This document shows positions 1 through 64,000 of a stretch of 64,000 bases of DNA, piece after piece. Source of the stretch: Alphaproteobacteria bacterium (GTDB lineage Bacteria; Pseudomonadota; Alphaproteobacteria; JAJFIK01); the NCBI GenBank assembly GCA_021774965.1, contig JAJFIL010000210.1, positions 1-64,000 of the forward strand, read 5' to 3'. The position numbers and the translations under genes are program-made. Every line of letters begins with the position of its first letter. The stretch's first letter is position 1. The notes under the pieces are model-generated. The model did not search any database. It saw only the letters and a list, made by a program, of their open reading frames with translations, and was not told where the DNA came from.

Positions 1-303
1 TACGAGACCCCATTCGGCACTCGGGAACATCCCGCCCGCCGAGTATGCACTAAAAACAAGACTGGAAATCAAGGCCGCATGAGGCCACAATCGGGTACGA
101 AGACTCTCCGCAAAAATGGAGGGAAGATGGGGCTCAGGTCATCATCAAGGTCTCAATGGTGCTCTACCCGACCCGCACTGCGAGAAGGCAGATCGAAAGC
201 CCTCCCGTCTAAGCGCCCACCTCTGGAAACAGCACTGTCACGGTTTGTATCAGCTACCCGAGGCGGCTTGAATTGTAATTCGCACCCAACAGGTTCTCTG
301 GAC

Positions 304-326
304 TGCGTGGCGGAGAGACAGGGATT
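304..326. repeat. Left attachment-site repeat of the genomic island (copy of tRNA-Ser 3' end)
   Basis: tgcgtggcggagagacagggatt, identical to 29677-29699, which covers the T-arm/acceptor/CCA end of the intact tRNA-Ser. Confidence 0.9.
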
Positions 327-582
327 ATCCGTCGACACGCCATATGCCAGCAAAATCAATGAGTTAAATCCTATCTCCCTGACCTAGTTGTACCACTTTT
401 TGTACCAATTGATGGCCAATTTAGAAACAGTGAGCGGGCACGCAAGCCCGACCATGTCGATTTGCAACCAGTAGCAAAATCTCCGGCGAGGTTCTGGATT
501 TGCGGAAACGATTTGATATTCGAAGTCGCTACTTACTTGTTACCTGGGCTTAAGCGGTTTTCCTCTGACAATGTCCTCATGG

Positions 583-1368
583 TCAGTCCTTTATCAGATA
601 TCGCGATGGAGGATCAGCAATTTTGGATCTCTCAGCCGCTGGTAATCTGTGCGTGGTTGATGTGTCGGCTACCAGATCAAACACATGTCCTTCAGCTTCG
701 GGGTGCACAACAACTCGCCTAATGAAGTCAAAATTCAGCAACGGATAAATCAGACCGTTCCCAGTCTCTTTGGTTCCAGCGCGAACATCAACACCGGCTT
801 TTGACAACTCTCGAGCGGGCAAAATAGCTCTTACTTCTTTCTCATGTTCAAATTCATCCCGCTTCAATGACAAAAGGTGGACTTCCTTCAATTTCCCCCC
901 CTCATTGAATTCCTTATGATCGATGTATCTGACCATCCCTATTGAAAATAGGTCATCAAATACCGTTTGTAATAGCTTGTATTCGGTTGCAATGGCCACG
1001 CTCGCTTTCGTCTTCCCATAGATTTGCCACATCGCTGTGGATTCACCTTCGTGCAAGTGCCAGCAACTTACATATGCATTCATGAGATCGTCGATTGCTA
1101 TATTCATAATGTCGCGAGTATCGGAGAATTTCTGATCTTTGACCTCTGCCACGTCATTCGCTTGCTCGGCGCTCCTTTGCAACGATCGCTGCCAGGCAAG
1201 AGGCAATGAGCCTTCATAAGGGTCAACATTTGCCAAGAGCTTTGCAGAAGGGATGAACAACGACTTATTGCGCAACATCCATTCAAAATTCTCGAATGGC
1301 ATGTATCGCCATACCTTGGACGTGTCGTTCTCAGGTTGGATTAGATGCCCGCCTTCCGGTTTCGCCAT
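583..1368 (-). CDS. DUF2971-like domain protein
   Basis: WRYMPFENFEWMLRNKSLFIPSAKLL...DPYEG...VSCWHLHEGESTAMWQIYG...VAIATEY pattern typical of DUF2971. Confidence 0.75.
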   Translation of the reverse strand: MAKPEGGHLIQPENDTSKVWRYMPFENFEWMLRNKSLFIPSAKLLANVDPYEGSLPLAWQRSLQRSAEQANDVAEVKDQKFSDTRDIMNIAIDDLMNAYVSCWHLHEGESTAMWQIYGKTKASVAIATEYKLLQTVFDDLFSIGMVRYIDHKEFNEGGKLKEVHLLSLKRDEFEHEKEVRAILPARELSKAGVDVRAGTKETGNGLIYPLLNFDFIRRVVVHPEAEGHVFDLVADTSTTHRLPAAERSKIADPPSRYLIKD

Positions 1369-1601
1369 CTTGAGCCTCTTTTGTCTGTATAACGATCACT
1401 TGAAATCACGATACAATTCAGAAGTCTAACACTTAGACAGTTGCTCGCCCCCAAGGCGAGCGATGTATCGAGCCACTGGTCAATTGGCAGCGTATACAGG
1501 TAATTGTAAAGCTGAGAATAAAAACTTGCAAGTGACGTTGAGTACATTCATAAATTGTGGTTGGTTGGCAGGACCGAGAATGCCTCCGCAGGAAGTCAGC
1601 A

Positions 1602-4600
1602 ATGAACCTAAAAGAATACAAAACAGTCCATCAGCAGAGATACAAAGAACTGGCTGAAGCGGTCAGACACATCTTGGAAAGCGCTATCGCTCAAGACCCT
1701 CAGTATCGACTGCAGCAAATCCAGTATCGCGCAAAGAGCGTGAGTTCCCTGTCCGATCGGTTACGGGAAACGGGACAATTGGAAGCCGCAAATATTGAGG
1801 AGATTAGAAAAGACTTGGCTGGGTGCCGGATCGTTTTCTACACAAACAGCGACGTAAATAGATTCTTGCAGTCTGGAATAATTCACCAAAATTTTGATGT
1901 TGATGGAAGTAGGTCAAAAGTTCATTTTCCAGTTGATAGCTCGAATGATGCCAACGATCAGTTCCGTTCGCACAATTACGTGGTTTGTTTGAAGGAAAGC
2001 CGCGCCGCACTAGCAGAGTATGGACATCTTGCCGGTCTGTGGTGTGAGGTCCAGGTTCAAACTACGCTGAACCATGCATGGGCTGAAATGGCCCATGACA
2101 CAATATACAAATCATTTTCTACTGAGGGTTTCGGAAAGCGAGACAAGGAACAAATCAATAAGAGCCTCGACAAGGTTATGAAGGATTACTTGGTCCCTGC
2201 CGGTTACTACCTCGACAAAATCGCCCAAGATGCGCGGAGAGTTCAGGAAGGCAAATCGCTACTTGACACCGATATTCTTGAGCTCACCGTAACGGCCAAA
2301 GACAACAATGAACGTTTTGATGTAATTGCCAAACTCAAGAACGATGTATTGCCTCACTATGACGAACCTAATGCAGAACTTCCCTTCATTAGAGGAAAGT
2401 TGGAGCAAGCATGGTTGTTAGCTCTACAGGCAGATGAGCAAGAATACGAAACGATATTTGGATATACGCCGGGACACAGCGCAGAGGATGTAACTGGATT
2501 GATCGTTGAGATATTTTCGTACTATCGGTATGTCGATCCTATCGCGACGTTTAACAGCCTGTGCAAGCTGTACCGCATCACGAATATTGAAAAATCAAGA
2601 TCTCAACTCTTAGAGTTCGCCTCCACTTTTGCGGCATACAATCTACGGAACTGGCGAAGAGGTGGTCCAGCAGATCAGGTACGACTTCGTGAAATGATAG
2701 CGACCGTCAAGGAGAGTAAGGAGATTAACCCACTTCTGATAGCAATGTTGGGAGAGATGTTGAAACCTGATGTAACCGGAGAAAGCAGCACCTCGAAAAC
2801 TGTCTCATTTGAGTTCGGCGCTATTTCCTACAGCGATGAGATTGAAGGGCTCCGATCAGATGCGATCAAGCTTCTGAGAGATTTGGCTGAACAATCAACA
2901 TCAAATGATGTTCGATTAGAGGTGCTTGCCGCACTATCAAATGCCTACAAGTTTCCGCGCCACCCGGAGTACGCATATGATGTCGTGGCGATGATCGTGC
3001 GCGGGGCTCGCGAAGCAGCTGATGCTGGATGGTGCGTTGTTGATAAGTCAGCCTTCCGACTAAAGATGAAATTTGAAAAGAGGCTATTCTATTGTTTTGA
3101 CAGTATCGGTCGCCTTCCCGCTGATATGCAACAGGACCCTAGCGTAGCTGACAGTAGGATTAAATTTCTAAGTATTGCAAAGGAGTTTAGTGATCAGCTA
3201 AACGCATGCGAAGAATACGTAGTATTCAAAACACTGATTGGTTTTGACTCAATCCCACAGCAGAAGTGGCTGGTTGGCACGGACGAGCCTGCATCGATTT
3301 ATCGATTGCAAGATCTTGAAGTCAAGAGGTTGGCCGATCAGGTCAATGATGACAATTGGGCCATTTGGCAAGAGCGGATCATGCGATTGTCCAACGAAGG
3401 GCGAACTGACCTTGGCGCGATTTCCCACCTTATTGGGTTCATCAAGATCGTAATTGATCAAAGCCCTCAATTTGGCCTCTTATTGATTGACACTGCAGAT
3501 AAGTTGCCCTCCCCGATCGTCACAACAATTCTCGGGTCTCTTCTTACCAGCAATCAATCTGATCGCACATTGGAGATTATCTCCGAGTGGATATCAAACG
3601 CCCAACATCTGCAAGAAACTGCTAGAGCATTACAGGGGAAGGGTTTGGGTAACTCAGAAATAGTTGAGAGGCTTGTAGAACGATCCATAGACGAAGGTTG
3701 CTTGCTCGCGATCGCCTTGCTGATGGATATGGCGGTAAGGCGATACAGTGAGGACCCTTCCTTTTGGACAGACAAAGTCTTCATGCTATGCCTACGCTTT
3801 TCCAAAGAAAATGGGAGCTTCATGTGGGTCCGCTATACTGGGTTCGCTGCATATGAGAATGGTCTGTTCCATGCTCTGGATGATGCCAAAGCCCAAGAAG
3901 TCCTCGAATCAATTGTTGAGGTAGACAAAATTGAGCATGAGGCAGACGCCATCATTGCTGTCATTGCGGCACGGCTTCCAACAAAAGTATTGGATTTCTA
4001 TTTGTCGCGCATTAGTGAGCAACGCAATCGATCTGCATTCGAATTTGACGCAGTGCCGTACAATTTTGGACGAACCGGCGAGATCCTCAAACAAACCCCA
4101 TCTCAATTGATTCAGTATCTGCTAGCTTCTGAGTACGCTAATATGGACGTTCTGCCTTGGGATGTATCTCATTTGATCAGCCGTATAGATCCTGAATTTG
4201 GTGACCCGCTATCTGAAGCAATTCTTGAGGCAGCCAATGCCTCCGACGGTCCGCGATTACGATTCATACTCAACATTCTGTTTGGCTATGAAGGGAACCA
4301 CAAGGTGTTGTCATTTCTTCGTCGAATTGTTCCCAATGAATTTTTTGACGAAGACGCCATGGTGTTGGCAGAAGCAATCCTTTGGGAGACTGGATGCACC
4401 GTAGGCGAGTATGGCCAATCTGAAGCTTATGAGGAGAGAGCCAGATCTCTAGAGGATTGGGTGAGCGACGAGAACCTGAAAGTTCGTGATTTTGCGAGTG
4501 ACCAGGTTCGAAGACTAAATCAAATGGCGTTATCGATGCGTGCAGATGCTGAGTCCAGCATTGCAATGAGGCGGCTTAATTTTGGAGAAAGCCCGGTTGA

Positions 4601-4631
4601 TAGTTCATCGGGCGAAGATGGGGAGGAATGA
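1602..4631 (+). CDS. RelA/SpoT-domain nucleotidyl(pyrophospho)transferase-like protein with a ~750-aa helical C-terminal extension
   Basis: N-terminal KDLAGCRIVFY, FRSHNYVV and CEVQVQTTLNHAWAEMAHDTIYK motifs of the RelA/SpoT synthetase domain. The ATG at 1602 (MNLKEYKT) follows ggaag. ORF continues to 4631. Confidence 0.82.
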   Translation: MNLKEYKTVHQQRYKELAEAVRHILESAIAQDPQYRLQQIQYRAKSVSSLSDRLRETGQLEAANIEEIRKDLAGCRIVFYTNSDVNRFLQSGIIHQNFDVDGSRSKVHFPVDSSNDANDQFRSHNYVVCLKESRAALAEYGHLAGLWCEVQVQTTLNHAWAEMAHDTIYKSFSTEGFGKRDKEQINKSLDKVMKDYLVPAGYYLDKIAQDARRVQEGKSLLDTDILELTVTAKDNNERFDVIAKLKNDVLPHYDEPNAELPFIRGKLEQAWLLALQADEQEYETIFGYTPGHSAEDVTGLIVEIFSYYRYVDPIATFNSLCKLYRITNIEKSRSQLLEFASTFAAYNLRNWRRGGPADQVRLREMIATVKESKEINPLLIAMLGEMLKPDVTGESSTSKTVSFEFGAISYSDEIEGLRSDAIKLLRDLAEQSTSNDVRLEVLAALSNAYKFPRHPEYAYDVVAMIVRGAREAADAGWCVVDKSAFRLKMKFEKRLFYCFDSIGRLPADMQQDPSVADSRIKFLSIAKEFSDQLNACEEYVVFKTLIGFDSIPQQKWLVGTDEPASIYRLQDLEVKRLADQVNDDNWAIWQERIMRLSNEGRTDLGAISHLIGFIKIVIDQSPQFGLLLIDTADKLPSPIVTTILGSLLTSNQSDRTLEIISEWISNAQHLQETARALQGKGLGNSEIVERLVERSIDEGCLLAIALLMDMAVRRYSEDPSFWTDKVFMLCLRFSKENGSFMWVRYTGFAAYENGLFHALDDAKAQEVLESIVEVDKIEHEADAIIAVIAARLPTKVLDFYLSRISEQRNRSAFEFDAVPYNFGRTGEILKQTPSQLIQYLLASEYANMDVLPWDVSHLISRIDPEFGDPLSEAILEAANASDGPRLRFILNILFGYEGNHKVLSFLRRIVPNEFFDEDAMVLAEAILWETGCTVGEYGQSEAYEERARSLEDWVSDENLKVRDFASDQVRRLNQMALSMRADAESSIAMRRLNFGESPVDSSSGEDGEE

Positions 4632-4853
4632 GTCTCCTTGCTCGCGTCCAACTCAGTTCATTGATAGGATCTGATTAAAACTCAAAAAAATCCGAATGAG
4701 CTGCCTAGCTACGATAGGCCTTGTGTTCGATGCCTGATTGTTCTTTGAGGCGCACGGCAGGCCGAGGCTCTCGGAATGCTAGACCGGTTGATGTTCCAGC
4801 AATTGCAGCTCGTTGCGAATTTGCCCCCGCAAGCAAACGAAAGGATGGAGCAC

Positions 4854-5969
4854 ATGATACCAATTACAAAAAGTGGAACTCTAGAACGAAATGCTTTGTA
4901 CAAGGCTGTTTGGTCCACTCCAATGACAAAACTCGCCGCTGAAATCGGCCTAAGCGGGCGCGGCCTTGCAAAAATCTGTGGCCGTCTGAAAATCCCAGTG
5001 CCGCCTAGAGGATACTGGGCTAAAGTGCAGGCAGGAAAGAAAGTTCGGCAAATGCCCCTCCCTGAGACTGGCCCAGAAACGCCAAATCAAACTCAAGTTT
5101 TTAGACAACTTGCAGCAACGCAAAATCAGAGATCAAACGAATTGCCGCAAACGATTGAGGGAGACCTCAACCGGGCACTCGAACAATTAGGTGAAATTGC
5201 TGTCCCTAAGACACTCAAAAACCCGCACCCCATCATAGTTGAGTGGCGTAAACATGGCCGCGAAACGCAAACGATTGCCTATCACGATGACCGCGGAACG
5301 AGCGGCAGATTTGACAATTCGATAGAGAAACGGCGATTGAGAATTCTGAGCAGCCTATTCAAGGCTTGGGAACTACTAGGTCATTCCCTCACATATCCAG
5401 ACCACTATCGGTATCGCGTAAACTTCAGTTTTGGGTCGGAGCAAATCGAGTTTCGGTGCGAGGAATACCTTCGGCAGTTTCGACGTCCTCTTACTTTGGA
5501 TGAGAAGGTTGATCCTCTCTACCAGCATCAAAAATGGCGTCAAATCAAAGAGCCAACCGGTACACTCATCTTCGAAATCAAAAGTCATATTCTTCAAAAG
5601 AGAACCTCCGTCTGGAAGGAAATTGATCAAGCACCTCTAGAAACACAAGTCACCGAGATACTCCAAGAACTTCTGATTGCGGGGCTTCTCCTGGCAGAAC
5701 AAACCCGGCATCGAGAGGAAGAACGTCGAATTTATTGGGAAGAGCAGAACCGGTTTGCTGAGATTCAAAGAAGAGAGGAAAAAGAAGAAGAGCGCTGGCA
5801 ACAACTAGTTCTCCTGGCTAAAGCTCACGAAGAATCTAAAGTTGTATTGAGTTTTTTGGAAAGTGCTCAGAGTACAGACATTGATCTGCTTGAGTTCGTC
5901 CTCCCCAGTTGGTGCAAGAACATTGATTATGCCAAGCGAATAGCTATCAAACGTGACCCACTTCGATAA
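4854..5969 (+). CDS. Hypothetical protein with HTH-like N-terminus (LYKAVWSTPMTKLAAEIGLSGRGLAKICGRLKIPVPPRGYWAK)
   Basis: Long ORF (track start 4776); N-terminus resembles a widespread family of uncharacterised HTH-like proteins. Confidence 0.7.
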   Translation: MIPITKSGTLERNALYKAVWSTPMTKLAAEIGLSGRGLAKICGRLKIPVPPRGYWAKVQAGKKVRQMPLPETGPETPNQTQVFRQLAATQNQRSNELPQTIEGDLNRALEQLGEIAVPKTLKNPHPIIVEWRKHGRETQTIAYHDDRGTSGRFDNSIEKRRLRILSSLFKAWELLGHSLTYPDHYRYRVNFSFGSEQIEFRCEEYLRQFRRPLTLDEKVDPLYQHQKWRQIKEPTGTLIFEIKSHILQKRTSVWKEIDQAPLETQVTEILQELLIAGLLLAEQTRHREEERRIYWEEQNRFAEIQRREEKEEERWQQLVLLAKAHEESKVVLSFLESAQSTDIDLLEFVLPSWCKNIDYAKRIAIKRDPLR

Positions 5970-6203
5970 TCTGAAAGTATGCAGGTACCGTTGCGATATT
6001 TCTGAAAAATAGTTTCGTCTCTATAGTTGAGGCAGACAAGGCGTAGTCCGTCACAGCTACACAGCCCACGGCAGCCATTACTATGACCGTCAAGGCCTTA
6101 CCAAGTGTGCTTGGCTACCGCCACCAACAAATGGCTGCACACGCACAGGAGCAAAAATTGGAACCTACAACTGTTTCCAAAAGAAGTTCCTACCAGCCAT
6201 GTA

Positions 6204-7130
6204 CTAACGAATCTCAAGGGTCAATGGCTCACTCTCCAAAAAAACTACTCGCCACCGATCAAGTTTCGTTTTCTCAGGTGGTTCCATTCCTTCCCTCATG
6301 CTCATTGCGATACTAAGAATCTCGGAAGGCACCTCGTTTGAAACCGAGGGAACCTCAATCTTGCTATCTGACTGCCCAGGTGAACCTTCGCCAGCGTTAC
6401 CAATTATCCTTTCTAGTCGCTCTTTGATGACCGTTGGACTTGGAATGCTTACAGGAGGAAATTCCGTGAGCGCGCCGTATAAATGAAACAGTGGCGATGC
6501 TTCCGCATCAAGTTGCAGTATTGGTTTGATTCGAAGCGGCGAGGGGCACAAGAGGTCGGTTAGTTTGAACAGGTGCGGCTGGATCGTCGCGAGTTTTCTA
6601 TTCTTCAAGCGGTTGCCCTGGTTGGCAATCGAAGATTGCACGAGCGACTGAATCACAAAGCCACTTGCAAGATTGACGCCCATAAGTTTCTTACAACCGC
6701 TCGTGGCGGCCCAATCACAAGTTTGCTGTGAATGATAGAAAGCATATAGAGGCATACAGCCCTTTCCAGACCGCTTCGCATTTTTGACTAACGTATCAGC
6801 TTGAAATTTCTTTGGATTGCCGGTTTGGTGATACAACTCTCTGTAGCTATATCTCTGCCAGATTTTGCCCGTTCCATATTCCCGCTTCGCTTGGATATAT
6901 AGGCAGTATATACTTGATAGGTCCCTGCTGACGAAATTCCACTCCATATCTGCGCCAGTTGTTGGCTCATTGGGGAAGCTGACATGAAGGCTGTTACCTC
7001 TCATCACGGCAAGACAAGCCATCATCAGATCAGTGATCGTTTCTTCCCTGATGGACCTCCCGTTCAACCGACCGCGATCCATTAGCATTGCGCTAAAATT
7101 GGGAAACTCTTTGGCAAATCGGCAAAGCAA
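6204..7130 (-). CDS. DUF6615-like protein with putative PD-(D/E)XK nuclease core
   Basis: NEPTTGADMEWNFVSRDLSSIYCLYIQAKRE: acidic residues followed by a hydrophobic strand ending in QAK. Confidence 0.6.
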   Translation of the reverse strand: MLCRFAKEFPNFSAMLMDRGRLNGRSIREETITDLMMACLAVMRGNSLHVSFPNEPTTGADMEWNFVSRDLSSIYCLYIQAKREYGTGKIWQRYSYRELYHQTGNPKKFQADTLVKNAKRSGKGCMPLYAFYHSQQTCDWAATSGCKKLMGVNLASGFVIQSLVQSSIANQGNRLKNRKLATIQPHLFKLTDLLCPSPLRIKPILQLDAEASPLFHLYGALTEFPPVSIPSPTVIKERLERIIGNAGEGSPGQSDSKIEVPSVSNEVPSEILSIAMSMREGMEPPEKTKLDRWRVVFLESEPLTLEIR

Positions 7131-7242
7131 ACTGCTAACTCCTTAAAAATGCTGCGGTGACCTTGAGAGAGCTTCAATTACTCCAGATCGATTAGACGGC
7201 GAGCACTTGGAAGGCGCTGCCTAATCGCTCCCTCACTGTCTG

Positions 7243-10200
7243 CTATTGGTCAGGTGGACCAAGGCGAGCTTGATCGACCCAACCTGCGAGCTCAAAATGT
7301 GGCGGTGCTCCCGTGAACCTATCGCGGATGGATTGGTGATGCTTTATGGCTTCCAAACGACGCGCGTCGACCTCCTCGAGTATCTCCGTTTTGGCTCCAA
7401 GTTCTTTGAAGGTCCGACTGACCTCACTCCAGCTGCCGTGGAGCCTCGGAGGCTCTGCCTTGAGCGAAACCAGCTCTTCGGCGCACAGCCTCGCGAAAAC
7501 CTCCTCCGCTTTCGCCGAAACCGCGCCGTCCATCTCCTTCAGCTCCTCCTGCATTGCCTTATGTGTTTTGCGAATGGTGCGAAGACTGCTCAGAGCTTTG
7601 AGGTCATTGGGAAGAAGTTCCAGGATTTGCGAAGCAAAATCGCCCTTGCCAAGCCATGGTCCTATGTCTGTCAGATCCTCTAAGATACCTTCGAGCTCGG
7701 CATCGATCTGTGCTATGAACCCGTCGAGTAGCTGTAACTCCGCCCCGCGTGCGAGAAGCCGCTGCCAAGCGTCACGGCGCCAATCAGCTACATGCGAAAT
7801 TTTATAGTTCAGCAGCCGTTGGAATGTGTCAGGAAGATCTGGCTCTGGCAGGCTATCAACGAGCTCCGCAAGTTCGCTCTCCACACCAAAACTGGCGACC
7901 TCGTAAAAGGCTACGGCATGGAGATCATGGTTGGGTGTACTCGAGAGTTGGCGAATCACGCGAGCCCAAATCGGGCTCTGCGAATGATGCGTCCCATACC
8001 ACCACAGCGGCTGAGGCCAACCCACAAACATATGGACGCAGGCGGAAAACAGTGTCGTCCCAATTTTGAGCTCCATCTCATTTGCCGCAAGCAAAAGCGT
8101 CTGGGGATCGCCAATTAAGGTGGTCACCAATGAATCTGGCGGGTTCTGCATAGTTAGAACTGTGGCGGCAAGCCACCGGGCATCATCGCCGCTCTCTGCA
8201 AGGACGTCTTTGAGCAGCTCGCGTTCCGTGGAGTTCAGAGCTTCCCAATTGTCGGTCAGCGATTTGACCGTCACAACACGCGCTCCTGTATCGGCTGTTC
8301 CAAATAGATCTCGGATAATCTGCAGCCTTAATTCCCCATCCGCCAATTTGAGGAGCGGGTCGACGATCGCGAGTTCAAATTCGGTCAGAAAATAGCGCTT
8401 AATCCGCCGCAGCAAGCGCGCGCTCCAGGTTTTGACAAGTGGTGAGAGCGTTTCGGGGGGCAATTCACGCATCGCGTCTGTGAGGACATAATTTAGGCGT
8501 CCATTTTCAAAAGGTACACTAAGCGGCAGATGCTCAATGACTACGGGCATGAGCTTTGCAAAAACAGGCCAGGGAGGCTGTTTGCCGAAACGCTCTACCC
8601 TATTGAACAGTACAAGCCGATTATGCAGAACGCTCGCGCAGCCCGGTGAGCTGGCATGCGTGACTAGAATGTCAAGAATCCGTTCGCGTCGGGATTCAAC
8701 CAACCCGTCCCAGCTTTGCACAAGTTGATTCAATATCGCGACGCTGATCGCTGGCGCCGCATCGCCGTCAAGCCGAGCAAGAATGTCGCCATCCTCCTCA
8801 TGAGGTAGTCGGCACCATATGCGAGCAGCCGCAGCACGAACCACGGCTTCATCGGCGCGAAGGAAGCGACGCACAGCTGCATGAGTTAGCGCTGCTGGGT
8901 TCTCGTCGAGAGTATGGAGAAGGCGTTGCGACAACGAAAGATCAAGTGCAATTGGCTCGCCCTCTTCAATCGCGTCTAAATAGGGTTGCACATGGGCCAA
9001 CGGCGAGACTTTGGAGGGCCAGTTGCGTTGGTCCGTGATGAAGCCGACACCATGTCCAACATCAATGTCCTCGAGCTTGATCAGCATGCGCTCCGACCAG
9101 TGCGGCACTTCATTCTTGAGTTCTTCGGGCAACTGATCGACGAACTCAATGAGAAATTCAAAGCAATAGTCGCGTGTTGCTGGAAATAGCGAGCGGATGC
9201 CGAACCGTGCCAAACCAAACACCGCGCTGCCACCGTTGGCCGGCAAGGCCTGCCGTAGCCAACGCAGATTGCGGGCTGCGGCAAGCGACGTCATTGGGGA
9301 ACAGCAGGCCAACGCGCGCTCAACTTGCCCCAATATGCGTTCTTGGTCGTGCGGGATGTCGGGCGAAATCAACGTCTGGGCACCGGCGCGCATATAGGGA
9401 TGGGTGAAATTAAATAGACTATCGCGCTCTTCAAGTACGCGGCGGCGTTGAAGCGTCTCTAGAGCATGCTGCTGGCCTTCTGTGAGCAATGGCGAGACCT
9501 CGTAGACGGGCAGGGGCCGTGGACGACCGCCCACGGTGATCACCGAATGCGACGGCTCAAACCCAGGTCGATCCTCATCACCGTTGACGATAAAGGCGAG
9601 CTCGGCGTCGACGACACCCTCGGACGCAGAAGTAGCTAACGCTGAGGCGGTCAACATATCGCCAATACCAGCTGCAGATGCTGCCAATGCGCGCGCGAAA
9701 TCCACCGCGTCCTTCCGCGCCTGATGCAGGATCTCCGCATCTAGTGGATCATCTTGAAGATCGTCCCAGGATTGCGCGAGGTAGGCGAGCGCGCCGGGGT
9801 CACGCAGTTTCGGCTCCTGCGCGATCAATTGCTCAACCCGCTCAACTACTGGAGCGGGCAATGCCTGGCCATCAGAGGCTGCTTGCCAAATTGCCTGCGC
9901 ACGCTCGACTTCCAGAGGCTCAAGCCGCAGCCACGACCGTCCGCCAAGCGCGCATGCAGCAAGGTTAGTTGCGGCTCTTGTCTGCAAAAGGGCTTGCTCT
10001 GACTGGGAGACAATGAGACGACGATTTGGCGGAATACGTTCACTTAAAGTACGAAGGGCCGCAAGGCGGACGTTGGCATCAGGTAAGGACTCGCGCGCGC
10101 CGATCGGATCATCGAGCAAATAAGCACGCTCGGCACCAACCGGATCGGTCAGGAAGCGCTCGGCCTCCTCAACAAAGGCACCTTGTCTGACTTCGTAACC

Positions 10201-11088
10201 GCCCTTTTGAAGCTTGCCGCCGATCGCTCGAGCAGTCCAAGACTTACCCACACGCGGTGGGCCGGCAAGTAGCAATACATGTTCTTCTTGAAGCTGGACC
10301 TCAAGATCGGCCTCAATGCCGCGCTCGAGATAACCGTCAGGCAGCATTGCGTTTGGTGCACGTTGAGCAAGCTCGCGTAGGATTGGGGCTAGGGCGTCGG
10401 CCTTAGTGCGCTTGGACACAGCCATAAGGTCACTTAGCTCGGCAAGAATACCACGCAACGATAGAGTGTCGAACATCTCGGCGCGTAGAATCGCATGCAA
10501 TCTCACTTCAATCGTCTCGGCAGTTTCTTGATCAACCAAGCTTGTTTTCGCAAGCACGCGCTCGAAGTCGACGATCGAACGCGCGGCGAGCACCGCTGCA
10601 TTTTTCAAACGCGCGAGTTTGAGTTTGCTAGCATTTTTCCGTGGCTTAACGTTTGATATCCTACCAAACTCATCACGCAGTGCCTCAGCAAGCGCACGCG
10701 GAGCTGGCTCCTCAGTTGGGAGCCCATCAAGTGGCCGCCGCTGCAGCAGAGGTGATAGATCATCGTTGCATCGAGCCGTGAGTATGAACAGGGCAAATCG
10801 CGTATCGTCACCAAAAACTCGCTCGAACAACGACCCCCACGCCTCTCGTTCAGGGTAATGCAAAAAATATTCTGCCAGCTCCGCGACGCCAGCGATTCCC
10901 TGCGCACCTTTCACCTGAACTTCAAGAGTTTGACCAAGCTCTGCAGCCCATATTAGACTAGCATCCTCACCATCATTCGGCTCTGGTACGAGAGTAAACG
11001 CACCGAATGGACGATAGCTTAGAGCCAGTTCGATGCAAGCCATGTCCTGGAAAGCAAATTTCTCAGGACCGATAACAGCGATATTCAA
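7243..11088 (-). CDS. STAND-class NTPase (nSTAND3/Avs-like) with N-terminal PD-(D/E)XK (Cap4-like) nuclease domain
   Basis: N-terminal GEDASLIW...LEVQVKGAQ; P-loop LLLAGPPRVGKS; Walker B-like AYLLDDPIG; long helical C-terminus; 1281 aa. Confidence 0.75.
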   Translation of the reverse strand: MNIAVIGPEKFAFQDMACIELALSYRPFGAFTLVPEPNDGEDASLIWAAELGQTLEVQVKGAQGIAGVAELAEYFLHYPEREAWGSLFERVFGDDTRFALFILTARCNDDLSPLLQRRPLDGLPTEEPAPRALAEALRDEFGRISNVKPRKNASKLKLARLKNAAVLAARSIVDFERVLAKTSLVDQETAETIEVRLHAILRAEMFDTLSLRGILAELSDLMAVSKRTKADALAPILRELAQRAPNAMLPDGYLERGIEADLEVQLQEEHVLLLAGPPRVGKSWTARAIGGKLQKGGYEVRQGAFVEEAERFLTDPVGAERAYLLDDPIGARESLPDANVRLAALRTLSERIPPNRRLIVSQSEQALLQTRAATNLAACALGGRSWLRLEPLEVERAQAIWQAASDGQALPAPVVERVEQLIAQEPKLRDPGALAYLAQSWDDLQDDPLDAEILHQARKDAVDFARALAASAAGIGDMLTASALATSASEGVVDAELAFIVNGDEDRPGFEPSHSVITVGGRPRPLPVYEVSPLLTEGQQHALETLQRRRVLEERDSLFNFTHPYMRAGAQTLISPDIPHDQERILGQVERALACCSPMTSLAAARNLRWLRQALPANGGSAVFGLARFGIRSLFPATRDYCFEFLIEFVDQLPEELKNEVPHWSERMLIKLEDIDVGHGVGFITDQRNWPSKVSPLAHVQPYLDAIEEGEPIALDLSLSQRLLHTLDENPAALTHAAVRRFLRADEAVVRAAAARIWCRLPHEEDGDILARLDGDAAPAISVAILNQLVQSWDGLVESRRERILDILVTHASSPGCASVLHNRLVLFNRVERFGKQPPWPVFAKLMPVVIEHLPLSVPFENGRLNYVLTDAMRELPPETLSPLVKTWSARLLRRIKRYFLTEFELAIVDPLLKLADGELRLQIIRDLFGTADTGARVVTVKSLTDNWEALNSTERELLKDVLAESGDDARWLAATVLTMQNPPDSLVTTLIGDPQTLLLAANEMELKIGTTLFSACVHMFVGWPQPLWWYGTHHSQSPIWARVIRQLSSTPNHDLHAVAFYEVASFGVESELAELVDSLPEPDLPDTFQRLLNYKISHVADWRRDAWQRLLARGAELQLLDGFIAQIDAELEGILEDLTDIGPWLGKGDFASQILELLPNDLKALSSLRTIRKTHKAMQEELKEMDGAVSAKAEEVFARLCAEELVSLKAEPPRLHGSWSEVSRTFKELGAKTEILEEVDARRLEAIKHHQSIRDRFTGAPPHFELAGWVDQARLGPPDQ

Positions 11089-11215
11089 TATTTCCGTGCT
11101 CCTAAGAGAGGCTGCGTAATTTGAATTCGTCTAGATACCTCGACTGTATTGCGCCCTTTACCGTAATTGCCATGCGGCACGGCGCAAGTCGAACACAAAC
11201 GACATACAGTCGTTA

Positions 11216-11231
11216 TTGCAACCCGTTGCAA
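11216..11231. repeat. Perfect inverted repeat TTGCAAC-CC-GTTGCAA upstream of the STAND gene
   Basis: 7-bp arms and 2-bp spacer, about 130 bp upstream of the start codon at 11088 (-). Confidence 0.7.
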
Positions 11232-11268
11232 AGTATCCAACTGCGTTTCTAACAAACTCAATCTCCTA

Positions 11269-11880
11269 TTATCCACCGTCCTCAAGTGCCAGCCTGATCT
11301 CATCCAATGTCCGCCCCTCATACTCCCAGTACATTGGTCCCGATACAGCTTTCCAGGTATACCCCATCTTGTTGACCGCCATCAGTGCTGCCTTGGACAG
11401 ACTCATCTCTTCATTCTCAAATCTCACCCTTCGGTCATCAAGTACCTCGCATGTTACGTTCTCATCCTTCACATGCGTGAGGATGGCACCAGCTGGAATA
11501 TCAACCACCCGAAAATTAAAGCGTCCTCGACGTTCGCGCGCTACATTCAGAGCTCGCTCGTCGTCTCGATCCTCAAAAATGTCTTCTTTGGGCGTCACAT
11601 CCTCACCACGAGATAGCTTCAGAGCCGAAGCAACACGTTCCGGACTAATGCGGAAGAATTCTCGCCGTGCTCGCACACGATGATCAGCGAACGCATCATG
11701 CAGCAATTTTTCCGCTTCCTGCATGTTCTCTACTTTCGCCGCATAAAAGCACTCAAATGGCAATGGCACGCTGGTCGTATCGAGATCGGTCATCCTTCGC
11801 TCAACTTGATTTGTAGTCATTCCAATTTTTACATATCCCGGCATCGCTTCGTTTGTAAGAATATAGATTGTTCCAGACAC
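11269..11880 (-). CDS. T5orf172-type GIY-YIG domain protein, possible C-terminal RAMA-like domain
   Basis: IYILTNEAMPGYVKIGMTTNQVERRM...EAEKLLHDAFADHRVRARREFFRIS typical of T5orf172; C-terminal SLSKAALMAVNKMGYTWKAVSGPMYWEYEG. Confidence 0.8.
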   Translation of the reverse strand: MSGTIYILTNEAMPGYVKIGMTTNQVERRMTDLDTTSVPLPFECFYAAKVENMQEAEKLLHDAFADHRVRARREFFRISPERVASALKLSRGEDVTPKEDIFEDRDDERALNVARERRGRFNFRVVDIPAGAILTHVKDENVTCEVLDDRRVRFENEEMSLSKAALMAVNKMGYTWKAVSGPMYWEYEGRTLDEIRLALEDGG

Positions 11881-12068
11881 GATAGATCCTCCTCACACTC
11901 AGGCAATCAGCTCAAAAATCATCAGAAATTTCCACACAGCGGAGCAATGATACAAACTCAGATGCCCACAATCTAAAGAGATTTACGTGTCTGGCAATTC
12001 AATATATGCTTTTTCCCACAACCAACCCGGGGTAGAGCGTATTTATCCAAGATCTCATGGAGCATTGA

Positions 12069-15000
12069 ATGGACGTTTTTGATCTGGACGACTTCGTCCT
12101 CGACAACTACACCCGATTTGCGCGTTCATTCTCCAAAATTCGCTCGCCAGATCTGCAACAAAAAGTAGACGGCCTTTACGGAACAAAGAAGTTTTGGCCC
12201 GACGCGCTCGTCCAACTCAACCCGCACTATGAAAGCGGTGGGACCATTCGAGATTTTGTTCATTCCAAAGACCTTGAACCAGAATGTGAGGAAATATTTG
12301 GCGGCCTTCCTTCACTAAGAAAACACCAGGAACAAGCCATTGGATTGGCCCTTCAGGACAAGAGTTTTGTAGTCACCACCGGTACAGGCTCCGGCAAATC
12401 CCTATGCTTCTTCATACCCATCATCAACGAGGCTATTCGTCAGAAGAAAGCTGCCAAGCCCAAGTCCACAAAAGCCGTGGTCATTTATCCGATGAACGCC
12501 CTAGCAAATAGCCAAGTCAAAGAGCTTGAGCGCTATCTGGGAGCAAAAGGGGGTGAACAGGTTACATTCGCTCGATACACTGGCCAGGAAGGGGCGACAG
12601 AACGCGAACGCATCAAAAATGACCCGCCTGATATTCTCCTTACAAACTTTATGATGCTCGAACTTCTTATGACGCGCCAAAATGAGTTGGATCGCCAAGT
12701 TATAGAGAATTGTCGCGGTCTAAAATACGTGGTTCTCGATGAGCTTCACACCTACCGGGGCCGCCAGGGTGCTGATGTAGCAATGCTGATGCGACGTCTG
12801 AAGGCAAGAATGGGTGATCCAGATAATCCACCGCTTTGCGTCGGCACATCCGCCACGATGGCTAGTGAAGGAAATCCGGAGGCAAAGAACGAAGCCGTTG
12901 CAGAGATAGCATCTCAAATATTCGGAACGAGTATCGAAGTGGATGCTGTTGTTACAGAGACGCTACGCCGAGTAACGAACCCAAAAAGAAGTGCAACTTT
13001 GGGACTAGCTGGGCTGAACGATGCTGTTAAAAAGGTAAGCGAGGGAAATGCATACGTCAGAAAATCAAATGCAGATCTTGCCGATGATGACCTTGCAATT
13101 TGGGTTGAAACCAGCTTGGGATTGAAGAATGTTGATCGTAAGCCTGAACGAGCAAATCCACTTTCGCTCTCCGATGCAAAAATTCGCCTGGGAGAAGATG
13201 CGGACCTTTCTGAGGACATCTGTGAGAAAGCGCTAAAGGAAGCGCTAATTGCTTTCAGCACACCAGAGGCGGACAGAGGTGTTCCAAAGGGAACCGTAGA
13301 CCCCCTCTTCGCTTTCAAGCTCCATCAATTTATTTCGGGAGCTGGGCGCCTCTATGCGACGTTGCATGGTGAGGGACAACGAACAACAACGTTTAATGGT
13401 CAAAAGTTTGATCCTCAGAGCCCCGAGAACCGCCTCTATCCTACGCACTTTTGTCGTTCCTGTGGCCAAGAATTTCACCCAGTGACTCTTTGCAACGTCG
13501 CAGGCTCCGAGGTTTTTGAGAAGCGTGAAATAGATGACGTTCCAGCCAACGGGGATGAAGAAGAGGACGGCCAATGGGGCTTCATTATGCCTGAGCCCTC
13601 AGATAAGGCCTTTACATTTGCAGGGCTCGCAATTGATTACCCCGAACAGTGGCTTGAGGAGACCAAAAAGGGGGAAATACGCCTTAAAAAAACCTATCGC
13701 AAACGCCAGGCTCGGCCTTTCAACGTTCTCCCGACTGGTGAAGTCGAATCATCAGGGCGGCGCGTCTGGTTTGTTTCCGGAAAGTATAGTTTCTGCCCGA
13801 CCTGTAAGGATGTGAACACCTCAAGCGCAAGAGACATCAACAAACTTGCATCATTGAGTGCGGAAGGACGGAGCTCTGCAACAACCATTATTATTTCCTA
13901 CATATTGCGTTGGCTCAATCAACCAGATTCACCTATTCCAGAGCAAACAAGAAAGCTCCTCGCATTTACAGACAACCGTCAGGACGCAGCACTGCAGGCC
14001 GGGCATTTTAATGACTTTATTTTTGTATCCATGCTCCGCGGTGCAATTCTGTCAGCAATAAAGGACGCCGGTGAAGATGGTCTAGACGAGCCAAAATTCG
14101 GAGAGCGCATCCAAGTCGCACTTCGATTTTTAGCTGGTCCCGAGTTCCTAGAACGTAGATGTGAGTGGCTGGACAATCCTAAGCTCAAGGCCGGCGCCTT
14201 AATCGATGCGGAAGCAATTCTACGAGAAGGTCTTCAACATCGGTTTTGGATCGACCAAAGACGCGGCTGGCGATATACGAATCCAAACCTGGAGCAGCTG
14301 GGCCTACTTTCCGCAACATATCGTCACCTGGAAGATTTGGCCAAAGATGATGAGGAATTCCAAGATCACCCTGTTTTGAGCCAATGCACCCCTGGTGAAC
14401 GAGAAATGGCCCTCAGATCCCTTTTTGATCACATGAGAAAGGGTCTTGCCGTCAACACCTCCGTCCTCGAAACACTCCAAGTCGAAACCTTGGTCAACCG
14501 AATGCGAGGCCAGATAAAAAGTCCTTGGAGCATTGAGGACGATGGCACGATAGCAACAACTCTAATGCTGGATCCTCCCAAAGCTAAGGAACTTCGCGTA
14601 AGGGATGAAGCAAGAATTGTACGGGGCACGGCAACTAGTGCTATTGGCAAAAAACTAGGCGAACAGAAGTTTGGTGGCAAACCGCCTAGATCAAAAGAGA
14701 TCCCCCTAATCCTCGAAGGCCTTCTTCGCGCATCTCAAAATTATGGCCTGGTGAATGAAGTATCGTCCCCTGTCGGGGGGATGGGTTGGCAACTTGTTGC
14801 CACCAATATCACGTTCCACTATTCTAAAACCCCAAAGGATCCAGAACTCAACAATGCCTTTTTCACCGAGTTGTATGAGACAATTTCGGATCTACTTTCA
14901 TCCGGCGGGCAAGCGCTTTTTGGCTTCGAAGGGCGAGAGCACACTGCTCAAGTCGAGGGCGACCTCCGAGAGCTTCGAGAATTTCGATTCCGTTATGATG

Positions 15001-17237
15001 ACGAAGATCGGAAAGGACTGATAGAAAAAGAGGATGTGCTCAAAGAGTACCGCGAAGATGCGAGATTTTTGCCAACGCTCTTCTGCTCGCCGACGATGGA
15101 ACTTGGCGTCGACATTTCTTCGATGAACGTCGTTTATCTTAGGAATGCTCCCCCCACTCCAGCGAATTACGCGCAAAGAAGTGGTCGCGCCGGACGAAGT
15201 GGTCAGGCCGCTCTAATTGTAACCTATTGTGCGGCGCGGAGCCCGCACGATCAGTATTTTTTCTCCCGGCAGGATGCACTGGTGGATGGTGTAGTTGTTC
15301 CTCCATCAATTGACCTTCGGAACTTGGAGCTTGTTTCAAGCCACTTGCAAGCAGAATGGCTTGCGGCTACAGGCGCAGAACTCGATGCCCGGATTCCAGA
15401 AAACCTAAACATGCAATCCGATGGAAAGCGGCTTCAGGATGTCATTCAGGAGAAAATAAAATCAAGGAAAGCCATTGGTGAGGCAACCCCGCAAATTGAA
15501 AAAGTTCTCAAAGCATTGGAAGACGACTACAAGGAAGATATCCCCCTCTGGTATAAAAAGGGTCGTAGAGAATTTGCAAATGAAATCGTTGCTTCAGCGC
15601 CTACCCGATTTGACGATGCTTTCAATCGCTGGCGTGAGCTACTTGTAGCAGCTGAGCAGGCAATTGAGTTAGCAGTCAAGACTTTGAATGACTACTCCAT
15701 ATCCAGCGCGGAAAGAAAGGCCGCCCAAGCCCGCCAGCATATGGGCAATCAACAGCGCAACCTATTGCTTCAAGGGATCTCATCGCAAAATACAGACTTC
15801 TTTCTTTATCGCTATCTCGCAACGGAAGGATTCTTGCCCGGCTACAATTTTCCACGACTGCCGCTGCTCGCATTTGTCTCTGGGGGCAGGGACAATAATA
15901 GCCAAAGGTTCATACAACGTCCGCGATTTTTGGCAATATCAGAGTTCGGCCCCCACAGTCTCGTCTATCATGAGGGGCGGGCTTTTCGTGTGGATCGAGT
16001 TCTTCTTAAGGAAGCGGGAGATCAACCTGATGGCACCCTCACCACGAACTCTCGAGCGCTATGTCAACAATGCGGCGCTGGACATGAGGGTGAGCATCCC
16101 GAGAAATGTCATGTATGCGGAGCCGCATTGAGTGGCGCAATGATCATTTCTAACCTTTATCGTATCGAAAATGTAGGTACACGTGGCGTCGAACGTATCA
16201 CGGCGAATGACGAAGAACGACGCCGACAAGGGTACGAGCTACCAACTACGTTTTCGTTTGACGAATCTAGCTACAGTGTAAAAGGCCTTCTTAGTGATGG
16301 AGATGGCGAGTTGGCACTCCTGCATTTTGCTCAAGCGGCTCGGATAAGCCGAATCAACATGGGACTTCGTCGGCGGAAGGACAAACACAAAATTGGTTTT
16401 GATATTGATCCCCGAACAGGGGTTTGGCTTCGACAAGGGCAAGAGGATCCAAACGAACCACCTTCTCCGATCAAACAACGGCAGACAATTGTTCCCTTCG
16501 TAGAGGATCGAAAAAATTCACTTCTCTTGCGGTTCCCACAGAAGTGGCTTTCAACTCTCGGCGATAACGCTTCGACCACCTTGGCAACTATCCAGCACGG
16601 CCTTGCTCGAGGGATGGAAGCAATATTCCAAATCGAGGAGGGTGAAATCTTGGTTGAGCCCGTACCCTCACGTGATGAGCGAAACGCCATTCTCTTTTAC
16701 GAAGCTGCCGAAGGGGGCGCCGGCGCGCTTGGTCAACTTCTTGATGACGAATTTTCTTTTGCGAGAGTGGCCAAAGAAGCCTTAGAGATTATGCATTATG
16801 ACCCAAAGAGTTTCTCAAAGGGCGCACATGACCTTGAAGAGATCGAAGATGCTGATTGCGTTGCAGGATGTTACCGTTGCGTTCTTTCCTATTTTAATCA
16901 GATGGACCACGATGTAGTCGACCGCAGGGACATCAATGCGCTTGAGTTTCTTCTGAGGCTGACCAATTCCAAATCTCATTCAATTGAACTGATTTCAAAA
17001 GATTTGAATGACAAAGAGGAGCTACCACCACATGACGACGATCCATATGACGTTGATGGCTTTAAAGTAACAAGAATCTGGCGACGCGCCCGTGTTGCCG
17101 CCGTTGAAGAAATCGAATGCCCGGCGGGTCTTCAGTCATCTCTGGACGCCAGAGGCGTCCGTCTATTTGTTCTTCCAAGCAATGTGGAAAAGAGACGAGT
17201 AATCGAGCTTGAACTTCAGCAGGCCATAAAGGGATGA
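12069..17237 (+). CDS. DEAD/DEAH-box helicase with C-terminal DUF1998/MZB-like region (MrfA/DrmA-DrmB-like composite)
   Basis: TGTGSGKSLCFFIPI, LDELHTYRGRQGADVAML, GTSATM, QRSGRAGRSGQAALIVTYC; Cys clusters FCRSCG, FCPTCK, CQQCG/CHVCG; C-terminal EAAEGGAGALGQLLDD...DCVAGCYRCVLSYFNQ. Confidence 0.85.
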   Translation: MDVFDLDDFVLDNYTRFARSFSKIRSPDLQQKVDGLYGTKKFWPDALVQLNPHYESGGTIRDFVHSKDLEPECEEIFGGLPSLRKHQEQAIGLALQDKSFVVTTGTGSGKSLCFFIPIINEAIRQKKAAKPKSTKAVVIYPMNALANSQVKELERYLGAKGGEQVTFARYTGQEGATERERIKNDPPDILLTNFMMLELLMTRQNELDRQVIENCRGLKYVVLDELHTYRGRQGADVAMLMRRLKARMGDPDNPPLCVGTSATMASEGNPEAKNEAVAEIASQIFGTSIEVDAVVTETLRRVTNPKRSATLGLAGLNDAVKKVSEGNAYVRKSNADLADDDLAIWVETSLGLKNVDRKPERANPLSLSDAKIRLGEDADLSEDICEKALKEALIAFSTPEADRGVPKGTVDPLFAFKLHQFISGAGRLYATLHGEGQRTTTFNGQKFDPQSPENRLYPTHFCRSCGQEFHPVTLCNVAGSEVFEKREIDDVPANGDEEEDGQWGFIMPEPSDKAFTFAGLAIDYPEQWLEETKKGEIRLKKTYRKRQARPFNVLPTGEVESSGRRVWFVSGKYSFCPTCKDVNTSSARDINKLASLSAEGRSSATTIIISYILRWLNQPDSPIPEQTRKLLAFTDNRQDAALQAGHFNDFIFVSMLRGAILSAIKDAGEDGLDEPKFGERIQVALRFLAGPEFLERRCEWLDNPKLKAGALIDAEAILREGLQHRFWIDQRRGWRYTNPNLEQLGLLSATYRHLEDLAKDDEEFQDHPVLSQCTPGEREMALRSLFDHMRKGLAVNTSVLETLQVETLVNRMRGQIKSPWSIEDDGTIATTLMLDPPKAKELRVRDEARIVRGTATSAIGKKLGEQKFGGKPPRSKEIPLILEGLLRASQNYGLVNEVSSPVGGMGWQLVATNITFHYSKTPKDPELNNAFFTELYETISDLLSSGGQALFGFEGREHTAQVEGDLRELREFRFRYDDEDRKGLIEKEDVLKEYREDARFLPTLFCSPTMELGVDISSMNVVYLRNAPPTPANYAQRSGRAGRSGQAALIVTYCAARSPHDQYFFSRQDALVDGVVVPPSIDLRNLELVSSHLQAEWLAATGAELDARIPENLNMQSDGKRLQDVIQEKIKSRKAIGEATPQIEKVLKALEDDYKEDIPLWYKKGRREFANEIVASAPTRFDDAFNRWRELLVAAEQAIELAVKTLNDYSISSAERKAAQARQHMGNQQRNLLLQGISSQNTDFFLYRYLATEGFLPGYNFPRLPLLAFVSGGRDNNSQRFIQRPRFLAISEFGPHSLVYHEGRAFRVDRVLLKEAGDQPDGTLTTNSRALCQQCGAGHEGEHPEKCHVCGAALSGAMIISNLYRIENVGTRGVERITANDEERRRQGYELPTTFSFDESSYSVKGLLSDGDGELALLHFAQAARISRINMGLRRRKDKHKIGFDIDPRTGVWLRQGQEDPNEPPSPIKQRQTIVPFVEDRKNSLLLRFPQKWLSTLGDNASTTLATIQHGLARGMEAIFQIEEGEILVEPVPSRDERNAILFYEAAEGGAGALGQLLDDEFSFARVAKEALEIMHYDPKSFSKGAHDLEEIEDADCVAGCYRCVLSYFNQMDHDVVDRRDINALEFLLRLTNSKSHSIELISKDLNDKEELPPHDDDPYDVDGFKVTRIWRRARVAAVEEIECPAGLQSSLDARGVRLFVLPSNVEKRRVIELELQQAIKG

Positions 17238-17241
17238 ATTT

Positions 17242-20043
17242 ATGAGTTCACTAAATAAGTTCACACCCGGAGAGCTCCTAAGAGCGCGTGGTCGTGAATG
17301 GGTTGTTATCGATGCCACGGACGGTCTTCAGATACGTCCTTTGTCGGGCTCCGAGGATGAAATTGAAACCATCATCCCAGAGCTTGAAATTGACCCGGTT
17401 GGCTACGCATCATTTGACCCACCGAAATCAGGGCATGCTGGAGGTCGGGACGCTGCCCAGTTGCTGCGGGATGCGCTCCGTCTTTCGCTCCGACGAGGAG
17501 CTGGACCATTCCGCGGGGCAGGCCGCATTAATTTTGAACCACGAGCGTATCAACTTGCCCCACTAATGATGGCGCTACGTCAGGACGTAACCCGCCTTTT
17601 GATCGCCGACGATGTGGGCGTAGGTAAGACGATCGAGGCAGGGCTTATTCTACGGGAAATGTTGGACCGTGGCGAGATCGACAGGTTTACCGTTCTGTGC
17701 CCACCGCATCTGATTGACCAATGGACACGGGAACTTGAAAGCAAGTTTTCAATTCCTGCAACTCCTGTGACTGCATCAGCCGCAGCTCGGCTTGAACGAG
17801 ACCTGCCCAATACCACGAGTGTTTTTGAGGCTTACCCATACACCGTCGTCAGCCTTGATTTTATCAAGAGCGAAAGACGATTTTTCGACTTTAAGCGCGC
17901 CTGCCCAAATATGGTAGTTGTAGACGAAGCTCACGCGGCGGTCTCTGGCAGTCGAGGCAAGCAAAAGCGCTATGACCTCGTTCGAGCGCTAGCAGATGAT
18001 CCCGATAGGCACATGGTTTTACTTACCGCTACACCTCACTCTGGTGATGAGACAGCGTTCCACAATTTGCTGGGTCTTCTTGATCCGCAGTTCGCAAATC
18101 TTGACGAACTTGGTGTTGATGCTCGGCGCAAGGCTCGTGAGCAACTAGCAACTCACTATATTCAGAGGCGCCGAAGCGACATTCAGGCCTGGCGGGAGCC
18201 CGGACTTTTCCCCAAACATGAAAAGTCCGAGCTCCGTTATCGCCTTTCAGGTGAGTATGAGGCTTTCTATGCAAACATTCTCGATTATTGCGCCGACGTT
18301 ATTCGGTCCGAAGAGGGATCGGAGCGCCAACGCCTTGCATTCTGGGGCACCCTCATGCTTATGCGTTGCGTTGGATCAAGTCCGGCAGCCGCCGTTCGCA
18401 CTCTCAGCACTCGTGCCCTGAACAATTCAAACCAGATATCAGAGGAACACCTCGCAGCTCAGGCTCTTGATGATGAAGAGCTTGCAGAAGATGATATGGA
18501 ATCTGTTGCTCCAACGGATGATCCCAGGTTGACGGATCTCATTGCTCAGGCGCGAAATCTGGCCTCCTCTATTGAGGAAGACCCAAAATATGTTGCTCTT
18601 GCGAAGGCGGTGCAAACCCTTCTCAAACAAGGCCATGCACCGGTGGTCTTCTGTCGGTTCATCGCAACAGCTGAATCTATTGGCGCAGCGCTCTCCAAAC
18701 ACTTCAAGGACCATACAGTTGAAATTGTGACAGGGAGCTTGCCTTCGGAGGAGCGCGAAGTCCGGGTTGAGGAATTGGGGGATAGTGACAAGAGGATCTT
18801 GGTTGCCACCGATTGCCTTTCAGAAGGCATCAATCTTCAGGCCTATTTCGATGCAGTGATTCATTACGATCTCTCTTGGAACCCAACGCGGCACCAGCAA
18901 AGAGAGGGACGTGTCGATCGTTTTGGACAAAAGAGCCCTATTGTTCGCAGCATCCTGATGTATGGAGAGAACAATCCGATTGATGGGGCCGTCCTGGAGG
19001 TCATTCTGCGAAAGGCCCAACGCATTGAGCAACAAACAGGCGTCCGTGTTCCGATGCCCGATGACGGTGGGAGCCTCACCAAGGCATTGATGTCCGCGGT
19101 CTTACTTCGCACATCGGGACAGAAACAACTCTCGCTGGATATCGATATTAGTGACACCGCTGAAGCTAAAAACATTGACCTTGCTTGGATTGATGCCTCC
19201 GAAAGGGAAAAGCAATCGCGAACCATTTTTGCGCAACGAACCCTTAAGCCAGAGGACGTCGCTCCTGAGTGGGACGCAACCCTTCGTGCATTGGGGGGGT
19301 ATGAAGACACCGAACGCTTTGTTTCTCGTGCCATGATGCGGCTCGGGGCCCGCCTAGAGCCTCTAAAGAAAGGGGGGTACATGGCCCCTCTTCATCTCAC
19401 GCCGGATTACATAAAGGAGCGGTTTGTTTCTGAAAGCCTCTTGGAAGATGCAAGCGAGAATGGACTCAAGATCTCGTTCGAAGCGCGCCCGCCCGCAGGA
19501 TATGTCTCCGTTCACCGTACCCACCCCTTGGCTGGCGTTCTCGCCGAAACATTTCTTGAGCGAGCACTTGATCCACTCGACGGAGGCGATGGTCCGGCAA
19601 GCCTTCCAAGAACGGGCGCGTGGGAGACCAAAGCCGTCGAGGAACTCACGTGGCTATATATTTTGCGTATTCGCCACCGACTCGATTCACGCGGAAAATT
19701 CGGACCTCAGTTTTCAATGGCGGAGGAAGCAGCTGCCATCGCCATATCCGCTTCATCCCGTGTGATTTCAAAAACGGATGATGAGGCGTTTCAACTACTC
19801 GACATCGATGGCATGGATCTCGCTCAGAACATCAAGGAGAAAGAGATTAAACGAGCCATTGATGCACTTTCAGACACGTCATCCCAACTTGACACTTTTG
19901 CCACATCAAGGTCGGAGATCCTTGCACAGGATCACACCCGTGTCCGCCAAGCCCTGGGCTCGCGCGCACGGTCGTCTGTCGAGGTCGAAGCCGTTAAGCC
20001 CGTCGATGTGATCGGCCTCTATGTTCTTCTACCGGTCTTGTAA
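17242..20043 (+). CDS. drmD: SNF2-family helicase, DISARM DrmD-like
   Basis: GRINFEPRAYQLAPLMMALRQDVTRLLIADDVGVGKTIEAGLILREMLDRGEIDRFTVLCPPHLIDQW; VVDEAHAA; LLTATPHSGDE; QREGRVDRFGQ. Confidence 0.8.
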   Translation: MSSLNKFTPGELLRARGREWVVIDATDGLQIRPLSGSEDEIETIIPELEIDPVGYASFDPPKSGHAGGRDAAQLLRDALRLSLRRGAGPFRGAGRINFEPRAYQLAPLMMALRQDVTRLLIADDVGVGKTIEAGLILREMLDRGEIDRFTVLCPPHLIDQWTRELESKFSIPATPVTASAAARLERDLPNTTSVFEAYPYTVVSLDFIKSERRFFDFKRACPNMVVVDEAHAAVSGSRGKQKRYDLVRALADDPDRHMVLLTATPHSGDETAFHNLLGLLDPQFANLDELGVDARRKAREQLATHYIQRRRSDIQAWREPGLFPKHEKSELRYRLSGEYEAFYANILDYCADVIRSEEGSERQRLAFWGTLMLMRCVGSSPAAAVRTLSTRALNNSNQISEEHLAAQALDDEELAEDDMESVAPTDDPRLTDLIAQARNLASSIEEDPKYVALAKAVQTLLKQGHAPVVFCRFIATAESIGAALSKHFKDHTVEIVTGSLPSEEREVRVEELGDSDKRILVATDCLSEGINLQAYFDAVIHYDLSWNPTRHQQREGRVDRFGQKSPIVRSILMYGENNPIDGAVLEVILRKAQRIEQQTGVRVPMPDDGGSLTKALMSAVLLRTSGQKQLSLDIDISDTAEAKNIDLAWIDASEREKQSRTIFAQRTLKPEDVAPEWDATLRALGGYEDTERFVSRAMMRLGARLEPLKKGGYMAPLHLTPDYIKERFVSESLLEDASENGLKISFEARPPAGYVSVHRTHPLAGVLAETFLERALDPLDGGDGPASLPRTGAWETKAVEELTWLYILRIRHRLDSRGKFGPQFSMAEEAAAIAISASSRVISKTDDEAFQLLDIDGMDLAQNIKEKEIKRAIDALSDTSSQLDTFATSRSEILAQDHTRVRQALGSRARSSVEVEAVKPVDVIGLYVLLPVL

Positions 20044-20051
20044 GGAATAGC

Positions 20052-23000
20052 ATGGCCAGAAAACCCCAAAAACGCCGTCAGTCTCGTCGAACGGCTCGCC
20101 TTGATTTCGCAGCAATTGAATCTGTTGGATCCCTTCTTTCACCCGAGCTATTGACCAAGGTGGCGGCATTCAGTGCGCCTGACCAGACCGAGACGAGTTA
20201 CGAAATTCCCAAGGGATTGAGGCTTCGAGATGAGATTGCCCGATATTTCCAGATAGGCCTCGCACAATGGGAACAGTTTGCTTCCGTTAAAGACCAGCAG
20301 CCATCCGCTTCTGGGGCATTCATCGAAACTCTTCTCAAAGATTGTTTCGGTTTTGACAGTCTCAAGAAACAAAAACATGCGCATGTAGCCGATCATATTT
20401 TCCCGATAGGACACGCCGCACAGGATGGTCGTGTTCCAATTGTCATTGCGCCGATTAACGGGGGAGATGCACGCAAGTCAGGCATCGACGAAATTGCAGA
20501 AAAATTTGGCGACGGGTCAAGGCGCCGCTCGGCAACACAGCTTCTGCAAGAGTATCTCAATGCCGAGGAAGAAGCCCTTTGGGGAATCACATCGGATGGT
20601 CTAACGCTTCGTCTCTTGCGCGACAATGCAAGCCTTACACGCCCTGCTTGGATTGAAGTAAACCTTGAGAAGATTTTCACCGAAAACCTCTTCCCAGACT
20701 TTTCTGCCCTTTGGCTTTTGATCCACCAAAGCCGGTTTGGGTCTGCTGGAACCAATGTTTCAGATTGTGCACTTGAGCGCTGGCGAGAACGGGGGCGAAT
20801 TGATGGGTCCGCCGCCAAAGAGAAGCTTCGATTGGGTGTCGAAGCCGCCCTTCAGGAACTCGGGCAAGGCTTCATTGAACATCCAGCCAACGTGGCTCTG
20901 CGCGAAGCCCTTCAGAAGGGTGAGATCTCTGGCCAACAGTTCTACGAAGAATTGTTGCGACTGGTTTATCGAATGATTTTTCTATTTGCTGCGGAAGACC
21001 GAGGGCTCCTCTTTTCTCCTGATGCCACGGACGAAGCAAAAAGGGCTTATACCCATGGCTACTCTGTCGGGCGTCTCCGGGACCGCTGCACAAAACCCAG
21101 CAGCTGGGACCGCCATACGGACGCATGGGAGGGCCTTAGAGCCTCTTTCCTGGCACTGGCGCGTGGAGAGCCTCGATTGGGTCTCGCCGCGCTCGGTGGT
21201 CTCTTCCTGCCCCAGAAATTGCAAAACCTCGATGGCGCGAAGATAGACAATCGGCACCTTCTCCATGCCATCTATCGCATCTCTTGGTTTAGGCCAGAAG
21301 GTCAGCCCATGTCGCGCGTCAATTGGCGGGACATGGAAACAGAAGAGCTTGGTTCCGTATATGAGAGCCTTTTGGAACTTACGCCTCAGGCCAGCGCTGA
21401 TGGTCGTAACTTCTCATTCGCGATAGGTGATGCAGCCAAAGGGAATGCACGCAAGACATCGGGTAGTTACTATACCCCGGATGAACTCGTCCGACACCTT
21501 CTAGATACCACTTTGGATCCTGTGTTAGATGCAGCTGAACTCCGAAATCACAATGATCCACCATCTGAGATCCTGAAACTTTCCATAATTGATCCGGCAT
21601 GTGGTTCTGGTCACTTCTTACTTGGTGCCGCCCGCCGAGCTGCCGGACGCATTGCCCGCCATCGCTCTCCTGGCGCGCCAAGTCAAGAAGTCTTCCAGCA
21701 TGCAATGCGCGAGGTAGTTTCCCACTGCATATATGGCGTCGATAGAAACCCAATGGCCGTCGAGCTTTGCAAAGTGGCACTTTGGATCGAAGCATTGGAA
21801 CCAGGTAAGCCGCTCTCCTTTCTTGATTCTCGTATCCGCTGTGGAGATAGTCTTATTGGAGTTTTCGACATTAACGATCTGAGCGATGGCATTCCTAATG
21901 ACGCATTCAAGCCCTTAGCAGGAGATCAGAAGGAGCCCGCAGCGTACTATCGCGAAAAGAACAAGCGAGAAGTGAAGGAACGCGAAAAGGTAGATACAGG
22001 ATTTGGATTGGGAAAAGGCCAAAACGAATTGTCTGAGGCCTTTGCCGGCCTTCATAGTCACCATGAAAATAGTCTCGAAGAAGTCGAATCTAAACGTCAA
22101 CACTTCAATCAAATAATGTCACAAGGCGGAACCGCTTGGCGGCTCAAGACTGCCTGTGATCTTTGGACTGCCGCATGGTTTGCGCCAAAAATTGATGTAC
22201 CGGTCCGAGGTCGAGAACTAATACCAACGAGTGGCCAGGTATGGGAATATCTTCGTGGGGTAACGCTCTATGGACCCATTGTTGCCGAGGCTGATCAGTG
22301 CGCAAGCAAGTTCAACTTCTTTCATTGGCCAATTGAGTTTCCAGATATTATGGCTAGTGGTGGTTTCGACGTCGTCATTGGCAATCCTCCTTGGGAAAGA
22401 ATAAAGCTTCAGGAGGAAGAGTTTTTCGCAGTAACGGCACCAGAAATCTCCAAGGCCAAAAATGCCGCGGCACGTAAAAAGCTAATCGCCACTCTCGATG
22501 AAACCAATCCTCGCTTGTTGGACCAGTGGAACGCTGCATCTCAAGCAGCCGCCTGTACCAGCAAATATCTACGGGCCTCTAATCGTTTTCCCCTGGGAGG
22601 TGTCGGCGATGTCAATACGTATGCAGTTTTTGCGGATCATTTTCGACAATTGATCAATCCCCTTGGGCGTGCCGGGTTGATACTCCCGAACGGCCTGGTT
22701 ACTGGATACACTTATCGAGAGTTTTTACGTCATCTGCTCAGCACCAGGACACTTGCCTCATTCTATGGATTCGAAAATGAAGACAAGCTTTTCAAAAGTG
22801 TGCACAACGAAACAAAGTTCGGCTTGCTGACAATAACTGGGAGCGGAAATCCTATCGATCAACCCTGGTTCACCGCTCACCTAAGACAACCAGAACAGAT
22901 CGCTGACCCTGAACGGCGCTATGCTCTCACGATTGACGAAATCGAAGCAATCAACCCAAACACTCTAAATCTACCTGCATTCAGATGGGCAAAGGATGCT

Positions 23001-24107
23001 GAAGTCACAGCGGCTATTCATAAAGCCGCCCCCGCTTTTATCCGCAAGCATGCGAATGGACCTGAAGATAACCCATGGAAAGTTAGCTTTAAGAGAATGT
23101 TCGATATGGCGAATGACTCGAGCAGCTTTTTGGATCATGCGGATATTTCGCCACTGATAGTGAACAGGCAGGATGCAGTAGCAGTCCTTGAAGACGGCCG
23201 GGAAGTCTACCCTCTGTATGAAGGAAAAATGTTTTGGCATTTTGATCACCGCTACGGAACCTATGAAGGTCAATCGGTTAAACAGGCCAACAAAGGTGTT
23301 TTGCCACGCGTCCCTACTGCGAACCATGAAAATCTGAACTACAAAATTGAACCGCGTTACTGGATAGAAAAGGACCTCACAGATGCGGCGCTTGCAGAGC
23401 AGTGCACGAAAGAATATTTTTATGCATGGAGAGATGTGGGGCCCTCAGAACGCACACTTGTTGGTACTATTATTCCGTATACTGCGGCAGGCCACAAAGC
23501 CCCCATTCTTCTTACACCAAAGGAGCCGAAGCTGTTTGCTGCCTTGGTCGCTCTCCTAAGCAGCCTCGTTGCAGATTACTGTGTAAGACAGAAATCGAAA
23601 GCAATGTCCTATTTCGTCATTGAGCAAATAGCGGCAATTCCTCCCGACGAGTTAACCGGTAGTCGTGGTTGGCTTGGTAGCTCGCCCTCAAACTGGCTAT
23701 CTGACCGAGTGCTTGAGCTGTGCTATACAAACCAAGAACTCGTTTCCTTTGCCGTAGATATGGAACGCGATCACCCGCCCTTCCGATGGCAACCTGATCG
23801 CCGAGTTTTGCTACAGGCCGAAATTGATGCTGCAGTGCTACATCTTTATGAGCTGAATAGAGACCAAGCAGAATGGCTACTCGATTCGTTTGCGGTTCTT
23901 CGGAAGTACGAAGAACGAGATCACGGCGAGTTCCGTACAAAGCGCGTCGTGCTTGAAATCTATGATGAGATCGCAGTCGCCAGGGAGGCCGGGGATGCTT
24001 ACCTTACTCGTCTTGACCCTGCACCGGCGGACCCCAGTTGCTGCCACGACGAAAGGGCTCGCGGAGACGGGAAATCTCGACGAAAAACCTCGGCTGAAGA
24101 AACATGA
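20052..24107 (+). CDS. drmMI: Eco57I/type IIG-class adenine-specific DNA methyltransferase, DISARM DrmMI-like
   Basis: SAM motif IDPACGSGHFLLGA; catalytic motif VVIGNPPWERI; YGVDRNPMAVELCKVALWIEA; 1351 aa; 9-bp gap from the DrmD-like gene. Confidence 0.82.
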   Translation: MARKPQKRRQSRRTARLDFAAIESVGSLLSPELLTKVAAFSAPDQTETSYEIPKGLRLRDEIARYFQIGLAQWEQFASVKDQQPSASGAFIETLLKDCFGFDSLKKQKHAHVADHIFPIGHAAQDGRVPIVIAPINGGDARKSGIDEIAEKFGDGSRRRSATQLLQEYLNAEEEALWGITSDGLTLRLLRDNASLTRPAWIEVNLEKIFTENLFPDFSALWLLIHQSRFGSAGTNVSDCALERWRERGRIDGSAAKEKLRLGVEAALQELGQGFIEHPANVALREALQKGEISGQQFYEELLRLVYRMIFLFAAEDRGLLFSPDATDEAKRAYTHGYSVGRLRDRCTKPSSWDRHTDAWEGLRASFLALARGEPRLGLAALGGLFLPQKLQNLDGAKIDNRHLLHAIYRISWFRPEGQPMSRVNWRDMETEELGSVYESLLELTPQASADGRNFSFAIGDAAKGNARKTSGSYYTPDELVRHLLDTTLDPVLDAAELRNHNDPPSEILKLSIIDPACGSGHFLLGAARRAAGRIARHRSPGAPSQEVFQHAMREVVSHCIYGVDRNPMAVELCKVALWIEALEPGKPLSFLDSRIRCGDSLIGVFDINDLSDGIPNDAFKPLAGDQKEPAAYYREKNKREVKEREKVDTGFGLGKGQNELSEAFAGLHSHHENSLEEVESKRQHFNQIMSQGGTAWRLKTACDLWTAAWFAPKIDVPVRGRELIPTSGQVWEYLRGVTLYGPIVAEADQCASKFNFFHWPIEFPDIMASGGFDVVIGNPPWERIKLQEEEFFAVTAPEISKAKNAAARKKLIATLDETNPRLLDQWNAASQAAACTSKYLRASNRFPLGGVGDVNTYAVFADHFRQLINPLGRAGLILPNGLVTGYTYREFLRHLLSTRTLASFYGFENEDKLFKSVHNETKFGLLTITGSGNPIDQPWFTAHLRQPEQIADPERRYALTIDEIEAINPNTLNLPAFRWAKDAEVTAAIHKAAPAFIRKHANGPEDNPWKVSFKRMFDMANDSSSFLDHADISPLIVNRQDAVAVLEDGREVYPLYEGKMFWHFDHRYGTYEGQSVKQANKGVLPRVPTANHENLNYKIEPRYWIEKDLTDAALAEQCTKEYFYAWRDVGPSERTLVGTIIPYTAAGHKAPILLTPKEPKLFAALVALLSSLVADYCVRQKSKAMSYFVIEQIAAIPPDELTGSRGWLGSSPSNWLSDRVLELCYTNQELVSFAVDMERDHPPFRWQPDRRVLLQAEIDAAVLHLYELNRDQAEWLLDSFAVLRKYEERDHGEFRTKRVVLEIYDEIAVAREAGDAYLTRLDPAPADPSCCHDERARGDGKSRRKTSAEET

Positions 24108-24183
24108 CACCTTTTGAATTTGCGATCGGATTTCGCGCCACAAACGCACTGGAAATTTCTGAACAACATGCAGGAGGCGGCAC

Positions 24184-24948
24184 ATGAGTATAAGCCAGGG
24201 AATTCGCAGCCTTCTAGACAAAGCCGCTATCGACAATGGATTTGCTATTCAAAAGGACATGGATGGCCCTTGGCTTTGTTTCGAGGCCATGGCGGCCCCT
24301 GCTAGGGTTTGCCTCACTCAGACTGATAGTGGCTTCGCTGTGGGTACAGACCATGTCGGCGCGGCGCACGAAATGGGAGAAACCGGCATTCACTCGGCAC
24401 CGCCCACACCTCCTTCCGGCTTTGTTGCATTTGCAGCTCCGGATTTGCGATCCGTAAATCTGCTTGTTGCGCAGGTCTATCGACTGTCTCGCTCGCTTCC
24501 GACCGAGCCCCTTCGCGAATTTGAGAAGCGCCTCAAGGAAGAACCACCGTCGACAACCGAAATTGAGCGACTTCGCAAGGAGCGCGTTGGACAAGATGTC
24601 TTTCGCAAGGCGCTGATGCTCTACTGGAACGAGCAGTGCGCTGTCACTGGGGTGAGCCACCCAAATCTGCTTCGAGCTAGTCACATCATCCCGTGGGCCA
24701 TTTGCGAGGATGATGCAGAGCGGCTCAACGTAATGAATGGCCTCTTGCTTGCCTCCCACCTTGACGCCGCGTTTGACACCGGCTTGATCAGCTTTGACAA
24801 CGCAGGTCAAATCATTCTCTCGCCAGAATTGACATCCCATGACAGGGAGAAGCTTGGGATATCAGAGACTATGCGTCTCACTCGTATATCTGAGGATCAC
24901 ATCAAACGCCTTGCATGGCATCGAGAGAACGTCTTCAAACCAAACTGA
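24184..24948 (+). CDS. HNH endonuclease (HNH_2-like)
   Basis: CAVTGVSHPNLLRASHIIPWAICEDDAERLNVMNGLLLASHLDAAFDTGLISFD; RBS gcaggaggcggcac before ATG. Confidence 0.85.
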   Translation: MSISQGIRSLLDKAAIDNGFAIQKDMDGPWLCFEAMAAPARVCLTQTDSGFAVGTDHVGAAHEMGETGIHSAPPTPPSGFVAFAAPDLRSVNLLVAQVYRLSRSLPTEPLREFEKRLKEEPPSTTEIERLRKERVGQDVFRKALMLYWNEQCAVTGVSHPNLLRASHIIPWAICEDDAERLNVMNGLLLASHLDAAFDTGLISFDNAGQIILSPELTSHDREKLGISETMRLTRISEDHIKRLAWHRENVFKPN

Positions 24949-24957
24949 GGATTTTGC

Positions 24958-25248
24958 ATGGATCTGCACCCAGTAATGAAGAAAGTTGAGCGCATTGCTG
25001 CATATCGTGCATCTTGGCGGGCGAGCCATTTGAGAGCTCGGATGCAAGTAGAGCCTGATGGCATAACGGTCACCTTCAAGGGCGGTGCCGAGCAACCCGG
25101 CTATCCAGGAGAAGAGATGACCTACTTCCATCCGGCCGCTGATCTTGACGCGTCTCTTCAGATCGCAGAAGCCTTCAAGGAAACTCCAAACGAAGATGAT
25201 CTTGTCACCGCTGGGTTTAAACAGACCAGATACATCATGATTGACTAA
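24958..25248 (+). CDS. Small hypothetical protein (96 aa) at the end of the DISARM-like operon
   Basis: ORF starts 9 bp after the HNH gene on the same strand. Confidence 0.55.
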   Translation: MDLHPVMKKVERIAAYRASWRASHLRARMQVEPDGITVTFKGGAEQPGYPGEEMTYFHPAADLDASLQIAEAFKETPNEDDLVTAGFKQTRYIMID

Positions 25249-25328
25249 CCGCGGCGCTCTGTTGTTTGTCAAGGTCCGTCGCGCTGAAGAGGTCGAATCA
25301 CGCCTAAAGATCAATAGCCTGACTGAAA

Positions 25329-26579
25329 CTACATGAGCGGCTGCCAAGCGTACTCCTCAAATGCTTGATCTACTCCCGTCCCTCGCTGGACTGCCTCAAG
25401 AGCGGAATGCCACCCTCGACCAATAACTTCGGCCTGGGGTGAAACACTGTGCGAGTTTGCCCATCCTCGGGCGCTCTTCAGAGCGGCATCTATGGGATTG
25501 TCATTAACTCGCCCGGATCGCACCCCACGCGATTGTCGCCTCCCTTTCGCGAGCTCCATAACGTGATTTTCCTGGCCAGCGACCTTATCAAGTGGAATAT
25601 CGACTGCGACCCCTCCTGATTGAGGAATGAAATCATACCCAAGAAAACGAAATTCTTGATTGAGCGGCTTAGCTTCAAGATACTTGAAAGTTAGCGGGCG
25701 GGCCGGGGCGTCTGTAAAAACGTCCAGGAGGGCTTTAATCAGGCATTGCGCGTCATCATATGACTTTAGAAGAAACACAAAGTCGTCAACATAGCAAAAA
25801 GCTCTGCAGTCAAGTGAATGTCCGCGCGCCACCTGGCGAAGCCGTTCACTTAAAAATACATCTGCTACCAATGGCGAACAAGCCGACCCTTGGAGTACTC
25901 CACACCGATCCCGTACTTCCTGTTCCCCATGTAATACATTGGAGGGAGAACGCATGTTCCCTCCAACAACCATCCTGCCCCGATAGGCCGAGGATAGAAC
26001 ATGGGACTCAATTACCCGGCGGGGCAAATTGAGCTTTCTCACCAAGTCTTGGTGGCTCAGACTTGGGTAGAAACTTTGAATGTCTGCGGATACACGCCAA
26101 GAATATTGACCTCCATCCATTTCATTCTTTAAATCGCTCGCTGCGCGGTTGCGGCCCCCACGTCCGCCATATTGCCAATCTAGGATTTCCTGTTTTGCAA
26201 ACGGCAAGAGCGCAATTTTTGCAACCCGCTGCAAAGCAGTATCCTGAAAATTGAACGCACAAATTTCCCGATAACCATCGACTTTCGGCTCTGAATGAAT
26301 TGTCACATTATGGTGCGTCTGCTCAAACATATTCAATGTCTCGGACATGCTTAGCAGTTCACCATCCGACGGCCTTTCTATCCGTGTCCAGTGGCGATAA
26401 GTCCTATCGGAACGTGTCTTTGCCAAAGCGCATAGTACAGTTCCACTAGAGCGAAGGATCTTTCGTTGTAGCTTAGCGGCCCTTCTGAGCTCTCTCGCTT
26501 CAAGTGCTGCCTCAATTGCTTCCAGCCGTTGCTTCAGGGTCCTTGTTGCGTTGTGGAATGACGTCTCATAGTTGGGCAT
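25329..26579 (-). CDS. Standalone reverse transcriptase (RNA-directed DNA polymerase)
   Basis: RT motifs VSADIQSFYPSL (RT3/A), GVLQGSACSPLVADVFLSERL (RT4/B), AFCYVDDFVFLL (RT5/C, YVDD), LTFKYLEAKPLNQEFRFLGYDF (RT6/7). Confidence 0.92.
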   Translation of the reverse strand: MPNYETSFHNATRTLKQRLEAIEAALEARELRRAAKLQRKILRSSGTVLCALAKTRSDRTYRHWTRIERPSDGELLSMSETLNMFEQTHHNVTIHSEPKVDGYREICAFNFQDTALQRVAKIALLPFAKQEILDWQYGGRGGRNRAASDLKNEMDGGQYSWRVSADIQSFYPSLSHQDLVRKLNLPRRVIESHVLSSAYRGRMVVGGNMRSPSNVLHGEQEVRDRCGVLQGSACSPLVADVFLSERLRQVARGHSLDCRAFCYVDDFVFLLKSYDDAQCLIKALLDVFTDAPARPLTFKYLEAKPLNQEFRFLGYDFIPQSGGVAVDIPLDKVAGQENHVMELAKGRRQSRGVRSGRVNDNPIDAALKSARGWANSHSVSPQAEVIGRGWHSALEAVQRGTGVDQAFEEYAWQPLM

Positions 26580-26594
26580 TGGTAATCTCCCCGC

Positions 26595-27104
26595 TTATTG
26601 ATGTAGACTGTGGAATGCATCAGATGAAAGTTGCCTTATCGTCTCGATTACCTGGCGAGCGCCGTCGGCACCTTTCAGGTCGATCGCCTGCAGGATGCAC
26701 TCGAGCTGGAATTCATTGAACCACCGAGGTTCCTGGGGTTCTTTTGCCTTTGGGAAACTAAGTCTGCTGTCGGCGCTGGCCTCCAACCAACGCCTTTTCT
26801 CGGCCAAAAGTCGCACAAAAGAAGAGATTTCACCTTTGCCAAACGCATCATCCAGCAGGATGTTCAAAGTCTGCAAATGGTCTTCATATGTCTCTAGGGT
26901 CACTTGAACAGCTCTTGTGACTTTAGCTGTCTCTGCAGCGGCAAGATGTATTGGGATGCACTTGGACCTATGTCGCCCCACTGCGCTCTTGGACAAACCA
27001 TATTGCTTAGCGATAGCTCTTACACTTGTACCTCTCGCGATCGCTCTGTTGATCTTATCAGCTTCTACGTGATCGCAAGTTCTACACATAGATTTTTCCC
27101 CCAA
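26595..27104 (-). CDS. HTH-domain hypothetical protein, second gene of the RT operon
   Basis: CRTCDHVEADKINRAIARGTSVRAIAKQYGLSKSAVGRHRSKCIP resembles a resolvase/terminase-like HTH; overlaps the upstream ORF and lies 15 bp before the RT start. Confidence 0.7.
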   Translation of the reverse strand: MGEKSMCRTCDHVEADKINRAIARGTSVRAIAKQYGLSKSAVGRHRSKCIPIHLAAAETAKVTRAVQVTLETYEDHLQTLNILLDDAFGKGEISSFVRLLAEKRRWLEASADSRLSFPKAKEPQEPRWFNEFQLECILQAIDLKGADGARQVIETIRQLSSDAFHSLHQ

Positions 27105-27583
27105 GTGTTGTCCAGCTCCATTAAATCTCGTCCCGAAACGTCCCGCATTTCGGCGCTTTTGCGAACAACGAATGTGCTCGTACCAAATTGAATGCCAAAC
27201 AATCCAAACCCCACCATCGTTCCCGGTGACACAACTCGCATGCCGGCCTCATCTACTGCTTTATGAATGGCTTGCGATACATCGGCGATATGATCCAAAG
27301 TTAGGACTTCTCCAGCGGAGATTACGACCCTGAATTCATATACTTGTGGGAGGTCTTGCATTCGTTCACAAAACTCTTTCTCAAGTTCATCATCCGAAAA
27401 CTCAACTATATAATCCCCGGGGGTGCAGAAAGATGATGCCGATAATTTTGTGTTGGACAGGTAGACATCACAAGAAAAGCGCTGCTCCAGCATATGCCTT
27501 ACTTGCTCCAGGTCATTACTAAGATTTGGCGTTGGCATTTCTACATTTGGCATCGACGACTTTCCTTCTGGCATATCACTCAA
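27065..27583 (-). CDS. Hypothetical protein, first gene of the RT operon
   Basis: 172-aa ORF co-directional with the HTH and RT genes, overlapping the HTH gene by 40 bp; no recognised domain. Confidence 0.6.
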   Translation of the reverse strand: MSDMPEGKSSMPNVEMPTPNLSNDLEQVRHMLEQRFSCDVYLSNTKLSASSFCTPGDYIVEFSDDELEKEFCERMQDLPQVYEFRVVISAGEVLTLDHIADVSQAIHKAVDEAGMRVVSPGTMVGFGLFGIQFGTSTFVVRKSAEMRDVSGRDLMELDNTWGKNLCVELAIT

Positions 27584-27807
27584 GATGATTTAGTCCCGGT
27601 AATCGACGGGACAATCAATAGGTTGTATCTCAGAATTGGAATTCAAGAGCTCTTAACTATTTAATCACTGTACTGATTGATTTTTAGTCAACCTGTAGAG
27701 TAAAAATCGTCCTGTTGCCAAGAGGATCCGTGTCGGTTGCCCTTTGCCCAACACCCCGTTTTCGGCTTCGTCTCATATCGCAACGAGCTCAAGAACTCGT
27801 CAGACAC

Positions 27808-27825
27808 TTTGCAACGAGTTGCAAA
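27808..27825. repeat. Perfect inverted repeat TTTGCAAC-GA-GTTGCAAA
   Basis: 8-bp arms and 2-bp spacer; related palindrome at 11216-11231. Confidence 0.7.
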
Positions 27826-27844
27826 TTCTGCAAATTGCGCCTCC

Positions 27845-29566
27845 TTAAGGGAGTGCAAGCTGAACAGAAGGATACCGAACCTTAGAAATCGCGTTTTGTA
27901 AATTTTTGAGCGATGGGCCGCGCCCGTACTTTTGCTGTACTTCGTGACGTGACCACCCACCAAGAAATTTGGCGATTTCCTCACTCACCTCACCGTCGCG
28001 CAACGCGTCACGAAATGTATGTCTGAAACTATGAAAGACCTTATCACGCTCGGTAACATCCACATTGTCTAAGAAACGACCAAACCACTTTGAAAAGGGA
28101 TCTGACAAGTTTCCTTTTGGTGATCGCCGAAGCTCGGGGAAAAGCCGCACATGGTTTGATCGCTTTTGTCGTCTTGCAAACGAAACAAGACCTAACTCAA
28201 CCAGTTTAGGGTGGATCGGGATAACACGCTTGCTTGCTTTGCTTTTGAGTGTGCGCGCATTATTGACATCTGCACCAATGTGCTTATCCGTTATCTCAAG
28301 GACCGAAACATTGTCTTCAAGGCGAATGTCGGCGCTGTGTAGCTGACAAGCTTCCTCAAGTCGCAAGCCATTGTACAGGGCTAAGAGGGGTACCCAATAC
28401 CTACCTCTGCGTGGATTGTTGCCGCCAGTAGTGGCGTACCCGCGTTCATCATCCATGCATCCAGTATAGATAGGGCTTTTGAAGACCCGCTTGAGCTCAG
28501 GGCCGGTGAACGGCTGCCGGCCCTTTTCTTGATCACCCTTCGGAGCTCTGAGATTCTTTGCATGGTTCTTTATGATCAGCTCTTCCACAACTGCAAACTC
28601 AAGAAGAGAGTTCAGCCGATCCAGGTAGCCCTTTATTGTCTTCGGCTTTAGTCCAAACCCTTCCTTCGCAGGAAAACGCTCTGCAATATCTCTGTGCGAT
28701 AACTTGGGGAACTTCTTGCTCGCGTTTGTTGGAAGCTTGATCAAAATGTCATTTCGGAATTCACGGCATTGCTTTCGAGTGATATTTCCAATTGGCGTAT
28801 CGGGGCCAAAGACGTTAGCTATCAGGTTAAGTTCGGTCCAATACTTTCGCCTAGTACTGCTCGTCCGACTACGTCCCGGATCGCTCATAAATTGATCAAT
28901 GACTCTTTTCAGTGTGGGCGTCACAAATTCGGCGGACTGGTCGGCGTTGGGTTGAGCTCTGCGGTCAAATAGTTCCGTGTCATGGACACGATCACTCCCT
29001 TTCGCCTTGAACCTATCAATTGTACGCCTGGCATCCTCCAACTGCGCTCGCAACAAGAAGTGCTCAAGCACACGTTTTTCACTATCAGTCACCTCCATTT
29101 CTTGAGCCGCCGAAACACTTTCTGCCAACCAGCTGACGTTGAGAGGTGGTTCACCCTGGTCAAGAGCGTTTTCGAGGACTCCAAGGCGGCAAGTGGCCTC
29201 AACTCGCGATGCACCCCAGTTCTCAACAACATCCGCAAAATTGTCTCTTCGGGCTTGTTGCTCCTGATGTCGATAGTCGTCGAACCACATGCGGGCCAGG
29301 TCTCTTGACTGATCAACAGACGGTTGGGCAGTTGGACGACGGCGCGGTCTTGCAATTGTTTGATTTCGGAGCAGATCGCACTTCTCATGGAACGAATGAG
29401 CCAAGCCTAAGCACTGTCGTTTTGCTTGCTTCAGGTCGCTTGTTCGCAAGGATGCTTTACATTCCTTGCGCCCAAAAGGCGTTTGAATACCGCGGGGAAC
29501 GGCTGCTCTAAAATAGAATGTGCCATCACGAACATAGAGATGGTCTACACCAGAAACTTTACGCAT
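27845..29566 (-). CDS. Tyrosine-family site-specific integrase
   Basis: LYNGLRLEEACQL, HSFRHTFRDAL, LGGWSRHEVQQKYG catalytic-box motifs (R...HxxR...W/H...Y); N-terminal HLYVRDGTFYFRAAVPRGIQ typical of island integrases. Start taken at MRKVSG; track start is 29581. Confidence 0.92.
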   Translation of the reverse strand: MRKVSGVDHLYVRDGTFYFRAAVPRGIQTPFGRKECKASLRTSDLKQAKRQCLGLAHSFHEKCDLLRNQTIARPRRRPTAQPSVDQSRDLARMWFDDYRHQEQQARRDNFADVVENWGASRVEATCRLGVLENALDQGEPPLNVSWLAESVSAAQEMEVTDSEKRVLEHFLLRAQLEDARRTIDRFKAKGSDRVHDTELFDRRAQPNADQSAEFVTPTLKRVIDQFMSDPGRSRTSSTRRKYWTELNLIANVFGPDTPIGNITRKQCREFRNDILIKLPTNASKKFPKLSHRDIAERFPAKEGFGLKPKTIKGYLDRLNSLLEFAVVEELIIKNHAKNLRAPKGDQEKGRQPFTGPELKRVFKSPIYTGCMDDERGYATTGGNNPRRGRYWVPLLALYNGLRLEEACQLHSADIRLEDNVSVLEITDKHIGADVNNARTLKSKASKRVIPIHPKLVELGLVSFARRQKRSNHVRLFPELRRSPKGNLSDPFSKWFGRFLDNVDVTERDKVFHSFRHTFRDALRDGEVSEEIAKFLGGWSRHEVQQKYGRGPSLKNLQNAISKVRYPSVQLALP

Positions 29567-29676
29567 AACGCCTCCGAACACTTTGGATAGTACAACCTAC
29601 TGTACCATGTGCTGTCACAGCGGCAGATTTCAAGACGTTGATTTTGCTAAGTTTCTGGTATCGCTCAAGAAAAATA

Positions 29677-29699
29677 TGCGTGGCGGAGAGACAGGGATT
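29677..29699. repeat. tRNA-proximal attachment-site repeat
   Basis: tgcgtggcggagagacagggatt, identical to 304-326; overlaps the 3' end of tRNA-Ser. Confidence 0.9.
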
Positions 29700-29768
29700 C
29701 GAACCCTGGGTACGCAAGCGCACAACGGTTTTCGAGACCGCCCCATTCGACCACTCTGGCACCTCTCC
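29681..29768 (-). tRNA. tRNA-Ser (anticodon CGA)
   Basis: GGAGAGGTGCCAGAGTGGTCGAATGGGGCGGTCTCGAAAACCG...GGGTTCGAATCCCTGTCTCTCCGCCA: class II variable arm, anticodon loop CTCGAAA, encoded CCA. Confidence 0.95.
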
Positions 29769-29902
29769 GCAAGACTGAGATTTGTGTAATCCTCAGGCGG
29801 CGCGGACCATAAGGCAGGCTTGACCCCAGAGCAAGTGCAACACACGGAACAAGCTGAATTGGAAGTATCCATCACAGGTCGCCCTGCCAATTCTCTCTCA
29901 AC

Positions 29903-31825
29903 TCACGGTCTGGTGCTCCAATACTGTGAAAAGAGAGCATCGAGCTGATGCGCGCCCAATCGCGAAAGATGATCATCGTCTCGGTAGAATAGACCCTCTG
30001 GAGCCTGCCCTTGGCAGGACGTTTCATTGCAGAGGTAAGACGTTGGATCAAGCAAGGTTACATTTGGATGGGCCTCAAGGGTTGCCAGTAGATTACTAAA
30101 TCGGGCCTTCTGTTCCTCGTAGGCCGAACGAGCTAGAATCGGTGCAAACGGACGACCATAGAGCTGTGCCCGCGCTGCAGTATGGTATCCAAAAAGCGGT
30201 GAACTGGGGGGTGAGTGCATTATGTAAAAATCGCGTTCGGGATAATGCCGAAACAACGCGCCCAGCCCGTTCAAGACGCCTTCAGGTCCCGAAACTAAGC
30301 GACCGTTTTCGAGGTAGTATCGGTTAGAGAGAACATCTTGCTCCCAGAAATTTACGATGATGATCTTTTCAAGGGCCGGATCGTTATCCAGCGTCTCCTC
30401 AAGTAGTGCATTCATATAGGCGTACATTCCCCGCGAGCCTTGCTTTTCGATACCAAGTGCGGGAAGCCAACCAGCATTGGTTATTTGATAACCTGAGACG
30501 CCAGTTCCGGAAGCCGTTTCGAAGACTGCTTCTGCGACAGCCCCGGCATGACTGTCGCCAACAAAAACAAAACTTGGAGCCGTGTTGTTAGCACCGCGGA
30601 GACATAGATTGGGGTCTCGGCGACGCCATACCATATGGCATTCGCCTACCTGGGGTTCGGAATAATTTGTTGGATCGAGGAGAGAGGTAACAGACTGCGG
30701 CATGCGGCTCTCAACACCGTCAGCAAGAAAGAGGACTGCGCCCAATGCGACACACCCAATCGTTGCACTGGTGGCTGCGGTAAAAATCGGAATTCGAGAT
30801 TTGGTGCCCCGCCGCTGCCGAAAGGGTTGTTCTACAAAACGCCACGAAAGTGCTGCGGCCAGGAATGAGGCACCAAGAACAAGTGCAAGCACCACATCAC
30901 TCGGCGGCTCAATACTCACATAGCGAGAAAAGACCAAAATCGGCCAGTGCCACAAATACAGGGAGTATGAGATCAGACCGACGAAAACAAGTGGGGGCTG
31001 GGAAAGAAGGCGGCCGACAACAGTTGATCGTGTGCCATTCGCGTAGAGCATCATGGCCGCCCCCAAACAGGCAGGAAGGGCAGTCAGACCAGGAAACGGA
31101 GTTGAATCGTCCAATAAAAAGAAACTGCCAAAGATGCCTGCCAAGCCCAACCAACTAAGTATTTCACATACCAAATAAGACTTCGCTGGCCTGACAATAT
31201 TTATGGCGAGCAAGGCTCCACACATCAGTTCCCATGCGCGAGTTGGTGTTAGGTAGAAGGCTGCATTTGGCATATTGACTATTGCCCATACGCTCAGCAA
31301 CAGCGATAGAAGAAATAGAAGTGTAACGCCTATCTGCAATAGAAGCATTTTCCCACGCCCTAGCCAAAGACAGACAAACATGAATACAGGAAAAAGGATG
31401 TAGAATTGCTCTTCAACAGCCAAAGACCATGTATGGAGCAGCGGTTTCATCTCTGCCGCTGAATCGAAATAACTGGCTTCTTGCCAAAAGAAAAAATTGG
31501 ACCCGAAGAGCGCTGTTGCTATTTGGCTTCTCCCGAATTCTTCCAAGTCCTCTGGAAGGAGAAGGAAACTCGCAGCAATTGTGCTAACACCCACCACCAA
31601 GAAAAGAGCCGGAAAAAGCCTGCGAACACGCCGCTCATAAAAATCAACAATCGAAAACTTCCCTGATTGAAGCTCACGGAGAAGTATTGACGTGATGAGA
31701 TAGCCTGAGATTACGAAGAAGATATCAACGCCTACAAAGCCACCTTCAACCATTCCTGCGTGGTATGCGACGACAGGAAGAACCGCGATGGCTCGCAAGC
31801 CGTCTATATCAGCGCGGTTTTTCAC
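29903..31825 (-). CDS. OafA/YrhL-like membrane acyltransferase (acyltransferase_3 + SGNH domain)
   Basis: MKNRADIDGLRAIAVLPVVAYHAG...GGFVGVDIFFVISGYLIT; C-terminal FVGDSHAGAVAEAV and DDDHLSRLGA SGNH motifs. Confidence 0.93.
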   Translation of the reverse strand: MKNRADIDGLRAIAVLPVVAYHAGMVEGGFVGVDIFFVISGYLITSILLRELQSGKFSIVDFYERRVRRLFPALFLVVGVSTIAASFLLLPEDLEEFGRSQIATALFGSNFFFWQEASYFDSAAEMKPLLHTWSLAVEEQFYILFPVFMFVCLWLGRGKMLLLQIGVTLLFLLSLLLSVWAIVNMPNAAFYLTPTRAWELMCGALLAINIVRPAKSYLVCEILSWLGLAGIFGSFFLLDDSTPFPGLTALPACLGAAMMLYANGTRSTVVGRLLSQPPLVFVGLISYSLYLWHWPILVFSRYVSIEPPSDVVLALVLGASFLAAALSWRFVEQPFRQRRGTKSRIPIFTAATSATIGCVALGAVLFLADGVESRMPQSVTSLLDPTNYSEPQVGECHMVWRRRDPNLCLRGANNTAPSFVFVGDSHAGAVAEAVFETASGTGVSGYQITNAGWLPALGIEKQGSRGMYAYMNALLEETLDNDPALEKIIIVNFWEQDVLSNRYYLENGRLVSGPEGVLNGLGALFRHYPERDFYIMHSPPSSPLFGYHTAARAQLYGRPFAPILARSAYEEQKARFSNLLATLEAHPNVTLLDPTSYLCNETSCQGQAPEGLFYRDDDHLSRLGAHQLDALFSQYWSTRP

Positions 31826-32061
31826 ACAGTACTCCTCGGGGAAACTCTGAAATCGTGTTTAAGGTAAGGCCGCGCCAATCCAAGAAAACCGCCATATTCA
31901 TTCAGACCGCGAATACGCGGGTAACTCAACTCTTCGCACCTGATTCATCAAAAATCTACTAGCCGAGTGAGTTTGGCAGGACGGGTTCCTGCTCACACAT
32001 GAAAATGAACTGACAAATAGCACGACCCCTGACACAAATTTGGAGTGTCCTAGCCCATTTG

Positions 32062-33060
32062 CTAATTCAAAGGTGCCGTATTTTCCAAATCTGAGATGGA
32101 CGCGCCAAACCCGCCCAGGGCCGCTGCCCGCCGGGCTTGCATCCAGATCACATTGGCAATGGGATCAATGATGAAATCCTGTTCTGCCAAAAAGTCCGCG
32201 CCAAAGATGATGGTTGGCTGCGCCGCCACACCCAGGGCGCTGAGCACTGCGGGGTCCGAGAGGGTCAGGTTTCGCGAACCCCACACCCGATCGCCAAATT
32301 GCACGGTGGAAACCGGAAGTATCCATGCAGGTGTTGAATGATTTGCGCCTCCCCGGATGGGCTCATCTTCAGCAAGGTTTGCGGTCTCTATGTTGATGCC
32401 AAGGGCTGCAGCTCCTGCGGAATTGATGGTCGTGCGCCGTGCGCCAGTGTCCACAATCGCCTGCATGGCCACACCATTGACGGAAACCTCCGTCCACAGG
32501 ATGGGCCCTGACATGGTGCGGTTTTCAACAGGCACCGAGAACCACTGGCCGGTCAGATCTTCTTCAGCGTCGATGGCGGTGCCTTGCTCATAAAGAGCAA
32601 GCGTGCCTTCCGAGAGCCTGAAGCCCACGGGCTGGGTCATAAGAACATCCACACCCAGGATTCCATAAATTTCATGGTCCAAGGTCGGCATGGCAGGGAG
32701 TGCGATGGCGCGGTCCAGATCCATATGCCATTCGCCAACCTTGATCTCGCCAACATTTACAAAAATAGCTTCGATAGTGCCGCTGGCCCCGTGAACCTGG
32801 ATTGGCGGCATATCTGCCACTGGGGCAAGGCCGGCTGCCTCGACCAGGCGATCGAAGACCACGGTGCCGCCCGCGGCGGTGTCCAACACAAAGGTATAAG
32901 GGCCCTGATCATTGACCATTGCTTCGACAATAAGGTGGTTGTCCTCGGACAAGCGGACCGGAAGCTCAAGAGGCTCTGCGGCAAATACCGGAGAGCCCCA
33001 TGCGCCCACAAGGACGCTGATTGATGCCAAAATGGCAGCAACTCTTGTTCTCTGTCTCAT
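32062..33060 (-). CDS. Retropepsin-like aspartyl protease family protein with signal peptide
   Basis: Two D-T-A/G sites: YTFVLDTAAGGTVV and MQAIVDTGARRTTIN; N-terminal signal sequence. Confidence 0.85.
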   Translation of the reverse strand: MRQRTRVAAILASISVLVGAWGSPVFAAEPLELPVRLSEDNHLIVEAMVNDQGPYTFVLDTAAGGTVVFDRLVEAAGLAPVADMPPIQVHGASGTIEAIFVNVGEIKVGEWHMDLDRAIALPAMPTLDHEIYGILGVDVLMTQPVGFRLSEGTLALYEQGTAIDAEEDLTGQWFSVPVENRTMSGPILWTEVSVNGVAMQAIVDTGARRTTINSAGAAALGINIETANLAEDEPIRGGANHSTPAWILPVSTVQFGDRVWGSRNLTLSDPAVLSALGVAAQPTIIFGADFLAEQDFIIDPIANVIWMQARRAAALGGFGASISDLENTAPLN

Positions 33061-33347
33061 AGCAAGCCCTCCAGCCTAATATCTCTTGGCAGGGCCAGCC
33101 TCAAGCCCAGAGGGGCGGAACTCAAGTTAAACTCCGTTCATGAACCCGAATTCATGGATAACGCCAGGAGATTGTCCAACCCCCCACCCAAAATCCCAAT
33201 TGGCCGCAGGAAACCGGCTAAAGTTCAGCTAGAACCTGGGTTGACTTAGCGGGTCTTGCCGCTATATTGCGCGCCTTCGCTGGGCCCAAGAGGTCCGGTG
33301 CGGGCCCTTTTGGGCGGATTTCTGCGGTAAATGGACGGATTAAGACG

Positions 33348-33662
33348 ATGTTCGCAGTCATTAAGACAGGCGGCAAGCAATACACGGTTCGCAAGGACGA
33401 CATTCTTCGGGTGGAAAAACTCGACGGTGGCGCCGGCGACAAGATTGCTTTTGATGAAGTATTGATGGTGGGCGGCGAAGGTGCTGCCAAAATCGGGGCC
33501 CCTCTTTTGGAGGGCGCATCTGTTGCAGCCGAAGTGCTGGAGCAAACCCGCAATGGCAAGATTGTGGTCTTCAAGAAGAAGCGCCGCAAGAACTACCGCC
33601 GCAAGGCCGGTCACAAGCAGCACGTGACCGTTGTTAAAATTACGGATATCGCAGCAGGCTAA
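33348..33662 (+). CDS. rplU: 50S ribosomal protein L21
   Basis: MFAVIKTGGKQYTVRKDDILRVEKLDGGAGDKIAFDEVLMVGG. Confidence 0.98.
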   Translation: MFAVIKTGGKQYTVRKDDILRVEKLDGGAGDKIAFDEVLMVGGEGAAKIGAPLLEGASVAAEVLEQTRNGKIVVFKKKRRKNYRRKAGHKQHVTVVKITDIAAG

Positions 33663-33699
33663 TTGCCCGCGCGCCCTTTGAAGAGAACGAGAGACTAAG

Positions 33700-33975
33700 A
33701 TGGCTCACAAAAAAGCAGGCGGCTCATCACGCAACGGACGCGACTCAGCGGGCCGGCGCTTGGGCGTCAAGAAATACGGCGGCGAGCACGTGATCTCCGG
33801 CAATATCATCATGCGCCAGCGCGGCACGAAAGTGCATCCAGGTGAGAACGTCGGCATGGGCCGCGATCACACCATCTTTGCCACCGTGGAAGGCAACGTA
33901 CGCTTCCACAAAGGCAAACTAGGTCGCACCTATATTTCCGTAGACCTTATGCAGGCGGGAAACGCGGCAGAATAA
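33700..33975 (+). CDS. rpmA: 50S ribosomal protein L27
   Basis: [31 protein letters not shown]. Confidence 0.99.
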
Positions 33976-34026
33976 AGTGGCGAGATAAGGATCGCCACGC
34001 AGGTGGTGATCCAAGAAATACCCAAA

Positions 34027-34059
34027 GGGGGAGATGGATTACCATCTCTCCCTTTTTTT
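34027..34059 (+). terminator. Rho-independent terminator downstream of rpmA
   Basis: gggggagatgg-atta-ccatctctccc stem (one G-U pair) followed by ttttttt. Confidence 0.85.
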
Positions 34060-34108
34060 ATTCCCCCTTGCATCAGACCCAATGGATTTGGGCACCAAGG
34101 AGGCAATC

Positions 34109-34699
34109 ATGCTTCGGCCACACGATGAGAAGCAAAATGATACGCTGGAAACCCGGCGCTTGATATTACGCAGCCCCGAACAGAGGGACGCGTCAAGCAT
34201 TCAGATGCTTATTGCCAATTGGGAAGTGGCCAAGATGTTGGGCCGCGTGCCTTATCCGTACCCGGACAATGCGGCCTCTGAATGGGTGAGCCGCCTGGAA
34301 AAGGCCGTCGCCATGGGCCAGGGGGCCACATTCGTGCTCACCGAAAAGGCGCGGCCCTTGGAAGGTGCCATGGGCTGCATCAGTGTGCATCGTCATGAAG
34401 ATGGCTCATGGGAGCTGGGCTACTGGTTGGGCGAGCCCTTCTGGGGCCAGGGCTATATGGGGGAGGCCGCCCCTGCCCTGGTGCGCCATGCATTTGAAGA
34501 GCTCGGCCTTGATCGGATTGTTGCAGGCCACTTTATCGGCAATGCAGGATCAGCGCGCGTGCTGCTCCGCTGCGGCTTTGAATATACCGGCGAGGAACGG
34601 CGCTGGTGCGAGGCGCGTGGCCACGAGGTGGATTGCCTCAAGATGGAACTCAGTTTTGAGAAGTGGGCGGCCTATAACCGGCCCCAGGCTGCGGAGTAG
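34109..34699 (+). CDS. GNAT family N-acetyltransferase (RimJ/RimL-like)
   Basis: ETRRLILRSPEQRDA...ELGYWLGEPFWGQGYMGEA...ARVLLRCGFEYTGEE; start chosen after aaggagg RBS because the longer ORF start lies in the terminator. Confidence 0.9.
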   Translation: MLRPHDEKQNDTLETRRLILRSPEQRDASSIQMLIANWEVAKMLGRVPYPYPDNAASEWVSRLEKAVAMGQGATFVLTEKARPLEGAMGCISVHRHEDGSWELGYWLGEPFWGQGYMGEAAPALVRHAFEELGLDRIVAGHFIGNAGSARVLLRCGFEYTGEERRWCEARGHEVDCLKMELSFEKWAAYNRPQAAE

Positions 34700-34704
34700 G
34701 TGCG

Positions 34705-35250
34705 ATGGTTGGTCGCGAAACAATGCTGCTTGAGACGGAGCGCATGATTTTGCGCCCGCCGTACGTTGGTGATGCAGATGCCATCCAGGCGCTCGCCGAT
34801 AATTTTGGGGTAGCAAGATGGATGTCAACGTTTCCCCATCCATATCCAGAGGATGGCGCACTGACATATCTCAACGATCGCGAATCCAAATGGAACGATC
34901 GATCTGATATGGCGTTGGCCTTGATCGAAAGGAGATCAGGCGCATTCATGGGCATCCTGGGGGTCTTGCTCAAAGAAGAAGGTTTCTGGGAGGTTGGCTA
35001 CTGGCTGGGCGAGCCGTTCTGGGGCAAAGGGTATGCCACAGAAGCAACCAGAGCTGCGCTGGTTTGGGCGTTCGATACATTTGGGATGGATGAAGTTTTT
35101 GCCCGGCACTTTGTCGGCAACGCTGCTTCCGCTGGCGTGCTCAAGAAATGTGGGTTTCGCTACACCGGCGAGACCAGCCAGCTCTTCTCCAAATCGCTTG
35201 ACCGCGAGGTTGAGAATCTGTGGATGGTGCTTGATCGCAATAATCAGTAA
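34705..35250 (+). CDS. GNAT family N-acetyltransferase (tandem paralogue)
   Basis: LETERMILRPPYVGDA...EVGYWLGEPFWGKGYATEA...AGVLKKCGFRYTGET. Confidence 0.92.
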   Translation: MVGRETMLLETERMILRPPYVGDADAIQALADNFGVARWMSTFPHPYPEDGALTYLNDRESKWNDRSDMALALIERRSGAFMGILGVLLKEEGFWEVGYWLGEPFWGKGYATEATRAALVWAFDTFGMDEVFARHFVGNAASAGVLKKCGFRYTGETSQLFSKSLDREVENLWMVLDRNNQ

Positions 35251-35343
35251 TGAAATCTCCCAACTCGAAACAGATCGTATGATGCTGGTCAGAGATCGGA
35301 ACAATTGCTAGGCTTCCACTAGTATCGAGGAGATAGGTTACCG

Positions 35344-36108
35344 ATGAGACTCATCATTGCAATTTTCTGCATGTCGGTGTCGTTTGTGCTGCCTACATTC
35401 GCACAGGATCTTCAGCCGTACGCCGAGCATTGTGAGGGGCGGGGCAATGGCGTGCCAGCCTACCTTATCGTTGCTGGTTGTTCTGGTCTTCTTGCATCTG
35501 GGCAAGTCGCACCTGAATTTCTTGCCGCCATCTACAATAACCGTGGTCTTGGATATGAAGATCAAGGTCGTACCGAGTTGGCAATAGGCGATTACACTGA
35601 GGCAATCCGCCTAGAGCCGAAACTCGCCGTCGCCTATTCCAATCGCGGAAACGCATATATCGATATCTTCGACTTTGAGTCCGCAATCCATGATCACGAC
35701 AGCGCTGTTGAACTTAATCCGAGTTCAGCGGGCGCATTCAATAATCGCTGTTGGGCAAGAGCTCTTCTAAATCGTGAGCCGCATCAAGCTCTCGCAGATT
35801 GCGAAGCAGCGATTCAGCTTGCCAATGATCCGAACACTCTTCCTTTGCTCTTCGGGAGCTTTGGGTTGGCTCAGTTGCGGGTCGGCATATTCCAGCCCGC
35901 CATTGAATCGCTGACAACTTCCTTAACATCTGGCGAGAATGCACTGATTTCAACAGCCCGCGGGATTGCTCACTACTGCCTCGGCAACCTCGCTGCAGCA
36001 CAGGCCGACTTTGATGCAGCTAGAAACCGTAACCCAAATGCCGATGATGAATATGCTCGCTATGATCTGATTTTGGGCGATGGTTATGAGTGCCAACCGG
36101 AAGACTAA
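35344..36108 (+). CDS. Exported TPR-repeat protein
   Basis: Signal peptide MRLIIAIFCMSVSFVLPTFA; TPRs IYNNRGLGYEDQGRTELAIGDYTEAIRLEPKLAVAYSNRGNAY. Confidence 0.88.
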   Translation: MRLIIAIFCMSVSFVLPTFAQDLQPYAEHCEGRGNGVPAYLIVAGCSGLLASGQVAPEFLAAIYNNRGLGYEDQGRTELAIGDYTEAIRLEPKLAVAYSNRGNAYIDIFDFESAIHDHDSAVELNPSSAGAFNNRCWARALLNREPHQALADCEAAIQLANDPNTLPLLFGSFGLAQLRVGIFQPAIESLTTSLTSGENALISTARGIAHYCLGNLAAAQADFDAARNRNPNADDEYARYDLILGDGYECQPED

Positions 36109-36150
36109 ACCAAGTTTGCTCTGCCCCCCATTTCCTGAGATAACCCCTTC

Positions 36151-37185
36151 ATGAAATTTCTTGACCAGACGAAAATCTATGTGAAATCCGGCAACGGGGG
36201 GGCGGGCAGCGTTTCCTTCCGGCGGGAGAAGTATGTGGAATTTGGCGGCCCGGACGGGGGCGATGGAGGCCGCGGCGGGGACGTCTGGGTGGAGGCCGTC
36301 AATGGCCTCAACACCCTCATCGATTTTCGCTATCAGCAACACTACAAAGGCGGTACCGGCACCCACGGCATGGGTAAAAACCGCTCTGGTCCTGCCGGTG
36401 CAGACGTGGTGCTCAAGGTGCCCGCTGGCACGCAGGTCTTTGAAGAAGACAATGAAACCCTGATCACGGATCTGACTGAACTTGGGGATCGATACCTGAT
36501 TGCCAAGGGCGGCAATGGCGGCTTCGGCAACTCCCATTTCAAAGGCCCCATGAATCAGGCCCCGCGTCATGCCAACCCCGGTCAACCCGGTATCGAGCTG
36601 ACCTTGTGGCTGCGGCTAAAATTGATCGCGGACGCTGGCATTGTGGGCCTGCCCAACGCGGGAAAATCCACGTTCCTTTCTGCCGTCTCTCGCGCGCGGC
36701 CCAAAATAGCCGATTATCCTTTCACCACGCTCCACCCGGGACTTGGCACTGTTGTGATTGATAGCGACAGTTTCGTGCTGGCCGATATTCCGGGGCTGAT
36801 TGAAGGAGCCCATGAGGGTACCGGCCTGGGAGATAGGTTCCTGGGTCACGTGGAACGCTGTGCCGTGTTGCTGCATCTGGTTGACGGCACTCAAGAGAAC
36901 GTGGCCGAGGCATACAAAACTGTGCGCGGCGAGTTGGATGCCTATGCCAACGGGCTGGAAGCCAAGAAAGAACTTGTCGCACTTTCCAAGGTCGATGCCC
37001 TGACCGAGGATGTCATCGCGGAGCGACAAGCTGAGCTTGAAGCTGCCTGTGGGCAATCCGTGCAAAGATTATCAGGCGTTTCCGGTAGCGGCGTTCCAGA
37101 GGTTCTGCGCGCGCTTTGGAAAACAATTCAAATACACCGCGGGGCTGAAAACCCGGTGGAAGTTGAAGACACGTGGCGACCCTAG
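36151..37185 (+). CDS. obgE: GTPase ObgE/CgtA
   Basis: [64 protein letters not shown]. Confidence 0.98.
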
Positions 37186-37805
37186 AGCGCCCCACCCCGT
37201 GTGGCCTGAGCGCCCTGATGGGAGAGCCCATCACGCCGGGGATGCGCGTTGGATTGCTGGGCGGATCGTTCAACCCGGCCCATGAAGGCCATTTGCATAT
37301 CTCAAAAGAAGCCCTGCGGCGGCTGGGGCTGGATCAGGTCTGGTGGCTGGTCAGCCCGCAAAACCCGCTCAAGCCGCAGGCCGAGATGGGGGATTTTGCC
37401 TCACGCTTTGAATCTGCTCGCGCCATGGCCCGGGACCCGAGATTGCGCGTTACCGACCTTGAGAGCCAATTGGGGCTCACCTACACATCCGATACCCTAG
37501 CCAGCCTCATAGCGTTAGGCCCAGCGGTGCATTTCGTTTGGCTGATGGGGGCTGACAACCTGGCGCAATTGCCGCGCTGGCGGAATTGGGAAGATATCTT
37601 CTGCGCCATGCCCATCGCCGTTTTGGCCCGGCCCGGCTTTACCTGGGCCGCCCCCATGGGCAAAGCCGCCACGCGCTTTCCCCACAGCCGAATTCCCCTG
37701 GAAAGTGCCCGGGCTTTGCCGAGGTTGGCTCCGCCAGCGTGGATTTTCCTGCCAATCCCACTTCACACCGCATCTTCTACGGTCATAAGAGCTCAGAAAG
37801 TCTGA
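37173..37805 (+). CDS. nadD: Nicotinate-nucleotide adenylyltransferase
   Basis: [58 protein letters not shown]. Confidence 0.95.
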
Positions 37806-37933
37806 GAAGCGCAGAAATCAGCGCGAGGCTTGATCCAAGAGCCATTGTGAGTAGTATGCCGCGCTCAGCTGGTGAGCAGCACCTTCAAACGGGCAAAGGC
37901 CTCGTGCGATGATCGCACGACAGACAAAATAAT

Positions 37934-38941
37934 ATGAATACGCTTCCCGATACGAAGGCGCCCCATGAGAGCGACGAGGACCATCTGCATTTCTTTGCAG
38001 ATTACGAGCCGCCTACGGATGATTTTATGGCGGACACGCTAACCGGCCTGTCGCGAAATCAAAAGTCGCTATCGCCGAAATACTTCTATGATCAAAAGGG
38101 CTCGGCTCTGTTTGACGAGATCTGCCGCGCGCCGGAATATTACGTAACGCGCACAGAACTGGCCCTGCTGGATCAGATCCTTCCGGAGGTGGCCGAGCTG
38201 ACCGGCCCTGAGGCCATCGTCATTGAATGGGGATCGGGCTCCAGCTGGAAGATCCGCAAACTGCTGGATGGATTGGACAACCCAGCTGAATACATCGCCA
38301 TCGATATCAGCCGCGATCACCTAAAAGCAGCGGCAGCAGAGATCGGGCGGCAATACCCAGATGTTAAAGTGGGTGCCATTTGCGCAGATTTTCTTGCGCC
38401 GATTGCTCTGCCGCCAGAGGCCATTGTCAGCGAAGGACGACGGCTCGGGTTCTTGCCAGGTTCCACCATTGGCAATTTCGACCCCCACGTGGCGGCAGAG
38501 ATTTTGCGAAAAGCAGCGGCTCTTCTTGGCGCAGGCGGGGCTATGCTTATTGGTGTTGACTTGGAGAAAGACGAAGACACTCTTCTTGCTGCCTATGATG
38601 ATGCAGGGGGAATTACAGCTAGTTTCAATCTAAATCTCCTTGCGCGGATGAAGGATGAATTAGGCGCACAGGTTGATGTGGACGCTTTCGAGCATGAAGC
38701 TATCTACAATCGCGAGTTCCACCGGGTGGAAATGCATCTGAAAGCCAAAGTGGCAACTGGCATCTCGATCGCAGGCCAGGAATTTATCATGGCCCCCGGA
38801 GAGACGATCCATACGGAAAACAGCCATAAATTCACCCTTGCTGGCTTCCAGGAAATCGCCAAAACGGCTGGATTTGAGCCAGAAGCGGTCTGGCGCGACC
38901 CTGATGGCCTGTTCAGCCTTCACTATTTAACCCTACCATAA
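37934..38941 (+). CDS. egtD: L-histidine N(alpha)-methyltransferase-like protein
   Basis: SLSPKYFYDQKGSALFDEICRAPEYYVTRTELALL; ELGSGS-like IEWGSGSSWKIRKLL; FLPGSTIGNF; YNREFHRVEMHL. Confidence 0.92.
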   Translation: MNTLPDTKAPHESDEDHLHFFADYEPPTDDFMADTLTGLSRNQKSLSPKYFYDQKGSALFDEICRAPEYYVTRTELALLDQILPEVAELTGPEAIVIEWGSGSSWKIRKLLDGLDNPAEYIAIDISRDHLKAAAAEIGRQYPDVKVGAICADFLAPIALPPEAIVSEGRRLGFLPGSTIGNFDPHVAAEILRKAAALLGAGGAMLIGVDLEKDEDTLLAAYDDAGGITASFNLNLLARMKDELGAQVDVDAFEHEAIYNREFHRVEMHLKAKVATGISIAGQEFIMAPGETIHTENSHKFTLAGFQEIAKTAGFEPEAVWRDPDGLFSLHYLTLP

Positions 38942-39021
38942 GGTAACTTGGCCCGCTTCTGGCGCCCCCTTGGGGGATTTGTTAAAAGCGTGCTAGCTTA
39001 TTAGGAAACCGAAAAGATACG

Positions 39022-39444
39022 ATGGAGCAGAAGCTGACTACGCAGCCCAACGAAGGCATGGCCGATGATGCAGGTCTGAAAACAGATCGCGCAAATGAGC
39101 CCAGCGGCGAAATGTTGCTGCCTTTGATTCTCAAATCATTGGATGACGACCAGGCGCAAGATGTGATCGAGATCGATCTGCGCGGCAAGACCGCTATGGC
39201 CGATGACATGATCATCTGTTCTGGACGATCTCAACGGCATGTTGGGGCGCTGGCCGACCACATTCTGCGCAAGCTCAAAGAAGCAGGCTTTGGTCGTGCT
39301 CAAGTCGAAGGCCTGCCTCATTGCGATTGGGTTTTGATCGATGCTGGCGATGTGATGGTTCACATCTTCCGCCCCGAAGTTCGCGATTTCTACAAGCTCG
39401 AACGCATGTGGTCGGTAGAGCTACCTGCTGAGCAAGCAGTCTGA
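39022..39444 (+). CDS. rsfS: Ribosomal silencing factor RsfS
   Basis: MADDMIICSGRSQRHVGALADHILRKLKEAG...WVLIDAGDVMVHIFRPEVRDFYKLERMW. Confidence 0.96.
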   Translation: MEQKLTTQPNEGMADDAGLKTDRANEPSGEMLLPLILKSLDDDQAQDVIEIDLRGKTAMADDMIICSGRSQRHVGALADHILRKLKEAGFGRAQVEGLPHCDWVLIDAGDVMVHIFRPEVRDFYKLERMWSVELPAEQAV

Positions 39445-39472
39445 GCCATTTGGCCCAGGACGAGGCGCGCCC

Positions 39473-39958
39473 ATGAAGCTTTTCATATGCGCCGTGGGGC
39501 GAGGTAAGCCCTCTCCCGAAAAAGAACTCACGAGCACTTATCTGGACCGGGTGCGCGCAGCAGGTGGGACTTGTGGCATCACTGGTGCCGAACTCCTTGA
39601 GGTCGAAGAGCGCAAGCGTCTGGCCCCAGCCGAGCTCAAAACCCGCGAAGGACAATTGCTCCTCGAAGCTGTCCCCAAAGGTGCCAAGATTATTGCCCTG
39701 GACGAACGCGGCAAAACCCAAACCAGCAAGGCGTTCTCCCAACTGATCGCCCGCACCCGCGACGATGGTGTTCCGGCCATGGCGTTTCTTATTGGCGGGG
39801 CAGATGGCCACTCCCGGGAAGTGCGCCAAGCGGTAGATGTGACCCTTTCGTTCGGCGCTGCGACCTGGCCTCATATGATGGTCAGAGCCATGTTGGCAGA
39901 GCAGCTTTATAGATCCATCACAATCATGACCGGGCATCCCTATCATCGGGAAGGTTAG
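39473..39958 (+). CDS. rlmH: 23S rRNA (pseudouridine(1915)-N3)-methyltransferase RlmH
   Basis: IIALDERGKTQTSKAFSQLI; FLIGGADGHSREVRQ; MLAEQLYRSITIMTGHPYHREG. Confidence 0.97.
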   Translation: MKLFICAVGRGKPSPEKELTSTYLDRVRAAGGTCGITGAELLEVEERKRLAPAELKTREGQLLLEAVPKGAKIIALDERGKTQTSKAFSQLIARTRDDGVPAMAFLIGGADGHSREVRQAVDVTLSFGAATWPHMMVRAMLAEQLYRSITIMTGHPYHREG

Positions 39959-40031
39959 CCCAAGAGTGTTGGACGAAGCACCGCCAATTCAGTATCCTCT
40001 CTACTAATCTCTGGCCCATGAGGTCCTGCCA

Positions 40032-41609
40032 ATGAATGATACCCCCAGCGACATGCCCAAACCCGGCCCGACAGTCCTTTGCATCCTGGATGGATGGGGT
40101 AGTCGCGCGGACACCGAGAACAATGCCATTGCCCTTGCCGCAACACCCACCTGGGATGCGCTGATGGCCAGTGCGCCCCACGCGGAAATCCAAACCTCAG
40201 GCTTGGCCGTGGGCTTGCCGGATGGGCAAATGGGCAATTCCGAAGTTGGGCACACCAATATAGGCGCAGGCCGCGTTGTGATGCAGGACCTGCCGCGCAT
40301 TGATGAGGCGATCAAAGATGGTAGTTTCGATACCAACCCTGTCCTGTGCGATCTGATCAAGAAGACCAAGGCCGCTGGCGGCGTGCTTCACATCATGGGG
40401 CTGTTGTCGCCGGGTGGTGTTCATTCTCATCAAGATCATATGGTTGCGGCAGCAAAGATCGCTGCAAATGAAGGTCTCGAAGTTTGGCTGCACAGCTTTC
40501 TGGATGGCCGCGACACACCGCCCCAAAGTGCACGGGAGTTCATTGAAAAACTGATCTCCGATTTGATGTTGGTGCCCACTGTGCGCATGGGCACGATCTG
40601 TGGTCGTTACACAGCCATGGATCGCGACAAGAACTGGGATCGCACTGCCCTTGCCTTTGCCGCTCTGGTGGATGGCAAAGGCGAGAAGGCTGCCAGCTCG
40701 CTTGATGCTGTTGAGGCTGCCTATGCGCGCGGCGAAACCGATGAGTTCGTGGCCCCTACAGTGATTAGCGCTTATCCCGGCATGGCCGACGGTGACGGTC
40801 TTTTGATGATCAATTTCCGCGCTGACCGGGCGCGGCAGACACTCACCGCGTTAGTGGATCCTGAATTCAAGGAATTCAACCATCGCAAAGTTAAATTTGC
40901 CGCCCAAGCGGGGATGGTGGAGTACTCAACTGACCTTGCCAAATTCATGCCCTGCCTCTTTGCGCCAGGAAGCCTCAAGAATTCGCTCGGCGCATGGGTT
41001 GCGGCCAAAGGCAAGACCCAGCTGCGCATAGCGGAAACTGAAAAATATGCTCATGTAACATTTTTCCTCAACGGCGGCAGGGAAGAGCCCTTTGAGGGCG
41101 AAGCCCGGATAATGGTGCCCAGCCCCAAGGTTGCGACTTACGACCTGCAACCTGAAATGTCAGCACACGAAGTAACTGAGAAACTGGTTGCTGCCATCGG
41201 ATCAGGTGAGTTTGACCTCATCGTCGTCAACTATGCCAATGGAGACATGGTTGGGCATACGGGAATTCTGGAGGCTGCCATCAAGGCGGCAGAAACGGTG
41301 GATGGGTCTCTCTCAAAACTCCTGGCGGCGGTGAAAAGTGCCAAGGGTGCAATGTTGATTACCGCGGACCATGGCAATCTTGAATTGATGCAAGACCTCA
41401 CCAGTGGGGAGCCCCACACCGCTCACACCACATTACCGGTGCCAGCCATTTTAGCGGTTGGCCCTGAGGCAAAGCTCAGAAATGGAAACCTGTGTGACAT
41501 TGCGCCAACCTTGCTCTCGCTCATGGGTCTGCCCAAGCCTGTGGAGATGACAGGGCAATCTTTATTGGCACCATCTAGTCAAAATGAGAGCGGACGTGCA
41601 GCTGAATAG
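40032..41609 (+). CDS. gpmI: 2,3-bisphosphoglycerate-independent phosphoglycerate mutase
   Basis: VLCILDGWG; GLPDGQMGNSEVGHTNIGAGRVV; SPGGVHSHQDH; HSFLDGRDTPP; NYANGDMVGHTG. Confidence 0.98.
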   Translation: MNDTPSDMPKPGPTVLCILDGWGSRADTENNAIALAATPTWDALMASAPHAEIQTSGLAVGLPDGQMGNSEVGHTNIGAGRVVMQDLPRIDEAIKDGSFDTNPVLCDLIKKTKAAGGVLHIMGLLSPGGVHSHQDHMVAAAKIAANEGLEVWLHSFLDGRDTPPQSAREFIEKLISDLMLVPTVRMGTICGRYTAMDRDKNWDRTALAFAALVDGKGEKAASSLDAVEAAYARGETDEFVAPTVISAYPGMADGDGLLMINFRADRARQTLTALVDPEFKEFNHRKVKFAAQAGMVEYSTDLAKFMPCLFAPGSLKNSLGAWVAAKGKTQLRIAETEKYAHVTFFLNGGREEPFEGEARIMVPSPKVATYDLQPEMSAHEVTEKLVAAIGSGEFDLIVVNYANGDMVGHTGILEAAIKAAETVDGSLSKLLAAVKSAKGAMLITADHGNLELMQDLTSGEPHTAHTTLPVPAILAVGPEAKLRNGNLCDIAPTLLSLMGLPKPVEMTGQSLLAPSSQNESGRAAE

Positions 41610-42879
41610 ACCATCATCATTCGCGCCTGTCTTGAGAGCCCTTTTCTTGGTGCTCCTGATCGCCCCTGCGCCTTTGCTGGCTCAGACCACTACCAACCAA
41701 CGCTTGGAAGAGTTGGAACGTGAGATCGAAGAAGGTCAGGTTCGTCTTGAAGCCCAGGAGAACCAGTTCGAAGCTTTGACCGAAGAGATGGAGACCATGC
41801 GTCACCGCTCCATCGAGATTGTGGAAGAGGTTCAAAACCTCGAAGGCCAAACTCTTCTTACTGAAGAACGCCTGAGCGATCTTCAAGGTCAGGAAGAAGT
41901 TGTGGTCGCAGACCTTGATGTTCGCCGTGTGGCGTTGGTGGATATATTGGCAGCCCTTCAAAGCATTGAGCGCAACAAGCCACCGGCTCTTTTGGTGCGT
42001 CCCGATGATGCGGTACAAGCGGCCCGCTCTGCCATGTTGCTGGGGGCTGTTTTGCCCGAACTCGAGGCTCAAGCCTCCGCTTTACGCGGGCAATTACAAG
42101 AGTTGGCCCAGCTGCGCGACAATATCGAGGAAGAGCAGATTGTGCTCACGCGCACCACCACGGCTCTGGGGCTGGAGCAAGCCAATTTGGACGACCTGCT
42201 CGCACAACGAGAATTAAATTCAAGCGAACTCGCTGAATCAGTAGCCAGTGAGCAGGACCGATTGGCGGATTATGCGGCTGAAGCACAAGATATGCGCGGG
42301 CTTATAAGTCGATTAACACGCCGTTTTTCTGATGCATTTCCTTCCATACGCCCCATGCCGCAAGAGCGCCCAACGGCTCGGCCTTCAGCCAGACCGGCCC
42401 TGGCTCCGACATTGGGTCGCTTTGCTCGGGCGCTGGGAACCCTTAGAATGCCAGTGGTTGGGCGGGTTTTGCGCCAATTTGGCGACACGCTGGAGCCAGG
42501 CACCCATAGCCAGGGCGTGGCCGTTGCCACCCGGGCCGGAGCACGGGTCGTTGCCCCCTTTGATAGCGAGATTGTGTTCGCTGCGCCCTATCGAGGCTAT
42601 GGGCAATTATTGATCCTTTCCCCCGGAGACGGTTATCTTGTCTTATTGTCCGGTTTGGAGCGCATTGACGGTGTTGTTGGACAGCAATTGCTGAGCGGCG
42701 AACCGATTGGCATAATGGGCTCAGAGATTCTTGCGCCAAATGTGCGGCGCTGGGCTGTAACAGACGATGCGGCCCGTGAGGGGCAACCCGTTTTGTATCT
42801 TGAGATGCGAGAAAGCGGGGAGCCTGTTGACCCCCTTCCCTGGTTCAGGGAAGACCAATGGAGAGTGGACGGAACATGA
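41584..42879 (+). CDS. Murein hydrolase activator EnvC-like, M23 peptidase domain
   Basis: N-terminal signal and coiled coil; C-terminal LysM/M23-like VLRQFGDTLEPGTHSQGVAVATRAGARVVAPFDSEIVFAAPYRGYGQLLILSPGDGYLVLLSGL. Confidence 0.9.
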   Translation: MRADVQLNRPSSFAPVLRALFLVLLIAPAPLLAQTTTNQRLEELEREIEEGQVRLEAQENQFEALTEEMETMRHRSIEIVEEVQNLEGQTLLTEERLSDLQGQEEVVVADLDVRRVALVDILAALQSIERNKPPALLVRPDDAVQAARSAMLLGAVLPELEAQASALRGQLQELAQLRDNIEEEQIVLTRTTTALGLEQANLDDLLAQRELNSSELAESVASEQDRLADYAAEAQDMRGLISRLTRRFSDAFPSIRPMPQERPTARPSARPALAPTLGRFARALGTLRMPVVGRVLRQFGDTLEPGTHSQGVAVATRAGARVVAPFDSEIVFAAPYRGYGQLLILSPGDGYLVLLSGLERIDGVVGQQLLSGEPIGIMGSEILAPNVRRWAVTDDAAREGQPVLYLEMRESGEPVDPLPWFREDQWRVDGT

Positions 42880-44231
42880 GAAAGGCTTACATAGCGACAT
42901 TTGCAGCTGCGGCCATTATGGGCCTTGTGGTGTCATGGAGCCTGACGGCACCGACGCCTTCAGTTGCCGCTAATTCGGAGACCTATCGTCAGCTCAATCT
43001 CTTTGGTGAGATTTTTGAGCGGGTCCGTTCCGACTATGTTTCAGAGACCGAAGACGAACAACTCATTGAAGATGCCATTCGCGGCATGTTGGCCGGTCTT
43101 GATCCGCACTCCAGCTATTTGACCGCGCGGAATTTCCAGGAAATGCAAATCCAGACTCGCGGCGAATACGGCGGGCTGGGCATCGAAGTAACATTCGATC
43201 AGGAAATGGGCGCGGTCCAAGTGGTCTCTCCCATGGATGATACGCCAGCTGACCGTGCGGGCATCATCTCCAATGACCGCATCACACACATTGATGGCAC
43301 GCCCATCCAGGGCATGACCTTGAACGAGGCCATCGACCTGATGCGCGGGGCACCGAATACGGACCTCACCATCACCATCTGGCGCGAAGGCGTTGACCCG
43401 TTTGATGTGGATATTACCCGGGAAGTAATTGAGCTTCAGGCTGTTCGCTCCCGCCTTGAAGGTGAAGACGAAAACGTTGGCTATATCCGCGTGACAACCT
43501 TCAGCGAACGCGCAGGCGACGGGGTGCGGCGCGCCATTCGCGAGCTTCGTCAGGAAGCGGATGAACCGCTTGTTGGCTTTGTTCTTGATCTTCGCAACAA
43601 TCCCGGCGGTCTTCTGGACCAGGCGATTTCTGTTTCAGACGTCTTCCTTGATGGCGGCGAAGTGGTTTCAACCCGAGGCCGTTATGCCGAAGACACCCAG
43701 CGCTATAACGCGCGCCGGGGCGACAATTCGGATGAAGCTCCAGTAGTTGTCCTTATCAATGGTGGCTCTGCAAGTGCCTCTGAAATTGTGGCAGGGGCCA
43801 TTCAGGACCATGCGCGCGGCACCGTCATGGGTACTCAATCTTTTGGCAAGGGATCGGTTCAGACCATTGTTCCGTTGTCTGGTGGCACAAACGGAGCATT
43901 GCGCCTGACCACATCGCGCTATTACACACCTGCAGGTCGCTCGATCCAGGCTGTGGGCATTGCTCCTGATGTGGAGATATTCCCCACCGGCGTCGCTCCA
44001 ACGCAGCAACGCATGACTGAGGCAGATCTGCCCGGTCACCTTGAAAACGAAAACGGCTCCCCTGAGGAGGCCGCGGAGGGAGAAGCCACCGAGGAAGAGG
44101 TTGCTGAGGCAGAAGTCGAAGCTCCTGAAATCCCGCGCGATGCAGAGGGCAATCTTCGCGATCTACAGCTGGAACATGCGATTCAGTTGCTGAACGGTGA
44201 GCTGGAAACCGGCGCACTCGACGCCGGTTAA
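42876..44231 (+). CDS. ctpA: S41 family C-terminal processing peptidase
   Basis: GGLGIEVTFDQEMGAVQVVSPMDDTPADRAGI PDZ; LRNNPGGLLDQAI; VLINGGSASASEIVAGAIQDH; GTQSFGKGSVQT. Confidence 0.97.
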   Translation: MRKAYIATFAAAAIMGLVVSWSLTAPTPSVAANSETYRQLNLFGEIFERVRSDYVSETEDEQLIEDAIRGMLAGLDPHSSYLTARNFQEMQIQTRGEYGGLGIEVTFDQEMGAVQVVSPMDDTPADRAGIISNDRITHIDGTPIQGMTLNEAIDLMRGAPNTDLTITIWREGVDPFDVDITREVIELQAVRSRLEGEDENVGYIRVTTFSERAGDGVRRAIRELRQEADEPLVGFVLDLRNNPGGLLDQAISVSDVFLDGGEVVSTRGRYAEDTQRYNARRGDNSDEAPVVVLINGGSASASEIVAGAIQDHARGTVMGTQSFGKGSVQTIVPLSGGTNGALRLTTSRYYTPAGRSIQAVGIAPDVEIFPTGVAPTQQRMTEADLPGHLENENGSPEEAAEGEATEEEVAEAEVEAPEIPRDAEGNLRDLQLEHAIQLLNGELETGALDAG

Positions 44232-44253
44232 GACCTGCTTAACTCTTGAAACG

Positions 44254-44283
44254 ACGGCGCGGCCTAATGGCGGCGCCGTTTTT
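44254..44283 (+). terminator. Putative Rho-independent terminator after ctpA
   Basis: acggcgc-ggcctaatggcg-gcgccgt stem followed by tttt. Confidence 0.75.
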
Positions 44284-44344
44284 CGTTGGGGCGGGCACTG
44301 CGGCGAATACTTGGTTCTATTTGGCAAGGGTTTGTTAGGAGCGG

Positions 44345-45538
44345 TTGGGGCATAAATGTTCCATGGTTAACCGATTGCGCCTATCCCCCCTCGCGGCCCT
44401 GCGCCGCACATCATTTGCGGCAAAGCCCCATCCTGTGGCCCTTGCCAGCTTTGGGGCTTTGGCTGCCTTGCTTTTGGTGGCTGTTACCCTGCAGCTTTTT
44501 GGGGATCCAAATGGCGGTCGCCCGACGGTAACACTGGCCTTTGAGCTTGATGACATGGACTATGACGCCCTGTTGCGCCTTGCTCAGGGTAATGAGAATG
44601 AGCCTGTCATCCTTAGCGGCACAGAGACATCTCATCACGAACCCCTGCCCGGCGAAGACGAAGCAGAGGTCATTCATATTGCACAATTGGGCACGCCCAA
44701 TCCGCCGACGCTTGAGCCTGGCAGCACTGCCATCTCTCTGCGTCCTGCACCGGAGCCGGGCCTTTTTGCGGAAGGGCAAAATGGCATGGTTCCAATCATC
44801 GGAGCTAATGGAGAACGCCCGGCGGATGTCTACGCACGCCCCTATAATCACGCAGATGGTCGCCCGCGGGTTGCTCTCGTCATCGGGGGTTTGGGCTTGA
44901 ATGCGGAAACCACACAAGCTGCCATCGATAATCTTCCCGGTGAAGTCACTTTGTCCTTTGCACCGTATACAGACGATCTGCAGCGCTGGATCAACCGCGC
45001 CCGCGCCAGCGGACACGAAGTAATCCTGGAAGTACCCATGGAGCCTTATGATTACCCGGATAATGATCCGGGGCCAGCGACTCTTCTTACCTCCAATGAT
45101 TGGGAGGATAATGCCCATCAGCTGGATTGGGTGATGAGCCGCGCGGCTGGATACATCGGTGTCATGAATTATCAGGGCGCGCGCCTGACCGCAGATGAGG
45201 ATGCCTTCAACCCAGTTTTGCGGGAAGTTGCGACACGGGGGCTGCTTTATCTTGATGATGGCACCAGTCAGCGCAGCCTGACACGGCGCTTGGGCGGCGC
45301 CATCGGCGGCACGATTGCTGTTGCCAATCGACGGATTGATATGCGTCCCTCACGAGCCAATATCGACAATGCTTTGCTGGATCTTGAATCAAGCGCCATG
45401 GGCGATGGGGTTGCTATCGGCGTCGGCTTTGCTTATCCCGTAACGGTAGAACAAATTGTGAGCTGGGCAGAGACCTTGGAAGCCAAGGGGATCTCTCTTG
45501 CTCCCCTTTCCGCCGTCGCCATTTCAGAGACCAGCTAA
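44345..45538 (+). CDS. Divergent polysaccharide deacetylase family protein
   Basis: PRVALVIGGLGLNAETTQAAIDNLPGEVTLSFAPYTDDLQRWINRARASGHEVILEVPMEP; MNYQGARLTADEDAF. Confidence 0.93.
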   Translation: MGHKCSMVNRLRLSPLAALRRTSFAAKPHPVALASFGALAALLLVAVTLQLFGDPNGGRPTVTLAFELDDMDYDALLRLAQGNENEPVILSGTETSHHEPLPGEDEAEVIHIAQLGTPNPPTLEPGSTAISLRPAPEPGLFAEGQNGMVPIIGANGERPADVYARPYNHADGRPRVALVIGGLGLNAETTQAAIDNLPGEVTLSFAPYTDDLQRWINRARASGHEVILEVPMEPYDYPDNDPGPATLLTSNDWEDNAHQLDWVMSRAAGYIGVMNYQGARLTADEDAFNPVLREVATRGLLYLDDGTSQRSLTRRLGGAIGGTIAVANRRIDMRPSRANIDNALLDLESSAMGDGVAIGVGFAYPVTVEQIVSWAETLEAKGISLAPLSAVAISETS

Positions 45539-45547
45539 GCCAAACTC

Positions 45548-46069
45548 ATGACCGAAGTCAGACTTACCCAGGATGGGCTTGCCTATCGACCTTGTGCGGG
45601 CATTGTTTTAATCAATGACGCGGGCAAGGTCTGGGTAGGACATCGCAAGTTTGACAGCCAGGACGCTTTTTCAGAATTTCAGTGGCAATTGCCCCAAGGC
45701 GGCATCGACAAAGGCGAGACGGCCGCCGAAGCAGCGGTTCGCGAGCTTTATGAGGAAGTGGGCACCCGCAAAGCAGAGATCATCGCCGAGACAAAAGATT
45801 GGCTCTATTACGATTTGCCGCCAGAGGTTCTTGCGCGCAAGAAGGTGAACAAATGGGGCGGCCAGCGCCAGAAATACTTCGCCATGAAATTTCTGGGGCA
45901 GGACAGCGACGTGGACCTGGAGGTTCATCATCCGGAGTTTGATGAATGGCGCTGGGCAGAGATTGATGAGCTACCCGGTCTGTGCGTGCCGTTCAAACGA
46001 CATGTCTATACCCAAGTGGTGACGGAATTCACCTCGCTTGTTGAGAACATTCGCAAAAAGTCAGATTAG
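45548..46069 (+). CDS. rppH: RNA pyrophosphohydrolase
   Basis: YRPCAGIVLINDAGKVWVGHRK; Nudix box WQLPQGGIDKGETAAEAAVRELYEEVG. Confidence 0.96.
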   Translation: MTEVRLTQDGLAYRPCAGIVLINDAGKVWVGHRKFDSQDAFSEFQWQLPQGGIDKGETAAEAAVRELYEEVGTRKAEIIAETKDWLYYDLPPEVLARKKVNKWGGQRQKYFAMKFLGQDSDVDLEVHHPEFDEWRWAEIDELPGLCVPFKRHVYTQVVTEFTSLVENIRKKSD

Positions 46070-46071
46070 CT

Positions 46072-46479
46072 TTAGCTCTTGGAAGCAGCGTCCAGGATTT
46101 GCCGGATATGCCAAAGGCGGTCCTGCGCTTCTTCGCGCTTTTCCGCATCGTCATAATCAGCGACATCTTCTTCGAAGTCCTTGACCCGTTGGGCCAGGGC
46201 ACCCACATCGATGTCGTCCATGGGAACGGCTTCTTCAGCCAGAATGGTCAGGCCTTCTGCATTGATCTCAGCAAAGCCGCCCCAAACGAAGATGCGATGA
46301 GATTCCGTACCATCGGTTTCCACACGGATCATGCCAGGACGCAGCGCCGTCATGAAAGGTGCGTGATCAGCGAGAACGCCAAATTCACCTTCCGTGCCAG
46401 GCACGGTGACCATATCTACCGCTTCTGACAGCAAAAGCCGTTCCGGTGATACAAGGTCAAAGTTTAGCTTTTCCGCCAT
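46072..46479 (-). CDS. atpC: F1 ATP synthase epsilon subunit
   Basis: LNFDLVSPERLLLSEAVDMVTVPGTEGEFGVLADHAPFMTALRPG. Confidence 0.97.
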   Translation of the reverse strand: MAEKLNFDLVSPERLLLSEAVDMVTVPGTEGEFGVLADHAPFMTALRPGMIRVETDGTESHRIFVWGGFAEINAEGLTILAEEAVPMDDIDVGALAQRVKDFEEDVADYDDAEKREEAQDRLWHIRQILDAASKS

Positions 46480-46502
46480 GGGCTTATCCCGTCAATGTGC
46501 CC

Positions 46503-47936
<1,434 letters not shown>

Positions 47937-47951
47937 TCAGTTTCCCGTTCC

Positions 47952-48839
47952 TCACAGCGATTCAGCGCCGGAGATGATTTCAATCAATTCAGTAGTGATC
48001 TTGGCTTGACGGGTGCGGTTGAACACCATGGTCAGCTTGTCAATCATGTCGCCAGCGTTTCGCGTGGCATTGTCCATGGCGCTCATGCGGGCACCCTGTT
48101 CTGAAGCTGCGTTTTCCAAAATCGCACGGAAAATCTGCGCATTAAGGTTCAGCGGCAAAAGCTTGGCCAGTATCTCTTCTTCATCCGGCTCGTATTCGTA
48201 TGGCGTCGCGGCACCATCTGTGGCTTCAGCTTCATCCTCATCGCCAAACATTGGCGGGATCAACTGCTGCACAACGGGGGTCTGCGTGACCACAGAAACA
48301 AAGTTTGCATAAAAAATTGTGCAGACATCAAATTCGCCATCGACGAACATTTGTTCCACACGTTCCCCAACGTTTTGGGCATAATCAAAGCCGACGTCAC
48401 GAATGCCCTGGAAGTCCAACACCTCAACGATCAACGAAGCATATTGACGCTTCATCAGGTCATTGGATTTTTTGCCGATCAGCAACAGCTTGACGGTTTT
48501 GCCCTGGCCCTGCAGCTCCGCAATGTGCTTCCGCGCATTGCGGACAATGGAGGAATTAAACCCACCACAAAGTCCGCGATCTGCGGCTGCTACAATAAGA
48601 AGGTGCGTGTCGTCTTTGCCCGTGCCCGCCAAAAGCGCTGGCGCGTTGGGGCTGTCCTTCACGCTTGCAGCAAGGTTCGTTAAAACCCCCGCAATGCGAT
48701 CAGAATACGGCCGTGCAGCTTCTGCCCGTTCCTGAGAACGGCGAAGCTTTGCAGCCGCCACCATCTGCATGGCGCGCGTGATCTTCTGGGTCGACTTGAC
48801 CGATGTGATCCGCGTTTGAAGGTCTTTCAGATTAGCCAT
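47952..48839 (-). CDS. atpG: F1 ATP synthase gamma subunit
   Basis: [55 protein letters not shown]. Confidence 0.98.
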   Translation of the reverse strand: MANLKDLQTRITSVKSTQKITRAMQMVAAAKLRRSQERAEAARPYSDRIAGVLTNLAASVKDSPNAPALLAGTGKDDTHLLIVAAADRGLCGGFNSSIVRNARKHIAELQGQGKTVKLLLIGKKSNDLMKRQYASLIVEVLDFQGIRDVGFDYAQNVGERVEQMFVDGEFDVCTIFYANFVSVVTQTPVVQQLIPPMFGDEDEAEATDGAATPYEYEPDEEEILAKLLPLNLNAQIFRAILENAASEQGARMSAMDNATRNAGDMIDKLTMVFNRTRQAKITTELIEIISGAESL

Positions 48840-50368
48840 TATGCAAAGGTCGCTGTGAACGCTTTCATGATGTCGTGGAGCTTGGTTTCGGTTTCATCCG
48901 AAATTTTCTGCTCCGTACGAATGGTTTCCATAACGCCGCTGTGGTCAGAACGCATGTGACCCAACAGAGTTTTCTCATAACGCTGAATGTCACTGACGGA
49001 GATCTTATCCAGATACCCCTTGGTGCCGGCGAAAATCGAAATCACCTGCTCTTCAACGGCCATAGGTGAATATTGATCCTGCTTCAGCAGTTCGGTGAGG
49101 CGCTCGCCACGAGCCAAAAGCTGCTGCGTAGAGGCATCCAGATCAGAGCCGAACTGAGCAAAGGCCGCCATTTCGCGATACTGCGCCAGGTCCAACTTCA
49201 TGGTGCCGGACACCTGCTTCATGGCTTTCACCTGAGCAGAGGAGCCCACACGAGACACCGAAATACCCACGTTCACAGCAGGACGAATGCCCTGATAGAA
49301 GAGATCGGTTTCCAGGAATATCTGACCATCGGTAATGGAGATCACGTTGGTCGGAATATAGGCCGACACATCGGAGCCTTGCGTTTCAATGATCGGCAGC
49401 GCGGTCAAAGACCCGGAGCCATGATTTTCATTGAGCTTCGCGGCACGCTCCAAAAGGCGTGAGTGAAGATAGAACACATCGCCAGGATAGGCTTCACGTC
49501 CAGGAGGACGACGCAGCAACAAAGACATCTGACGATAAGCAACAGCCTGCTTGGAAAGATCATCATAGACGATCAGAGCATGCATGCCGTTGTCGCGGAA
49601 ATATTCGCCCATGGCGCAAGCAGCAAACGGTGCCAGGAACTGCAGCGGTGCAGCTTCGGACGCGGTTGCGGCAACGACGATGGAATATTCCAGCGCGCCT
49701 TGCTCTTCCAGCGTCTTCACCAGCTGTGCAACGGAGGACCGTTTCTGGCCGATGGCGACATAAACGCAGTAAAGGCTTTTTGAATCGTCCCCAGCAGCAT
49801 TGATGTTCTTCTGATTGATGAAGGTATCAATGGCGATGGCGGATTTACCAGTCTGGCGGTCACCAATGATCAGCTCGCGCTGACCACGGCCCACGGGGAT
49901 CAGCGAGTCAATCGCCTTCAGGCCCGTTTGCACTGGTTCGTGCACAGACTTCCGAGGAAGAATGCCTGGTGCTTTGACGTCCACACGGCGGCGTTCGGTC
50001 TCTTCAATAGGACCCTTGCCGTCGATCGGATTGCCCAGCGCGTCGACAACGCGGCCCAAAAGGCCCTTGCCTACGGGCACTTCCACGATGGCACCGGTCC
50101 GCTTGACCGTGTCACCTTCTTTAATGTTGCGGTCATCGCCAAAGATAACGACACCGACATTGTCGCTTTCCAAGTTCAGCGCCATACCTTTGACGCCGCC
50201 CGGGAATTCGACCATTTCGCCAGCCTGCACATTATCGAGCCCGTAAACGCGCGCGATACCGTCACCAACGGAGAGCACTTGGCCCACTTCGGTGACTTCA
50301 GCTTCGGTGCCGAAATTTTTAATTTGTTCTTTGAGGATGGCGGAGATTTCCGCAGCCTGAATATCCAT
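48839..50368 (-). CDS. atpA: F1 ATP synthase alpha subunit
   Basis: [68 protein letters not shown]. Confidence 0.99.
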
Positions 50369-50928
50369 CAGGACGCCTCTTTCAGGTTGAGTTGAAGACG
50401 ATTGAGTTTAGTGCGGATGGAACTGTCGATCATGCGGCTTCCAACGCGGATAACCAGACCACCGAGCAGATTTTCATCCACGGACGTTTCCAAGGCCACA
50501 TCACTTTTGAGCTGTGCCTTGAGCGTTTCTTTGATTTGCGCAAGTTGCGCTTCAGAAAGCGTATGTGCGCTTGTCACTTGCGCCGTCACTTCACCGCGCT
50601 TGGCGGCAAGTTGTTGGCCAAAGCTGGTGATCATGTCGCCAAGCGAAAAGAGGCGACGTTGGTGCGCAACGGTGCCGACAAACTGCTGGGTCAATGCCGA
50701 TGCACCGGCCTTCTCCAGGATTGCGCCGAGCGCTTTTGTGTGATCGTCACGGGTGTAAAGCGGGCTGGCGACAAAGCGCGCAAGATCGCTGCTCTGTTCC
50801 AACATGTTTTTGAGAGATTGAAGGTCGGCACTGACCGTATCCAGCGCACCGCTTTCGTCCGCCAGCTCAAAAAGAGCTGTGGCGTAGCGTGTCGCGATAC
50901 CGCCCGTAATTGCGTTCTGTCCAGCCAC
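50368..50928 (-). CDS. atpH: F1 ATP synthase delta subunit
   Basis: [30 protein letters not shown]-terminal [30 protein letters not shown]. Confidence 0.97.
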
Positions 50929-51249
50929 GTAAAACTTACCCGCTTTTCAAACTCAAGAGCTTGTTGCCCTTGGTTGCCCCTGCTCCTCGTAGCAACGCTC
51001 GACCCGTAAAGGTCCGCGCCTTTGCCCTCGGAGATTTGAAGGATATTGAGGAACCGGAAAACGCCCACCCCCTCGAAAGTCGGGGGTTCCTAGCATAGCA
51101 AATTGGGGGGTGCAACAGAGGCGTTTTGGCCATTTGGCCGCAGGGCTCTCTCAGGCGGAAAAACGCTCAATTTCACAAGCAAAATGCGCAGATTGCCGAG
51201 GTAATCTGGCCCTCTGATTTGCTTCCATCGAAGCTGCTACCGAGTTTAT

Positions 51250-53427
51250 CTACAAAAACGAATAAGGATCGATATCCACCTTCAGGCGGACTTTGCCGGG
51301 AATAGCGATCTTCGTGATCCAAGCCTGCAGGAACGCCTGGATATTCACGTTGCGGTCCGCGCGGACGAGGAACCTGTGCCGGTGGCGGCCACGCACGATA
51401 GCATAGGGCGCGGGGCTGGGCCCCCAGACGTCCACGCCTTTGCCATTGGGGGCAGCATAAGCCAGGGCGCTGGCGATCTCTTCCACCAACGGCCCATCAA
51501 GGCTGGAGAGCACGACGGCAGCCAATCGGGCGTAAGGAGGCATATGAGCGTCTTCCCGTGCGGACAGTTCCGCCTTGATAAAGGCGTCCCTATCCTGATG
51601 GATCAGCGCTTCTATTACAGGGTTATCCGGCTGGCGGGTCTGAACCAGCACGCGCCCTGGCTTTTCCGCCCGGCCCGCCCGGCCAGCGACTTGTTGCAGC
51701 AACTGATAGGTGCGTTCCGCCGCGCGCAGGTCTCCGCCCTTGAGCCCCAGGTCTGCATCCACCACGCCCACGAGGGTCAGCCCGGGGAAGTTATGCCCCT
51801 TGGCCACCATTTGGGTGCCGATCAGAATATCAATGGCGCCTGAGGCCATGGCATTGATCAGCTCTTCGGCCTCTGCCGGGCTGTTGATCACATCCGAGGA
51901 CATGACCGCCAGGCGAGCTTTCGGCCAGCGGCTTTGGACCTCTTCTGCCACCCGCTCCACCCCCGGCCCGCAGGGCGCAAGGGTGTCTTCCGCCGCACAA
52001 GCAGGGCACAGTTTGGGTTTGGGCATCCAAAACCCAGTGACGTGATCAATAAGTCGGTCGAGATAGCGGTGCTCCACCAGCCAGGTGGAGCTTTCCGGCG
52101 ACATCATCCGGTGGCCGCAAGCATTGCAGACCGTCAACGGCGCATAGCCTCGGCGATTGAGAAACAAAAGGGACTGTTCGCCCCGAGCTAGCGTCTCATC
52201 TACTGCAGCGATCAATGGGCCGCTTAGCCATTCTCCCGGAGGTAGTTTGTCCTGGCGTAGGTCCAACGCTGCCACCTCTGGCATCACCGCCTGGCCATGC
52301 CGACTGCCCAGATGAAGCCGAGCAAAGCGCCCTAATTCCACATTCTGAAGCGTCTCCAGCGAAGGGGTTGCCGTGGCCAGCACCACGGGGAAATCCCCCA
52401 GATGCGCGCGGACGACAGCCATATCGCGACCGTGATAGATCACGCCGTCTTCCTGTTTGAAGGCCTTTTCGTGCTCTTCGTCCACCACGATCAAGCCCAG
52501 ATCGGGGAACGGCAAGAAAAGAGCTGAGCGGGCCCCCACCACCACTTTTGCCTCGCCATTTGCGATGCCGCGCCAGACCCGGCGCCGTTCCTTGTGACTG
52601 AGGTCGGAGTGCCATTCTGCCGGCCTGCAGCCAAAGCGCGCCTCAAAACGATCGAGAAACTGGATCGTCAGCGCGATCTCCGGCACAAGAATCAAAACTT
52701 GTTTGTCATGGCGCAGTGCTTCGGCCACGGCTTCAAAATAGACCTCTGTCTTGCCGGAGCCTGTCACCCCATCGATCAGCGTGGCTGAATAGGCCTGTTG
52801 CTTGATTGATGCTGTTAGCTCGCTGGCAACAGCGGCCTGATCTGGAGAAAGCTCAGGTCCTGGATGGTCAGGGTCTGGCGTCCCAAATGGTGCATCTTCC
52901 GGCACTTCTGTGGTCAATAAGGTACCTGTCTCTACCAACCCTTTGACAACGCCGGTACCAACCCCTGCTTCTTTCGCCAAGTTGCCGGGGGTGCGGGCAA
53001 AGCCATCGTTTGCCACATCCATCACCCGTTGACGCGCATCGGTCATGCGTTGGGGCAAAGTGCCCCCGGGCCGAAGCAAAGTGCGCATTTTGGGCGCATC
53101 AAAAACCGCCGCAGACCGAAGCGCCAGCCCCATCACCATACCGGGCTGGCTCAATGTGTAATCTGCCAGCCAGGCCAGGAAATCACACAAGACGCCCGGT
53201 AGAGCCGTATCGGACAAAACGCCCGCGACAGATTTGAGCTTGGCCGCATCCACATCACCCCTGCCGGGCCCCCAGACAATGCCCATGATGTGCCGCGAGC
53301 CCAAAGGTACCTCCACCACATCGCCCCGAGAAAGGCTCATACCTTCGGGAACAAGATAGTCATAAGGCGCAGGCACAGGCAGCGGCACCAACACCGCAAC
53401 GGCATTGAGCTTGTCACTTTCGAACAT
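51250..53427 (-). CDS. priA: Primosomal protein N' (PriA helicase)
   Basis: VAVLVPLPVPAPYDYLVPEG; DGVTGSGKTEVYFEAV; VVDEEHEKAFKQEDGVIYHGRDMAV; HRMMSPESSTWLVEHRYLDRL; GTQMVAKGHNFPGLTLVGV. Start taken at MFESDKL; track start is 53508. Confidence 0.97.
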   Translation of the reverse strand: MFESDKLNAVAVLVPLPVPAPYDYLVPEGMSLSRGDVVEVPLGSRHIMGIVWGPGRGDVDAAKLKSVAGVLSDTALPGVLCDFLAWLADYTLSQPGMVMGLALRSAAVFDAPKMRTLLRPGGTLPQRMTDARQRVMDVANDGFARTPGNLAKEAGVGTGVVKGLVETGTLLTTEVPEDAPFGTPDPDHPGPELSPDQAAVASELTASIKQQAYSATLIDGVTGSGKTEVYFEAVAEALRHDKQVLILVPEIALTIQFLDRFEARFGCRPAEWHSDLSHKERRRVWRGIANGEAKVVVGARSALFLPFPDLGLIVVDEEHEKAFKQEDGVIYHGRDMAVVRAHLGDFPVVLATATPSLETLQNVELGRFARLHLGSRHGQAVMPEVAALDLRQDKLPPGEWLSGPLIAAVDETLARGEQSLLFLNRRGYAPLTVCNACGHRMMSPESSTWLVEHRYLDRLIDHVTGFWMPKPKLCPACAAEDTLAPCGPGVERVAEEVQSRWPKARLAVMSSDVINSPAEAEELINAMASGAIDILIGTQMVAKGHNFPGLTLVGVVDADLGLKGGDLRAAERTYQLLQQVAGRAGRAEKPGRVLVQTRQPDNPVIEALIHQDRDAFIKAELSAREDAHMPPYARLAAVVLSSLDGPLVEEIASALAYAAPNGKGVDVWGPSPAPYAIVRGRHRHRFLVRADRNVNIQAFLQAWITKIAIPGKVRLKVDIDPYSFL

Positions 53428-53544
53428 TTGCTCTGTTAGCGTCACTTGTTCATTAGGCTTTCCGTGTGGGGTTTCTTGACATAAGAGCCATTGCAGCCAA
53501 GGTATCATCTCTTGGCAATCAGAAAAGCGCGGGATAGGCGAGCT

Positions 53545-54207
53545 ATGAAATTCTTTGTGGATACAGCAGAGGTAGATGCGATTCGGGAGCTGTTTGAGAC
53601 CGGCCTCGTGGATGGCGTGACCACCAATCCTTCGTTGATCGCCAAGTCAGGCCGCCTGATCAAAGACGTCATCAAAGAGATCGCAGATTTCGTACCGGGC
53701 CCTATCAGCGCTGAAGTTGCCGCAACGGACGCGCCCACGATGATCAAGGAAGGTCTGCATCTTTCAGAGATTGGATCCAACATTGCCATCAAGGTTCCGC
53801 TGACGTTTGAAGGACTGAAAGCATGCCGCGCACTTTCAGACCGCAACCTCATGGTGAATGTCACCCTTTGTTTTTCAGCTAATCAGGCGCTTTTGGCCGC
53901 CAAGGCTGGTGCAAGTTTTATTTCGCCCTTCATCGGTCGCCTGGAAGACATTGACGAAGATGGCATGGGGCTGATCGAAGATATTCGCCTGATTTACGAC
54001 AATTATGGCTTTGAAACAGAGATCCTGGCCGCCTCTATCCGCAATGGGGCTCACGTTAAGAATGTCGCTCTCGCCGGGGCAGATGTGGCTACTGTGCCAC
54101 CACAAATTTTACATGACCTCGTTAAGCATCCTTTGACCGACAAAGGGCTCGACGCGTTCCTCAAAGATTGGGAAAGTACCGGTCAAGTGATTCTCAGCAA
54201 GGAGTAA
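53545..54207 (+). CDS. fsa: Fructose-6-phosphate aldolase / transaldolase-like
   Basis: [82 protein letters not shown]. Confidence 0.95.
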
Positions 54208-54213
54208 AGCTGG

Positions 54214-54945
54214 ATGGAGCGCCAAGCCCAGCGTATCGACGAACTTGCCCCCTTGGAATTGGGTCCGGAGACCGTAAAAGCGTATATCCGCGCGCACCCC
54301 GAAACCATCACCGATGATCCAGATCTTCTCTGCGCCCTTGTGCCGGAAAGCTATGCCTGCGAAGGCGCAGCTCTGGATGTGCAAAGTTTTGCCATCGACC
54401 ACCTTAAATCTCAAGGCAAAGAGCTGATCCGCCAACGGGATCGGGCCTTTGATACATTGCGCCAAAACAGCGCCGCCGCTCGCATTACCGAAAATGCAGT
54501 GCTGACTGTTCTGGAAGCTCGCAATTTCGAGGATATGGTCCGCATCGTGACCAAGCAGATCGGACCGATGATCCAAGCCGATCACATCGTTTTGTGCATC
54601 GAGGAATTCGACGGCATGGGGGATGACCTGGCCACCATTGAGGGGCTGGGCGTTCGTGTTGTGCCTGAATGCGCCGTGGACGCGGCCCTGGGCGAGGTTG
54701 GAAACAGCGTGCTGCGGTCCAATGCCAAGGGCATCAAAACCTTGTTTGGGCCTTGTGCGGAGGACATCCGCTCCTACGCGTTTGTGCGCCTGGCCATTAG
54801 CCCAGAGGCACCTCCCGGGCTCATGGCCATCGGCTCGCGCCGTGCAGACACCTTCCACCCTTCCCAAGGCGCGGATATGCTAGAGTTTCTCGGTTCTGTA
54901 ATTGAACGCCAGATAGGCTCATGGCTCGGACTGCCTCGCGGATAG
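54214..54945 (+). CDS. DUF484 family protein
   Basis: VKAYIRAHPETITDDPDLLCALVP; GAF-like region; located between fsa and xerC. Confidence 0.9.
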   Translation: MERQAQRIDELAPLELGPETVKAYIRAHPETITDDPDLLCALVPESYACEGAALDVQSFAIDHLKSQGKELIRQRDRAFDTLRQNSAAARITENAVLTVLEARNFEDMVRIVTKQIGPMIQADHIVLCIEEFDGMGDDLATIEGLGVRVVPECAVDAALGEVGNSVLRSNAKGIKTLFGPCAEDIRSYAFVRLAISPEAPPGLMAIGSRRADTFHPSQGADMLEFLGSVIERQIGSWLGLPRG

Positions 54946-55958
54946 ATGATCCTCTTCTCGCCCTTGCGGCAACGGAAGACTTGCGCCTTGCTGTCCAACA
55001 GTGGCGGGCAACACTTGTGGGTGCTCGTCAGGTAAGTCGGCACACTCTTGGTGCCTACACCCGAGATGTGATGGGTTTTCTATCGTTTCTTCAAGAACAT
55101 CGGGGAGAGGCGCCCTCTCTCCGCACACTAAAAGATGTCAGCGTGCGAGACCTGCGGGCCTGGCTCGCCCATCTCAGGCGGGAAGGCCTATCGGCAAGGA
55201 CCACCGCCCGAACCCTATCGGCTTTGCGCGGCTTTTTCAGATTTCTGGATGGCGAAGGATTAGTCTCGAACCCAGCTATCGAAGCCATTCGCGCGCCCAA
55301 ACTTCCCCATTCGGTGCCTAAGCCGGTGTCGGAGAAAGGGGCGGCAAAGCTGATCGAAGCGGCCACTGGCAGTTTGGCTGTTAAAGCGGACGAGTCTGAG
55401 GCAACTGAGACTGAGAATATCGAGGCCAAAGTGACGTGGATTGGCCTAAGAGATAGCGCAGTGCTCACATTGCTTTACGGCGCTGGCTTGCGCATATCCG
55501 AAGCCTTGTCCATCGATCGCTGCGACGTGCCACCAGCAGGCAATTCCGATGCCTGGGCAAAATGGGAGACGTTGCGCATTCGCGGCAAAGGTGACAAGGA
55601 CCGGGTGGTGCCTGTGCTGCCTGCTGTTCGCGAAGCTTTGCAGGACTACCTGAAGCTTGCCCCATTTGATCTTGATACGGATGGACCCTTGTTTGTGGGG
55701 GTTCGGGGAAAACGCCTTAATCCACGGACCATACAAAGCTTGATGCAGCGCCTGCGTGCCGCTCTTGGTCTGCCCGATAGCGCAACGCCGCATGCCTTGC
55801 GCCATGCCTTTGCGACCCATCTTTTGTCCGGGGGTGGAGATTTGCGTACAATTCAGGAGTTGCTGGGCCACGCCTCTCTTGCCGCAACGCAGGTCTATAC
55901 AGAAGTGGATACCAAACAACTATTGGATGTCTATGACGCGGCAAAGCGCCGGGACTAA
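54921..55958 (+). CDS. xerC: Tyrosine recombinase XerC
   Basis: TLGAYTRDVMGFLSFLQEH; LYGAGLRISEALS; TPHALRHAFATHLLSGGGDLRTIQELLGHASLAATQVYTEVD. Confidence 0.95.
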   Translation: MARTASRIDDPLLALAATEDLRLAVQQWRATLVGARQVSRHTLGAYTRDVMGFLSFLQEHRGEAPSLRTLKDVSVRDLRAWLAHLRREGLSARTTARTLSALRGFFRFLDGEGLVSNPAIEAIRAPKLPHSVPKPVSEKGAAKLIEAATGSLAVKADESEATETENIEAKVTWIGLRDSAVLTLLYGAGLRISEALSIDRCDVPPAGNSDAWAKWETLRIRGKGDKDRVVPVLPAVREALQDYLKLAPFDLDTDGPLFVGVRGKRLNPRTIQSLMQRLRAALGLPDSATPHALRHAFATHLLSGGGDLRTIQELLGHASLAATQVYTEVDTKQLLDVYDAAKRRD

Positions 55959-55980
55959 GAGTAACCCACAAGGATCCACC

Positions 55981-56331
55981 ATGCTCTACCTCGTCATAAA
56001 AACTCTTGTAACAGCCGCACTGGTTGTAGCCATCAGCGAGATCGCCAAACGCTCTTCCCTCATGGGGGGATTGATTGCCTCGATCCCGCTCACATCCCTT
56101 TTGGCGCTCATGTGGCTGCAGATTGAGACCGGAGATACCGAGCGCACGGCGGTGTTGAGCACTTCCATTTTTTGGCTCATCCCTCCGTCTCTCATCTTTC
56201 TTGCCGCCCTGCCTTTTCTTTTGCGAACGGGAATACCTCCCTGGGCTGGCTTTGCCATCGCCGTTCTGTTCACGGGCATGGGATATTGGGTCTATTTGCA
56301 AGTTCTGGGGGCGTTTGGAATTCGACTTTAG
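55981..56331 (+). CDS. DUF3147-like small integral membrane protein
   Basis: MLYLVIKTLVTAALVVAISEIAKRSSLMGGLIASIPLTSLLALMWLQIETGD; the upstream part of the tracked ORF overlaps xerC and is not coding. Confidence 0.85.
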   Translation: MLYLVIKTLVTAALVVAISEIAKRSSLMGGLIASIPLTSLLALMWLQIETGDTERTAVLSTSIFWLIPPSLIFLAALPFLLRTGIPPWAGFAIAVLFTGMGYWVYLQVLGAFGIRL

Positions 56332-56939
56332 GCGACCTGCACATCATCGATTTCGTCTTCAACATTATTCATCGGGTTGGCCTCCGGTACACCATTGCCT
56401 AAATCGAAGAAGAAAGATTGACCCATCCCTATGCCAACTCGGGTCTCTCCGTCCGGCCGTATATCCAGCAGAACTTCCTCCAGTAAATGAAGCGACATCA
56501 TGTAGTAGACGTTTGGATCACCTTCGGACCGCACGGGGAGTGAAATCGATTCAACTTCAACCGTTCTGCCACTGGAGTAAATATTGTTGTAGCGAGAATA
56601 ATTCCCACACAGATCTGTTACAATATGCTTTGCATCAATGTAAGTGATTTTCGCTGAGTCTGGTGGAAAAAAGTCCAGAAGGTTCTTGCCCGTCACCTCA
56701 TGTCCAATGCGCTGGGTAACTGTCGTTCCGCAAATTCGGTAGATTATTTGGCCGGGACCTACCACTTCGACAACGGTTAGATCTTCAAGGAAAGGAAGAA
56801 ACTCCTCAAGCATGCAGTCCGGAAGCACTGGCGCTATTTCATCACCACGGGCCTGAGTATAGGCACTCAACAGCCTAGCAAAGGTTTCTCGGTCCTTGAC
56901 GAAATCCAAGACTGTTTCAAGAGTTGGAACGCTACTCAA
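56328..56939 (-). CDS. PAS domain (PAS_5-like) protein
   Basis: LPDCMLEEFLPFLEDLTVVEVVGPGQIIYRICGTTVTQRIGHEVTGKNLLDFFPP. Confidence 0.82.
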   Translation of the reverse strand: MSSVPTLETVLDFVKDRETFARLLSAYTQARGDEIAPVLPDCMLEEFLPFLEDLTVVEVVGPGQIIYRICGTTVTQRIGHEVTGKNLLDFFPPDSAKITYIDAKHIVTDLCGNYSRYNNIYSSGRTVEVESISLPVRSEGDPNVYYMMSLHLLEEVLLDIRPDGETRVGIGMGQSFFFDLGNGVPEANPMNNVEDEIDDVQVA

Positions 56940-57084
56940 ACAATTCTCCTAAACGCAACATACCTTGCAACCAGGAAACAAATTCACCGGTCCACATGCG
57001 TAAGGATTGAACGTTTGAGTTAAGATGCCGTTAGTATTCAGGCATCAGGCCTCGCGGCAAAACCCCGCAGGGCTTGCCACATTA

Positions 57085-58497
57085 CTACATCTGCATGGTG
57101 CGATCATCCACATCCATGGCGGCCTGGCGAATGGCTTCGGTCAGGGTTGGGTGGGGATGGCAGGTCAGGGCAATATCTTCTGATGCAGCGCCAAACTCCA
57201 TAGCCACCGCCACTTCGGCAATCATCTCACCAGCATGTGGCCCAATGATGTGCGCGCCCAGAATGCGATCGGTTTTAGCGTCAGCAAGAATTTTTACAAA
57301 CCCGTCCGAGACATTGTTGGTTTTTGCACGTGCGTTTGCGGTGAAGGGAAATTTACCCTTCTTGTAATCAACGCCAGCAGCTTTCAGATCGTCCTCGGTC
57401 TTGCCCACCGTGGCAACTTCCGGATGGGTGTAGACCACTGCCGGGATCACATCATAGTTCACATGACCTGCCTTGCCTACAATGCGCTCAGCGCAGCCAG
57501 AGGCTTCGTCTTCTGCCTTGTGGGCCAGCATGGGCCCATCGGTGACATCCCCAATGGCCCAGATACCTGGCACGTTGGTCTGCCAATGGTCGTTGGTAAT
57601 GACCCGGCCTTGTGGGTCCAACGCGACGCCAACGTTTTCAAGCCCCAGGCCTTCCGTATACGGACGCCGACCGATAGCGACAAGAACAACGTCCGTCTCC
57701 AGTTGTTCAGCGTCACCGCCTTTGGCCGGTTCAATTGTCACACCGAGCATTGAGCCCGAAGTATCGACGCCTGTAACCTTCATCCCCAGCTTGAAGTTGA
57801 ATCCTTGCTTCTTCAGTATTCTCTGGAATTGCTTGGTAACCTCGCTGTCGATACCCGGCGCTATCATGTCGAGAAACTCTACCACGGTGACCTCTGCGCC
57901 CAAGCGCCGCCAAACGGAGCCAAGCTCCAATCCAATTACACCGCCACCGACGACGATCATCTTCTCAGGCACATTCTTCAGCGCCAATGCACCCGTGGAG
58001 GATACGATGCGTTCTTCATCAATCTCGATACCAGGGAGATCTGTTACGACAGAGCCTGTAGCAATGACGATATTCTTGGCTTCCAGCTCGCGGACGCCGC
58101 CGTCAGCCAGAGCCACTTCCACCTTGCCCGGCGCGGTGATTTTACCAGCGCCATAGACATGGTCGATCTTGTTTTTCTTGAACAGAAACTCGATGCCTTT
58201 GGTCAGCGCCTCGACGGTGCTGTCTTTGAAACCCAGAAGTTTTTCCAGATCAAATTCAACATTACTGGCCGAAATACCGATGTCGCCAAAGCCATGGGAG
58301 GCTTCTTCATAAACTTCTGTGGCATGCAGCATGGCTTTGGACGGGATACAGCCCACATTGAGGCAGGTACCGCCAAGGGTATGGCTGCTGCGCTTTTCAA
58401 TCACCATGGCTTTTTGGCCCAGTTGAGCTGCGCGAATGGCGCAGTTATAGCCGCCGGGTCCGGCGCCAATGACAATTACGTCGTAGGTATCGGCCAT
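57085..58497 (-). CDS. lpdA: Dihydrolipoyl dehydrogenase
   Basis: [71 protein letters not shown]. Confidence 0.98.
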
Positions 58498-58523
58498 GTG
58501 CCTGATCCTTCTTATATTAAGAT

Positions 58524-59720
58524 TTAGAGATCGAGCGCGAAACGCGCAGGGTCTTCAAGTGTTTCTTTTAAGCGTACCAGGAATGTCACCGCGCCTTTGC
58601 CATCCACCAAACGGTGGTCATAGGACAGAGCAAGATACATCATGGGGCGAATTTCGATTTTTCCGTCAATCGCCATTGGGCGTTCCTGGATTTTGTGCAT
58701 GCCCAAAATACCCGCTTGAGGAGGATTGAGAATTGGCGTGGACATCAAGGAGCCGTACACACCGCCATTGGAGACCGTGAAGGTTCCGCCGGACATATCA
58801 TCCATGGTCAAGGCATTGTCGCGCGCGCGGCGGCCGAAATCAGTGATGGTGGCTTCAATGCCAGCAAGCGAAAGCTTGTCTGCGTCGCGAACGACCGGTA
58901 CCACAAGGCCTTTTTCCGTGCCCACGGCAACACCGATGTCATAGTAATCCTTGTAGATCACGTCCGTGCCATCAATCTCGGCATTCACGTCGGGAAGTTC
59001 CTGCAAGGCGCTAACAACTGCCTTCACGAAAAAGCCCATGAAGCCCAGCTTTACGCCGTGATGCTCTGCAAACGCTTCTTTATATTCCGACCGAAGCGCC
59101 ATGATCGGCCCCATGTCCACTTCGTTGAACGTGGTCAGCATGGCGGCTGTGTTTTGTGCATCCTTCAGACGCTGAGCAATCGTGCGGCGCAGACGTGTCA
59201 TAGCCACGCGTTTTTCGCGGGCATCATTAGGACGCGGTGCGGAGGATGGTTGCGGCAGTTTTGTTTTTGGCACGGCCTTCATTTCAAGGGCAGCCAGAGC
59301 GTCACCCTTGGTGATGCGACCATCCTTGCCGGTGCCTGCGATCTGGCTCGCATCCAAACCTTTTTCCTCGATAATGTGCTGAGCTGAAGGTGCCGGCGGA
59401 TGGGCCGCCGTTGCCGCAGGAGCGGGTGTAGCGGCAGGTGCCGGTGCGGACGCTGGTGCAGTAGCACTGGCATCAGCAGACGCGCTGGCATCAATCCGCC
59501 CCAAAAGAGCTGCAACTTCAACAGTGTCGCCTTCTTGCGCAATGATCTCGGAGAGCACACCGCTGGCAGGTGCGGGCACTTCCAATGTCACCTTGTCGGT
59601 CTCAAGCTCCACCAGGGGCTCGTCGGCCGTAATCGCTTCGCCAGCTTGTTTGTACCAGCTTGCAACCGTTGCTTCGGTAACTGATTCACCCAACTGGGGT
59701 ACGGTGATTTCCGTCGCCAT
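58524..59720 (-). CDS. sucB: 2-oxoglutarate dehydrogenase E2, dihydrolipoyl succinyltransferase
   Basis: [17 protein letters not shown] lipoyl domain; [38 protein letters not shown]. Confidence 0.98.
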
Positions 59721-59782
59721 CGGGGGTGTCCTTTCGTTTCAACTTCCGGGCTTGTCGCCCACAATTTATTTTGCGCCTGACG

Positions 59783-62761
59783 TCAAACCGTCATGGCATC
59801 TTCAAGGAACGCTTCAAGAGATTTCAAATGGTGGCTCATGAGCCCTGTAGCGGTTGAGGCCATGGCGTTGCGACCAATGTAATGCGGCCGCCGGTTCTTG
59901 GCTTCGATGCGGTCGAGCACCCATTCGATGTTCGCTTCCATAAAGGCCCAGCCGCCCATGTTTTTGGGCTCTTCCTGACACCAGACGATGTCGGCTTCGG
60001 GGAAGCGAGAAAGCTCATTGATCAGAGATTTTGCCGGGAAGGGATAGAACTGTTCCACCCGCAGGATCTGAATATTGTCGATGCCGCGTTTTTCCCGCGC
60101 ATCAAAAAGGTCGTAATAGACCTTGCCCGAACACAGGATCACGCGTTTGATTTCCGGATCAGGACGCAGCTCCACCGAAGAGCCCGGCTTCATTTCCGCG
60201 TCATCCCACAGTACCCGGTGGAAGGATGAGCCCGGGCCCATGTCTTCTAGGGTGGAAACCGCCCGCTTGTGACGGAGCAATGATTTCGGTGCCATGATGA
60301 TCAAGGGTTTGCGGAAATTCCGGTGCAGCTGCCGCCGCAGTATGTGGAAGTAGTTCGCAGGCGTCGTGCAGTTTGCGACCTGCATATTGTCTTCGGCGCA
60401 AAGCTGCAGATAGCGTTCCAACCGCGCCGAGGAATGTTCCGGACCCTGACCTTCATAGCCATGGGGCAGCAACATCACGAGACCCGACATGCGCAGCCAC
60501 TTGCGCTCACCCGACGAGATGAATTGGTCAATGATGACCTGCGCGCCGTTGGCAAAATCGCCAAACTGCGCTTCCCAAAGAACCAGCGCATTGGGCTCTG
60601 CCAGGGAGTAGCCATACTCAAAACCAAGCACAGCAAATTCTGACAGAAATGAATCTACTACTTCGTATTCGCCTTTTTGATCGGGGCGGAGATGGTTGAG
60701 CGGATGGTGGCGGGTCTCCGTGTCTTGATCAACAAAATACGAATGACGATGGGAGAACGTGCCGCGACCGGAATCCTGCCCTACAAGGCGAACGTATTTG
60801 CCTTCCGTGATCAATGACCCAAAGGCAAGCGCCTCTGCCGTGGCCCAGTCGATCCCTTCGCCCGCGTCGAACATCTCCTCCTTGTTCTTGAGGATGCGCT
60901 TGAGCGTGCGGTGAGGGGTGAAGCCCTCTGGAATTTTCGTAAGAGCTGCGCCAACTTCTTCGAGGGTTGAGATATCAACGGAGGTCTCCCCCCGGCGCTC
61001 ATCCCCTTCGGCGCGGCCAAGACCTGACCAGCGACCATCCAGCCAATCAGCCTTGTTGGGGCGATAGTTGTCTGCCGCGTCAAAATCTGCCTGCAGCGTT
61101 TCCTGGAAATGTTGCGCGTGCTGGCTAACCTCTTCTGCAGAGAGCAGGCCCTCATGAACCAAGCGGTCTCCATAGATCTTCAAGGTCGTTGGATGAGCCT
61201 TGATCTTCTTGTACATCAGAGGCTGTGTGAATGCTGGCTCGTCGCCTTCATTATGGCCAAAGCGGCGATAGCAGAACATGTCAATGACCACGTCCTTGGC
61301 AAACTTTTGCCGGAACTCCGTCGCAATCTTTGCAGCATAGACAACTGCTTCGGGATCATCACCATTCACATGAAAAATTGGCGCCTGCACCATCAAGGCC
61401 ACATCCGAAGGATAAGGCGAGGTGCGCGCAAAGCGAGGCGAAGTGGTAAAGCCGATTTGATTGTTGACGATAAAGTGGATGGTGCCGCCAGCGCGGTGGC
61501 CCTTAAGTCCGGACATGCACAGGCATTCCGCCACGAGCCCTTGACCGGCAAACGCGGCATCCCCGTGCAAGAGCACTGGCAACACTGTTTCGCGGCCCGG
61601 GGCCTCTTCCAGTTTCTTGTCAGGCTCATATTGGCTTTGCTTGGCGCGCACTTTGCCCAGCACCACCGGGTTGACCGCCTCAAGGTGGCTGGGATTTGCG
61701 GTCAGGCCAAGGTGCACTTTGTTTTCATCAAAAGCCCGATCAGATGAAGCGCCGAGATGATATTTAACGTCGCCCGAGCCTTCCACATCGTCGGGGTTGG
61801 CACCGCCGCCTTTGAATTCATGGAAGATGGCTTGGAACGGTTTGCCCATCACATTGGCAAGCATGTTCAAGCGCCCCCGGTGGGGCATGCCGAACACAAT
61901 CTCTTTAACGCCCAGGGCACCACCACGCTTGATGATCTGCTCCATGGCGGGAACAAGGGTCTCGCCGCCGTCCAGGCCAAAGCGTTTGGTCCCGGTGTAT
62001 TTTATGCCAAGAAATCTCTCGAAGCCCTCGGTTTCCACCAGCTTGTTGAAGATCGCTTTCTTGCCTTCAGGGGTAAACGCAATCTCCTTGTCCGGGCCCT
62101 CAATGCGTTCCTGGATCCAGGCTTTTTCTTCTGGGTCCGCAATGTGCATGAACTGCACCGCGAAGGTGCCGCAGTAGGTGCGTTTTACGACGTCCAGGAT
62201 CTCATTGAGCGTCGCCGTTTCCATGCCCAGTACATGGTCGATGAAGATCGGGCGGTCATAGTCCTCTTCGGTGAAGCCGTAGCTTAGCGGATCCAACTCT
62301 GGATGATTGACAGGAGGATCAAGCTGCAGCGGATCCAGATTGGCAATCAAATGACCGCGGATGCGGTAGGCGCGGATCAGCATCAGTGCGCGAATGGAAT
62401 CCACTGTCGCGGCGCGCAGCTCTTCAACGCTTGCACCTTTGCCCCGTTGCGCCAAACGCGCCTTTAGAAGCGCTGGCGATGGCTTGTCAGAAAATTCTTC
62501 ATTGTCAAAGGCGCCCAGAAGTTCGGAATGCTCCGGCACTTCCGTTTTGATGCGCGCGCGACCAGCCTGAACTTCGCTCAGGATCTCAGAAGCGTTGTCG
62601 CCCATGGCATCAAAAATACCACGCCAGGAAGCATCCACACTTGAAGGGTCATTGGCGTATTTCGCATAGACCTCTTCCAGGAATGCAGAATTGCCGCCGT
62701 AAAGAAACGACGTTTCATCGAAAATTTGGTTGAGCGCTTGCTTGCCCGCGTTATTTGCCAT
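59783..62761 (-). CDS. sucA: 2-oxoglutarate dehydrogenase E1
   Basis: FGMPHRGRLNMLANVMGKPFQAIFHEF; GDAAFAGQGLVAECL; RFGHNEGDEPAFTQPLMYKKI; LPHGYEGQGPEHSSARLER. Confidence 0.99.
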   Translation of the reverse strand: MANNAGKQALNQIFDETSFLYGGNSAFLEEVYAKYANDPSSVDASWRGIFDAMGDNASEILSEVQAGRARIKTEVPEHSELLGAFDNEEFSDKPSPALLKARLAQRGKGASVEELRAATVDSIRALMLIRAYRIRGHLIANLDPLQLDPPVNHPELDPLSYGFTEEDYDRPIFIDHVLGMETATLNEILDVVKRTYCGTFAVQFMHIADPEEKAWIQERIEGPDKEIAFTPEGKKAIFNKLVETEGFERFLGIKYTGTKRFGLDGGETLVPAMEQIIKRGGALGVKEIVFGMPHRGRLNMLANVMGKPFQAIFHEFKGGGANPDDVEGSGDVKYHLGASSDRAFDENKVHLGLTANPSHLEAVNPVVLGKVRAKQSQYEPDKKLEEAPGRETVLPVLLHGDAAFAGQGLVAECLCMSGLKGHRAGGTIHFIVNNQIGFTTSPRFARTSPYPSDVALMVQAPIFHVNGDDPEAVVYAAKIATEFRQKFAKDVVIDMFCYRRFGHNEGDEPAFTQPLMYKKIKAHPTTLKIYGDRLVHEGLLSAEEVSQHAQHFQETLQADFDAADNYRPNKADWLDGRWSGLGRAEGDERRGETSVDISTLEEVGAALTKIPEGFTPHRTLKRILKNKEEMFDAGEGIDWATAEALAFGSLITEGKYVRLVGQDSGRGTFSHRHSYFVDQDTETRHHPLNHLRPDQKGEYEVVDSFLSEFAVLGFEYGYSLAEPNALVLWEAQFGDFANGAQVIIDQFISSGERKWLRMSGLVMLLPHGYEGQGPEHSSARLERYLQLCAEDNMQVANCTTPANYFHILRRQLHRNFRKPLIIMAPKSLLRHKRAVSTLEDMGPGSSFHRVLWDDAEMKPGSSVELRPDPEIKRVILCSGKVYYDLFDAREKRGIDNIQILRVEQFYPFPAKSLINELSRFPEADIVWCQEEPKNMGGWAFMEANIEWVLDRIEAKNRRPHYIGRNAMASTATGLMSHHLKSLEAFLEDAMTV

Positions 62762-63034
62762 CGTGCCTCAGGATGGTGCTCCATCCCCTGTTGGTCGTGT
62801 GTCCAGATCGTCTGATGATCCAAACATCACTTACGTTCCACCATCAAAGCCGCCTGCTTCAGCGCCTCTGATTTGCCTTCCCATGTCCCAACAGCCCAAA
62901 GACTGAAGGTCCCCAACACACACAACGCATGGAGACCTTGGCTCCCCAGCCAGCTCCATGCGAATCAGTTTTGCACAGGCGGGGCCATTTCACCACTCTT
63001 ATTGGTCAAAATGCCCTGCGCCCCTGCGGGTTCG

Positions 63035-63910
63035 CTAGCCTTTCAGCACACGGACAAGTGTGGAGCCGAGCGCCCCTGGATTGTCCGCCACTTCGATGCC
63101 AGCAGATTTCATGGCTTCGATCTTGTCGCCAGCGCCGCCCTTGCCGCCAGAGATAATCGCGCCTGCATGACCCATTCGCCTTCCTGGAGGAGCCGTAACC
63201 CCCGCGATAAATCCGACGGTGGGCTTTTTGATCTTGGATTGTGACAAGAATTCGGCGGCGTCTTCTTCTGCTGACCCGCCAATTTCGCCAATCATGATGA
63301 TGCTTTCCGTTTCATCATCCGCCAGGAACATTTCCAGAATATCGATGAATTCCGTGCCTTTGACCGGATCGCCGCCAATACCCACACAGGTGGTCTGGCC
63401 AAGACCCGCTGCCGTGGTTTGCCCAACGGCCTCGTATGTCAGGGTGCCGGAGCGGGACAAAATACCCACAGAGCCTTTGCGGTGAATGTGACCGGGCATG
63501 ATGCCGATCTTGCATTCATCCGGCGTGATCACGCCCGGGCAATTGGGGCCCACAAGGCGGGTCTTGGAGCCTTCCAGCGCGCGCTTGACCTTGACCATGT
63601 CCAGAACCGGAATGCCTTCCGTGATGCAGATCGCCATTTCCATTTCAGCGTCGATGGCTTCCAAAATGGCGTCCGCCGCAAACGGGGGCGGCACGAAGAT
63701 CATGGAGACGTTTGCGCCGGTGGCTTCGCGAGCCTCGCCCACCGTATCAAACACAGGCCGATCCAGATGGGTCCGCCCGCCCTTGCCGGGGGAGACCCCG
63801 CCCACAAGCTGCGTGCCATAGGCGATGGCTGTTTCGGAGTGGAAGGTGCCTTGGCTGCCGGTGAAGCCCTGGGTGATAACTTTGGTATTTCTGTCGATGA
63901 GAATGGACAT
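63035..63910 (-). CDS. sucD: Succinate-CoA ligase alpha subunit
   Basis: [71 protein letters not shown]. Confidence 0.99.
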
Positions 63911-63915
63911 GTGCT

Positions 63916-64000
63916 TCAGGCCCCCTTCACTGCGGCGACGATTTTCTCGGCCGCATCGGCCAGATCGTTCGCTGAGATAATATCGAGCCCGCTTTCGGAG
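63916..64000 (-). CDS. sucC: Succinate-CoA ligase beta subunit, C-terminal fragment truncated by the window edge
   Basis: Reverse strand reads ...[26 protein letters not shown]-stop immediately upstream of sucD. Confidence 0.9.

Follow-up and report, generated by a model that had tools for sequence, protein, structure and literature searches.

A clade of group II-related reverse transcriptases carried near recombinases on islands of Alphaproteobacteria, with a possible role in immunity

What kind of enzyme is the standalone reverse transcriptase (RT) encoded in this alphaproteobacterial DNA, and what might it do there? The preliminary description of the 64,000-nucleotide stretch analysed here (the window) placed three minus-strand open reading frames at 25329-27583, and their positions, overlap and 15-bp gap were confirmed. 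The 416-residue RT (25329-26579, minus strand, ATG start) is a real RT, since it matches RVT_1 with an E value of 8e-17, and the motifs reported for it, SADIQSFYPSL, QGSACSPL and the YVDD of YVDDF, are indeed all intact. Separated from it by 15 bp is the gene of a 169-residue HTH protein (26595-27104, minus strand; TTG start, in-frame ATG at 27089), which in turn overlaps by 40 bp the gene of a 172-residue protein (27065-27583, minus strand; TTG start, in-frame ATG at 27574). The HTH protein contains an N-terminal CxxC...H...C motif and matches generic HTH models weakly (HTH_50, E value of 2e-4, below the cut-off); it is likely a DNA-binding regulator. The 172-residue protein had been assigned to no recognised family, and it found no meaningful match in the domain and family model libraries that we searched. 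Its predicted structure is of low confidence (pLDDT 52), and a fold search with this model returned no match at an E value of 0.001 or better.

A search of 399 genomes of the phylum yielded no homologue of the 172-residue protein, and one of plasmids none of either partner. Counterparts of both were also absent beside the RT in the loci of nine relatives, a comparison outside which the four loci found last lie. Because neither partner is conserved with the compared RT relatives, the three genes are unsupported as a unit, contrary to the earlier proposal that they act together. Instead of the three-gene neighbourhood, the RT repeatedly has beside it a site-specific recombinase, in many cases accompanied by a tRNA, and frequently a small HTH gene of excisionase-like type.

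The operon is cargo of a 29.4-kb island inserted in tRNA-Ser(CGA) (29681-29768, minus strand). A 23-bp repeat at the 3' end of the tRNA (29677-29699, plus strand) is identical to a distal att repeat (304-326, plus strand), and a DUF6538-type tyrosine integrase (27845-29581, minus strand) lies 262 bp upstream of the operon. The integrase, the tRNA and the att repeats, all missed in the preliminary description, identify the element as an integrative island. The GC content between the att repeats is mostly about 0.46-0.53, rising up to 0.57 at 7-11 kb, and that of the right flank is mostly 0.50-0.60, above most of the island; the left flank spans only 303 bp of the contig, which limits the comparison at the left junction. 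In two genomes of the same genus, the surroundings of tRNA-Ser(CGA) match on the protease side, and 8.9 and 4.1 kb searched on its other side showed no recombinase, as would be expected if the site were unoccupied in both.

The remaining cargo of the island includes PDC-S31/DUF2971, a RelA/SpoT-domain protein, DUF6615, nSTAND3, and T5orf172/PDC-S57. The RelA/SpoT domain is located near the N-terminus of a 1024-residue protein (1557-4631, plus strand), a size unusual for a CapRel-type toxin, and the nSTAND3 NTPase match is a borderline one in a 1281-residue protein (7243-11088, minus strand). Four plus-strand genes at 12069-24948 encode a DEAD/MZB helicase (DruE-like), an SNF2 helicase (DpdE/DrmD-like), a DrmMI/type IIG-like methylase, and an HNH_2 protein; they constitute a mixed DISARM/Druantia-like module that matched no single known system.

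Direct searches with the window RT retrieved RTs whose local identity did not exceed about 33%, and single-protein scans of genome and viral contigs, together with tblastn in plasmids and phages, gave only group II or CRISPR RTs, or none. One protein (L010/L053) was the reciprocal best match of the window RT among the open reading frames in hand and aligned with it over most of its length. Following its family added three more members, a scan with their alignment added members in Asticcacaulis, Aestuariivita, Bosea (truncated), Mesorhizobium, and Pinisolibacter, and a profile search of another family added four further ones. The resulting family comprises 14 distinct loci including the window and, judged by the named members, belongs to the single class Alphaproteobacteria. 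Seven candidates (L065, L066, L068, L070, L072, L075, and L081) were excluded as group II-type RTs by profile score. With one member as the query, the family was not found in plasmid and phage collections; a 4.9-kb unverified "phage" record (L009, MT839988) carries a group II-type RT gene.

Against a family HMM built with the window RT left out, this RT scored 142.9 bits, compared with 77.2 for group II, 59.4 for CRISPR, and 41.4 for DGR-like models. The RT phylogeny called for at the outset was computed with IQ-TREE; the 14 rows of the family form one clade with 100/99 support, in which the window RT is a deep branch and which is separate from the group II, CRISPR, DGR-like, and DRT9 RTs, in trees with long branches that contain DRT9 as the sole UG class and no retrons. 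Family members score 41-62 bits on a generic RT model versus 105-205 bits for nine other RTs scanned. No UG, DRT, retron, or CRISPR model of PADLOC fits the family specifically, and no clade-specific model was present in the copies of Pfam, NCBIfam, PHROGs, and PADLOC searched. Taken together, these results establish that the window RT belongs to an alphaproteobacterial clade that is distantly related to group II intron RTs and absent from those libraries. We found no description of the family in open papers; at least one RT survey and most subscription papers lay outside this scope, so that an earlier description is possible.

The clade resembles several known RT classes in part. The window RT shares the RT fold, the N-terminal helices and the motif order with group II intron and G2L4 RTs, but it has neither a maturase (GIIM) domain, as stated in the preliminary description, nor an intron RNA (no Rfam group II intron in 24000-30000), scores 66.8 bits on TIGR04416 against a cut-off of 300, belongs to a separate clade, and is recombinase-adjacent. 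A HOTAIR match in the same Rfam scan was discarded as chance. Like the RT of the RT-Cas1 proteins of type III CRISPR, it is a group II-related RT without an intron, but there are no cas genes among the island neighbours tested and no Cas1 or Cas6 fusion, and the clades are separate. The reported lack of template and variable repeats of a diversity-generating retroelement also held, the longest direct repeat in 24900-29800 being 19 nt at 84%, and the fourth motif is QGSACSP rather than the DGR-type IGNLTSQ. As for retrons, whose msr-msd structures are variable, no inverted repeats of at least 14 nt were found and the retron RT models matched weakly.

The proposal of an undescribed defence-type RT stands insofar as no described DRT/UG, CRISPR, DGR or group II maturase class fits and the setting is a defence island, while the role itself we infer from the company that the RT keeps. 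That company extends to the relatives. L062 has Hachiman HamA and a SIR2-pAgo-type protein, L069 a type I restriction-modification system, L071 and L064 a type I-like methyltransferase, L094 an MmeI-type protein and Mrr, and L093 PDC-S31. In L062 (Asticcacaulis solisilvae, 7914-15338), the RT, HamA, and the SIR2 short-pAgo-type protein follow one another in a compact defence cluster. Since the neighbouring defence genes differ at every family locus, it is the islands that the RT goes with, and no particular partner. A precedent is provided by DRT10 (UG17, class 2 DRT), likewise a standalone RT in defence islands with YVDD and a small partner gene, sometimes beside a tyrosine recombinase, the deletion of which left immunity unaffected (PMC12632851). 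On the strength of this company and this precedent, we regard immunity as the most likely role, and the reading that we prefer, tentatively and with somewhat less than an even chance, is that the RT, a probably domesticated enzyme with an intact active site that is carried as cargo at the integrase end of the island, forms the catalytic part of an anti-phage or anti-plasmid immune module. Upon a trigger, the RT would bind an RNA, perhaps from the possibly structured stretch between the integrase and the operon (27584-27844, minus strand), and would copy it into cDNA, and the cDNA or an RT-cDNA complex would then act on the invader or the host; the HTH protein may control expression, and the 172-residue protein may be an accessory or an effector. 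The fold z-scores of such upstream stretches are mixed, from -2.6 to -3.1 in the window, from +0.4 to -4.2 in the relatives, and from -1.0 to -1.9 on the reverse strands. Against an immune module stand the change of defence neighbours from locus to locus, the private partners of the window RT, and the alteration of YxDD to YxDN in six of the 14 members.

Members of the family are met repeatedly at the recombinase (tRNA) end of chromosomal defence islands. In 11 of the 14 loci (10 of 14 with each locus's own recombinase removed from the query), the RT has a site-specific recombinase no more than 2.5 kb away, the window qualifying through its DUF6538 integrase, versus 0 of 26 control RT loci by the same search, or 1 of 26 when an annotated integrase that the search missed in L008 is counted; the Fisher p value of about 1e-5 is indicative, since the control flanks are shorter and the queries were taken from family loci. 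These recombinases are of different kinds, including DUF6538 tyrosine, Arm-DNA-bind_3 tyrosine, small resolvase, and large serine types. A tRNA adjoins the integrase in the window, L053, L059, L060, L064, and L096, and adjoins the RT in L071. At most loci the RT and recombinase genes converge; those of the window and L093 point the same way. Genes for HTH_17 proteins, which are excisionase/AlpA/MerR-like, are RT-adjacent in five loci, immediately upstream in L058, L059, L064, and L096 and between the RT and the integrase in L060; XRE genes lie upstream of the RT in L053. In addition, L059, L064, and L071 share genes for a further tyrosine recombinase that is XerC-like (about 60% identical) and for an unassigned protein of about 360 residues, which suggests that their islands are one element family.

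This arrangement of integrase, RT, and HTH gene makes a service to the island itself the main rival of immunity: the RT may work in or regulate integration, excision, or copying, for example through a cDNA or ribonucleoprotein that sets recombination directionality or repairs excision ends. The absence from plasmids and phages, as judged with one member, also speaks for it. However, three loci (L062, L071, and L095) have no near recombinase, the mechanistically unrelated recombinases make a specific enzymatic partnership unlikely, and the HTH_17 proteins may merely be regulators. Cargo slots are, moreover, common at island ends; in phage satellites and islands such as the P4-like hotspots, accessory defence genes occupy a fixed slot near the integrase. 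The family shares this slot but differs in that one RT clade occupies it time and again, on islands whose recombinases are unrelated. On balance, we consider an island role unlikely, and it is still less likely that RT activity or RT-made cDNA controls the excision and integration of defence islands, with some members using a natural YxDN site.

The predicted structure of the window RT (pLDDT 74, with eight sequences in the alignment) bears on a third explanation, a DNA-repair RT like G2L4, which would act in microhomology end joining after breaks, including cuts by island restriction enzymes. The nearest solved folds are those of group II intron RTs and the G2L4 RT (8fli, 6me0, and 9d4s), followed by DGR and DRT9 RTs; the maturase domain was not found, and the second residue of YxDD is not Ala, as in the YIDD of G2L4. 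Yet the folds resemble each other only in a generic way (TM about 0.57-0.63, 15-17% identity), the RT is island-borne and patchily distributed, and the window has YVDD instead of the YADD or YIDD of group II and G2L4 RTs, all of which leaves a repair role quite improbable.

The active site varies within the family. YVDD is present in the window, L058, L059, and L062, YADD in L064, HLDD in L094, VADD in L095, and FVDD in L096, while the second Asp is replaced by Asn in L053, L060, L067, L069, L071, and L093, one of which also lacks the Tyr, and this YxDN form occurs in at least two branches. It resembles the GDN variant of some RNA virus polymerases. The YxDN members need not be dead, by analogy with the G2L4 RT, in which the first Asp binds metal and the second points away from the active site (PMC12337344). 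Such alterations, the truncation of L067, and the alignment of the window RT's N-terminus with a group II RT could also be signs that a group II intron RT is decaying or that the gene has no present function. We hold this to be very improbable, as the window frame is open and full-length with every catalytic motif present, the family is monophyletic with a recurrent location, and no remnants of intron RNA were found in 24000-30000.

Membership in a described DRT/UG class (UG17/DRT10, UG4, or DRT3a) is largely refuted and retains hardly any probability, for although UG17 is the best UG/DRT model of PADLOC for the window RT (54.7 bits), we rejected this match as non-specific because ordinary group II-type RTs score above 160 and up to 178 bits there, four relatives put to the same model reach just 17-35 bits, no SLATT domain, the partner in DRT10, was seen in the Pfam and PADLOC matches of the window RT's partners, and the tree sets the RT apart from DRT9.

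An immune function of the probably domesticated RT remains the reading that we favour. Domesticated bacterial RTs, such as DRT2, DRT9, DRT10, and G2L4, have repeatedly yielded new chemistry, and the present clade is a compact new target that would reveal either a new RT immune mechanism or a tie between reverse transcription and the mobility of islands.
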